Under the pieces are notes generated by a model. The model was given only the letters and a program-made list of their open reading frames with translations. It did not search any database and was not told the origin of the DNA. Both the position numbers and the translations under genes were made by a program. DNA of 41,135 nucleotides from Candidatus Rokuibacteriota bacterium. GTDB taxonomy: Bacteria > Methylomirabilota > Methylomirabilia > Rokubacteriales > CSP1-6. The stretch spans positions 1 to 41,135 of the forward strand of contig QHSQ01000164.1 in the NCBI GenBank assembly GCA_003221615.1, in the 5' to 3' direction. Below are positions 1 to 41,135 of the stretch, piece by piece. Positions within the stretch are counted from its first letter, which is position 1. Each line of letters starts with the position of its first letter.

Positions 1-108
1 GCCGTGCCGCCGCGGTTCGCTCACCTCTTCACGGCGATCCCGGAGAGTCGGTTCCGCCTCGATTCCTCGTCCTCTGACATCCGAGCGCGGCGACAGGCCG
101 CGCCCTGA
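1..108 (+). CDS. Possible 3' end of an upstream gene
   Basis: Frame 1 is open from the window edge through 35 codons to a TGA at 106-108, directly abutting the stop codon of the convergent GMC oxidoreductase at 109. The visible tail is rich in Arg and Ser and ends RRQAAP. I recognise no domain. Tight convergent packing is common elsewhere in the window, which makes a real gene end plausible, but 35 open codons in GC-rich DNA can arise by chance. Confidence 0.3.
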   Translation, partial: AVPPRFAHLFTAIPESRFRLDSSSSDIRARRQAAP

Positions 109-1731
109 TCAGGCAGGCAGCGGCGGCTTGCCGAGCACCAGGTCAGCCGCTTTCTCCGCGATCATCATCACGCAGGCATTGATGTTGCCGGAGACCAGGT
201 CGGGCATGGCGGAGGCATCGACCGCGCGCAGCCCTTCGACACCCCGGACGCGCAGCGCCGGGTCCAGGACCGCGTCCTCACCGATCCCCATCGCGCAGGT
301 GGCGCAGGGGTGGTGCGCGGTGATCGCGGTGCGGCGCACGAACGCGTCGATCTCCGCGTCGGTGCGGCAATCGGGGCCGGGGGCAGTCTCGCGGCCGCGG
401 AGCCCGTCGAGCGCGTTGCGGCTCGCGATGTCGCGCCCGAGCTTGACGCCCTCGCGGATCGTGCGGACGTCGTGCTCGGTGGCCAGAAAGTTCTGCACGA
501 TACGCACGGGCGCGCTCGGATCCGACGAGCGCAGCCGCACGACGCCTCGGCTCTCCGGATGGAGCATCACCGGACGCAGCCCGAAGCTGTCCTCGTAGGC
601 CGGCGTGATGCCCGGGAACCACGGATGTGCCCGCGCCGGCGCCCCGCGGAACAGGAACTGGATGTCGGGCACCGCCAGATCGCGGCGCGTCTTGAGGAAG
701 GCATGCAGACGACTCGGAAGCACCGTCCCCGGACCCGTGCCGAGCAAATAGGCGCGCGCCATGTTGAGCGCCGTGCGATCCAGGCGCATCTCGGCGTGAA
801 ACGGCCCCCGGCCGCGGCGAGTGTGGTGCACGTCGACCGAAAGGTGATCCTGGAGATTTCGGCCGACGCCGGGCAGGCTCACCTTGGGCTCGATCCCGAC
901 CTCGCGAAGATGCTCCGGCTCGCCGATGCCCGACAGCATGAGCAGCTGCGGCGTGTTGAACACGCCGCCGGCGAGCAGCACCTCGCGCGTGGCCGAGGCC
1001 CGGTGGAGCCGTCCGGTCCTCGCGTACTCGACGCCCGTCGCACGCGATCCCTCGAGGATCACGCGCGTCGCGAGTGCGTTCGTCTCGACCGTCAGGTTGG
1101 GCCTTCGCGTGGCCGGCCGCAGGAACGCGACCGCGGCGCTGCAGCGCCGTCCGTTCCGGATCGTCCACTGGCTGCGGCCGAAGCCTTCCTGCTCCTTGCC
1201 GTTGTAGTCCTCGGTGAAGGGCCAGTCGGCCTCTCGCGCCGCATCGAGCCAGGCGTCGAAGAGAGGATCTCGGTTGCGGGAATCGATGACCGAGAGGGGC
1301 CCGCCTCCGCCCCGCCAGGCGTTCTCGCCCTTCTCCCAGGTCTCGCACCGCTTGAAGTAGGGGAGCACGTCGGCGTACGACCAGCCGCGACAACCGTTCT
1401 GCGCCCACCGGTCGTAGTCGCCGCGATGGCCGCGCACGTAGGCCATCACGTTGATCGAGGAGCTTCCGCCGAGCACTTTCCCGCGCATCGCCTCGATCCG
1501 GCGGCCGTCCAGCCGCGGCTCGGGCTCGGTGTCGTAGCCCCAGTCGAACATCCGGTGCTCCCAGATCTTGCCGAGCCCGATCGGAACGTGGATCAGCGGA
1601 TGGGTATCGCGGCCGCCGGCCTCCAGCAGCAGCACTCGAATGGCAGGATCTGCGGTGAGCCGGTACGCGAGGACGCAACCCGCCGACCCAGCGCCGACGA
1701 TGACGTAGTCGTAGGCTGCTCGATCAGCCAT
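109..1731 (-). CDS. GMC-family FAD-dependent oxidoreductase (choline dehydrogenase-like)
   Basis: A 540-residue flavoenzyme of the glucose-methanol-choline family, expected to oxidise an alcohol to an aldehyde using FAD. The ADP-binding loop GAGSAG lies at residues 13-18 after a YDYVIV beta strand, and the family signature GKVLGGSSSINVMAY follows near residue 90. Near the C-terminus HHPCATCAMG and VSGNINA carry the catalytic His and its Asn partner. Length is normal for the family. I prefer ATG at 1731 (MADRAAYDY) over an in-frame TTG at 1743. No signal peptide is visible, so it is probably cytoplasmic. The divergent hydrolase at 1770 starts under 40 bp away, so the two may share a compact promoter region. 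The substrate cannot be assigned; choline, other alcohols and polyethylene glycol are all used in this family. Confidence 0.92.
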   Translation of the reverse strand: MADRAAYDYVIVGAGSAGCVLAYRLTADPAIRVLLLEAGGRDTHPLIHVPIGLGKIWEHRMFDWGYDTEPEPRLDGRRIEAMRGKVLGGSSSINVMAYVRGHRGDYDRWAQNGCRGWSYADVLPYFKRCETWEKGENAWRGGGGPLSVIDSRNRDPLFDAWLDAAREADWPFTEDYNGKEQEGFGRSQWTIRNGRRCSAAVAFLRPATRRPNLTVETNALATRVILEGSRATGVEYARTGRLHRASATREVLLAGGVFNTPQLLMLSGIGEPEHLREVGIEPKVSLPGVGRNLQDHLSVDVHHTRRGRGPFHAEMRLDRTALNMARAYLLGTGPGTVLPSRLHAFLKTRRDLAVPDIQFLFRGAPARAHPWFPGITPAYEDSFGLRPVMLHPESRGVVRLRSSDPSAPVRIVQNFLATEHDVRTIREGVKLGRDIASRNALDGLRGRETAPGPDCRTDAEIDAFVRRTAITAHHPCATCAMGIGEDAVLDPALRVRGVEGLRAVDASAMPDLVSGNINACVMMIAEKAADLVLGKPPLPA

Positions 1732-1769
1732 CGCTACGCGCAACGAGCGATCGAAACCGGAGGATCGTA

Positions 1770-2579
1770 ATGACGACGTTCGAGACCTCTCCCGGCGTGC
1801 ATCTGCACTACCTCGTCGACGACTTCACCGAGCCCTGGACGGAGCCCGCGACGATCCTCTTGCTGCACGGCAACGCGGAGAGCAGCCGGGCCTGGTACGC
1901 CTGGGTGCCGTTGCTGGCGCGACGCTTCCGCGTCGTGCGGCCGGACATGCGCGGCTACGGGGCGTCGACGCCGATGCCGCGCGACTTCAAGTGGTCGCTC
2001 GATGTCGTCATCGACGACTACGTGCGCCTCATCGACTCGCTCGGCGTTCAGCGCGTGCATCTGGTGGGCGCGAAGATCGGCGGGATCATCGCTCGGGCCT
2101 TCGCCGCGCGTCGACCGGAACGGGTGACGACGCTCACCGTGATCGGCTCGCCGCCGCCGCTACGCAAGGGCGCCGAGGGGATCCCGGCGCTGACCGCAGA
2201 GTTCGAGACCAAGGGCGTCGAGCACTGGGCTCGACGCACGATGGCGGGACGTCTCGGAGAGCGGTTCCCGGCCGCGGGGGTCGAGTGGTGGATCAGATTC
2301 ATGGGCCGCACACCGGTGTCGACGATCGTCGGCTTCAACGCCGCGATCAACTATTCCGACATCCGGGCCGACCTGCCCAGGATCGCCTGCCCGACGCTCG
2401 TGATCACCACCGATCAGAGCGGTCTGGCGTCGGTGGACGAGACCCGCGCGTGGCAGCAGACGATCCGGGACTCCGAGCTGCTGGTGATTCCCGGTAACTC
2501 CTTCCACGTCGCGGCGAGCGACGCGGAGCGCTGCGCGCGCGCGACGCTCGACTTCATCGACCGCCGCGGCGGCCCCTAG
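1770..2579 (+). CDS. Alpha/beta hydrolase-fold protein with Lys in the nucleophile elbow
   Basis: A 269-residue single-domain alpha/beta hydrolase fold: LLHGNAES (oxyanion strand, about residues 31-38), PDMRGYGAS (58-66), the nucleophile elbow, and a C-terminal GNSFH with the expected catalytic His at 246. The elbow reads VGAKIGG, so the position normally held by Ser, Asp or Cys is Lys102. A classical serine esterase mechanism is therefore not supported; the protein may use another mechanism or be non-hydrolytic. ATG at 1770 has a GGAGG at 1760-1764. It is divergent from the GMC oxidoreductase and convergent with the VOC gene at 2604. No export signal is visible. The fold assignment is firm and the reaction is unknown. 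Confidence 0.9.
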   Translation: MTTFETSPGVHLHYLVDDFTEPWTEPATILLLHGNAESSRAWYAWVPLLARRFRVVRPDMRGYGASTPMPRDFKWSLDVVIDDYVRLIDSLGVQRVHLVGAKIGGIIARAFAARRPERVTTLTVIGSPPPLRKGAEGIPALTAEFETKGVEHWARRTMAGRLGERFPAAGVEWWIRFMGRTPVSTIVGFNAAINYSDIRADLPRIACPTLVITTDQSGLASVDETRAWQQTIRDSELLVIPGNSFHVAASDAERCARATLDFIDRRGGP

Positions 2580-2603
2580 GCCCAGCACGCAAAGCCCCAC
2601 GCG

Positions 2604-3530
2604 CTACCTGACCTCGACCAGCTCCAGCGCCTCGCGGCTCGGGCCCTCGATCATCACCGCGCGCGTGTCGCCGAGACGATAGGGCTCCTCGAGGAAGCGG
2701 ATGCCCTCGCCGCGCAGCTTGCCGACCCACGCGTCGAGATCGCCGACGCTGAGCGCGATGTGATCGTAGAGGTGGCCGCGGGAGCTCGCGAGCGGCCGGT
2801 CGTCCTGACGCATGTAGCAGGGCAGCGCCACGTCGCCGAACACCACCGCGGCCGACGGGGCCCTGAACATCCCCTGGCGCTCGAGCGCCGGCCACGAGCG
2901 CTCGGGTCCGCGCGGCACCTGGCAGGTGGTCTCGGTCATGCCCGTCGGGCTGGTGCGTCCCGCGAACACGGGCGCGTTGAGATGCTTCCGGTACCAGAGC
3001 TGAGCGCAGAACGGATCGTCATGGAACATGTGCACGTGGTTGAAGCGCTCGGCCGGATGATTGCCGGCGTACTCGACCAGGGCGTCATCGGGTCCCTGCA
3101 TGTAGCCGAACCCTCCGCTGCGCGCCGGCTGGATGCCGTTGGCCTTGGCCTCGGCGATCTGCGCCTTGGTCCGCCCGGGTACGCCGCCCGTACCAGGCCA
3201 CGTGTCGCTGCTGATGAAGACCGAGCCGCCTTCATCGGTGGTGTAGAGCGGAAGCAGCTTGAGATGCTTCCGGCCCGCGTAGGTGTCGAGGCTCTTTCGC
3301 GTGTCGGTGACGTGCCAGCCGAAATGCCAGATCGCGGTCTGCGGCGAGGTCGGTGGCGCGGCGGGGACCTTCGTGAAGAGGACCAGCACGTCGTTGGGCG
3401 CCGCCAGCGCGGGGAAGCCGCCCCAGCTCGTCTTCGCGCTGGTCGGGAAGTGCTCGATGTAGAACGCGACCGCCGCGTCCGGATCGACGGAGTTCAGGTG
3501 CAGGTGGTGGAAGCCCGGGGCCGGGAGCAT
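2604..3530 (-). CDS. Two-domain VOC-family protein (extradiol dioxygenase/glyoxalase-like)
   Basis: A 308-residue protein with two vicinal-oxygen-chelate modules. The first begins FHHLHLNSVDPDAAVAFY at about residue 6 and the second begins FNHVHMFHDDPF near residue 160; the C-terminus LYDHIALSVGDLDAW...ALELVEVR completes the second module with its terminal Glu. Paired VOC modules occur in extradiol ring-cleavage dioxygenases and glyoxalase-like enzymes, which bind one divalent metal through His/His/Glu. ATG at 3530 (MLPAPGFHH) is chosen; an upstream in-frame extension to 3671 has no similarity and overlaps the leader of the divergent gene. The substrate is unknown. Surrounding amidohydrolases hint at catabolism of a ring or keto compound, which is inference only. 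Confidence 0.85.
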   Translation of the reverse strand: MLPAPGFHHLHLNSVDPDAAVAFYIEHFPTSAKTSWGGFPALAAPNDVLVLFTKVPAAPPTSPQTAIWHFGWHVTDTRKSLDTYAGRKHLKLLPLYTTDEGGSVFISSDTWPGTGGVPGRTKAQIAEAKANGIQPARSGGFGYMQGPDDALVEYAGNHPAERFNHVHMFHDDPFCAQLWYRKHLNAPVFAGRTSPTGMTETTCQVPRGPERSWPALERQGMFRAPSAAVVFGDVALPCYMRQDDRPLASSRGHLYDHIALSVGDLDAWVGKLRGEGIRFLEEPYRLGDTRAVMIEGPSREALELVEVR

Positions 3531-3703
3531 GTCGGTCTCTCCTGTCGCGTGATGTGGACCCACTCCTCGAGCGCCCCGATTTAGCCAGCAAAGGGGGCGG
3601 CGATCAAGTCGGTCGTCCCCCGGGGACCGGCGCCCTCCGCCATTCCGCGCCTCGTCACATCGGAGTATCATCCCGAGGTAACGATTGCTCCGGAGGGTGC
3701 CCC

Positions 3704-5155
3704 ATGTCGACCAACGGACAGAACGAGGCGCGGAAGATCCGCGCGAGCCTGAAGCACCCGATCATCGACGCGGACGGCCACTGGGCCGAGTTCGCGCCGC
3801 ACATGCGCGAGGAGTTTCGCCGGATCGGGGGCGAGGCGGCGGTGGAGGCGCTGGCGATGGCGAGCGCGCGCATTCCCAACTCGCTCAACATGTCCGTGGC
3901 CGAGCGGCGTCGCCGCCGGATGGGGCAGGAGGCGTTCTGGTTCCTGCCGACCAAGAACACCCTGGATCGCGCGACCGCGATGATGCCGCGTCTGCTCTAC
4001 GAGCGCCTGGACGACATCGGGCTCGACTTCTGCGTGATCTATCCGACGGCCGGGCTCGGCTACTACCGCCTGCCGCCGGACAAGCTGCGGCGCGCGCTCT
4101 GCCGCGCCTACAACGTGTTCACGATGGACCAGTTCCGCCAGTACGGCGATCGCATCATCCCCGCGGCGATCATCCCGATGTACACGCCCGAGGAGGCGTG
4201 CGAAGAGCTCGAGTTCGCGTCAAAGCAGCTCGGCTACAAGGTCGTCATGATGGGGAGCCTCATTCGCCGCCCCATCCCCGCGCTGGTCGAGGAGCATCCG
4301 GAGGCCGCGAAGTTCGTCGAGTGGTATGACCCGATCGCCATCGACAGCGAGCACGACTACGAGCCGGTGTGGAAGAAGCTCCGCGAGCTGCGCATTCCGC
4401 CGAGCTTCCACAACGGCGCGCGCTCGATCCTGCTCCGCAACTCGCCGTCGAACTTCTGCTACAACCACATCGGCCACTTCGCCTCCGCCAGCGAGGCCAT
4501 GGCCAAGGCCATCTTCTTCGGCGGCGTCACCCGCCGCTTCCCCGAGCTGAACTTTGCGTTCCTGGAGGGCGGCGCGGGCTGGGCATGCTCCCTCTACGCC
4601 GATCTCATCGGCCACTGGGAGAAGCGCAAGCGCGACGCGCTCGAGAACACGAACCCGGCGCGACTGGACCGGGCGGGGTTGCTCGCGCTGGCCGAGAAGT
4701 ACGGCAAGCCCAGTGTGGTCGACGCGGTGCGCCGGGGCGAGGGCCTGGACGACAACGGCGACGGCACCGGCGGTGTGGAGGATCTCGACGACTACGCCCG
4801 TTGCAAGATCACCAACAAACGAGACTTCGACGATCTCTACGTCAAGCGGTTCTACTTCGGCTGCGAGGCCGACGATCCGATCAACGCGTGGGCGTTCAAC
4901 CGCAAGGCCAACCCGATGCACGCGCGGCTCAACGCATTCTTCAGCTCGGACATCGGGCATTTCGACGTCCCGGACATGACCGAGGTCGTGCCCGAGGCGT
5001 ACGAGCTGGTCGAGCACGGTCTGCTCGACGACAACGACTTCCGCGATTTCATGTTCGCCAACGCCGTGCGCTTCTGGGGCGAGGTGAACCCGGACTTCTT
5101 CAAGGGCACCGTGGTCGAGAAGCAGGCGGCGGAGGTGCTCGCCCGACCCAGATGA
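3704..5155 (+). CDS. Amidohydrolase-2 family metal-dependent hydrolase/decarboxylase
   Basis: A 483-residue TIM-barrel protein of the amidohydrolase-2 group (ACMSD-like decarboxylases and hydrolases). It opens with HPIIDADGHWAEF at about residues 18-30, the metal-binding start motif in the DxDxH...E form found in one branch of the group instead of HxH. GHFASASEAMAKAIFFGG and FAFLEGGAGW are later barrel strands, and FSSDIGHFD near residue 425 supplies the usual C-terminal Asp. The length exceeds the usual 300-400 residues, with an inserted acidic region around residues 320-370. ATG at 3704 follows GGAGGG at 3692-3697; the longer open frame from 3554 is not credible. It overlaps the asparaginase-family gene by ATGA, so the two are probably translationally coupled and functionally linked. 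The substrate is not identifiable. Confidence 0.88.
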   Translation: MSTNGQNEARKIRASLKHPIIDADGHWAEFAPHMREEFRRIGGEAAVEALAMASARIPNSLNMSVAERRRRRMGQEAFWFLPTKNTLDRATAMMPRLLYERLDDIGLDFCVIYPTAGLGYYRLPPDKLRRALCRAYNVFTMDQFRQYGDRIIPAAIIPMYTPEEACEELEFASKQLGYKVVMMGSLIRRPIPALVEEHPEAAKFVEWYDPIAIDSEHDYEPVWKKLRELRIPPSFHNGARSILLRNSPSNFCYNHIGHFASASEAMAKAIFFGGVTRRFPELNFAFLEGGAGWACSLYADLIGHWEKRKRDALENTNPARLDRAGLLALAEKYGKPSVVDAVRRGEGLDDNGDGTGGVEDLDDYARCKITNKRDFDDLYVKRFYFGCEADDPINAWAFNRKANPMHARLNAFFSSDIGHFDVPDMTEVVPEAYELVEHGLLDDNDFRDFMFANAVRFWGEVNPDFFKGTVVEKQAAEVLARPR

Positions 5156-6150
5156 AGCGTCGGGTCGCGCTCATCGGCACCGGCGGCACGATCTCGTCGA
5201 TCGGCCGGGGGAGCCTCGACCTCTGGGAGTACATGGACACGAGCCGCAAGGCGGAGCCCGACGAGCTCCTCGTGCGGTTCCCGGAGGTCGCCGAGGCCGC
5301 CGAGATCGTTTCGGTTCGCTTCCGCTCGGTGGGGAGCACGGCGATCGGGCCGGGCGATTGGCTGGCGCTCACCGCGGCGGTGCACGACGCCGTCGGACGC
5401 GAAGCCCCGCTCGACGGCGTCGTGATCACGCACGGGACGGCCACGCTCGAGGAGACGGCCTATTTCCTGCATCTCACCTTGAAGGTCGACGCGACCGTCG
5501 TGCTGGTGGGGTCGCAGCGGCCGGCCACCGGCCTGAGCTCCGACGCCGGGCTCAACCTCCTGAACGCGGTGCTCGTCGCGGGGGCGCCGGAGGCGCGCGG
5601 TCTCGGCGTCCTGGTGCTCCTCAACGACGAGATCCAGACCGCGCGCGACGTGACGAAGACATCGACGCTTCGGCTCGAAGCCTTCCGTAGCCACGATCTC
5701 GGCATGCTCGGCTACGCGGATCCGGACGGTCGCGTCGCCATCTACCGCCGACCGTCGCGCCGTCATGCTCCGGACACGGAGTTCGACGTGCGCGGGCGGA
5801 CCGAGCTTCCGCGCGTCGACATCGCGGCGTCCTACGCCGGGGCGGACGGCGCGGCCGTTCGAGCGTTCGTGGCGGCCGGCGCCCGTGCGATCGTGTCGGC
5901 ATCGCTCCCGCCGGGGGTCACGACGCCGGCCGAGACCGAAGCGCTCCTGGAAGCCCGCGCGCGCGGAGTTCTGATCGTGGTGTCGAGCCGGGCAGGGAGC
6001 GGTCGGGTCTTGCCCCGCACACTCTTGCGCCAGCAGGGTCTCGTCGTCGCCGACAACTTGACGCCGCAGAAGGCGCGAGTGCTCGCCATGCTGGCCCTCA
6101 CCCGGACGGACGACCCGTCCGAGGTCCAGCGCTTCTTCGACGAGTATTGA
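5152..6150 (+). CDS. Asparaginase-family amidohydrolase with altered catalytic motif
   Basis: A 332-residue protein of the bacterial L-asparaginase/glutaminase fold. Motif 1 is LIGTGGTISS (residues 8-16) with the nucleophilic Thr. Motif 2 is ITHGTATLEETAYFL (from residue 92), where the classical family has HGTDT: the Asp that binds the substrate alpha-amino group is Ala97. The catalytic Lys is kept at 168 in ARDVTKTS. No signal peptide is visible, so it is cytoplasmic. The ATG lies inside the ATGA overlap with the upstream amidohydrolase. The Asp-to-Ala change argues against ordinary asparagine hydrolysis and for an amide lacking a free alpha-amino group. Family membership is firm and specificity is inference. 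Confidence 0.9.
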   Translation: MKRRVALIGTGGTISSIGRGSLDLWEYMDTSRKAEPDELLVRFPEVAEAAEIVSVRFRSVGSTAIGPGDWLALTAAVHDAVGREAPLDGVVITHGTATLEETAYFLHLTLKVDATVVLVGSQRPATGLSSDAGLNLLNAVLVAGAPEARGLGVLVLLNDEIQTARDVTKTSTLRLEAFRSHDLGMLGYADPDGRVAIYRRPSRRHAPDTEFDVRGRTELPRVDIAASYAGADGAAVRAFVAAGARAIVSASLPPGVTTPAETEALLEARARGVLIVVSSRAGSGRVLPRTLLRQQGLVVADNLTPQKARVLAMLALTRTDDPSEVQRFFDEY

Positions 6151-6234
6151 GGGGCCCCTCCGGCGTCCCCGACGGGGTGTCCGGAATGATCCGTCCGGCC
6201 AGAAACACACCAGCGGATCTCTGGGCGAAATCAC

Positions 6235-6255
6235 ATAACGTTATGAAAAATAACG
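6235..6255. promoter_or_regulatory. AT-rich overlapping palindromes upstream of the lytic transglycosylase gene
   Basis: ATAACGTTAT at 6235-6244 is a perfect 10-bp palindrome. Its right half CGTTAT (6239-6244) also pairs with ATAACG at 6250-6255 across a GAAAA spacer. The block is the most AT-rich patch in this part of the window and lies 40-60 bp before the ATG at 6295. It looks like an operator or promoter element. The protein that binds it is unknown. Confidence 0.45.
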
Positions 6256-6294
6256 CCATTACATTCGGTATCGAATTTGCCGTATTACCCCGGC

Positions 6295-6996
6295 ATGAGC
6301 AGGTTCGGTACCGGGTCCCTGATGCTCCTGGCGGTCGCGGCGGTGGCCGCCACGGCCACTCCGGCAGCCGCCCAGGTCTACAAGCGGACTGCCGCGGACG
6401 GGACCACCTATTTCACGAACATCCAGCCGAACCCGACCTATCAGCGCGCGGCATACACGCAGGCCGCAAGCCGCGAGCCGCAGCGCCCGTCGTCGGCCGA
6501 TTACGGCATCTATTCCCGTGAGATCGCCGAGGCGTCAGCGCGGTACGGCGTGCCGGAGCGCCTCATCTGGGCGGTCATCCGGGTCGAATCGGGATTCGAT
6601 CCTCGGGCCGTGTCCTCCAAGGGCGCGCGCGGCCTCATGCAGCTGATGCCGGAGACCGCGGCGATCCTCGGTGTCCGAGACAGCTTCAACCCACGCGAGA
6701 ACATCCACGCGGGCAGCCGTCATTTGCGCGGCATGATGGAGCGCTTCCGCTACGACCTGCCCATGGCCATCGCGGCGTACAACGCCGGCGAAAAGCCCGT
6801 CGCGTCGTTTCGCGGTATCCCGCCCTTTCCCGAGACTCGGGACTACGTGGCGCGCGTGCTGCGCCTCTACGGAGCCCCGCTCACGTGGGAGCTGCAGGGA
6901 AGCGGCATCCAGCAGGTCGTCGGGCGCGATGGCTCGGTGACGTACACGAACGTCGCGCCCCGCCGGTTCACCACGGCCTCTCTTCAGGGACGATAG
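6295..6996 (+). CDS. Lytic transglycosylase (SLT domain) flanked by DUF4124-like motifs
   Basis: A 233-residue exported murein-cleaving enzyme. Residues 1-26 form a signal peptide ending ATPAAA/Q. The segment VYKRTAADGTTYFTNIQP (28-45) resembles the DUF4124 beta unit found before many transglycosylase domains. The SLT domain spans about 75-195 with catalytic Glu98 in IRVESGFDP, then KGARGLMQLMPETA and IAAYNAGEKPV. A second motif, VVGRDGSVTYTNVAPRRF (208-225), repeats the DUF4124-like pattern after the catalytic domain. ATG at 6295 is chosen because the signal peptide starts there; an in-frame TTG at 6277 is possible and no strong ribosome site is visible for either. Predicted to cleave peptidoglycan in the periplasm with a 1,6-anhydro product. 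Confidence 0.93.
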   Translation: MSRFGTGSLMLLAVAAVAATATPAAAQVYKRTAADGTTYFTNIQPNPTYQRAAYTQAASREPQRPSSADYGIYSREIAEASARYGVPERLIWAVIRVESGFDPRAVSSKGARGLMQLMPETAAILGVRDSFNPRENIHAGSRHLRGMMERFRYDLPMAIAAYNAGEKPVASFRGIPPFPETRDYVARVLRLYGAPLTWELQGSGIQQVVGRDGSVTYTNVAPRRFTTASLQGR

Positions 6997-7092
6997 CCCA
7001 CCAGTTTGCCTCTAGGCGGTGATCAGCGGCGCGGGAGAAGTCTGTCGCGGGCGCCTTCGGTCGAGCAGGATCCTGGCGGGAAGAACGAGCTG

Positions 7093-7125
7093 AAAACAGA
7101 AGGAGGCGGCACGCGGCCGCCTCCT
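7093..7125 (-). terminator. Rho-independent terminator of the Pal-like gene
   Basis: A perfect 10-bp stem pairs 7101-7110 (AGGAGGCGGC) with 7116-7125 around a 5-nt loop. On the minus strand it is followed by TCTGTTTTC. It lies 18 bp after the stop codon of the Pal-like gene, which is well placed for intrinsic termination. Confidence 0.8.
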
Positions 7126-7143
7126 CCTGGAATGGACGCGACG

Positions 7144-7713
7144 TTACTTGGCCTTGACCGCGAAGTGCGCCCGGCGATTCTGGCTCCAGCAGTCTTCGCT
7201 GGCATCGTTGCACATCGGGCGCTCCTTGCCGTAGCTGATCACCGAGATCCGGTTCGACCGCACGCCGCGAGAGACCAGATAGTTCATCGACGCGCGCGCC
7301 CGACGCTCGCTGAGCGCGAGGTTGTAGTCGGTCGTCCCGCGCTGGTCGGCGTGGCCTTCGATGAGCACCTTCCAGCCGGGGTTGGCCTTCATCAGATCCG
7401 CGTTCTGGTCGAGGACCTGAGCGTCTTCCACGCGAATCTCGTACGAATCGAACTCGAAGCGGATGTCCCGGAGGTCCGTCTTGGCGGTGAATTCCTTCGG
7501 GTTCGGCCTGGCGGCGTTGCCTTGGGCCGTCGAGCCGCCGGAGCCATAGCGATCGGCGGCCGCGGACCCGACCGCACGACCTCCATCCATCGATACACCG
7601 GGTGAAGGCGCCGACGAAGAGTCGGCCGTGGTGCTCGGCGTCATCGCGCATCCGGCGAGGAGTGGCGCCGCCACCAGCATCAGGACGAGAGCGATCTGTG
7701 AGAAGTGCTTCAC
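7144..7713 (-). CDS. pal: Peptidoglycan-associated OmpA-domain lipoprotein (Pal-like)
   Basis: A 189-residue outer-membrane lipoprotein. The lipobox is LLAGC, with Cys22 as the lipidated residue after a short hydrophobic signal. Residues 23-75 are a low-complexity Ser/Gly/Ala linker, and an OmpA-like peptidoglycan-binding domain covers about 80-188. IEGHADQRGTTDYNLALSERRA (118-139) holds the Asp123 and Arg138 expected to bind diaminopimelate, and SYGKERP is the usual late Pal motif. GTG at 7713 is the start because GGGAGG lies 7 nt upstream and the signal peptide begins there; the open frame upstream of it is not credible. The Tol genes that usually accompany pal are absent, so it is separate from a tol operon. 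Divergent from the histidine phosphatase gene across about 240 bp that must hold both promoters. Confidence 0.92.
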   Translation of the reverse strand: MKHFSQIALVLMLVAAPLLAGCAMTPSTTADSSSAPSPGVSMDGGRAVGSAAADRYGSGGSTAQGNAARPNPKEFTAKTDLRDIRFEFDSYEIRVEDAQVLDQNADLMKANPGWKVLIEGHADQRGTTDYNLALSERRARASMNYLVSRGVRSNRISVISYGKERPMCNDASEDCWSQNRRAHFAVKAK

Positions 7714-7953
7714 TTGAGTTCCTCCCTTCCGCGAGCCCTGGATGGGGCCGCGATTCGGTCGCGGGCCGCGGGCGCAGAAGGAAATTGCACATACGATGCC
7801 CGGGGCGGCGACGGGCGAGATATGGTGCAATATCCGGTGATTGGCGGCAGGGATGGTGCGCCCGCCGCGGCGGGGGCCCCAGCCAAGGTAGATTGGCTTG
7901 CCAGAACGTCAGCCAAACGCCGCCATCCAGGCACGTAGAGGCGGGTGAATGCG

Positions 7954-8517
7954 ATGGCTCTGACTCGGCGGTCCGTGTGGGCTGCGGTGGTCCTTTGCGC
8001 CGTATCGGTATCGGGGGCTCGGGCCGAGTCGGTCTGGGATGCGCTACGCGCCCCGGGCAGCGTCGTCGTGCTCCGCCACAGCCACGCCCCCGGAGCTTTC
8101 GATCCACCTGACGCCAAGCTCGAGGACTGCTCGACCCAGCGCAACCTGGACGAGAGCGGCCGGGCTCAGGCCGCGCGAATCGGCGAGGTCTTTCGCCAGA
8201 ACGCCATCGCCGTCGGGAAGATTCTCTCGAGCCCGCGCTGCCGGTGCCTGGACACCGCGAGGCTGGCCTTCGGCCAGGCGCAGCCCTGGGATGTCTTGCA
8301 AGGCGCGCTCAACGACTCCGAGCTTCGCCGGCGCCGCCTGGCCGAGACGAAGAATGCCATCGATGCCCACCGCAGCGGCGCGCCCCTGGTGCTGGTCACC
8401 CACGGCAGTGTCGTGACCGATCTGACCGGGTTGAACATCCGAATGGGCGAGTTCGTCGTGCTGCGTCGTGCGGCGGATGGAACCCTCGCGGTCGCGGGCC
8501 GGCTCTACGTCGAGTGA
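7954..8517 (+). CDS. Exported histidine phosphatase family protein (SixA/PhoE-like)
   Basis: A 187-residue protein with a signal peptide (ALTRRSVWAAVVLCAVSVSGARA) and one phosphoglycerate-mutase-like domain. Catalytic Arg41-His42 lie in VVVLRHSHAPG, a second phosphate-binding Arg is in LSSPRCRCLDTA (Arg95 or Arg97), and His150 is in VLVTHGSVVTDLTG. The spacing matches small SixA-type phosphatases. ATG at 7954 is preferred; GTG at 7945 is in frame. The signal peptide suggests a periplasmic phosphomonoesterase rather than a phosphohistidine phosphatase acting on cytoplasmic signalling proteins. Substrate unknown. It is convergent with the MetE-like gene, with about 29 bp between stops. Confidence 0.88.
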   Translation: MALTRRSVWAAVVLCAVSVSGARAESVWDALRAPGSVVVLRHSHAPGAFDPPDAKLEDCSTQRNLDESGRAQAARIGEVFRQNAIAVGKILSSPRCRCLDTARLAFGQAQPWDVLQGALNDSELRRRRLAETKNAIDAHRSGAPLVLVTHGSVVTDLTGLNIRMGEFVVLRRAADGTLAVAGRLYVE

Positions 8518-8546
8518 GGTCGCCGAGATCTGCGACCGGCGGCGGG

Positions 8547-9719
8547 CTACTCCGGCCCGCTCGCGAACCAGAGCCGCGGGTCGGCGGCACGCACGCGCGC
8601 CTCGGGCAAGCCGAGCTCGCGTCGCACGATGTTGGTGCCTTCGACCAGCGCGACGCACTTGTAATACGCGATCCGACGGCTCAGCCCCTCGCGACCGAAT
8701 CCGCAGTCGGTCGTGATCACCAGCCGCTCCGGCGGGATGTACTCCAGCGCCTTGCGGATCAGCCCGGCCACGTGCTCGGGCGGCTCGACCACCGTGTTGC
8801 AATGGTTCACCACACCGATGCCGATCTTCTTGTCGGTCCGGTACTTGCCGAAGAGCGGAAGATCGCGGCCGTCCGAGCTGGCGCACTCGAACGTGATCAC
8901 GTCGCCGTCGAGCTGAAGGAGATGGGGCAGCGCCCGTTCGTAGCTCGGCGGCTCCCAGTACACGCGCTGCTGATTCGGGTTGCCCCAGCAGGTGTGCACC
9001 CAGATCTCCGCGTCGACGCCCTTGAGCTGGCGGTTGAACGCCTGGGTCAGGAACTCGAGATCGGCGTCGGTACAATCCGGACGCGTCGTGCGCCCGTGGT
9101 GCGGCGGCTCCTCGACCTGGATCAGCGGACAGCCCGAGGCGGCCAGCTCGCGGAACTCGGCGTTCATGATGTCCGAGAGATCGTTGATCAGCGCCTTGTC
9201 GTCCTTGTAGTGCTCGTCCCACAGCATGCTCGCGAGCGCGGGCGCGCAGATCGCGCCGAACTTCACCGGCCGGTCGCTCAGCCGCTGGGCCACCTTCCAG
9301 AGGGCTGTGTATTCGAGCGGGCCGCGCGTGAGCTTGTTCCTGACGACGCCGGGCTGATAGGCCTCCTGGACCTCCCACAATATCTTCCCGGGGCGCAGGC
9401 CGTGGCGCGCCATCCAGCCCCGCGAGGTGTCGCGGTGGCCGCACACGCCGCCGAGACGTTCGATCGGATAGAAAAACCAGGACTTTCCGCCCACCGTCAG
9501 ATCGAAGCGGCTATCGCCGTCGGTCACGATATCGAGCCCGGCCGCGTCCTGTTCCGCGATGATGCTGGCAACCGCGTCGAGATATTGCTCGCGGAACAGC
9601 GAATCGCCGAGTGCGGACTTGAACGATCGGCCGGCGAGACTCCGGTCGAACCAAAGCGGTCGCGGATAGGAGCCCGTGATGGTGGTGGGCAAAATCATAT
9701 CGCGCGTGACGGTGAGCAC
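8547..9719 (-). CDS. MetE C-terminal-like cobalamin-independent methyltransferase
   Basis: A 390-residue protein matching the catalytic half of cobalamin-independent methionine synthase, without the N-terminal half of full MetE. It opens TTITGSYPRP (residues 12-21). The zinc ligands are recognisable: His242 and Cys244 in VHTCWGN, Glu278 in TFECASSDGRD, and Cys339 in TTDCGFGREG. VEEPP near residue 203 is a substrate-side motif. Stand-alone proteins of this type transfer methyl groups from donors other than folate, or have unknown roles. The start is GTG at 9719 or ATG at 9698 (MILPTT); neither has a strong ribosome site. The start lies exactly where the upstream FMN dehydrogenase loses its family similarity, so this gene may have acquired its upstream region through a rearrangement. 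Confidence 0.88.
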   Translation of the reverse strand: MLTVTRDMILPTTITGSYPRPLWFDRSLAGRSFKSALGDSLFREQYLDAVASIIAEQDAAGLDIVTDGDSRFDLTVGGKSWFFYPIERLGGVCGHRDTSRGWMARHGLRPGKILWEVQEAYQPGVVRNKLTRGPLEYTALWKVAQRLSDRPVKFGAICAPALASMLWDEHYKDDKALINDLSDIMNAEFRELAASGCPLIQVEEPPHHGRTTRPDCTDADLEFLTQAFNRQLKGVDAEIWVHTCWGNPNQQRVYWEPPSYERALPHLLQLDGDVITFECASSDGRDLPLFGKYRTDKKIGIGVVNHCNTVVEPPEHVAGLIRKALEYIPPERLVITTDCGFGREGLSRRIAYYKCVALVEGTNIVRRELGLPEARVRAADPRLWFASGPE

Positions 9720-10719
9720 GGCGGCCTCGCCCGATCAAGACCGCGCGCGCGCCGAGGGCGATCGCTTTGAGGACGTCGGTCCCACGGCGGACGCCTCCAT
9801 CGAGAAGGATCGCCATGCGGTCGCCCGCCGCCTCGACGACGGTTGGGAGCGCGTCGATCGTAGCGGGCGTTGTGTCGAGATTGCGGCCGCCGTGGTTGGA
9901 GACGATCACGCCGGCCAGTCCTTCGGCGGCCGCCCGGCGCGCATCGTCCGGCGCCAGGATTCCTTTGATCAGCACCGGCGTCTTCGCGAACGAGCGGATC
10001 CAGGCGACCGTCTCCCACGTCACGGTCGAGTCGATCGCATCGGCGTAGAGCGGGCTGACGCGGCCACCGCGCGAGGCTCCGGAGTACGGCGGCCGGATGC
10101 CGAGACGCTTTTCGCGATCCCGCATCGGGACCACCGGGCCATCGACGGTGATGCACAGGGCGGTGCAGCCCGCGGCCTCGGCTCGCTGGACCAGATCTTT
10201 CGTGACGCCTCGGTCGCGCTGGACATAGAGCTGAAACCAGGCGCGTCCGCGCGCCGCGCGCACGATCTCGTCGACCCGGCTGCTCGCGAACGTGCTGATC
10301 ACGAACGTGGCCCCGGCGGCACTCGCGCCGCGCGCGGCCTCGGGCTCGGCGCGCGTGTGCACCCGGCCCTGCCCGGCGACCGGCGCGAGCAAGATCGGGA
10401 ACTCGAGCTTCTGGCCGAAGAGCTCGAGCCGGGTATCGATCCGGCTCACGTCGACGAGCACGCGGGGCCTGAGCCGAATCGCGTCGAACGCCTCACGATT
10501 GCGGCGGAGCGTCAGCTCGTCCGCGGCGCCCTGCGAGATATACTCCCAGACCTCGCGCGGCAGGCGCTGCTTCGCCAGCGGCTCGAACTCGAGGACGTTG
10601 ACGGGCGGAGAGGTCGGGGTCGGGGAGGGGCTCTGCGCCGGCACGGCGCGAGGTCGCAGGCTCCCGGGCAGCGTGCCGACGGCGCCGGCGACGAGCGCGA
10701 TCGCCTCGCGACGTTTCAC
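9511..10719 (-). CDS. FMN-dependent alpha-hydroxyacid dehydrogenase, apparently C-terminally truncated
   Basis: The first 331 residues match the lactate/mandelate/glycolate oxidising flavoprotein family. There is a signal-like N-terminus (MKRREAIALVAGAVG, twin-arginine-like but weak), then WFQLYVQRD with the active-site Tyr, ITVDGPVV, KTPVLIKGIL with the FMN-contacting Lys, VSNHGGRNLD with the catalytic His and Arg, and LLDGGVRRGTDVLKA...VLIGR that closes the phosphate site. After Arg331 (codon at 9727-9729) similarity stops: the usual roughly 50-60 residues, including the last barrel helix, are missing. The frame runs on for 71 Arg-rich residues inside the MetE-like gene in another frame. 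All catalytic residues are present but folding is doubtful. It may be a pseudogene, a real deletion or an assembly join. Confidence 0.75.
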   Translation of the reverse strand: MKRREAIALVAGAVGTLPGSLRPRAVPAQSPSPTPTSPPVNVLEFEPLAKQRLPREVWEYISQGAADELTLRRNREAFDAIRLRPRVLVDVSRIDTRLELFGQKLEFPILLAPVAGQGRVHTRAEPEAARGASAAGATFVISTFASSRVDEIVRAARGRAWFQLYVQRDRGVTKDLVQRAEAAGCTALCITVDGPVVPMRDREKRLGIRPPYSGASRGGRVSPLYADAIDSTVTWETVAWIRSFAKTPVLIKGILAPDDARRAAAEGLAGVIVSNHGGRNLDTTPATIDALPTVVEAAGDRMAILLDGGVRRGTDVLKAIALGARAVLIGRGRRAHRHARYDFAHHHHGLLSATALVRPESRRPIVQVRTRRFAVPRAISRRGCQHHRGTGRGRARYRDRRR

Positions 10720-10785
10720 GCGGGGATTCTAGGTGTCCGCCCGCAGCGGGTCAAACGCTCGGCAGGCGGCGGCACGAACACCGCA

Positions 10786-11820
10786 CTACGACAGGGTCGG
10801 CGCCTTGATGCCGAGGAATCGGAAGCAGTTGTTCCAGGTGATGTCGGCGTGGACTTCCGGCGGCAGCCCGAGCGTACGCAGGGTCTTGTCCACCGGTACC
10901 TCGGGCGCCATGTACGGGTAGTCCGTCCCGACGAGGATCTGTCCGGCTCCGACCATATCGATCAGATAGCGGAGGGCTCGCCGGTCGAAGAGCAGGGTGT
11001 CGTAATAGAAGCGGCGCGCGTATTCGGCGGGTGAGCGCGGCAGCGCGCCCGCCGCCGCGGTGCCCCGCCCGGGGCCCGGCGCTTCTTCGTTCCACGTTCC
11101 GCTCCAGTGATGGTTGTAGCGCGGCAGCATGAACGGAAACGTGCCGCCGCCGTGGCTGAACGCGATCCGCAAGCTCGGGCACTTCTCCGCGGTGCCGCCG
11201 TCGATCATCGAGGCGATCGTCAGGCTGGTGTCCGTGGGATAGCCGATCGGGTTGAAGAGGGCCTTGGTCGGAAAACGCTCCATCATCGTGGGGCGCAGCG
11301 CGTGTACGAAGATCGCGATCCCGAGCCGCTCGGCTTCCTGGAAGAAGCCCTGGAACTCGGGCATCCCGAGCGAGCGGCCGTTCACGTTCGAGCCGAGCTC
11401 GATGCCGGGAAACCCGAGGCTCTTAATGTGAGAAAGCTCCTTGGCCGCCAGCTCGGGATCCTGCAGCGGCACGATTCCCAGGCCGATGAAGCGGCCCGGC
11501 GCCCGGCCGCGCATCCGCGCGACGACGTCGTTGGCGTAGCGGCAGAAGTCGAGGGCGTCGCCGGGCGTGAACCAATACGCGCACAGCTCCGGCATCGGCG
11601 AGATGACTTCGACGTCGGCACCGTGCGCCTTCATGTCGGAGAGTCGACGCTCGACGTTCCAGTTGCCGTCGTGCACGGTGCGGTAGTTCTCGCCGCCGAT
11701 CATGACGCGCGCCCGCCCGGGCTCGAAGTGATCCATCGACGGCCACGTCCACGCGCTGGCCCGCGACCCGGCCGGCGGGAAGTTCTCTGGAATGATGTGC
11801 GCGTGCATGTCGACGATCAT
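10786..11820 (-). CDS. ACMSD-like amidohydrolase (amidohydrolase-2 family)
   Basis: A 344-residue TIM-barrel metal enzyme related to aminocarboxymuconate-semialdehyde decarboxylase and similar non-oxidative decarboxylases. Metal ligands are visible as His6 and His8 in VDMHAHIIPE, a His in AIFVHALRP, a His in IAFSHGGG, and the terminal Asp in ILVGTDYPYMAPE. Length is normal. GGGAG lies 5 nt before the ATG. It sits between the alcohol dehydrogenase gene and the FMN dehydrogenase gene on the same strand, a plausible operon for stepwise oxidation and decarboxylation of an aromatic or hydroxy acid. A repeat element with two hairpins separates it from the alcohol dehydrogenase and may lower readthrough. 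Substrate unknown. Confidence 0.88.
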   Translation of the reverse strand: MIVDMHAHIIPENFPPAGSRASAWTWPSMDHFEPGRARVMIGGENYRTVHDGNWNVERRLSDMKAHGADVEVISPMPELCAYWFTPGDALDFCRYANDVVARMRGRAPGRFIGLGIVPLQDPELAAKELSHIKSLGFPGIELGSNVNGRSLGMPEFQGFFQEAERLGIAIFVHALRPTMMERFPTKALFNPIGYPTDTSLTIASMIDGGTAEKCPSLRIAFSHGGGTFPFMLPRYNHHWSGTWNEEAPGPGRGTAAAGALPRSPAEYARRFYYDTLLFDRRALRYLIDMVGAGQILVGTDYPYMAPEVPVDKTLRTLGLPPEVHADITWNNCFRFLGIKAPTLS

Positions 11821-11846
11821 GTCAGCTCCCAGTTACGTCGTTCGAG

Positions 11847-11947
11847 GCGCCGGCTTTGCCGGCGCAACCGGATCTTGGCCGTCGCACCGGGTAACCGGTG
11901 GGGCGCATTCGGGGGGAGCGGCGCTCGCTCCCCCATCTTAATCAATT
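11847..11947 (-). repeat. Dispersed two-hairpin element, copy A
   Basis: Two strong hairpins follow the alcohol dehydrogenase stop. One pairs 11847-11854 with 11858-11865 (8 bp, TTT loop). The other pairs GGGGGAGCG at 11912-11920 with 11926-11934 (9 bp, 5-nt loop). Next to the second stands ATCT-TAA-TCAATT (11935-11947), shared with copy B near 38440. The last Asn codon and stop of the dehydrogenase lie inside the TCAATT. Neither hairpin has a U tract. Confidence 0.6.
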
Positions 11948-13039
11948 GAAGGTCAGCACCGTGCGCGCGACCTCGCCCGCCTTCATCGCGCGGAACGCCT
12001 CGTTGATGTCGTCGAGCCGGCCGCGGCGCGTAACCATCTCGTCGAGCATGAGCCGGCCCTGGCGGTAGAACTCCAGGTAGCGCGGAATGTCCGTGCGGAA
12101 CCGGTTGCCGCCCATGCGCGAGGTCTGCACCTTGCACTCCGGGCGAATGGCCATCCACGGGAACTCGATCTTCGCGTCCGGCGGCATGACGCCGACGATC
12201 GTGGCGGTACCCCGGATGGCGAGGCTCTCGATTGCCTGGCGCACGAGCGTGGTGTTGCCGACCGCCTCGAACGCGTGATCGACGCCGGCGCCCTTCGTGA
12301 GGGCGCGGACCGCCTTGACCGGATCGTCCTTCCCGCTGTTGACCACGTGCGTGGCACCCACGCGCTTGGCCATCTCGAGCTTGTTGTCGAACACGTCGAC
12401 GCCGATGATCTGCCGGGCGCCGCCGATCCGCGCCCCCTGCACGATCGAGAGCCCCACGCCGCCGCAGCCGAAGACCGCGACCGTCTGGCCGGCCTCGAGC
12501 CCGGCCGACCGAAGCGCGGCCCCCACGCCGGTGAGGACGCCGCAGCCGACCAGCGCCGCCCGATCGAGCGGGAGATCCAGGTCGATCTTCACGATCGAGT
12601 TCTCGTGCAGCAGCATGCGCTCGGCGTAGCTCGAGATGCCGATGAACTGGCGGAACGGAGCGCCCTTCTGCGAGAGCCTCGGCGCAGCCGACTCCGCCCG
12701 GGTCACGAAGCCGGCGACGCAGAGATTGGGATGACCGCCCAGGCACTGCTCGCAGCTTCCGCAGAAGCCCGAGAGGCAGGCCACCACGTGATCGCCGGGC
12801 TTGACGGTCGTCACATCGGCGCCGACCGCCTCGACGACACCGGAACCCTCGTGTCCCAGGACGATCGGCCGGTCGAGCGGAAACCGGCCCTGGCCATCCA
12901 CCACGTGCAGATCGCTATGACACACGCCCGTCGCGGCGGTGCGAACCAGGACCTCGCGCCCCCAGGGCTTGTCGATCTCGATGGATTCGATCGTCAACGG
13001 CTCCTGGACTTTGCGAAAGACGGCGGCCTTCATCTCCAT
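11942..13039 (-). CDS. Zinc-dependent alcohol dehydrogenase (class III-like, NAD-dependent)
   Basis: A 365-residue medium-chain dehydrogenase. The catalytic zinc site is Cys40 (TGVCHSD), His63-Glu64 (LGHEGSGVVE) and a Cys in LVGCGVLTG. The structural zinc has four Cys at 93, 96, 99 and 107. The Rossmann motif is VFGCGGVGLSIVQGA, and the following IGVDVFDNK with Asp suggests NAD rather than NADP. The layout resembles class III (formaldehyde/S-hydroxymethyl thiol) dehydrogenases. ATG at 13039 is chosen because GGGAGG lies 8 nt upstream; the longer frame to 13135 overlaps the divergent TauD-like gene. Probably first gene of a minus-strand set with the ACMSD-like amidohydrolase and the FMN dehydrogenase. 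The final codon and stop lie in the repeat element. Confidence 0.92.
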   Translation of the reverse strand: MEMKAAVFRKVQEPLTIESIEIDKPWGREVLVRTAATGVCHSDLHVVDGQGRFPLDRPIVLGHEGSGVVEAVGADVTTVKPGDHVVACLSGFCGSCEQCLGGHPNLCVAGFVTRAESAAPRLSQKGAPFRQFIGISSYAERMLLHENSIVKIDLDLPLDRAALVGCGVLTGVGAALRSAGLEAGQTVAVFGCGGVGLSIVQGARIGGARQIIGVDVFDNKLEMAKRVGATHVVNSGKDDPVKAVRALTKGAGVDHAFEAVGNTTLVRQAIESLAIRGTATIVGVMPPDAKIEFPWMAIRPECKVQTSRMGGNRFRTDIPRYLEFYRQGRLMLDEMVTRRGRLDDINEAFRAMKAGEVARTVLTFN

Positions 13040-13101
13040 GCGGGTTTCCTCCCGTCCGAGGCCCGTGTTCTCACCGAGCCTCGCAACCGAACCCGGCGCA
13101 G

Positions 13102-13107
13102 TATAAT
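13102..13107 (+). promoter_or_regulatory. Consensus -10 box upstream of the TauD-like gene
   Basis: TATAAT stands alone in GC-rich DNA 27 bp before the ATG at 13134 and just before GAGGAGG. No good -35 hexamer is found 16-18 bp upstream, so an extended or activator-dependent promoter is possible. The region is shared with the divergent alcohol dehydrogenase gene. Confidence 0.4.
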
Positions 13108-13133
13108 CCCGACCAGCGGTGAGGAGGGGGAGC

Positions 13134-14078
13134 ATGGGGGGAGAGGGGATGGTGAGGGCCGTCGAGCCGAGCGGGCAGATCCTGGGGGCGACCGTCAGGG
13201 GGCTGGACCTCGCGAAACCCTTGAGCGACGTGGACTTCGCGACAATTCTGGAAGCCCTCGGCCGGCACGGCGTGCTGCGCTTTCCCGCTCAGCAGCTCGA
13301 GGCGACCGAGCTCAGAGACTTCTCTCGGCGCTTCGGGCGGATCCAGGCCACCCTGACCGGCCGTCACCACGAGCCGGGGATGCCCGAAGTCGGCTATCTC
13401 TCGAACATCATCGAGAACGGCGAGCCGATCGGCATCACCGACGCCGGGCAGGACTGGCACACCGACATGTCCTACAACGAGACCGTCGGCTTTCTGAACG
13501 TGCTCTACGCCGTCAAGGTGCCGCGGCGCGATGGTCAGGTGCTCGGCGCGACGATGTTCGCCAACACGCAGGCCGCGTACGAGGACCTGGCGCCCGAGCT
13601 CAAGGCGCGCCTCGAAGGCGCGACGGCCACCCACGACTTCAACAAGTTCTGGGAGAACATGCGCACCCGTCCCGGCAGCCTGCGGGCGCCGCTCTCCGCC
13701 GAGCAGCGCCGGCGGCGTCCGCCGTCCGTCCATCCGCTCTTTCTCACGCATCCGATCACGGGGCGCAGAGTGCTCTACTGCAATCCGGGCTACGCGATCC
13801 GCATCAACGAGCTCGACGAGCCGGAGAGCGACCGCATGCTCGAGACCTTGTTCGCGCACCAGCTCCAGCCGAAGTATCAGTACACCCACCGCTGGACCGA
13901 GGGTGACGTGCTGATGTGGGATCACATCGGCACGCTCCACAACGCGGTCGCGGATTACCGGCCGGACGAGCACCGGCTGATGAAGCGTTGTCAGGTGATG
14001 GCTGACCGGATCTTCGAACCCGCCTTCGTGCGAGAGGCCCTTTCGGCAGCCTCGCCCGCCGGCGCAACGTCTCGGTAA
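13134..14078 (+). CDS. TauD/TfdA-family Fe(II)/2-oxoglutarate dioxygenase
   Basis: A 314-residue non-haem iron oxygenase. The iron facial triad is His109 and Asp111 in DWHTDMSY and His269 in IGTLHNAVADY; a basic residue in RLMKRCQVM (about 281-285) is placed to bind 2-oxoglutarate. Length is normal. ATG at 13134 is preceded by GAGGAGG at 13121-13127; ATG at 13149 is an alternative. The family uses O2 and 2-oxoglutarate to hydroxylate substrates such as taurine, sulfonates or chlorophenoxyacetates, often releasing sulfite or an aldehyde. No sulfonate transporter adjoins it. It leads a plus-strand cluster with a His-rich protein of unknown function and two Gfo/Idh/MocA proteins, 16 bp before the former. 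Substrate not assignable. Confidence 0.92.
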   Translation: MGGEGMVRAVEPSGQILGATVRGLDLAKPLSDVDFATILEALGRHGVLRFPAQQLEATELRDFSRRFGRIQATLTGRHHEPGMPEVGYLSNIIENGEPIGITDAGQDWHTDMSYNETVGFLNVLYAVKVPRRDGQVLGATMFANTQAAYEDLAPELKARLEGATATHDFNKFWENMRTRPGSLRAPLSAEQRRRRPPSVHPLFLTHPITGRRVLYCNPGYAIRINELDEPESDRMLETLFAHQLQPKYQYTHRWTEGDVLMWDHIGTLHNAVADYRPDEHRLMKRCQVMADRIFEPAFVREALSAASPAGATSR

Positions 14079-14094
14079 ACCGGAGGATCGTGTC

Positions 14095-15552
14095 ATGGCC
14101 CAACGCGTTCGCTATCCAGACCACATCGAGCCGCTGGTGGAGTTCGTGGAGGAGACCACGCCGGAACGCATTGTGGCCGCGACGCACGACAAGCTCGCCG
14201 CCGGCACGACGGTGAAGGACATGCTCCTCGCTTCGGCGCTGGCGGTGGTGCGCTCCTCGGATCTGCCGCCCGGGCATCACGGCGGCCCGCTCCATCCGCT
14301 CTGCGGCCTGCACGCCGTCCACCACATCTCGGCGCGGCTCCCCGGTGAGTACGCGATGCTGCCGGTCATCCAGAACGTCGCGGTCGCGAACAAGCACATC
14401 CACTCGCCGGCGATGGGACCGTACATGCTGGCCGACGCGCGGCCCGTATCCGAGAACGACGATGTGGACGCGACGGTCAAGGCGTTCCGGACCGCGGTGA
14501 GCCGCGGCGTCTACAATGCGTGTGATCACTACTTCCTGTACCTGCTCGAGCGGCTCTCGCCGATGCAGATCCTCGAGCTCCTGCTCGAGGTCGGCGTGCC
14601 GAAGAACCAGCTCGACGACCACTATTTCCTGTTCCCGGTGTTCACGTTCCGGGCGCTCGAGTATTTCGGCTGGGAGTACGCGAAGTACATCGGCCGGGCG
14701 CCGGTGCGCTACATCACGCGCCCGACGAACCCGGCGATGATGCTGGACGTGGACGAGCTGATCCGGAAGTACGAGCTGCTCGAGCGCGATCTGCGCGTGA
14801 AGACCGGCGAGGACGAGACCCCCGCCGTCACGGCGCTCGCCGACGAGATCGGGCGCTGCAGCGAGTTCGGCGAGATCCCGGAGATGCTGGCGCGGGCGCT
14901 CGGCGGCGGCCTGTCGCTCGAGGGCGCCGGCGAAGCCCTGTCGGTCGGCGGGTCCACGCTCTTCCTGCGCTCGAAGACCGGCAACCCGATGGACGTGCAC
15001 ATCAACACGGGTGCCAATACGCGGCGCTATCTGCTGCGGCAGCCCGAGCTCTCGCGGCGCATCAAGCTGCAGGCGCTCCTGGTCTGGAACACGGGGCCGG
15101 AGGTACGGATGGCGCAGCGCATGCTGGCGTCGGACGTGCAGCCCGAGCCCGAGCGGGTGGCGGCGCTACCGTCCCACACGCAGGACGAGCTGCTCGAAGA
15201 GATCGAAAGCCTGATCAGCCGTCTCCCGGTCGGCGAGCGACTGCCGACGGCCGGTCTCGCCAGCTGGCGCTCGACCGACGAGGTCAAGCACGCTGCCGCC
15301 CTGGCTCAGCAGTACGCCGATCGTGGCTACGCGCCGGAGTCGCTGATCGGCATGATCGGCAAGATCGCCTGTCGCGACAACTTCACCGAGATGCACGCCT
15401 TCAAGCATCATCAGGCGACGTACGAGGAGTTCTACGCGACCCGTCCGTCGCTGCGCTGGCGCCACCTGGTGGCCGCGGTGCAGGCGAGCGCGATCTCGCA
15501 CGGCCGCATCCAGGACGTCTTCGAGCACGCGGCCGAGGTGATGCATTTCTAA
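14095..15552 (+). CDS. Unrecognised His-rich helical protein next to TauD
   Basis: A 485-residue protein that I cannot place in a family with confidence. It looks largely alpha-helical, with no signal peptide or membrane segment. Conserved-looking metal or haem ligand clusters stand out: GHHGGPLHPLCGLHAVHH (residues 60-77), NKHIHSP (99-105), NACDHYFLYLL, DDHYFLFPVF and EMHAFKHHQATYEEF (432-446). His-His pairs in helices near both ends suggest a metal-binding site built from distant segments. A distant link to questin-oxidase-like proteins is conceivable but weak. ATG at 14095 follows GGAGG at 14081-14085, and the gene sits 16 bp after the TauD-like gene and 9 bp before the ThuA/Gfo fusion, so it is almost certainly co-transcribed with an oxidative pathway. 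Confidence 0.85.
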   Translation: MAQRVRYPDHIEPLVEFVEETTPERIVAATHDKLAAGTTVKDMLLASALAVVRSSDLPPGHHGGPLHPLCGLHAVHHISARLPGEYAMLPVIQNVAVANKHIHSPAMGPYMLADARPVSENDDVDATVKAFRTAVSRGVYNACDHYFLYLLERLSPMQILELLLEVGVPKNQLDDHYFLFPVFTFRALEYFGWEYAKYIGRAPVRYITRPTNPAMMLDVDELIRKYELLERDLRVKTGEDETPAVTALADEIGRCSEFGEIPEMLARALGGGLSLEGAGEALSVGGSTLFLRSKTGNPMDVHINTGANTRRYLLRQPELSRRIKLQALLVWNTGPEVRMAQRMLASDVQPEPERVAALPSHTQDELLEEIESLISRLPVGERLPTAGLASWRSTDEVKHAAALAQQYADRGYAPESLIGMIGKIACRDNFTEMHAFKHHQATYEEFYATRPSLRWRHLVAAVQASAISHGRIQDVFEHAAEVMHF

Positions 15553-15561
15553 GGCATCGCC

Positions 15562-17232
15562 ATGGATATCCTGGTCCTGTCGCCGCGTCTCACGGAGAGT
15601 CGTCGCGCCGCGTTCCGCGCTCTAGTCCGAGAGCTCGGGGAGCCGCGATTCGTCGCGTCCGGGGGGCCGCCCCCGGACGTCTCCGAGTGCGACGCGATCG
15701 TCGTAGACGGTCCGCAGCCTGCCCAACCCTCGCAGTCCCTCGCCGCGATCCGCGCGGCCGTCGAGCGCGGCGCGGCGCTGGTGGCGATCGGCGGCGCGCC
15801 GGTCGAGCGCGACGGCTTCTGGGCTGATCTGCTCGGCGCCGTCGCCGGCCCCGAGCCGCCCCCGGGCGAGTACTACGCTCGAGTCACCGAGGCGCACTCC
15901 CATATCTCGGCGCGGGTCACGCGCGAGTTCGCGGTGGTCGACGGGTTCTTGCCGCTCATCCCGCTCGCGGACGGCAAGGTCATCGTCGACGTGAGCGTCG
16001 CGCTCCGCGACCTCGCGGCGGTCGTGGAGACCACTCGCGGCGCCGGCCGGGTGGTCGCCTGCGGTCTCGGCAACACCGACGCGGCGCTCCGCAATCCCGA
16101 GCTGGCCCAGCTGCTCGCGCGGGCATTGCGTCCCGACCTGCACTGCTGCGGTCGCAACATCGGCGTGGGTATCGTCGGCTACGGGCCGCTCGGCGGCATG
16201 GGCTACCACCACGGGCTCGGCGTGACGGCGACCGAGGGGCTCGAGCTGGTCGCCGTGGTCGATCCCAACGTCGAGCGCCGGAAGGCGGCCGAGACCGACT
16301 TCCCGGGCGTGCGGACGTATGCGGCCGTGAGCGAGCTCGTGAGCGACGATGACGTCGAGGTGGCGCTGGTCGCGACGCCGCCGGCCCATCACGTGGCGCT
16401 GACCTTGACCCTGCTGCGCGCGGGCAAGCACGTCGCCTGCGAGAAACCGCTCTGCCTGACGGTCGCGGAGGCCGACCAGATCATCGCGACGGCGTCCGCG
16501 AGCCGGCGCATGCTGACCGTCCATCAGAACCGACGGTGGGATTCCGACTTCGTCGCGCTCCGGCGGGCGGTGGGCGCCGGGCTCCTGGGCGAGATCTTCA
16601 ACGTGGAGACCTTCGTCGGCGGCTACGCGCATCCGTGCCGCACCTGGCACTCGGACACTGCGGTCTCCGGCGGCGCCGGCTACGACTGGGGCTCGCACCA
16701 CGTCGACTGGGTGCTCCAGCTCTTGACCGGCACGCCGCGGGTCGTGCAGGCGCACGGACACAAGCGGGTCTGGCACGACGTGACCAATCACGATCAGATC
16801 CGCGTGCGCATGACGTGGCCCGACGGCCGCGAGGCCGAATTCCTTCAGAGCGATATCGCGGCGGTCCGCCGTCCGAAGTTCTACGTGCAGGGCACGGCCG
16901 GCACGCTCGTCGGCTCCTATCGCACGATCACGCTCGAGCACATCGAGCCGGGCCGCGGCTACGTCGCCACGCAGGCGCACCATGCCGAGGCGCCGGCCGA
17001 CCTCCTGCTCGCGCGTTATGAGAGCGGGTACGGAATCAGCGAGACCCGACTGCCACCGGCCGTCGAGCAGCCCTTCGCCTTCCACCGCAATCTTGCCGAT
17101 CACCTGCACCTCGGTGAGCCCCTCGCGATCACGCCGGCGTCGGTCCGGCGCGTGATCAGCGTGCTCGAGGCCGCGCAGCGGTCGAGCACGCGCGGGGGCG
17201 CGGCCGTCGTGATCGAGGACGACGGGAGCTGA
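15562..17232 (+). CDS. Fusion of a ThuA-like domain with a Gfo/Idh/MocA oxidoreductase
   Basis: A 556-residue two-domain protein. Residues 1 to about 190 form a ThuA-like amidotransferase-fold module (starting MDILVLSP; GEYYARVTEAHSHIS; TRGAGRVVACGLGNTDAA). From about residue 198 a Gfo/Idh/MocA oxidoreductase follows: Rossmann VGIVGYGPLGG, ACEKPLCLTVAEAD with the family Lys, and YDWGSHHVDW with catalytic His and Asp. ThuA and Gfo/Idh/MocA genes often stand side by side in sugar-utilisation operons; here they are one chain. The expected reaction is NAD(P)-dependent oxidation or reduction of a sugar or cyclitol. It is followed 2 bp later by a second Gfo/Idh/MocA gene. Confidence 0.9.
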   Translation: MDILVLSPRLTESRRAAFRALVRELGEPRFVASGGPPPDVSECDAIVVDGPQPAQPSQSLAAIRAAVERGAALVAIGGAPVERDGFWADLLGAVAGPEPPPGEYYARVTEAHSHISARVTREFAVVDGFLPLIPLADGKVIVDVSVALRDLAAVVETTRGAGRVVACGLGNTDAALRNPELAQLLARALRPDLHCCGRNIGVGIVGYGPLGGMGYHHGLGVTATEGLELVAVVDPNVERRKAAETDFPGVRTYAAVSELVSDDDVEVALVATPPAHHVALTLTLLRAGKHVACEKPLCLTVAEADQIIATASASRRMLTVHQNRRWDSDFVALRRAVGAGLLGEIFNVETFVGGYAHPCRTWHSDTAVSGGAGYDWGSHHVDWVLQLLTGTPRVVQAHGHKRVWHDVTNHDQIRVRMTWPDGREAEFLQSDIAAVRRPKFYVQGTAGTLVGSYRTITLEHIEPGRGYVATQAHHAEAPADLLLARYESGYGISETRLPPAVEQPFAFHRNLADHLHLGEPLAITPASVRRVISVLEAAQRSSTRGGAAVVIEDDGS

Positions 17233-17233
17233 C

Positions 17234-18217
17234 GTGCCGGTGCCGACGTCGCCCGTCGGCTGGGGGGTGCTCGGCGCGACCGCTCAGGTTGCCCAGAAGG
17301 CCGTGCTGCCCGCGATCGCCGCGAGCCCGACAGCGCGCCTCGTCGCGGTCGCGAGTGAGCGCGCCGCCGACGGCGGTGCCGGACGCTTCCGACCCGTGCG
17401 CGCCTATCGCGCCTACGATGCGGTGCTCGACGACCGTGAGGTCGAGGCGGTCTACGTTCCGCTGCCGAACAGCCTGCACCGCGAGTGGGTCGTGCGCGCC
17501 GCCGCCGCCGGCAAGCACGTGCTCTGCGAGAAGCCGCTCGCTCCGACGGCGACCGATGCCGAGGCGATGGCGATGGCGTGTGAGACGGCGGGCGTGTCGC
17601 TGCTCGAGGCGTACATGACGCCGTTCCATCCGCGGGCGATCGCGCTCGAAGCGCTCGTCGCCTCGGGTCGTCTCGGTGCCTTGCGATTCGCCCGGGCGGC
17701 CTTCACCGGCGTTCTCGATCGCCGCGACGACCACCGCTGGCGCCCGGAGATGGGCGGCGGCTCACTGCTCGACGTCGGCATCTATTGTGTGGCGCCGCTG
17801 CTGGCGGCCGCGGGCAGGACGCCGGCGCGGGTCGAGGCGTCGGCCACCATGGCGAAGTCCGGCGTCGACGTCTCGTTCTCGGGATGGCTCGACTTCGGTG
17901 ATGGGTTCACCGCGACGATCGAGTGCTCGTTCGACGCCCCGGAGCGACAATTGCTCGAGATCGTCGGGACCGAGGGGGCGGTGACGATCGACCGTGCGTA
18001 TACCCCTGGGCCCGCTGACACCGCGATGATGCTCCGCCATCGTGATGGCCGGCTCGAGGAGATCGTCGCGGGCGGTGCCGACCCCTATCGGGAGATGATC
18101 GAGCACTTCCAGACCGTCGTGCGGCGCAACACGGTGTCGCGGAGACCATGCGCGGTGTCCATCACCTTGCTCGCTGTCCTCGAGCGTCTGCGGGCGGCGG
18201 CCGGGATCGCCGCATGA
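17234..18217 (+). CDS. Gfo/Idh/MocA-family NAD(P)-dependent oxidoreductase
   Basis: A 327-residue sugar or cyclitol dehydrogenase. The N-terminal Rossmann start is GWGVLGATAQVAQ, VLCEKPLAPT carries the family Lys, and GGGSLLDVGIYCV is the equivalent of the GG(S)xxDxG motif in the C-terminal domain. GTG at 17234 follows the previous stop by 1 nt and is the natural start because similarity begins at once. It overlaps the downstream glycosyltransferase by ATGA. It is closer to glucose-fructose oxidoreductase and dihydrodiol dehydrogenase types than the preceding fusion protein, so the two probably act on successive intermediates. This is inferred from position. Confidence 0.9.
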   Translation: MPVPTSPVGWGVLGATAQVAQKAVLPAIAASPTARLVAVASERAADGGAGRFRPVRAYRAYDAVLDDREVEAVYVPLPNSLHREWVVRAAAAGKHVLCEKPLAPTATDAEAMAMACETAGVSLLEAYMTPFHPRAIALEALVASGRLGALRFARAAFTGVLDRRDDHRWRPEMGGGSLLDVGIYCVAPLLAAAGRTPARVEASATMAKSGVDVSFSGWLDFGDGFTATIECSFDAPERQLLEIVGTEGAVTIDRAYTPGPADTAMMLRHRDGRLEEIVAGGADPYREMIEHFQTVVRRNTVSRRPCAVSITLLAVLERLRAAAGIAA

Positions 18218-19410
18218 AGCGCATCGGCGTCATCCTCGGGCGCCTGGGGCTCGAGGTCGACGTGTTCACGCGTAAACAGACTCCGGGCGTGCCGACGGTC
18301 GTGCCGCTCGGCCCGGGCGCGCGAGTGGTTCACGTCGAGGCCGGGCCGCAGCGACCGGTGCCGCCGCCCGAGATCGTCGCCGACCTGGACGCGTTCACCG
18401 ACGGCGTGATGGCCTTCCAGCAGAGGACCGGCGCCGAATATGCGCTGCTGCACGGTCACTACTGGCTCTCGGGGCTGGTAGCCGTCGAGCTCTCTCGCCG
18501 TCTGCGCGGCGTTCCGGTGGTCCAGATGTTCCACACGCTCGGCGTGGTGAAGAACGCGCTGGCCGATCAGCCCGGGGAGCAGGTGCCGCAAGCGCGGGTC
18601 GACGCCGAGGCGAGAGTGGCCGCGCTGGCCGATCGCATCGTGGCGGCGACGCCGCTCGAGAGCGCCGAGCTCGCGTGGTACTGCGGCGCCGACGTGGGCC
18701 GCGTGCGCACGATCCCCTGCGGGGTGGACGTCGAGCTGTTCAGCCCGGGCAGCGCGGTCACCGCCCGCGAGCGACTGGGGTTGAATGCCGAATGGGTTCT
18801 GCTGTTCGTCGGTCGGCCGGCGCCGATCAAGGGGCTCGAGGTGCTCCTGCAGGCGCTCGCGCGCCTGAGGGCCGACGGGCTTGGACAGGCCGATGTGCGC
18901 CTGGTGATCGTCGGTGGCGACCGGAACGACGAGGGCAACGAGGATCGTGCGCGTCTTCGGGCGCTGGCCGATGCGCTCGGTGTCGGCGCGTGGGTCGATT
19001 TCAAGGGCCCGGAGCCACAGTCGGCGCTACCCGAGTATTACCGCGCTGCCGATCTCTGCCTGGTGCCTTCGCATCACGAGTCATTCGGCATGGCGGCGCT
19101 CGAGGCCATGGCGTGCGGCGCGACCGTGGTCGCCTCGCGGGTCGGCGGCCTGGCCACGACCATCCAGCACGGCGTCACCGGCGTCCTCGTGCCGCCGCGG
19201 GACGAGGTCGCGCTCGCCTCCGCGATCAGCTCGCTGCTCGCCGATACCCCGCGCCGGCGCATCCTCGGCGCACAGGCCGCTCGCTGGGCGCAGAGCTTTT
19301 CCTGGCCCTCGGTGGCGCGCGCCCTGATCGATCTCTACGAGGAGCTCGTGCCCGATCTGCGTCAGCCGGCGCCGCCTACGGTCAGCGTGAACTGCGCGCT
19401 GGCGATCTAG
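18214..19410 (+). CDS. GT4 glycosyltransferase with a shortened N-terminal domain
   Basis: A 398-residue GT-B transferase of the GT4 group, close in pattern to MshA and sucrose-phosphate-synthase-like enzymes. Recognisable segments are LEVDVFTRK, LHGHYWLSGLVAVEL, VQMFHTLGVVKN, IPCGVDVELFSPG, LLFVGRPAPIKGLEVLLQA, and the donor-site block LVPSHHESFGMAALEAMACGATVVAS with the E-x7-E motif. The start MKRIGVI fits strand beta-1, but the chain then jumps to LGRLGLEVDVF; the usual ~30 residues holding the GG-x-NVYV acceptor/donor loop are absent. The ATG is coupled to the upstream gene by ATGA. The C-terminal Rossmann domain is complete; activity is doubtful without the missing loop. Deletion and assembly error cannot be told apart here. 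Confidence 0.85.
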   Translation: MKRIGVILGRLGLEVDVFTRKQTPGVPTVVPLGPGARVVHVEAGPQRPVPPPEIVADLDAFTDGVMAFQQRTGAEYALLHGHYWLSGLVAVELSRRLRGVPVVQMFHTLGVVKNALADQPGEQVPQARVDAEARVAALADRIVAATPLESAELAWYCGADVGRVRTIPCGVDVELFSPGSAVTARERLGLNAEWVLLFVGRPAPIKGLEVLLQALARLRADGLGQADVRLVIVGGDRNDEGNEDRARLRALADALGVGAWVDFKGPEPQSALPEYYRAADLCLVPSHHESFGMAALEAMACGATVVASRVGGLATTIQHGVTGVLVPPRDEVALASAISSLLADTPRRRILGAQAARWAQSFSWPSVARALIDLYEELVPDLRQPAPPTVSVNCALAI

Positions 19411-19433
19411 CCGTCATTTAGCTTCGAGTTCTC

Positions 19434-19470
19434 CGGCCTCGATTCGAGGCCGTGCCGAGAGTGGCTCGGC
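19434..19470. terminator. Tandem hairpins after the glycosyltransferase gene
   Basis: A near-perfect palindrome pairs CGGCCTCGA (19434-19442) with TCGAGGCCG (19444-19452). It is followed by GCCGAG (19454-19459) pairing with CTCGGC (19465-19470). No U tract follows, so this may be a weak terminator or mRNA end stabiliser between the cluster and the NlpC/P60 gene. Confidence 0.4.
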
Positions 19471-19484
19471 GACGATCGTTCTGA

Positions 19485-20021
19485 GTGGAAGCAGGATTGA
19501 TTGCCCGTATTGCTTGCTGGGTGACCGTCTTCGGCATCTCGGCCGCGCTGGCCGGATGCGCGATCCTCGCCAAGGAACCTGTGCCGATCAGCGAGCGCCC
19601 GCCTATCAGTGAGCGCGCGCCGGCCGAACCCTCGCGGAGCCAGACGGTCGTGGAGCTCGCGAAGCGACACGTCGGCGCGCCCTACCGATGGGGCGGGTCG
19701 AGCCCGTCGGGCTTCGATTGCTCGGGCCTGGTTCGATACGTGTACGCGCAGGTCGGGGTCTCGCTCCCGCACAACGCCGCGCAACAGTACCGGCTCGGGA
19801 CGCCGGTCACGCGCGACGGACTCGAGCCGGGCGACCTCGTCTTCTTCGATCGTCTGCGTCACAACGGGATCTACGTCGGCGACGGCCTCTTCATCCACGC
19901 GCGCCAGACGGGCCGAGGCGTGAACATCGCGAGCCTCGATGACGGGTGGTATGCCTCGCACTGGGTAGGGGCGCGGCGACTGGAGCTCCCGGCGCAAGCC
20001 AGCTTCGATCAGGAGCGCTGA
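19485..20021 (+). CDS. NlpC/P60 peptidoglycan endopeptidase lipoprotein
   Basis: A 178-residue secreted cell-wall hydrolase. The signal ends in lipobox ALAGC, with Cys25 lipidated. After a short linker with a duplicated ISER motif (residues 35-45), the NlpC/P60 domain runs from about 52 to 170. Catalytic Cys79 is in SGFDCSGLVRY, His126 in RHNGIYVGDG, and a third polar residue is probably His138 in FIHAR. The family cleaves D-Glu to diaminopimelate-type bonds in peptidoglycan stems. GTG at 19485 is the likely start, though no strong ribosome site is seen; a TTG at 19497 is possible. It lies 74 bp after the glycosyltransferase with hairpins between, so it is probably its own unit. Confidence 0.9.
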   Translation: MEAGLIARIACWVTVFGISAALAGCAILAKEPVPISERPPISERAPAEPSRSQTVVELAKRHVGAPYRWGGSSPSGFDCSGLVRYVYAQVGVSLPHNAAQQYRLGTPVTRDGLEPGDLVFFDRLRHNGIYVGDGLFIHARQTGRGVNIASLDDGWYASHWVGARRLELPAQASFDQER

Positions 20022-20067
20022 GCTCGGATCAGCGCTGAGCCCCGGCGATCGGCGCGGAGCTCGGAGA

Positions 20068-20445
20068 TCAGCCCGGCAGCTGCATGAGCTGCAGGATGTT
20101 GCCGTCCGGGTCGGCGAAGGTGGCGACCCATCCGCCCCAGTCCTCCCGAGCGGGCTCCCGGCTGAAGGCGACGCCGGCGCGGCTCAGACGCTCGTGGACG
20201 GCCCGGATGTCGGCAACGGTCAGGTTGATCATGATCCGCAACGCCTCGCGGCTTGCGCCGCGCACCCGGTCGTGCACGCCCACGCTCAGACGCACTCCGC
20301 TCCAGTCGAAGTTGATGAAGTCCGACTTCGCCGAGCGCGGCGTGAGCCCGAGCGTGTCGCGATAGAAGCGCGCCATCGCCGGGAAGCGGTCGGCTTCCGT
20401 CCAGATGAGCACCCCGGCCAGCCCCTCGATCGATCCCGCCGTCAT
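20068..20445 (-). CDS. Small VOC/glyoxalase-like protein
   Basis: A 125-residue single VOC module. Strand-helix repeats AGVLIWTEADRFPAMARFYRDTLGL and LTVADIRAVHERLSRAGV are followed by the terminal WVATFADPDGNILQLMQ motif with the characteristic PDGN turn. Such proteins dimerise to form metal sites used in glyoxalase, fosfomycin-resistance-like or dioxygenase reactions. The first-strand His typical of glyoxalases is replaced (VLIWTEA), so metal binding is uncertain. AGGAGG lies 6 nt before the ATG at 20445. It is convergent with the NlpC/P60 gene and divergent from the alpha/beta hydrolase gene. Confidence 0.85.
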   Translation of the reverse strand: MTAGSIEGLAGVLIWTEADRFPAMARFYRDTLGLTPRSAKSDFINFDWSGVRLSVGVHDRVRGASREALRIMINLTVADIRAVHERLSRAGVAFSREPAREDWGGWVATFADPDGNILQLMQLPG

Positions 20446-20577
20446 CCACGCCTCCTGGATTTGCCGCCGTCAGCTCGACGTCGCCTGCGCTGATTCTATC
20501 GGACCGGATCGAGACGGTGCCGGCGCGTGCCGCGCGCCGAGCCCCGGCATCTGGCCAGCGATGCTAGGATTGGCGCC

Positions 20578-21465
20578 ATGACGGGGCCAGCGGGATCTGC
20601 GGCGGTGAAGCCGATCGAGCGTCGCATCGTGGTCGCCCCGGGTGTCGAGCTGCACGTCGAGGTCCGGATCGGCGACAAGTCGGCCGTTCCCTTCGTGCTC
20701 GTCCATGGTCTGGCGTCCAACGCGCGACTCTGGGACGGCGTAGCCGAGCACCTCCACGCAGCCGGCCACACGGTGGTCGTGATCGACCAGCGCGGCCACG
20801 GGCTCTCCGACGCGCCGGACGCGGGCTACGACCTCGACACGGCGGTCGCCGACCTGCTCACGCTGATCGAAACGCTCGAGCTCGATCGCCCCGTGCTGGC
20901 CGGGCAGTCCTGGGGTGGCAACGTCGTGCTGGAGCTCGGCTGGCGGCGACCGGACGCCGTGCGCGGGATCGCCTGCGTCGACGGCGGCGTCATCGAGCTC
21001 TCGCAGTCGTTCCCGTCATGGGACGACTGCCTGGCGGCGCTGACGCCGCCGGCGCTCGATCGCCTTACGCTCGCCGAGCTCGAGACGCGGATTCGCAAGA
21101 GCGTCCCGCACTTCACCGACCGCGCCGTCGCGGCCTACCTCCACTGCTTCCGGACGCGCGCCGACGGCACGATCGAGGCCCGGCTTCAGCGAGGCCGTCA
21201 TCTCTCGATCCTCCGATCACTCTGGGAGCATCGTCCCTCGACGCGCTGGGCGACCTTGAAGACGCCGACGCTCCTGCTGCTGGCCGACAGCGGCGACAGC
21301 ACGAGAACGTCCAACAAGCGCAAGGCCGAAGCCGTCGCGCTCGCCGCCGGCGGGGCGATCCGGTCGGTCTGGTTCTCGCCCGGCCACCACGACCTGCATC
21401 TCGAGTCTCCCGAGCGTGTCGCCGACCTTTTGATGCAGGGGATCCGCGAGGGGTTCTTCAAGTGA
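20578..21465 (+). CDS. Alpha/beta hydrolase with classical Ser nucleophile
   Basis: A 295-residue hydrolase. LVHGLASNARLW (from residue 41) is the oxyanion strand, IDQRGHGLSD follows, and the elbow LAGQSWGGNV carries nucleophile Ser111. The catalytic His lies in SPGHHDLHLESPE near the C-terminus. The cap region is of the usual size. ATG at 20578 (MTGPAG) is used; an upstream extension to 20527 lacks similarity. The gene overlaps the next one by GTGA, so production is coupled to the S51-like/CysRS-like fusion protein. The substrate is probably an ester, lactone or amide. No export signal. Confidence 0.9.
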   Translation: MTGPAGSAAVKPIERRIVVAPGVELHVEVRIGDKSAVPFVLVHGLASNARLWDGVAEHLHAAGHTVVVIDQRGHGLSDAPDAGYDLDTAVADLLTLIETLELDRPVLAGQSWGGNVVLELGWRRPDAVRGIACVDGGVIELSQSFPSWDDCLAALTPPALDRLTLAELETRIRKSVPHFTDRAVAAYLHCFRTRADGTIEARLQRGRHLSILRSLWEHRPSTRWATLKTPTLLLLADSGDSTRTSNKRKAEAVALAAGGAIRSVWFSPGHHDLHLESPERVADLLMQGIREGFFK

Positions 21466-22775
21466 CGGCCCGGCCGCCACGCATCCTCGCGATCATGGGG
21501 TCGGGCGAGACCGCGCCGACGATGGTCACGCCGCACCGCGAGATCGTCGCCCGGCTGGGCGAGCCGACCCCGCGCGCGGTGCTGCTCGATACGCCCTACG
21601 GGTTTCAGGAGAACGCGTCCGAGATCACCGAGCGGGCCGTCGAGTATTTCGCCCATCGCGTGCAGCTCACGATCGAGGCGGCGGGCTTTCTCGGGCCGCT
21701 CGCGGTCGACCAGAGCCATCGCACACCACTCGCCGAGGCCGCAGCCCTCTCGCGGCTGCGCACGGCCGGCTTCGTCTTCGCGGGTCCGGGGAGCCCCTCG
21801 TACGCGCTCTCGGTCTGGCGAAGCTCGCCGGTGCCCGAAGCGCTCACCACCAAGATCGCCGAGGGAGGCGCCGTCGTGTTCTCGAGCGCGGCCGCGCTGA
21901 CGCTCGGGAGCTTCAGCGTGCCGGTGTACGAGATCTACAAGGTCGGTCAGGCCGTGCACTGGCTCGACGGGCTCGGTCTCATGCGCGCCGCCGGCTTCGA
22001 CGGATCATGCGTGGTGATCCCGCATTACGACAACGCCGAGGGCGGCACCCACGACACGCGCTTCTGCTACCTCGGCGAGCGCCGGCTCGCGGTGATGGAG
22101 GAGATGCTTCCCGAGGACGCCTGGGTGCTCGGCATCGACGAGCACACCGTGCTGGTCGCCGACCTCGACGCGAAGACCGTCTCCGTGTCCGGGCGCGGTG
22201 TCCTCACCGTGCGCCGTCGCGGCAAGTCGCGAGTGTTTCCGTCGGGAACGCGGCTCACGATCGATGAGCTGCGCGCGGCCGCCCGCGGCGAAGCCGAGAC
22301 CAGCCGGCGCGAGCCGGAGCGCGCGCCCGCCCCGGCCGAGGCCGGCTCATCGGCGCCGGACGGCGCGCCGGCAACGCAGCGGTCGCCTCTCCTCACCGAG
22401 GTGACCCGCCTCGAGCAGGCGTTCGAGGCGGCGATCGCCGGGCGCCGCGCGCCCGAGGCGGCCGAGGCAATCCTGAATCTCGATCGGACCATCGCCGAGT
22501 GGGCCGCCGACACCCTGCAGACCGACGATCCCGACCGCGCGCGGGCCGTGCTCCACTCGCTCGTTCAACGACTCGGCGAAGCGGCGGCGGGCGGCCTTCG
22601 TGATCCTCGTGAGCTGCTGGCCCCGCTGGTGGAGAGCCTGATCACGCTTCGGGGGGAGCTGCGCGCCGCGAAGGCGTGGGAGCTGGCCGATCGCGTCCGC
22701 GATCGCTTGATCGCGGCCCGCATCGAGCTCCGCGACACGCCCGGCGGCACCGTCTGGGAGCTGCGCGAGTCCTAG
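21462..22775 (+). CDS. S51-peptidase-like domain fused to a cysteinyl-tRNA-synthetase-like C-terminus
   Basis: A 437-residue protein with two unlike parts. Residues 1-270 resemble the peptidase S51/cyanophycinase-like class I amidotransferase fold: ILAIMGSGETAPTM at the start, FVFAGPGSPSYAL (105-115), VVFSSAAALTLGS (138-150) in place of the SAGA nucleophile turn, and IPHYDNAEGGTHDTR with a candidate His. A Pro/Ala/Glu-rich linker covers about 275-308. Residues 309-437 are helical and end with LRAAKAWELADRVRDRLI, then IELRDTPGGTVW. That is the C-terminal signature of cysteinyl-tRNA synthetase, where the last helix pair precedes a DTPxGTxW tail. The catalytic synthetase domain is absent. GTG at 21462 lies in the GTGA overlap with the hydrolase gene. 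Function unknown. Confidence 0.88.
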   Translation: MTARPPRILAIMGSGETAPTMVTPHREIVARLGEPTPRAVLLDTPYGFQENASEITERAVEYFAHRVQLTIEAAGFLGPLAVDQSHRTPLAEAAALSRLRTAGFVFAGPGSPSYALSVWRSSPVPEALTTKIAEGGAVVFSSAAALTLGSFSVPVYEIYKVGQAVHWLDGLGLMRAAGFDGSCVVIPHYDNAEGGTHDTRFCYLGERRLAVMEEMLPEDAWVLGIDEHTVLVADLDAKTVSVSGRGVLTVRRRGKSRVFPSGTRLTIDELRAAARGEAETSRREPERAPAPAEAGSSAPDGAPATQRSPLLTEVTRLEQAFEAAIAGRRAPEAAEAILNLDRTIAEWAADTLQTDDPDRARAVLHSLVQRLGEAAAGGLRDPRELLAPLVESLITLRGELRAAKAWELADRVRDRLIAARIELRDTPGGTVWELRES

Positions 22776-22803
22776 CTGCACTCGCGTCGATGTGCGAACG
22801 TGC

Positions 22804-22836
22804 CGAGGGGCGGCATCGAGCCGCCCCTCGTTTTCT
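22804..22836 (+). terminator. Rho-independent terminator of the S51/CysRS-like gene
   Basis: A perfect 11-bp stem pairs 22804-22814 with 22820-22830 around ATCGA and is followed by TTTTCT. It lies 28 bp after the stop at 22775, the strongest intrinsic terminator in the window. Confidence 0.88.
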
Positions 22837-22874
22837 GACCCAGAAAGCTTGTACGACCGGAGCCCGAAAGAGGG

Positions 22875-24575
22875 CTAGGCTCCGCCGGCCATCTGATGGC
22901 GCGCGTTTCGGATCACGCGGCCGGGATGGCTCCCGGTGTGCTGGCCCTTCTCGAGCAGCACCTCGCCGTTGACGACCGTGTAATGAATCCCCTCGGCCAG
23001 CTCGCGCATCCGCCAGCCGTTGGCCGGGAAGTCGTGGACGACGTCTTCCTTGACGGGCGCCACGGTGTCCGGATCGAAGACGACGAGGTCCGCGGCCATC
23101 CCGGGCTGTACCAGGCCGCGGTCGTAGATACCGAAGGCCGAGGCCGAGTCGTACGTGAGCCGCCGCACGGCGTGCTCGAGCGACATGATCTGCTTCTCGC
23201 GCACCCAGTAGCCGAGCAGGCGTGTGGGGTTGCTGACGTTGGAGTGGAACTGCACGTGGGCGCCGCCGTCGGTGAGCCCGACCACCGCGTACGGGCTCCC
23301 GAGGATCTGCGCGACGGCCTCGGTGTCCATGTTGATCTCGCCCAGGCTGAACACGGTCTCGAGATTCTCCTCGACGGCCAGATCGAGGAAGGCGTCGAGC
23401 GGATGCTGGCCCTTGGCCTTCGCGATCTCGGCGATGTGCTTGCCGCCGAGGCCGCGGTTCTTCGCCAGCTTGGGCTCCTCGACGAACATGAGGTCCCAGC
23501 GCCTGGAGAACGTCGAGTCCGGACCGAGCGGCGCGTCGACCTCTTCGCGCAGCTTCGCGCGGATCGCAGAATTGGCGTACGCGGTGAGCTTGTCGGCGTC
23601 GGGGCCCTGGAGGATCGGCAGCCAGGTCGGCATGCTGCGGAACACCTGGCAGTTCTTCATCGTGAACCGGTTGACGACGCTTCCCGGGTTGCAGAGCGGG
23701 ATCGCGCGGATGCCCTGCCGCACCGTCTCCTCGACGTGCGCCAGATGCGTCTTCCACCGCCCGGGCTGCCGCGCCTGCTCGAGCAAGGTGTTGTACATGA
23801 TCGGCCGGCCGCACGCCTCCGAGATCCGCGACAAGAGCTTGTCCTTCAGCTCGGGGTTGGTGCCGCCGCCGCACTGCATCACGCCCGTGCCGACCTCGCG
23901 CAGGACGTCGGCCAGCGCGAACAGCTCCGACTCCGGCGCGCAGGCCGCGGGAATGCGCTTACCGGCGACGTCGAAGTGGTTCATGTTCCGCGTGATCGAG
24001 AGCCCGAGCGCGCCGGCCTCGAGCGACTCCCGCACCAGGCGGCGCATCGTCTCGAGCTCCTCCGGCGTGGCGTCGCGGTCCGAGCACTCCTCGCCCATCG
24101 CGTACAGGCGCAGGGCCGAGTGGCCGACGAGCGTGCCGACGTTGACACCGAGCCGCTGGCCGATCGCGCTCATGTACTGGGGGAACGTCTCCCAGTTCCA
24201 GGGCACCCCGGCCTGCAGGACGTCCATCGGGATCGCCTCGACGTACGAGAGCATTCCCGCCAGCTTCTCGCGCGCCTCGGGCTTGACCGGCGCCAGCGCG
24301 AGCGAGCAGTTGCCGATGATCACGGTGGTGGACCCGTGGTGGCAGGAATAGGTGCAGAGCGGATCCCACACGACCTGCGCGTCGTAGTGGCAGTGGTTGT
24401 CGACGAAGCCGGGGGAGACGACCCGCCCGTCCGCTTCGATCGTCTGACGCGCGGATCCGCTCAATCGTCCCAGCTCGACGATCTTTCCCTTCGAGACGCC
24501 GACGTCGCCATGGAAGGCGGGCCGGCCGGATCCGTCGATGACGCGTCCGTTCTTGATGAGCAGGTCGTAGGTCAT
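22875..24575 (-). CDS. N-acyl-D-amino-acid deacylase family amidohydrolase
   Basis: A 566-residue zinc amidohydrolase of the D-aminoacylase group. The N-terminal beta-sandwich strand YDLLIKNGRVIDGSG is followed by SPGFVDNHCHYDAQVVWDP with metal ligands His61 and His63. GHSALRLYAMG and the ITRNMNHFDVAGKRIP segment fit the barrel. GLTDGGAHVQFHSN supplies the late Asp and His, and the C-terminal sandwich strand is GMAADLVVFDPDTV. Length is typical. ATG at 24575 is set by GGAG 7-10 nt upstream. It stands alone, convergent with the S51/CysRS-like gene. The family removes acyl groups from D-amino acids or acts on related N-acyl or dihydropyrimidine-like substrates; which one is not evident. Confidence 0.9.
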   Translation of the reverse strand: MTYDLLIKNGRVIDGSGRPAFHGDVGVSKGKIVELGRLSGSARQTIEADGRVVSPGFVDNHCHYDAQVVWDPLCTYSCHHGSTTVIIGNCSLALAPVKPEAREKLAGMLSYVEAIPMDVLQAGVPWNWETFPQYMSAIGQRLGVNVGTLVGHSALRLYAMGEECSDRDATPEELETMRRLVRESLEAGALGLSITRNMNHFDVAGKRIPAACAPESELFALADVLREVGTGVMQCGGGTNPELKDKLLSRISEACGRPIMYNTLLEQARQPGRWKTHLAHVEETVRQGIRAIPLCNPGSVVNRFTMKNCQVFRSMPTWLPILQGPDADKLTAYANSAIRAKLREEVDAPLGPDSTFSRRWDLMFVEEPKLAKNRGLGGKHIAEIAKAKGQHPLDAFLDLAVEENLETVFSLGEINMDTEAVAQILGSPYAVVGLTDGGAHVQFHSNVSNPTRLLGYWVREKQIMSLEHAVRRLTYDSASAFGIYDRGLVQPGMAADLVVFDPDTVAPVKEDVVHDFPANGWRMRELAEGIHYTVVNGEVLLEKGQHTGSHPGRVIRNARHQMAGGA

Positions 24576-24660
24576 CTCGTCGCTCCTTTCGCGGGCACAA
24601 CCGTCGCGGGCACTTCTCTCGAGGACACTTCGGAAGGCGCCGTAATCCACCCCCGGGTTC

Positions 24661-24683
24661 AAGCCAGGCCGCCAGCCTGGCTT
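24661..24683. repeat. Perfect 9-bp hairpin between two minus-strand genes
   Basis: AAGCCAGGC (24661-24669) pairs with GCCTGGCTT (24675-24683) around CGCCA. It lies in the 244-bp gap after the zinc-ribbon gene and before the D-aminoacylase-family gene. No U tract is present on either strand. Nothing else in this gap is recognised. Confidence 0.5.
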
Positions 24684-24819
24684 GGCACGGATGGTAGCTC
24701 AGAAGCCGGCCGTGGCATAGATGAGGATTTCCCCCGAGGCCCGTCGAGGCATGAGCGCGGGATCGCGGTCGTGCGGACCTCGCGTGCGGCGGTCAGGGTC
24801 TGGCGAGGCGCGCTGCGGT

Positions 24820-25371
24820 CTAGCGAGGCGCGCTACGATGTGGCAGGCCGAGAGTCCTGAACACGTCGAGACGGACCACCGCCCAGCCGAGGGCTCGCAG
24901 GTGGTTGTCGATCTCGGTCATGAGCCGGCGATCGCCGCGACGGCGATCGGGCGAGCCGGTCTTGTCGGCGCCGCGCCGCTCTCCCCGACGGCGATCCAGC
25001 ACGACCTCGACCGAGGAGTTTCCAGAAAACGCGCGCTTGGCGTATTCGAAGAGCCTCTCCCGATCGCGCGCGACGACGAAGATCTGCTTCGCCGCCTGGC
25101 TATGGGCCTCGTCCCGGCCCTTGTTCTCAGCCGTCCAGCTCTTGGGGAACGGGTGGAACTGGGGCAGGACCTTGAGCGGCCCCTGGTCGAGGAACTTGGC
25201 GAGGAGGACCCAGGTATCTCCGCCACACGCGGGGCATGACGAGGTTCCGATTTCAAAGCATGCCTCGCAATCGAGGCACAACGCCAGGCGACGAAGCGGC
25301 AAATGCGATAGCGCGGTGCCTCGTGTGTGGCGGATGTGGACCCGGGTGCTTTCTGCTCTCATCGAACGCAC
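24820..25371 (-). CDS. Small zinc-ribbon protein with repeated DRRRGxRR motif
   Basis: A protein of about 183 residues of unknown function. Cys32-x2-Cys35 and Cys46-x2-Cys49 (LCLDCEACFE and SSCPACGGDTW) form a likely zinc ribbon near the N-terminus. The middle region IFVVARDRERLFEYAKRAF looks like a beta-alpha unit, followed by VEVVLDRRRGERR (121-133) and a second DRRRGDRR (142-149), then helix EIDNHLRALGWAVVRLDVF. The paired Arg-rich motifs resemble those I associate with small uncharacterised proteins of deltaproteobacteria-like genomes. The ORF begins at GTG 25371; ATG at 25362 is as likely and neither has a clear ribosome site. Nucleic-acid binding is plausible but unproven. It stands apart from its neighbours. 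Confidence 0.65.
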   Translation of the reverse strand: MRSMRAESTRVHIRHTRGTALSHLPLRRLALCLDCEACFEIGTSSCPACGGDTWVLLAKFLDQGPLKVLPQFHPFPKSWTAENKGRDEAHSQAAKQIFVVARDRERLFEYAKRAFSGNSSVEVVLDRRRGERRGADKTGSPDRRRGDRRLMTEIDNHLRALGWAVVRLDVFRTLGLPHRSAPR

Positions 25372-25529
25372 GGGGAGAGTGGCAAATCGGATGCCACGCC
25401 GCTCCGTTACTGGAAACTTCGACGTAGCGCGCGGTTATGCGCGATCGCGGCTGGTCGGCACCCCTGGAGTGACCGTATTGACTGGACAGTCCGGCATCAC
25501 CCTGGTCAAGGTTGTGCCGGTCTTGCTGG

Positions 25530-26822
25530 TCAGCGTGTCGCGCGGTCGAGCCAGGCCAGATCTTGCGGCGACGGACGGAAGCCGAGCCGCCGGTGGATCA
25601 GCCGCTGGGCGTCGTCGAGGCGACCGAGCCGAAGGTGGCAGACCACCATGGTCTCCTCGAAGAGCTCCCACTGGGCGTGGCTGCCGCCGACCCGGTGGAT
25701 GTCGCCGTCGACCGATTCCATGAGGGCGAGGGCCCCGGCGTAGTCTCCGGCCACGTAGGCCGCGACACCCCGGACCAGCGGAAGGGCTACCGTGCCGGCG
25801 ATGGGGTGACCCTTGGCGTGGAGCGTCTCCAGCCCGGCGACCAGGGCTGACAGCGCGGCGTCGTCGCGGGCCGACGCGAACGCGAGCGCGGCGTGGACGT
25901 CGCCGAAGATGAAGCCCGGGCGCGTGACACGGGTCGCGAGGTCGGCCAGGCGGCGCCAGGGTAGCGGCCCCTTCTCGTAGTCGTAGAGGTCGAACCGCCA
26001 CAGCAGCGCCGAGCCGTCGATCATGGCCAGACGAGGGTTGGACGACGGCGCGATGTCCTGCTCGTAGATCGCGAGCGCCCGCTCCGGTCGTCCGCGCTGC
26101 AGCTCGAACAGTGCGAGGTGCCAGGCGAGATGGCAATGAAACGGCGCGCGCCGATCGTAGCCGCCGAGCCAGTCCGCGAGCAGCGCGAGGCCGCCGTCGT
26201 TGTCGACGGTCTCGTAGCAGACGTGGGCGATGTTGTGGCTCGCGTTCGCGTTACCCGGATACTGGGCGAGCGAGCGCTCCGACAGACGGCGCGACTCTTG
26301 GTAGCGCCCGACCTCGTGGTACGTGAACCCGAGCGCGGACTGATACCACCAGTCGTCGCCGTAGGCGCGGGCCAGCCCTTCGACGAAGGCGACCCGAAAC
26401 GCCTCGCGATCGACGCGACCGCCGAGGCCGATGGTGCTGCCCGCCTGGTTCACGAGCAGTGCGTCGCGCGGGAACTCCTTCACGTGCTCCTCGATCAGAC
26501 CGAGCCCGCGCGCGGCTTCACCGCCGGCGATCGCGGCGAGCGCCGCGACGTGCTGCTGCTCGCGCCGCGTCGCGCCGGCCACCAGGGTGCGCGCCCGCTC
26601 GATCGATGCTTTCGCGGTCGCGCCGTCGCCCTGGAACAGCGCGAAGAGCGCGGCGCCGGCATGACCGAGCGCGAATTCCTCGTCCGCCGCCACGGCCGCG
26701 GCGAATGCCTGGTCGGCGCCGAAGCCGTAGGAAAGCAGCCGGTCCATGCCGTCCTGGTAGTGGCGGGCGGCGACGGGCGACGCCGTCGAGAGCGGCAGAT
26801 CGTAGCGGTCGGTGAGGCTCAT
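25530..26822 (-). CDS. TPR-repeat protein
   Basis: A 430-residue protein made of helical pairs of the tetratricopeptide type. Clear repeats include FAAAVAADEEFALGHAGAALFALFQGD, WWYQSALGFTYHEVGRYQESRRLSERSLAQYPGNANASHNIAHV, LALFELQRGRPERALAIYEQ and GVAAYVAGDYAGALALMESV. No signal peptide or catalytic motif is visible. TPR proteins serve as scaffolds or regulators; this one starts in an ATGA overlap with the SMP-30 gene, so its job is probably tied to that enzyme and the neighbouring phosphorylase. ATG at 26822 (MSLTDRYDLPL) is used; an upstream frame is not credible. Confidence 0.85.
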   Translation of the reverse strand: MSLTDRYDLPLSTASPVAARHYQDGMDRLLSYGFGADQAFAAAVAADEEFALGHAGAALFALFQGDGATAKASIERARTLVAGATRREQQHVAALAAIAGGEAARGLGLIEEHVKEFPRDALLVNQAGSTIGLGGRVDREAFRVAFVEGLARAYGDDWWYQSALGFTYHEVGRYQESRRLSERSLAQYPGNANASHNIAHVCYETVDNDGGLALLADWLGGYDRRAPFHCHLAWHLALFELQRGRPERALAIYEQDIAPSSNPRLAMIDGSALLWRFDLYDYEKGPLPWRRLADLATRVTRPGFIFGDVHAALAFASARDDAALSALVAGLETLHAKGHPIAGTVALPLVRGVAAYVAGDYAGALALMESVDGDIHRVGGSHAQWELFEETMVVCHLRLGRLDDAQRLIHRRLGFRPSPQDLAWLDRATR

Positions 26823-27760
26823 GGCCTGTTCAGGTGCTTGAGGGCGAGGCCGGGCCGCGGCCACTCGAACGACACGAGCGTGCCGCCCATCGACAAGGTC
26901 GCGAACGCGGTGCGGAGATCGCGGCCGCCGAAGCAGACGTTCGTGACCATCAGATCGGGCAGCTTGTACTGATCGACGCGGCTGCCGTCGGGCCAGATGT
27001 CGCTGACCGCGCCGGTGATCAGGGTCGCCACGCAGATGTGGCCCTCGCCGTCGACCGCGAGCGAGTCGAACATCTGGTAGCCGCCGAGCCCGGTGATGAC
27101 GGTGCCCTTCTCGCCGCGATACGGGCCGTTCGCCGACTCGATCTGGCCGGGCGCCGAGAGCTTGAACGCCCAGCAGCGCGCGGTCGGCGTCTCGACGACG
27201 TAGAGCGTGCGCTCGTCCGGCGAGAGCCCGATCCCGTTCGGCCGCTCGAGCGGGAAGATCGCCTCCTTGATCAGCGAGCCGTCGGCCTTCGCGTAGTAGA
27301 CGGCCCCGCGATCCATGTCACGATCGCGTGTCTTGCCGAGATCCGTGAACCAGAAGCCGCCGGCGTCGTCGAAGACGAGATCGTTCGGCCCGCGGAGCTT
27401 CATCCCGTCGCACGAGTCGTAGAGCGTCTCGAACTTTCCGGTCTCTGGGTCGACGATCTGGATGAGACCGCCCGTGTAGTCGTCGGCCTGCGCGATCGGA
27501 AACATCTTGCCCGGGCGCTCCATGAACTTCAGGCCGCCGTTGTTGGTCACGTAGATCTTGCCCTTCGGGCCCATCGCGGCGCCGTTGGGCCCGCCGCCGA
27601 GATTGGCGATCACACGCACTTTGCCGTCGGACGTGACGCGCGAGAGCGTGTGGCGCTCGATCTCGACCAGCACCACCGAGCCGTCGCTCATCGCCACCGG
27701 GCCCTCGGGAAAGCGCAGGCCCGACGCGATCTGCTTGAGCGCTGGGGTGATCATCTTCAA
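26819..27760 (-). CDS. SMP-30/gluconolactonase/LRE family protein
   Basis: A 313-residue six-bladed beta-propeller lactonase. Metal-site residues are the Glu of LRFPEGPVAM (about residue 19), the Asn of LRGPNDLVFDD, the Asn of FPLERPNGIGLSPDE, and an Asp in YQMFDSLAVDGEG. Such enzymes open sugar lactones using Ca, Zn or Mn. AGGAGG lies 5 nt before a TTG start at 27760 and 11 nt before an ATG at 27754; either may be used. It is translationally coupled to the TPR protein downstream and preceded at 22 bp by the MTAP-like phosphorylase gene. A lactonase next to a nucleoside phosphorylase could process a sugar lactone released from a nucleoside-like compound, which is inference. Confidence 0.92.
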   Translation of the reverse strand: MKMITPALKQIASGLRFPEGPVAMSDGSVVLVEIERHTLSRVTSDGKVRVIANLGGGPNGAAMGPKGKIYVTNNGGLKFMERPGKMFPIAQADDYTGGLIQIVDPETGKFETLYDSCDGMKLRGPNDLVFDDAGGFWFTDLGKTRDRDMDRGAVYYAKADGSLIKEAIFPLERPNGIGLSPDERTLYVVETPTARCWAFKLSAPGQIESANGPYRGEKGTVITGLGGYQMFDSLAVDGEGHICVATLITGAVSDIWPDGSRVDQYKLPDLMVTNVCFGGRDLRTAFATLSMGGTLVSFEWPRPGLALKHLNRP

Positions 27761-27782
27761 GACTGCCTCCTGGACGTCGAGT

Positions 27783-28769
27783 TCACTTCGCCGCGCGCGG
27801 GCTCAGCGCCCGCGCGTACTCCGGGGGCCGGACGCGCAAGAGCTCCCGACACCGGCACGCGCTCGGCTCGCCGACCCCGTCGAGGAACGCGAGCTCGAGG
27901 TTCGCCGCCACCGTCGGCAAGGTTTCCATGTAGAGCTGATTCAGGGTGATCGTCGGGTCCTCGGGCTCGAGGCCGGTGCCCCAGTTGGCAACGACGTGAT
28001 AGTAGGCCAGGTGCATCCCGCATACGCGGGCCAGCACCGGGCTGACGCAATCACCGGTGATCACGGGCATTCCGATCTGGCGGCCCGAGGCTTCGAGCAT
28101 CCGGCAGGTCGCGAGCGACTCGAAGCCGTTTCCCGCGAGCCAGCGGTTCAGCACCACGCCGGCGTCCGGCCCGTGGATCCGGCGGAATCTGAAATCGGGC
28201 TGTCGCTCGGCGTCCGCTCGCAGCACCTCGGCCAGCGGCGGGCAGAACGGATCGTCCATGATCGCGACCTGCCGCGGCAAGCAGAACTCGAGCTCGGTGC
28301 CGGGCAGGCCCGTCGGCATCGTGTCGCGCGTCAGATAGCTCTTCGGCAGCACGAGATCGCCGGGACGGACCGCGTCCTCGTCCGCCACCGTGCGCCGCCA
28401 GTCGCAGCTTCCGCTGGTGCCGCCGACGAGCAGCACGCGAACTCCCGCCTTCCACAAGATCCAGAACGTTTTCCACTCGCTGGCGTGGAGCAGCGGGTCC
28501 TCGTCGACCACCTGACCGTACGTCGGGATGCGCAGGAACTCTCGCCCGCTCGGCCCGCGGAAGTGTTCGACCTGAGGACCGAGGCCGTACGGCGTGCGGG
28601 GCCGATGAACGGCGAGTCTCGTGTGACCGCGCGCGGCCGCGAACTCGTGGAAGCGATCGCCGAGGCCCCAGGTGGGGCTTCCGCCGAGCGTCGCGAACGC
28701 GGCGCGCGGGCCCGTGTATTCGATGCTCGGGTCGAGAGTAGAGAGGCAGCCCGCCTGTCCGGCGCTCAC
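27783..28769 (-). CDS. Purine-nucleoside/MTA phosphorylase-like protein
   Basis: A protein of about 328 residues related to the PNP/methylthioadenosine phosphorylase family. AAFATLGGSPTWGLGDRF matches the N-terminal GG-x-G loop, RVLLVGGTSGSCDW and VRPGDLVLPKSYLTRDTMP match the central base/phosphate region, and the segment ending VITGDCVSPVLARVCGMHLAYYHVVANWGTGL is the late domain. The catalytic Asn-Asp of true PNPs is not clearly seen, so activity is uncertain. I prefer GTG at 28769; the only ATG, at 28943, would overlap the divergent operon start and encodes Arg-rich residues without similarity. It is the first of three minus-strand genes with SMP-30 and TPR. The reading as phosphorylase is moderate. 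Confidence 0.65.
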   Translation of the reverse strand: MSAGQAGCLSTLDPSIEYTGPRAAFATLGGSPTWGLGDRFHEFAAARGHTRLAVHRPRTPYGLGPQVEHFRGPSGREFLRIPTYGQVVDEDPLLHASEWKTFWILWKAGVRVLLVGGTSGSCDWRRTVADEDAVRPGDLVLPKSYLTRDTMPTGLPGTELEFCLPRQVAIMDDPFCPPLAEVLRADAERQPDFRFRRIHGPDAGVVLNRWLAGNGFESLATCRMLEASGRQIGMPVITGDCVSPVLARVCGMHLAYYHVVANWGTGLEPEDPTITLNQLYMETLPTVAANLELAFLDGVGEPSACRCRELLRVRPPEYARALSPRAAK

Positions 28770-28853
28770 CGTCGCAGCGTAGGTGAGGCCGGAGCCGAGG
28801 TCAAAGGGAACGTCGCGCGCTTGGATTCTCTGGGGAAACCGGCTAAGGTTGCG

Positions 28854-28902
28854 GAGCGGTCGACCCGAGCGTCGACCGGAGCGGTCGACCGAGCGGTTCG
28901 AG
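28854..28902 (+). repeat. Four tandem ~12-bp repeats upstream of the ABC operon
   Basis: Four head-to-tail units of GAGCGGTCGACC type run 28854-28866, 28867-28878, 28879-28890 and 28891-28902. The core GGTCGACC is itself palindromic; unit 2 lacks one G and unit 4 reads GGTTCGAG. They lie 22-70 bp before ATG 28924, just before a strong GAGGAGGA, and between divergent genes. The ~12-bp period suggests an operator array. Confidence 0.55.
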
Positions 28903-28923
28903 TGTGAGCCTCGAGGAGGATAT

Positions 28924-29976
28924 ATGAGCAGGACGCCCGCCAATCACGATCTGACCCGCCGCCAGATGCTCGGCCGCTCCGCCTCGCTGCTCGCCGGACT
29001 GGCAGCGGGCAGCGGCGTCGTCTCGGTCGCGCGCAGCGCGCCAGGCGCCACGAGCGAGGTGACGTTCCAGCTCGGCTGGATCATCAGCAATGGCCAGATC
29101 GGCGAGATCGTGGCGCGAAGCCTCGGGTATTTCGAGGCCGAGCAGATCAACCTGAAGGTCGCGCCCGGCGGTCCCAACGTCGACGGCGTCGCGGTCGTGG
29201 CGGCCGGCTCCGCGCAGGCGGGCAACCTGTCGTCGAGCCCGTCCCTGATGCTGGCCCGCGCGGGCGGGATTCCGGTGAAGTGCTTCGCGGTCGGTTATCA
29301 GGAGCACCCGTTCACCTATTTCTCGCTGTCGAAGAAGCCAATCCGTACCCCACAAGACATGGTCGGCAAGAAGATCGGCACCCAGGGGACCGCGCGGATC
29401 CTCCTGCGCGCGCTGCTCGCCAAGAACAAGATCAAAGAGTCCGACGTGCAGATCGTCATCATGGGCAGCGACATGCTGCCGCTCGTCACGGGTCAGGTCG
29501 ACGCGGTCACCGGCTGGCTCACGAACGTGAGCGCGCTGAGGGCGCTCGGTCCCGACCGGGTCGACATGCGGCTCTGGGACGCGGGCATCCAGCTCTACGC
29601 GAACCTCTACTACGCGACCGATGAGACCGTGCAGAAGCACGCCGAGGTCCTGGCCGGATTCACGCGCGCGGCCGCCAAGGGTTGGCTCTACGCGTACCAG
29701 AACCCCGAGAAGGCCGTCGACCTGCTCGTGAAGGCCTACCCGAACCTCGATCGCGACGCCGAGCTGGACGCGATCAAGCCGGTGCTCAACTTCAGCTTCA
29801 CCAAGACCACCGCGGCCAAGGGCTGGGGCACGATGGAGCCCAGCGTGTGGGAGCAGCAGATCCACATCTACGAGGGGCTCGCGCAGTTCAAGGGACCGGC
29901 CCCGAAGGCCACCGACGTGATGACCGACTCCATTCTGAAAATGACGGCGGCCGCGCGACCCAAGATCGGCGCGTAG
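28924..29976 (+). CDS. ABC transporter substrate-binding protein (NitT/TauT, NMT1/THI5-like)
   Basis: A 350-residue periplasmic binding protein. The N-terminus LTRRQMLGRSASLLAGLAAG has a twin-arginine motif (Arg12-Arg13) and hydrophobic core, so Tat export is likely. The mature part begins VTFQLGWIISNGQIGEIVARSLGYFEAEQINL, typical of THI5/SsuA-type domains; VAVVAAGSAQAGNLSSSPSLMLARAGG and MVGKKIGTQGTARILLRALL fit the second strand-helix set. Such proteins bind nitrate, sulfonates, taurine or pyrimidines. ATG at 28924 has GAGGAGGA 4 nt upstream. It is the first gene of a nine-gene array with its ATPase and permease next, and four tandem repeats before it. Ligand not predictable. Confidence 0.93.
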   Translation: MSRTPANHDLTRRQMLGRSASLLAGLAAGSGVVSVARSAPGATSEVTFQLGWIISNGQIGEIVARSLGYFEAEQINLKVAPGGPNVDGVAVVAAGSAQAGNLSSSPSLMLARAGGIPVKCFAVGYQEHPFTYFSLSKKPIRTPQDMVGKKIGTQGTARILLRALLAKNKIKESDVQIVIMGSDMLPLVTGQVDAVTGWLTNVSALRALGPDRVDMRLWDAGIQLYANLYYATDETVQKHAEVLAGFTRAAAKGWLYAYQNPEKAVDLLVKAYPNLDRDAELDAIKPVLNFSFTKTTAAKGWGTMEPSVWEQQIHIYEGLAQFKGPAPKATDVMTDSILKMTAAARPKIGA

Positions 29977-29997
29977 GGCAGCGAGACCGCCGAGCCC

Positions 29998-30780
29998 ATG
30001 AACAGTCTCGGCGCGGCTCCCGCCGTCAGGCTCGACGGCGCGACGGTTCGATTCACGAGCGAGCGCGGCTCCGTCACCGCGCTCGAGAACGTCGGGCTCC
30101 AGGTCCCGCCGGGCGGCTTCATCAGCCTCCTGGGCCCGTCGGGGTGTGGCAAGTCGACCCTGCTCAGACTCGTCGCCGACCTCGTCGCGCCGACGCAGGG
30201 CGCCGTGACGGTGCTGGGTGGACCGCCGGAGACGGCGCGGCTCAATCGCGAGCTCGGCTTCGTGTTCCAGGATGCGACCTTGCTGCCCTGGCGCTCGGCG
30301 CTCGAGAACGTCCGCTTGCCGCTGGAGGTCGGCCCGAAGAAACGCGATCGGTCGGGTCTGCGCAAGCCCGAAGAGCTCCTGCGGCTGGTCGGCCTCGGCG
30401 GCCGCGAGGACGCGCTGCCCCACGAGCTGTCGGGCGGTATGCGTCAGCGCGTCGCGATCGCCCGCGCGCTGGTCGCGGAGCCGCGAATTTTGTTGATGGA
30501 CGAGCCGTTCGGCGCGCTGGACGAGATCACGCGTGACACCTTGAACGAGGAGCTCCTGAGAATCTGGCAGGAGACGGGCACGACCATTCTCTTCGTCACG
30601 CACAGCATCCCGGAGGCCGTCTTCCTGTCGCAATACGTCCTCGTCCTGGCGACCAACCCCGGACGGGTCCGCGAGCTCGTCGAGTGCGAATTGCCCTATC
30701 CCCGGCCGCTCAGTGTCCGCGAGACGCCGGAGTTCATCCAGATCGCCTCGCACCTGCGCGCGCTCCTGCAGACCTGCTAA
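29998..30780 (+). CDS. ABC transporter ATP-binding protein (NitT/TauT family)
   Basis: A 260-residue ATPase subunit. Walker A is GPSGCGKST (46-54), the Q-loop is [11 protein letters not shown] (89-98), the signature is LSGGMRQR (144-151), Walker B is [13 protein letters not shown] (164-176), and the switch His is in [14 protein letters not shown]. This pattern is the SsuB/TauB type. It follows the binding-protein gene by 21 bp and its TAA shares one base with the permease ATG, so the three subunits are co-translated. Works on the cytoplasmic side to power uptake of the compound bound by the upstream protein. Confidence 0.97.
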
Positions 30781-31616
30781 TGGCCGACAAGCCCACCGCC
30801 GTGATCGCCGAGCCGGCGGCGCCGCTTCGCGAGCGCGCGCCGATCGTGTCGAAGCCGCCAACGGCGCGGTCTCAGGCGCTGCTGCCGTTCATCGCGGCGG
30901 CGGTGCTGCTGGCGGCGTGGCAGATCCTGGCGCAGGTGTTCTCGCTGCCGATCTACATCGCGCCGACCCCGATGCAGGTGGCGCGTACCCTGGTGAGCGA
31001 GCTGCCCACGCTCATGCGCAACTTCGTGCCGACCGCGCTCGAGAGCCTGGTCGGCTTCGTCGTCGGCAACACGATCGCGATCGTCGTCGCCGTCGTGTTC
31101 GTGCACTCCCGGCGGCTGGAAGCCGCGCTCTATCCGATCGCGGTGTTCGTCAACACGATTCCGATCCTGGCCAAGGCGCCGATCCTCGTCCTGATCTTCG
31201 GGCTCGGGATGACCTCCAAGGTCGTGATCGCCGCGTTCATCTGCTTCTTCCCGACTCTCGCCAACATGGTCCGCGGCCTCACGTCGGTCAATCCGCAATC
31301 GCTCGAGCTCATGCGCGTGCTGTCGGCGAGCAAAGCCGAAGTGTTCTGGAAGCTCCGCGTCCCGAGCTCGCTGCCGTTCCTCTTCTCGGCGCTGAAGATC
31401 GCCTCGACCACCTCGGTGCTCGGCGCGATCGTCGGCGAGTGGATCGGCGCCGATCTCGGCCTGGGTGCCCTGATCATCGAGGCCACCCACAACTTCCGAT
31501 CGCCGCTCCTCTACGCGACGGTGTTCGTCGCCTCGGGCTGGGCCGTGGTCTTCTTCGCGGTGGTCAGCTTCGCCGAGCGGCGCATCGTGACGTGGAAGCA
31601 GGGCGAGGCGTCCTGA
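30780..31616 (+). CDS. ABC transporter permease (NitT/TauT family)
   Basis: A 278-residue inner-membrane permease with about six hydrophobic helices, from AAAVLLAAWQILAQVF through LVGFVVGNTIAIVVAVVF, MTSKVVIAAFICFFPTLANM and ATVFVASGWAVVFFAVVSF. The coupling-loop motif is ELMRVLSASKAEVFWKLRVP, the SsuC/TauC-like EAA region. A Pro/Ala-rich N-terminal tail of about 30 residues precedes the first helix. ATG at 30780 overlaps the ATPase stop by one base. Partner of the two preceding subunits; no second permease is present, so it probably acts as a homodimer. Confidence 0.95.
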   Translation: MADKPTAVIAEPAAPLRERAPIVSKPPTARSQALLPFIAAAVLLAAWQILAQVFSLPIYIAPTPMQVARTLVSELPTLMRNFVPTALESLVGFVVGNTIAIVVAVVFVHSRRLEAALYPIAVFVNTIPILAKAPILVLIFGLGMTSKVVIAAFICFFPTLANMVRGLTSVNPQSLELMRVLSASKAEVFWKLRVPSSLPFLFSALKIASTTSVLGAIVGEWIGADLGLGALIIEATHNFRSPLLYATVFVASGWAVVFFAVVSFAERRIVTWKQGEAS

Positions 31617-32959
31617 TGGCGCCGCCGACGGTCGCGGAAGCGACGCGCGCGACGCCGGTCGTCGACCGGAGCGACGTGCTCGTGGTGGGCGGCGGTCCGG
31701 CCGGCGTGAGCGCCGCCGTGGCCGCGGCGCGCAGCGGCGCACGGGTCACGTTGATCGAGCGCTATCCGTATCTCGGCGGGCTCGCGTCCGGTGAGATGGT
31801 GCTCGTGCTCGACGACATGGTGAACGGTGGCGAGATCACCACGACGGGACTCATCGGTGAAGCCATCGAGCGGCTCGAGAAGCTCGGCCTGGCCGTGTCG
31901 CCGCCGCCCCAGGACCGTCGCGTGGGCTGGGACGTGTGGCGCACCTGGGCGCGCTGGGGGTGCAACGACTTCCGCGCCCGCGGCAAGCCGCAGCCGATCG
32001 TCTACGCGGTCGCGTTCGATCCCGACGGCTGGAAGCGCGTCTCCGAGGATCTGGTGGTCGAGAGCGGCGTGAGCTTGAGACTGCACAGCTGGTTCTCCGA
32101 GCCGATCGTCGAGGACGGGCGTCTCCGGGGGGTCGTCGTCGAGACCAAAGCTGGACGCCAGGCGCTCTTGTCGGAGATCGTCGTCGACGCCACCGGCGAT
32201 CTCGACGTCGCCGCCCGCGCCGGCGCGCCGCACGTGGTCGGCGCCTACATGGTCACGACGGTGTTCCGGCTCGGCAACGTCGACACCGAGACGGCCCTGC
32301 GTTTCGAGCACGAGCACCCGGAGGAGTTCGGCGTGCTCGACCGGCAGGCCAAGCGTCTGCTCGGTGGCGCGTGGGACATGTGGTGGCTCAAGACGCCGCT
32401 GCCCGGCATCGTCTGGTGCAACTGCCCGCACATGACCGGCTACGACGCGCTTCGCGTGGAAGACATGACCGCCGCCGAGCTCGAGGGCCGCCGCCGCATC
32501 GCGTCCCTGATGGCCTTCGCGCGCGCCGAGCTCCCCGGCTTCGCGCACTGCTATCTCGTCGATGTCGCGCCCCAGCTCGGCGTCCGGCAGACGCGGCTGC
32601 TCGAGGGCGAGTACGTCGTCACCAAGCAGGACGTGCTCGAGCGGCGCCACTTCCCCGACACGGTCTGTCGAGGGCGCGACTACTACACGCCGTACCGCGC
32701 GCTGCTTCCCCGGAACGTCGACCAGCTCATCGTGGCCGGTCGGCACTACTCGGCGGAGCTGCAGGCGCAGAAGATCTCGCGCGAGATCCCGCCGTGCATG
32801 GTGCAGGGTCAGGCCGCCGGCATCGCCGCGGCGCTGGCCCTGTCGAGCGGGACGCGCGTGCGCGACGTCGACCCGAGGGCGATCCAGCGGACGATGCGCG
32901 CTCAGGGCGCCGATCCCGGCGACGTCCCCTCCGCGAACGCCGCGCCGGCCAGCGCGTAA
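31616..32959 (+). CDS. FAD-dependent oxidoreductase (FAD-binding PF12831-like)
   Basis: A 447-residue flavoprotein. The FAD-binding Rossmann motif is VLVVGGGPAGVSAAVAAARSG (residues 21-41) followed by ERYPYLGGLASGEM. The second FAD segment IVVDATGDLDVAARAGAP (about 185) and the C-terminal LIVAGRHYSAE and VQGQAAGIAAALAL close the site. Length and motifs fit the PF12831-type FAD-dependent oxidoreductases. Cysteines in RWGCNDF and VWCNCPHMTG could serve redox roles. The ATG overlaps the permease stop (TGATG). It probably oxidises the imported compound in the cytoplasm; the specific reaction is unknown. Confidence 0.9.
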   Translation: MAPPTVAEATRATPVVDRSDVLVVGGGPAGVSAAVAAARSGARVTLIERYPYLGGLASGEMVLVLDDMVNGGEITTTGLIGEAIERLEKLGLAVSPPPQDRRVGWDVWRTWARWGCNDFRARGKPQPIVYAVAFDPDGWKRVSEDLVVESGVSLRLHSWFSEPIVEDGRLRGVVVETKAGRQALLSEIVVDATGDLDVAARAGAPHVVGAYMVTTVFRLGNVDTETALRFEHEHPEEFGVLDRQAKRLLGGAWDMWWLKTPLPGIVWCNCPHMTGYDALRVEDMTAAELEGRRRIASLMAFARAELPGFAHCYLVDVAPQLGVRQTRLLEGEYVVTKQDVLERRHFPDTVCRGRDYYTPYRALLPRNVDQLIVAGRHYSAELQAQKISREIPPCMVQGQAAGIAAALALSSGTRVRDVDPRAIQRTMRAQGADPGDVPSANAAPASA

Positions 32960-32967
32960 GCCGCTCG

Positions 32968-33741
32968 GTGGACTTCGAGGTCTGCTTCCTGCCGCGCGAG
33001 GCGACGCGGACGCCCTCGCCTGTCGCGGTGCTGATCGACGTCATCCGCGCCAGCACCACGATCGTGACCTTGCTGGACTGCGGCTGCTCGGAGGTCGTCC
33101 TGGTCGGCCAGAAGGATCGCCCGCGGCTCGCCGAGCTCCGCGCCAAGCTCGGCGCCCTGGTGTGCGCCGAGGACGCCTCGGGGCTCCAGGCCGCCGGCGC
33201 GGATCTCACGCCCTCACCGGCGGCTCTGCACGCCCTCGACCTCGCGGGCCGGCGGGTCATCCTCGCCACGACCAACGGCACGCTCGCGGCCGAGCTCGTG
33301 CGCGAGTGCGGCGTCGAGCACGTGCTGATCGGATGCATGCGCAACGGCGACGCGGTCATGCGGTCGGCGGTCGCGCTGGCGCGCCGCCTCGACCGGAGCA
33401 TCAGCCTCGTGTGCGCCGGGCGCGAAGGGAGCCTGATTCCGGCGCTCGACGATGCGTACTGCGCTGCGGCGCTCCTGCGCCACGGCGAGGCGCTCGTCCG
33501 AGCCGCCGGGGCCACCGTGTCGCTGCGCGAGTCGGCGAAGATCGCGCGGAACGCGGCGTCGGTGTTCGCCGGGACCCGCGAGGCGTTCGACCAGTCGATG
33601 TCGGCCGCCGTGATACGACGCATCGGCTCGCCGGACGACGTGGGCTACTGCGCCGAGGAAAACGTGTCGCAGCTCGTGCCGGTCCTGACCTTCAGCAGCG
33701 GGATTCCAGCCATCGTCGTGAAGAAGGAGATCATGGGATGA
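32968..33741 (+). CDS. ComB-like 2-phosphosulfolactate phosphatase family protein
   Basis: A 257-residue protein of the ComB fold. The conserved VLIDVIRASTTIVT (residues 21-34), ILATTNGT (about 96), LIGCMRNGDAVM, SLVCAGREG and EDxx-like ALDDAYCAAAL segments match the family, whose archaeal member removes phosphate from 2-phosphosulfolactate on the way to coenzyme M. Bacteria with ComB homologues usually lack coenzyme M, so another phosphorylated acid is likely. GTG at 32968 is the start, 8 bp after the FAD gene; it overlaps the next gene by ATGA. In this context it may remove phosphate from a product of the phosphorylase step, which is inference. Confidence 0.88.
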   Translation: MDFEVCFLPREATRTPSPVAVLIDVIRASTTIVTLLDCGCSEVVLVGQKDRPRLAELRAKLGALVCAEDASGLQAAGADLTPSPAALHALDLAGRRVILATTNGTLAAELVRECGVEHVLIGCMRNGDAVMRSAVALARRLDRSISLVCAGREGSLIPALDDAYCAAALLRHGEALVRAAGATVSLRESAKIARNAASVFAGTREAFDQSMSAAVIRRIGSPDDVGYCAEENVSQLVPVLTFSSGIPAIVVKKEIMG

Positions 33742-34577
33742 CGCCACCAGACTGGACTTCGGCGGCGACTCGGCCCGAGATGGACGCGGGCCTGCAATAT
33801 CACATCCGGTGCAAGCGCGGCGACGTGGAGCGCTACGTGCTCCTGCCGGGTGATCCGGAGCGGGTCGATCTCATCGCCGCCGAGTGGGACGAGTCGCGGC
33901 GCATCGCCAACTACCGCGAGCATCGGACGTTCTCCGGCCGGGTCGGAGGGATCGCGCTCACGTGCTGCTCGACGGGCGCGGGCGGCGGCTCGACCTCGAG
34001 CGCCATGGAGGAGCTGGCGGTGCTCGGCGGTGAGACCTACATCCGCGTGGGAACCACGGCGGCGCTCCAGCCGGAGATCGAGTGCGGGGACATCGTCATC
34101 TCCTCGGGCGCGATGCGCCACGACGGGACGAGCCAGTACTACGTCGACCCGGCGTACCCGGCCGTCGCGCACTACGCGGTGACGGCGGCGCTCGTGGAGG
34201 CGGCCGACCGGCTGGGGCTCCGATACCACGTCGGCGTGAGCTGCTCGACCGCGTCGTTCTACTGTGGCCAGGGACGACCCGGGTTCAACGGATACGAGCA
34301 GGCGTTCTTTCGCGACAAGGTCGACGATCTGCGGCGCGCCGGTGTCCTGAACTTCGAGATGGAGGCCGCCACGATCTTCACGATGGCCGGCCTCTACCAC
34401 CTGCGCGCGGGCGCGGTCTGCGCGGTGATCGCCAACCGCATCACCGATCGCTTCGTCTACGGCGGCATCGAGCACGCCGTGAGGGCGGCGAACACGGCCG
34501 TGCGCATCCTCGCCGAGTGGGACGCGCGGCTGACGCGCGCGGGCAAGCGCCACTGGTTTCCGTCCCTGACGGCCTGA
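33738..34577 (+). CDS. Uridine phosphorylase-like nucleoside phosphorylase
   Basis: A 279-residue PNP/UDP-family protein. VLLPGDPERVDLIA (34-47) and CCSTGAGGGSTSSAMEELAVLG are the phosphate-site motifs, ETYIRVGTTAALQPEIECGDIVIS is the base-binding strand, and VLNFEMEAATIFTMAGL carries the Glu-Met-Glu ribose motif. These are typical of uridine phosphorylase. The family cleaves nucleosides with phosphate to give ribose-1-phosphate and base. The ATG lies in an ATGA overlap with the ComB-like gene. It is the second nucleoside-phosphorylase-fold gene within 6 kb, with the divergent MTAP-like one, which suggests that the imported compound contains a glycosidic bond. Confidence 0.92.
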   Translation: MTPPDWTSAATRPEMDAGLQYHIRCKRGDVERYVLLPGDPERVDLIAAEWDESRRIANYREHRTFSGRVGGIALTCCSTGAGGGSTSSAMEELAVLGGETYIRVGTTAALQPEIECGDIVISSGAMRHDGTSQYYVDPAYPAVAHYAVTAALVEAADRLGLRYHVGVSCSTASFYCGQGRPGFNGYEQAFFRDKVDDLRRAGVLNFEMEAATIFTMAGLYHLRAGAVCAVIANRITDRFVYGGIEHAVRAANTAVRILAEWDARLTRAGKRHWFPSLTA

Positions 34578-34582
34578 GCGCT

Positions 34583-36025
34583 GTGGCGGCGAGCGCGCCG
34601 AGCGTCTACATCGCCAACGCGCGGCTGGTTCGGCTCGGCGCCGGGGCTGAGCCGCGTCCAGGTGGCGTGCTCGTCGAGGGCGACTCGATCACGGCCGTCG
34701 CGCTGACCGACCGGGAGCAGCGCGAGACTCGGTCGCGGGCGCGCGAGGTCTTCGACGCTGCCGGGATGATCCTGATGCCCGGTCTCGTCAACGCGCACTA
34801 TCACTCGTACGGCACGTTACTGAAGGGGACGCAGAACCGGCTGCCGCTCGAGCCCTGGGCCCTCTACACCGTGGCGTACGGCCGAGCGCTTGGCGCCGAG
34901 GCGATCCGCCTGGCCGTGATGCTCGGCGCCGCCGAGATGATCCGCAACGGGATCACGGCCTGCCTCGATCACTTCCCGCACACGCGATGGGCCGAGGCGG
35001 CGCTGAGCGCCCACGAGGCGAGCGGCATGCGTGTCGCGTTCGCGCCGTTCATCCACGATGTCTTCGATCACGAGTTCTTGCAGATCGCGCTGCCGCCGGA
35101 GATCCGCGCCATGCTCGACACCGCGCCGCGTTCCAGCGCCGGATCCGCCGAGCGCATGTACCGCGACCTGGAGAGCCGCTGGCGCGGACACCCGCGCGTC
35201 ACGATCTTGCTGGGCCCGAACGCGTTCCAGCGCTGCTCGCCGGCGCTGCTCGCCGTGTGGCGCCGTCTGGCCCATGATCTCGGGCTCCACGCCCACACGC
35301 ACCTCGTGGAAACGCGGGTCCAGGCGGTGCGCGGGCGCGCGGCGTGGCCGGGCGGAACCGTGGAGGAGATGGCGCGTGCGGGTCTTCTGAGCGAGCGGCT
35401 CTCGGTCGCCCACGGCGTCTGGCTCACACCGGACGAAGGCGAGATCCTCGCCCGTCACGGCGTCACGGTCGTCCACAATCCGGCGAGCAACCTGATGCTC
35501 GGCAGCGGGCGCCTCGCGCTGTCGACGATGCTCGAGCACGCCGTCCCGCTGGCGCTGGGCACCGACTCGTCGAACTCGGGCGGCCGCCACGATCTCTTCG
35601 AGGTGATGCGCCTGGCCCTCATGCTGCCGCGACCCGATACGACGGACCCGCGCGCGTGGCCCGAGGCGCGTCAAATCCTGGAAATGGCCACGACCGGGGG
35701 CGCGCGCGCCATCGGTCACGCCCAAAAGCTCGGCCGCATCGAACCGGGACAGCGAGCCGACCTCGTGCTGCTCGATCCGCGGGGCGCCGCGCTGGCCGGC
35801 GCGCCCGTGACGGTGGCGCATCTGGTCCAGCACGCCGGCGCCTCCGCGGTGGCCGCCGTCATGATCGACGGCACGTGGGCGCTCCGCGACGGCCGGATCC
35901 TGATCTTCGACGAGGCCGCCGTGCTCGACCAGGTCGCGGCCATCTCGGCCGAGGTTCGTGCGGCGGCGGGCCCGGAGCTCGTGCTCGCCGAGACCGCCGC
36001 CCCGTACTTCCAGGCGTGTGGCTAG
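34583..36025 (+). CDS. Aminohydrolase/deaminase of the SAH-deaminase/chlorohydrolase group
   Basis: A 480-residue metal-dependent amidohydrolase of the cytosine/guanine/8-oxoguanine deaminase and AtzA/TrzN branch. Metal ligands are His72 and His74 in VNAHYHSYGTLLKG, His in LHAHTHLVET, and Asp in LALGTDSSNSGGRHDLFE; VAHGVWL and VTVVHNPASNLMLGSG are further hallmarks. The C-terminal strand LGRIEPGQRADLVLLDPRG closes the sandwich domain. GTG at 34583 follows the phosphorylase stop by 5 bp. Expected to remove an amino or other leaving group from a heterocycle, consistent with neighbouring nucleoside phosphorylases. Exact substrate unknown. Confidence 0.92.
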   Translation: MAASAPSVYIANARLVRLGAGAEPRPGGVLVEGDSITAVALTDREQRETRSRAREVFDAAGMILMPGLVNAHYHSYGTLLKGTQNRLPLEPWALYTVAYGRALGAEAIRLAVMLGAAEMIRNGITACLDHFPHTRWAEAALSAHEASGMRVAFAPFIHDVFDHEFLQIALPPEIRAMLDTAPRSSAGSAERMYRDLESRWRGHPRVTILLGPNAFQRCSPALLAVWRRLAHDLGLHAHTHLVETRVQAVRGRAAWPGGTVEEMARAGLLSERLSVAHGVWLTPDEGEILARHGVTVVHNPASNLMLGSGRLALSTMLEHAVPLALGTDSSNSGGRHDLFEVMRLALMLPRPDTTDPRAWPEARQILEMATTGGARAIGHAQKLGRIEPGQRADLVLLDPRGAALAGAPVTVAHLVQHAGASAVAAVMIDGTWALRDGRILIFDEAAVLDQVAAISAEVRAAAGPELVLAETAAPYFQACG

Positions 36026-36047
36026 CGATCGAGCCGTTCGTCTGCGG

Positions 36048-36078
36048 TATGATCGCGCCCATAGACTGGCCCATAGAC
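36048..36078 (+). promoter_or_regulatory. -10-like box and 10-bp direct repeat before the racemase gene
   Basis: TATGAT at 36048-36053 matches the -10 consensus at five of six bases. It is followed by GCCCATAGAC at 36057-36066, repeated exactly at 36069-36078 with a 12-bp period. This 70-bp gap is the widest inside the array, so the racemase/DadA pair may have its own regulated promoter. No good -35 was found. Confidence 0.4.
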
Positions 36079-36095
36079 GAATTGTTGAGGTGGCC

Positions 36096-37103
36096 ATGCG
36101 CTCGGATCGCGTGATCTCGACCATCGACTTTCACACCGCCGGAATCGGGATGCGTCTGCTCACGAGCGGCCTCGGGCGGCTCCCGGGAGCCACGATCGGC
36201 GCGAAGCGACGCTTCTTCCAGGAACACCACGACGACCTCCGGACCGGGCTCTGCCTCGAGCCGCGCGGGCATCGCAGCCTGTTGATCGCGGTGATGACGG
36301 AGGCGGTGACGCCGGGGGCTCACTTCGGGCTCTTCTTCATGTACCCGGGCGGGTACTACGTCTCCTGCGGTGAGGGCACGATCGGCGCGGCGACCGTGGC
36401 CATCGAGACCGGGATGGTTCAGCGGCTCGGCGCCGAGACGCCCGTCGTCATCGACACCGAGGCCGGCGTCGTCGAGACGATCGCGCGCTCCGACCGCGAC
36501 CGCGTCCGCGAGGTCACCTTGCGCTGGGCGCCGTCCTTCGTCGTGCTCACCGGGCAGAGCGTCGAGGTCGAGTCCTTGGGCGAGGTGCCGGTGGACGTGT
36601 CGGTCGGCGTCGGCAACGTCTTTGCCATCGTCGAAGCCGACAAGGTGGGCGTGTCGGTGCGGCGCGATCTCGCCCGGCGCATCGCGCAGCGAGGCATGGC
36701 GATCCGCGAGGCCGTCAACGCTCAGCTCCAGGTGGACGTGCCCGGTCTCGGCAAGGCCAGCGTGGACAACGTCCTCATCCACGAGCTGCCGGACGGCGGC
36801 GGCGTATCGCCCAACGCGCTCGTGTGGGGTCCGGGCCAGGTCGATGCGGCGCCGTGCGGGTCGGGCACCTGCGCGCGCATGGCGCTGTTCCATCATCGCG
36901 GTCTCATGCGCGTGGGCTCGAGCATCACCAGCCGCGGGCTCCTGGGGCTCGACTTCACCGGCCGGATCGCCGGTGAGACCACGGTCGAAGGCCGGCGCGC
37001 GATCCTGCCGGAGATCACCGGGACCTCGTACCTCACCGGCTTCAGCCAGTTTCTCTTCGATCCGGAAGACCCGGTGCGCGCCGGGTATCTCCTCGAGGGG
37101 TGA
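36096..37103 (+). CDS. Proline racemase/4-hydroxyproline epimerase family protein
   Basis: A 335-residue enzyme of the PLP-independent proline racemase superfamily. The two catalytic cysteines are Cys91 in YVSCGEGTIGA and Cys254 in AAPCGSGTCAR, so a two-base racemase or epimerase is expected rather than the dehydratase subgroup, which lacks the second Cys. The usual CGHG is CGEG here (His to Glu at 93), and PCGTGT is PCGSGT; the active-site surroundings are therefore unusual. ATG at 36096 with GAGG 5 nt before it is chosen. It is followed 4 bp later by a DadA-like dehydrogenase, the partner expected when an L-amino acid is epimerised and the D-form oxidised. Confidence 0.9.
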   Translation: MRSDRVISTIDFHTAGIGMRLLTSGLGRLPGATIGAKRRFFQEHHDDLRTGLCLEPRGHRSLLIAVMTEAVTPGAHFGLFFMYPGGYYVSCGEGTIGAATVAIETGMVQRLGAETPVVIDTEAGVVETIARSDRDRVREVTLRWAPSFVVLTGQSVEVESLGEVPVDVSVGVGNVFAIVEADKVGVSVRRDLARRIAQRGMAIREAVNAQLQVDVPGLGKASVDNVLIHELPDGGGVSPNALVWGPGQVDAAPCGSGTCARMALFHHRGLMRVGSSITSRGLLGLDFTGRIAGETTVEGRRAILPEITGTSYLTGFSQFLFDPEDPVRAGYLLEG

Positions 37104-37107
37104 TCGC

Positions 37108-38358
37108 GTGAAGACCCTCGTGCTCGGCGGCGGCGTGGTGGGCGTGACGACGGCGTACTTCCTGGCGAAGGCGGGTCACGAGGTGACCTTGGTCGACGAG
37201 AAGGACGGGGTCGGGCTCGAGGCCAGCGCCGGCAACGCCGGGATCATCGCGCCCGGCCACTCGTTCGCGTGGGCCTCGCCGCGCGCGCCGCGCATGCTGT
37301 GGGAGTCGCTGCGCGGGGCCGAGACGGCGATCCGAATCCGGCCGACGACCGACCTTCGCCTGTACACGTGGGGGCTTCGCTTCCTGCGCGAGTGCACGGC
37401 GGACCGCGCGAAGCGCAACACGCTGATCAAGCTGCGGCTCTGCCAGTACAGCCAGGCGGTCATGAACGAGCTGGTCCGCGCCGAGCAGATCGAGTACCAC
37501 GCGATCGCGAAGGGTGCACTCTATCTCTATCGAGACGGGGCCGAGCTCGACGCCGGCGTGAAGAAGATGGCGCTGCTCGCGGAGCATGGGCAGAAGCAGG
37601 AGATTCTGGATGCTCGGGGCGTCGCCCAGCTCGATCCGGTCTTCGAGCCGGTGCAGGGGAAGATCGCCGGCGCGATCCGCGACGTCGGCGACTCGAGCGG
37701 CGACTCCCGACTCTTCGTCGAGAACCTCGCGCGAGTCTGCCGCGAGAAGCTCGGCGTCGTGGTGAAGCTCGGCACGCGTGTGACCGAGTTGCGCGGCGAC
37801 GCCGACCGCATCGATGCGGTCCTCACCAGCGCCGGCGAGCTCAAGGCGGACAACTACGTCCTGGCGCTGGGCGTCGGCGCGCCGAGCATCGCGCGTACGG
37901 TGGGCGTCGGCCTGCCGGTCTATCCCGCGAAGGGCTACTCCTCGACGTTCCCGCTGAAGCCGGGCGGGCGCTCGCCGACGGTGCCCGGCGTCGACGAGAA
38001 GTGGCTGGTCGGCTGGTCGCGGCTCGGCGATCGGCTCCGTCTCACGTCGACCGCGGAGTTCGCCGGCTACGACTGGGGCTGGACGCCGCGCGACTTCAAC
38101 AACATCCTCAAGCTCGCCCGCGATCTCTTTCCCGACGCCGCCGACTACGACCGCGGCGAGTACCGCGCGTGCCTGCGTCCGATGACGCCGGACGGGCCGC
38201 CGATCCTCGGGCTCGGTCGTCACCGGAACCTGTTCTTCAACAGCGGGCACGGCCACATGGGATGGACGATGGCGTGCGGCACCGCGCGGATCGTCGCCGA
38301 CCTGATGACCGGGCGCATGCCCGCGCTGGATCTCGAAGGCTTGACTCCTCGCCGGTGA
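37108..38358 (+). CDS. DadA-like D-amino acid dehydrogenase (FAD)
   Basis: A 416-residue FAD-dependent dehydrogenase of the DadA/glycine-oxidase family. The FAD motif LVLGGGVVGVTTAYFLAKAGH (residues 5-25) is followed by ASAGNAGIIAPGHSFAWASP, a DadA hallmark. LPVYPAKGYSSTFPL and the late RPMTPDGPPILGLG and FNSGHGHMGWTMACGTARIVADL segments complete the substrate and FAD sites. GTG at 37108 is the start. With the racemase-like gene it forms the epimerise-then-oxidise pair seen in hydroxyproline catabolism. Electrons would pass to the respiratory chain. The gene ends the array and is convergent with livF. Confidence 0.93.
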   Translation: MKTLVLGGGVVGVTTAYFLAKAGHEVTLVDEKDGVGLEASAGNAGIIAPGHSFAWASPRAPRMLWESLRGAETAIRIRPTTDLRLYTWGLRFLRECTADRAKRNTLIKLRLCQYSQAVMNELVRAEQIEYHAIAKGALYLYRDGAELDAGVKKMALLAEHGQKQEILDARGVAQLDPVFEPVQGKIAGAIRDVGDSSGDSRLFVENLARVCREKLGVVVKLGTRVTELRGDADRIDAVLTSAGELKADNYVLALGVGAPSIARTVGVGLPVYPAKGYSSTFPLKPGGRSPTVPGVDEKWLVGWSRLGDRLRLTSTAEFAGYDWGWTPRDFNNILKLARDLFPDAADYDRGEYRACLRPMTPDGPPILGLGRHRNLFFNSGHGHMGWTMACGTARIVADLMTGRMPALDLEGLTPRR

Positions 38359-38379
38359 GGCGCCGACAGATATCGAGGG

Positions 38380-38454
38380 GCGCCACGGCTACGCCGGGGC
38401 GCTCCGAGCGCTGGGGGCTTGGGGGCCATCTCGGGGCCCCCATCTGAGTCAATT
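38380..38454 (-). repeat. Dispersed two-hairpin element, copy B
   Basis: Two hairpins follow the livF stop. A 10-bp stem with one mismatch pairs 38380-38389 with 38393-38402 around TAC. GGGGGCC (38421-38427) pairs with GGCCCCC (38435-38441) around ATCTCGG. The second is flanked by ATCT-GAG-TCAATT (38442-38454), the same flank as copy A. It also lies after the convergent DadA-like gene and could end transcription from both sides, though no U tract exists. Confidence 0.6.
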
Positions 38455-39154
<700 letters not shown>

Positions 39155-39162
<8 letters not shown>

Positions 39163-41104
39163 GCGGCTCGCGCTCGTAGCCGGTGCCCAGGTAGGCCTCG
39201 ATCACCTTGGGATGGCGCTGGATCTCCGCGGGCGTGCCCTCCGCGATGCGCACACCGTAGTCGAGCACGGTGATGCGGTCGGAAATCCCCATCACGACTT
39301 CCATGTCGTGCTCGATCAGGAGAATCGCCAGCTCGAGCTCGCGTCGGAGCGATCCGATCAGCGCGGTCAGGTTCTCGGTCTCGCGCGGGTTCATGCCGGC
39401 GGTCGGCTCGTCGAGCAGCAGCAACCGCGGCTCGGTGGCCAGCGCCCGGGCGATCTCCAGGCGGCGCTGGTCACCGTACGGCAAGTTGCGCGCCACGTCG
39501 TGCTCCTTGCCCTCGAGGCCGATGAAAGCGAGCAGCTCGCGAGCCCGCTCCCGGGCGCGAGCCTCTTCGGTGACGACCGACGCGGGCCGCAGCACGGCGC
39601 CGGGGACGCTCGCACGCAGGCGACAGTGCTCGCCCACGAGCACGTTTTCGAGCACGGTCATCTGAGGGAACAGGCGGATCGACTGGAACGTGCGCGCGAT
39701 CCCGCGCTCGACGATCGCGTTGGGCCGAAGCCCGACGATGCTCGCGCCCTCGAACGCGATGCGGCCCCCGTCCGGCGCGATGAGACCGGTCACGACGTTG
39801 AAGAACGTGGTCTTGCCGGCGCCGTTGGGACCGATCAGGCCGATGATGGCGCCGCGCGGGACGATCAGGTCGACCTCGCCCAGGGCGACGACGCCGCCGA
39901 AGCGCCTGGCCACGCCGCGCACGTCCAGGATCGGGTCGACCGCGCTGCCGCTCCGGGCGCGCTCGAGGAGCCACGCCGGCAATGCGTGAACGCGCCGGGG
40001 CGCTTCCTCGATGCGCGGCGAGTCGAGGTCGTCGTCGACGGGCGCGACCGGGCGTACGCGGCGCCCGGCCAGGCCCTCGGGCTTCAGCAGCATCACGAGG
40101 ACCAGCCCGAGGCCGAAGAAGAACCAGCGCCACAACGTGACGTCGGCGACCGCGAGCGCGTGCACGCCCGTGGCGCGTCCGACCCAGCGCACGAAGAAGG
40201 TCATCTGCGAGAGCGCGACGCGATCGAAGATCGTGATGAGCATGCCGCCGAGGATCACGCCCTTGAGGCTGCCGGCGCCGCCGAGCACGACCATGCACAG
40301 GAGCATGATCGACACCTGGAACTCGAACGCGCCCGGGGTGATCGCCTGGAGCTTCGCGGCATAGACGGAGCCGGCAAACCCAGAGAACGAGGCGCCCAGC
40401 GCGAAGGCCAGGAGCTTGGTCGAGATCGGGTTCACGCCCGTACAGTCGGCGGCGGTCTCGTCCTCGCGGATCGCCATCCAGGCGCGGCCCAGCCGCGAGT
40501 CGCCCAGGCGATTCATCGCCCACAACGAGAGCGCGCCGATGACGAGGATCAGGAAGTACCAGGGCACCGGATCGGTCTCGAACGGCACGCCGGGCAAATG
40601 CGGGCGGCCGATCGGATTGACGCCGTTCTCGCCGCCGGTCAGGTTGAGCCGCTCGATCGGCCGCCAGCCACCGATGTCGATGGTGATGTCGCCGAGGTTG
40701 CGGATCGCGACCGGGATGATCTCGCCGAACCCGAGCGTGATGATCGCCAGGTAGTCGCCGCGCACCCGCAAGGTCGGCGCGCCGATCGCCGTGCCGAGGA
40801 GCGCTGACACTGCCGCCGCGATCCAGATGCAGACCCAGAAGCTCCAGGGGTAGCCATACAGCGGCGAGCCGAGGACCGGCGAGTTGAGGAGCCCCATCGC
40901 GTAGGCGCCGATCGCGAAGAACGCGGCGTAGCCGAGGTCGAGCAGGCCCGCGTAGCCGACCACGATGTTGAGCCCGAGGGCGAGGAGTACGTAGATCATT
41001 CCGTCGGAGACCGCGTGGACGGTCTGGAGCCCGAGCGCTCGGTCCACGAACGGGTAAGCGAGCAGCGCGGCGACCAGCGCCGTCCATCGGAGCGCCGGCG
41101 TCAT
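39155..41104 (-). CDS. LivM-LivG fusion: branched-chain amino acid-type ABC permease and ATPase
   Basis: A 649-residue fusion. Residues 1 to about 343 are a LivM permease with several membrane helices (LLALGLNIVVGYAGLLDLGYAAFFAIGAYAMGLL near 41-73; LGASFSGFAGSVYA near 236-249; WRWFFFGLGLVLVMLLKPEG near 325-344). Residues 345-390 are a charged, Pro/Arg-rich linker. Residues 391-649 are a LivG ATPase: Walker A GPNGAGKTT (425-433), IARTFQSIRLFPQMTVLENV, signature LPYGDQRRLEIARAL (541-555), Walker B LLLLDEPTAGMNP (561-573) and ILLIEHDMEVVM. The fusion, known in scattered high-GC bacteria, ties one ATPase to one membrane subunit. The ATG overlaps the upstream gene by ATGA. Confidence 0.95.
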
Positions 41105-41135
41105 ACCTTGTCGGCCGACCGCGCGCCCAGCAGGC
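41101..41135 (-). CDS. livH: C-terminal codons of a probable LivH permease (partial)
   Basis: Reading from the window edge, the last codons LLGARSADKV then stop overlap the livM-livG ATG by ATGA. LivH permeases commonly end with a GLxGR...EKV-like tail, and livH normally precedes livM. Only ten residues are visible, so this is inferred from context. Confidence 0.5.
   Translation of the reverse strand, partial: LLGARSADKV

Follow-up and report, generated by a model that had tools for sequence, protein, structure and literature searches.

A Composite Twelve-Gene Locus in a Candidatus Rokuibacteriota Genome and a Possible Route for Uptake and Breakdown of a Nucleoside-Like Compound

Genes and upstream elements of the locus

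The locus was found in a metagenome-assembled genome of Candidatus Rokuibacteriota, within a window (the whole stretch of DNA that was analysed) of 41,135 nucleotides. Its genes and candidate control elements are listed in Table 1. The twelve genes are genuine and are conserved in several uncultured soil bacteria; all of them are under purifying selection, with dN/dS values of 0.06-0.33 when each gene was compared with its counterparts in three relatives (36 comparisons in total), and the loosest are ComB and AH (up to 0.33). The families named in the initial annotation were recovered by profile search, the MTAP-like assignment aside. That annotation had placed all twelve genes between 27783 and 38358; ten lie there, and the lactonase and TPR genes lie to the left. 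It had also described a run without real gaps, which is true from SBP to AH, where the genes are tightly packed and stop and start codons overlap at ABC/permease, permease/FAD and ComB/UP, but not between AH and the racemase gene, where about 70 bp and a TATGAT motif intervene.

Table 1. Features of the locus, in window coordinates
Feature	Position	Strand	Unit and basis
TPR-repeat protein	25530..26864	-	Unit A, neighbour outside block; TPR profile match
SMP-30/gluconolactonase family protein (SMP30)	26819..27760	-	Unit A; PF08450 (SGL) 171.1 bits
MTAP-like protein	27783..28742	-	Block B; remote relative of nucleoside phosphorylase superfamily; open frame extends to 28943, 28742 being a putative start
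Conserved element CTTGGATT-N16-TAAGGT	28820..28849	+	Upstream of importer operon; candidate promoter/operator
NMT1/THI5-type substrate-binding protein (SBP)	28924..29976	+	Block B; PF09084 166.8 bits
ABC transporter ATPase	29998..30780	+	Block B; PF00005
ABC transporter permease	30780..31616	+	Block B; PF00528
FAD-dependent oxidoreductase	31616..32959	+	Block B; PF12831 (FAD_oxidored) 299.9 bits
ComB-family phosphatase-like protein	32962..33741, putative start	+	Block B; PF04029 (2-ph_phosp/ComB) 149.3 bits
Uridine phosphorylase (UP)	33738..34577	+	Block B; TIGR01718; PF01048 (PNP_UDP_1) 111.7 bits
TRZ/ATZ-type amidohydrolase (AH), probable deaminase	34574..36025	+	Block B; PF01979 (Amidohydro_1) 164.9 bits; putative start, possibly CTG at the UP stop
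TATGAT motif	36048..36053	+	Upstream of racemase gene; candidate -10 element
Proline racemase family protein, Cys/Cys type	36096..37103	+	Unit C; PF05544 (Pro_racemase) 292.3 bits
DadA-like D-amino acid dehydrogenase	37108..38358	+	Unit C; DAO/DadA, NF001933

The CTTGGATT-N16-TAAGGT element precedes SBP in all six genomes that carry the block described below, and TATGAT precedes the racemase gene in all eight gene-bearing genomes of the genus, block present or not. Since a scan for consensus promoters returned 0 promoter-like sites against 0.6 expected, TATGAT and the 30-base importer element are candidate elements only. The racemase gene begins only about 40-180 bp after AH across the genomes, so that read-through into it is possible.

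Three units with separate distributions

By their distribution among genomes, the genes look like three units: unit A (TPR-SMP30), unit C (proline racemase-DadA) and, between them, a block B of eight genes in which the MTAP-like gene is divergent from SBP-ABC-permease-FAD-ComB-UP-AH. Block B is whole in six genomes, all of one genus, and its eight genes were not found as a set elsewhere within the sequences searched; among relatives, the individual queries from the block were MTAP-like, ComB, UP, FAD and AH. Lack of a conserved gene order in relatives, which would have spoken against the initial annotation, is seen only in part: the order of all twelve genes is kept in five of the eight other genomes with the same genus label (G002, G003, G005, G006 and G007), is absent from the congeners G001, G004 and G008, and does not extend beyond the genus.

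The block genomes alone account for the high-identity copies of ComB (at least 73% identity; 6/148 genomes), UP (at least 91%; 6/94), the FAD oxidoreductase (at least 85%; 6/94) and AH (at least 72%; 6/59). Copies of the MTAP-like protein at 75% or more occur in 7 of 148 genomes, the seventh being G059, which has this gene only and is not a block genome. Excluded from the counts were a match to part of the MTAP-like query in G055 (E 5e-4, 31%) and a UP match in G021 (47%). Matches of any kind to these families are far commoner than block copies (ComB 85/148, FAD-domain 94/94, amidohydrolase 57/59). The flanking units are spread differently. SMP30 orthologues (at least 81%) are present in 21 of 59 genomes, counting the one from which the window comes, and the racemase-DadA pair, adjoining in every case, in 15 of 59, nine of which are without the block; both units are therefore separable from it. 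A TPR gene also adjoins SMP30 in G001, G008 and G004, all lacking the block, and in G001 and G008 the order is TPR-SMP30|racemase-DadA, with SMP30 directly next to the racemase gene.

The spacer between SMP30 and the racemase gene in G001 and G008 contains a stretch of 35-66 bp that matches the spacer between the MTAP-like gene and SBP in the window and in G007, with scores of 45-62 against 30-39 for the highest of 100 shuffles; no such match was obtained to the other four block genomes. This match points to a possible loss of the block in G001 and G008, at the cost of two separate deletions (or insertions) flanking the stretch. In a tree, both genomes fall among those that carry the block, at modest support values (77 and 60); the tree omits G032 and G004 and places G029 by DadA alone, because the G029 racemase has an in-frame stop.

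Protein families and active-site residues

The UP protein narrowly passes the equivalog cut-off of TIGR01718 (281.6 vs 280.3) and keeps all twelve ligand residues compared with 1ryz_A: H8, G26, R30, R48, R91, T94, F162, Q166, R168, M197, E198 and R223. It thus has the phosphate, uracil and ribose contacts of bacterial uridine phosphorylase, which we take to be made by Arg/Thr, by Gln/Arg, and by Met/Glu and His, respectively. Unlike that enzyme, it is encoded in an operon with an NMT1-type importer, an FAD oxidoreductase and a TRZ/ATZ amidohydrolase. AH scores above the PF01979 cut-off and, aligned to 4f0r, preserves the motifs HxH, HxH..E, H and D, presumably the metal and catalytic residues. 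Its scores are below the deaminase equivalogs for 5'-deoxyadenosine (221.6 vs 522), MTA/SAH (146.5 vs 779) and 8-oxoguanine (197.8 vs 532), and in the same alignment a Tyr occupies the position of a Glu that, we assume, contacts ribose in MTA/SAH deaminases. ComB clears PF04029 (149.3 vs 26.4) and is below the functional equivalogs NF010700 (111.5 vs 332) and TIGR00298 (98.9 vs 175.05). The earlier suggestion that ComB adds a phosphorylated acid to the pathway thus finds a broad family match and no 2-phosphosulfolactate phosphatase equivalog.

The MTAP-like protein, initially counted as a phosphorylase, is not placed in that family by profile search: it scores 14.5 bits (E=0.023) against PF01048, below the cut-off of 25.1, and reaches no Pfam or NCBIfam cut-off. 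The copy in G059 (77% identity) is likewise under the Pfam cut-off at 11.8 bits. A tblastn search matched 48-80% of the query in five Rhizobium/Agrobacterium plasmid records (E 2e-6 to 8e-8), three of them annotated as MTA phosphorylase. The gene has a dN/dS of 0.11-0.16; an AlphaFold model built from six close sequences (pLDDT 39.5) was too poor for a fold search. In G059 the neighbours of the gene encode a PnrA-like nucleoside-binding protein, a second member of the phosphorylase family and another importer of the NMT1 type, and no block-type FAD gene was seen in the stretch viewed. Importers that might be taken for NitT-type also adjoin the remotely related MTAP-like genes of an Agrobacterium (L078) and a Rhizobium (L077), but Pfam assigns these to the SBP_bac_8 type; G059 is therefore the only one of these cases with an NMT1-type importer beside the MTAP-like gene.

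In the racemase, both catalytic cysteines (CGEG and PCGSGT) align with those of 7pb3, and Glu replaces the His of CGHG. No racemase/epimerase/dehydratase equivalog is reached (289.9 vs 556; 210.4 vs 376; 246.1 vs 540), and the DadA-like protein is above the NF001933 subfamily cut-off (385.8 vs 383). Unit C resembles known pairs of hydroxyproline/proline racemase and D-amino acid dehydrogenase in that both families are adjacent and the racemase is of the Cys/Cys type; unlike the racemase of those pairs, its own falls within no specific equivalog.

The importer-flavoenzyme pair and the proposed function

The FAD oxidoreductase scores 299.9 against a PF12831 gathering score of 27, and the binding protein misses the ligand-specific cut-offs for SsuA (57.8 vs 163.5), taurine (37.6 vs 490) and SaoX (26.5 vs 300). 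An AlphaFold model of the flavoenzyme from six close sequences (pLDDT 31.0) was too poor for a fold search. The FAD protein matched 116 records, 56 at 60-80%; from these we viewed nine plasmid loci with a close FAD homologue (L071-L075, L131, L136, L166 and L167). In seven loci, every importer gene and the FAD gene have a counterpart in a plasmid operon, at 52-69% identity; SBP, ATPase, permease and FAD enzyme are in identical order, and the FAD gene follows the importer in all seven importer-bearing operons viewed. The hosts are Paracoccus, Ensifer, Chelatococcus, Roseibium, Rhizobium and Agrobacterium (Rhizobiales and others). One further Rhizobium locus (L135) has a version of the importer at 50-60% with no adjoining FAD gene.

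Downstream, the plasmid operons differ from the block. A CaiB-type CoA transferase and an enoyl-CoA hydratase, absent from the block, follow the FAD gene, often with a ferredoxin, a DapA-like protein and an aldehyde dehydrogenase, which the block also lacks, and a deaminase or amidohydrolase. A deaminase-family gene is present in six of the nine plasmid loci (PF00383 in Chelatococcus and Roseibium; PF01979 in two loci of Ensifer and one each of Rhizobium and Agrobacterium). The block, for its part, has ComB, UP, AH and the MTAP-like gene, and no UP, ComB or MTAP-like match was detected in the nine loci. Since the plasmid operons use a CoA transferase and hydratase without these proteins, the substrate of the importer need not be a nucleoside. 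Three loci from the block's own family (G034, G040 and G048) have the same first four genes, with the FAD gene again after the importer, but continue along the CoA route with enoyl-CoA hydratase and CaiB. Their importer is more distant from the block's than the plasmid versions are (SBP 39-40%), and their FAD proteins are 58-59% identical to the block's, compared with 62-66% for the nine plasmid homologues, with which the block protein groups (split support 87).

Tentatively, and at a little short of an even chance, we favor a composite locus in which block B imports, oxidizes, deaminates and phosphorolytically cleaves a nucleoside-like or N-heterocyclic compound, the racemase and DadA being separate. 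The NMT1-type importer would take up a small compound of this kind, and the FAD enzyme, whose gene follows the importer in most related loci viewed, would oxidize it; AH would strip an amino group, UP would use phosphate to cleave the N-glycosidic bond, and the ComB-family protein would dephosphorylate a sugar phosphate or related acid. The MTAP-like protein may handle a second nucleoside form or may have lost its activity, and racemase and DadA may work independently of the block, with an imino or amino acid as substrate. The substrate, the order of steps and the roles of ComB and the MTAP-like protein are what we infer here. The initial proposal that a nucleoside-like or nitrogenous compound is imported and broken down is plausible for the eight block genes, given their co-occurrence in six genomes, the ligand contacts of UP and the neighbours in G059; a joint pathway of all twelve is not supported.

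The locus may also be composite in another way: importer and FAD enzyme could act on the acid handled by the plasmid operons, through a CoA-ester route, with UP-AH-ComB added for nucleoside salvage and having nothing but the promoter in common with them. We consider this somewhat unlikely. The two components do resemble the plasmid operons as a unit, and the flavoenzyme is nearer to the plasmid proteins than to those of its own family; however, the six block genomes have no close CoA transferase (best 37-40%, as in congeners without the block), whereas the three own-family genomes with the CoA version have one at 55-60%, the DapA-like gene is likewise generic (34-37%), and the seven genes are closely packed. 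It is improbable that the block is ordinary nucleoside salvage in which an NMT1-type importer replaces the nucleoside permease and the FAD enzyme is incidental: canonical UP residues and the neighbourhood in G059, with no block-type FAD gene seen, would suit this explanation, but the FAD gene follows the importer in seven plasmid operons and three own-family loci, and the block lacks a sugar-phosphate enzyme such as DeoB or DeoC. Most doubtful is the original idea of one twelve-gene pathway for one compound, for despite the order kept in five congeners, the short gaps and the purifying selection throughout, SMP30 and racemase-DadA are spread more widely and separately, occurring without the block in other genera and together without it in G001 and G008, and the racemase gene has its own upstream motif.

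We speculate, while regarding it as quite unlikely, that the block is an undescribed modified-nucleoside route, in which an importer-linked flavoenzyme would oxidize the substrate before deamination and phosphorolysis, ComB would be a sugar-phosphate phosphatase, the MTAP-like protein would represent a new phosphorylase subfamily, and the CoA-ester branch of a widespread module would have been swapped for nucleoside enzymes. In the open-access literature (subscription journals and preprints lying outside its scope), nothing was found on 2-phosphosulfolactate phosphatase with uridine phosphorylase; open-access searches likewise yielded nothing on the substrates of the ComB/2-phosphosulfolactate phosphatase family or on a hydroxyproline cluster of proline racemase, D-amino acid dehydrogenase and ABC transporter. 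Open-access listings contained nothing of evident relevance to a catabolic cluster of NitT importer, CaiB and FAD oxidoreductase or to a nucleoside ABC transporter in Rokubacteria and, for a cluster of nucleoside phosphorylase, NitT importer and deaminase, only nucleoside-dependent growth of Thermococcus.

A neat-looking run of genes, then, can consist of three units of separate distribution. Should block B function in the way suggested here, nucleoside chemistry would be linked to an importer-flavoenzyme pair often carried by plasmids of soil and root bacteria, ComB-family phosphatases would gain a candidate role beyond coenzyme M synthesis, and a divergent phosphorylase subfamily would be defined.

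Three units in one locus

The locus, initially annotated as a single twelve-gene unit, is three units that differ in their distribution. The first joins a TPR protein to an SMP-30/gluconolactonase-type lactonase (SMP30); the second is a block of eight genes, in which an MTAP-like gene diverges from genes for an NMT1-type substrate-binding protein (SBP), ATPase, permease, FAD oxidoreductase, ComB, uridine phosphorylase (UP) and TRZ/ATZ-type amidohydrolase (AH); the third is a proline racemase with DadA. SMP30 orthologues (at least 81% identity) occur in 21 of 59 genomes and racemase orthologues (at least 66%) in 15 of 59, whereas the block was found in six: the window's own and G002, G003, G005, G006 and G007. 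The same six hold all close copies of ComB (at least 73%; 148 genomes searched), UP (at least 91%; 94 genomes), FAD oxidoreductase (at least 85%; 94) and AH (at least 72%; 59), and the MTAP-like protein (at least 75%; 148) is found in these six and in G059, from another family. Distant family members are common (ComB family, 85 of 148 genomes; FAD, 94 of 94; amidohydrolase, 57 of 59). None of five SMP30 loci inspected contains the block, although a distant ABC ATPase-permease pair lies about 2 kb off in L164, and G004 keeps TPR-SMP30 with neither racemase nor block. DadA adjoins the racemase in 15 of 15 genomes; nine of these lack the block, seven of them from other genera. TPR-SMP30 adjoins racemase-DadA in G001 and G008, with 85-108 bases between.

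All the gene families named in the initial annotation were detected, but the span 27783-38358, said to hold twelve genes, holds ten. Conservation of gene order, the check proposed there, holds in part: the full order is kept in five of eight other genomes labeled as the same genus (G002, G003, G005, G006 and G007), and the other three lack it. An MTAP-like alignment scan of an 84,980-species collection, based on two short peptides and limited in reach to close relatives, gave 106 pattern-matching stretches, six of which encode a relative, at five loci; all are in Rokuibacteriota MAGs corresponding to those five genomes, and the gene order was confirmed in them. Every named genome in which the locus was found is a Candidatus Rokuibacteriota MAG. 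The MAG that contains the window as contig C571 is 7.24 Mb in size (596 contigs, 96.5% complete, 8.6% contaminated); since five other genomes have the identical gene order, contamination is an unlikely source. The twelve reading frames are real, given dN/dS of 0.06-0.33 for every gene (window versus three relatives). SBP through AH are closely packed, with stop and start codons overlapping at three junctions.

The motif TATGAT begins 12 to 80 bases ahead of the racemase start codon in all eight racemase-bearing genomes of the genus (window, G001, G002, G003 and G005-G008) and 64 bases before it in G029; no copy appeared in the 100 bases upstream in G011, G012, G015, G025, G032 or G033. A 30-base element, CTTGGATT-N16-TAAGGT, precedes the SBP/importer operon in 6/6 block genomes. 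Because a consensus scan found no sigma-70-type promoter, both are candidate elements only; they suggest that the block and racemase-DadA may be transcribed separately. Read-through across the gap of about 40-180 bases is possible. LivF accompanies racemase-DadA in at least three block-less genomes (G011, G012, G032).

Coordinates of features in the window and in the loci compared with it
Feature	Location	Remark
TPR gene	window 25530-26864	left of span 27783-38358
Lactonase (SMP30) gene	window 26819-27760	left of span 27783-38358
30-base element	window 28820-28849	
LIV-type transporter genes (LivF, fused LivM-LivG)	window 38455-41104	convergent to racemase-DadA
More catabolic genes	window 10786-14078 and 22875-24650	Amidohydro_2, zinc alcohol dehydrogenase, TauD-family dioxygenase, Amidohydro_3
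Plasmid operon, root and soil bacteria	L071 7232-15981; L075 6221-15433; L136 9887-19505	
Importer, no FAD gene alongside	L135 9875-12485	Rhizobium plasmid
SBP_bac_8-type importer, annotated MTA phosphorylase	L078 1611-8318	Agrobacterium plasmid; XdhC-family genes follow
SBP_bac_8-type importer, annotated MTA phosphorylase	L077 5217-9891	Rhizobium plasmid
MTAP-like copy of G059	L050 6720-12649	
ComB-family gene overlapping ribokinase	L076 8064-12843	Mesorhizobium plasmid; dehydrogenase, mandelate-racemase-like and SMP-30 genes present
SMP30-racemase spacers of two block-less congeners	L123 8281-8388; L124 10472-10556	possible deletion scar
In-frame stops in FAD or racemase homologues	G034:C93:14794-16116; G040:C148:4837-6159; G029:C84:31706-32710	three MAGs

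Possible gain and loss of the block

Nine loci with close FAD homologues were viewed: seven on plasmids of Paracoccus, Ensifer (two), Chelatococcus, Roseibium, Rhizobium and Agrobacterium, and two actinobacterial, in which an MFS transporter gene replaces the importer. SBP, ATPase, permease and FAD match as a unit in the seven plasmid loci (about 52-57, 61-69, 57-69 and 62-67%, respectively). The plasmid operon comprises an NMT1-type importer, FAD oxidoreductase, CaiB-type CoA transferase and enoyl-CoA hydratase; in seven of nine loci the annotation places the last two behind the FAD gene, and in L166 and L167 the unannotated member of the pair was recovered by tblastn, split over two pieces. 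Frequent extras are ferredoxin (annotated in eight of nine), a DapA-like gene (seven), aldehyde dehydrogenase (six) and a deaminase or amidohydrolase (deaminase-family gene in six: PF00383 in Chelatococcus and Roseibium, PF01979 in both Ensifer, Rhizobium and Agrobacterium; that of L131, the sole one tested against NCBIfam, is TRZ/ATZ-like). UP, ComB and the MTAP-like protein have no match in the nine loci. Against a strict importer-FAD pairing speaks the L135 importer, 50-60% identical to the block's, which stands without an FAD gene. Searches of one open-access library yielded no assigned function for this operon. Three own-family genomes (G034, G040, G048) likewise have importer-FAD-hydratase-CoA transferase, more distant from the block (FAD 58-59%, SBP 39-40%). 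The block FAD groups with the plasmid sequences and not with the five Rokubacterial copies compared, which are own-family or outgroup (support 87); this suggests horizontal gain. Assembly errors, or hits that run past their true ends, could explain the in-frame stops in three MAGs.

The strongest alternative to a nucleoside-like substrate, that importer and FAD share their acid substrate with the plasmid operons, has this shared module in its favor, and we think it unlikely. In the block genomes the CoA transferase has no close counterpart at other sites (37-40% at best, equal to block-less congeners; 55-60% in the three own-family loci), and the DapA-like gene is equally generic.

Within the genus the block may have been lost. 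Between SMP30 and racemase, G001 and G008 carry a stretch resembling the spacer that separates MTAP and SBP in the window and in G007 (scores 45-62 versus a top shuffled score of 30-39); it has no such match to G002, G003, G005 or G006. In a tree built on concatenated TPR, SMP30, racemase and DadA sequences, G001 and G008 fall among block bearers (support 77 and 60). Spacer and tree both favor loss, without proving it, and the geometry requires two events.

Enzymes and proposed function

UP exceeds the uridine phosphorylase cut-off by a narrow margin and keeps all twelve of the 1ryz ligand residues checked. AH keeps its metal and catalytic motifs and reaches no specific equivalog cut-off; ComB reaches a broad family cut-off only. 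The gene neighborhood in L076 hints that ComB proteins of its kind act on sugar phosphates. The MTAP-like protein falls below PF01048 (14.5 bits versus a cut-off of 25.1; G059 copy, 11.8). In Agrobacterium and Rhizobium, tblastn finds relatives of this protein at 26-28% (E 2e-6 to 8e-8, 48-80% of the query); the two tested reach PF01048 (41.4 and 47.8 bits), and they adjoin SBP_bac_8-type importers, not NMT1. The 77% copy in G059 has as neighbors an NMT1-type importer distinct from that of the block (152.8 bits), another phosphorylase-family protein (73.9 bits) and a PnrA-like nucleoside-binding protein (136.7 bits). The racemase has both cysteines, as in racemases and epimerases, and DadA exceeds its subfamily cut-off; the most plausible reading of the two is a unit of their own for an imino acid or amino acid.

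The acid reading above and one other alternative keep the composite architecture and assume different chemistry, so the likelihoods of the readings partly overlap and do not add up to one. The protein families are already known; ComB-UP-AH behind the importer-FAD pair is a combination that we did not find in print in searches of one open-access library. We infer the substrate, the step order and the roles of ComB and the MTAP-like protein. Tentatively, and with less confidence in the exact chemistry than in the composite reading, we propose a composite locus whose block, in general function only, would take up a nucleoside-like compound and subject it to oxidation, deamination and phosphorolysis.
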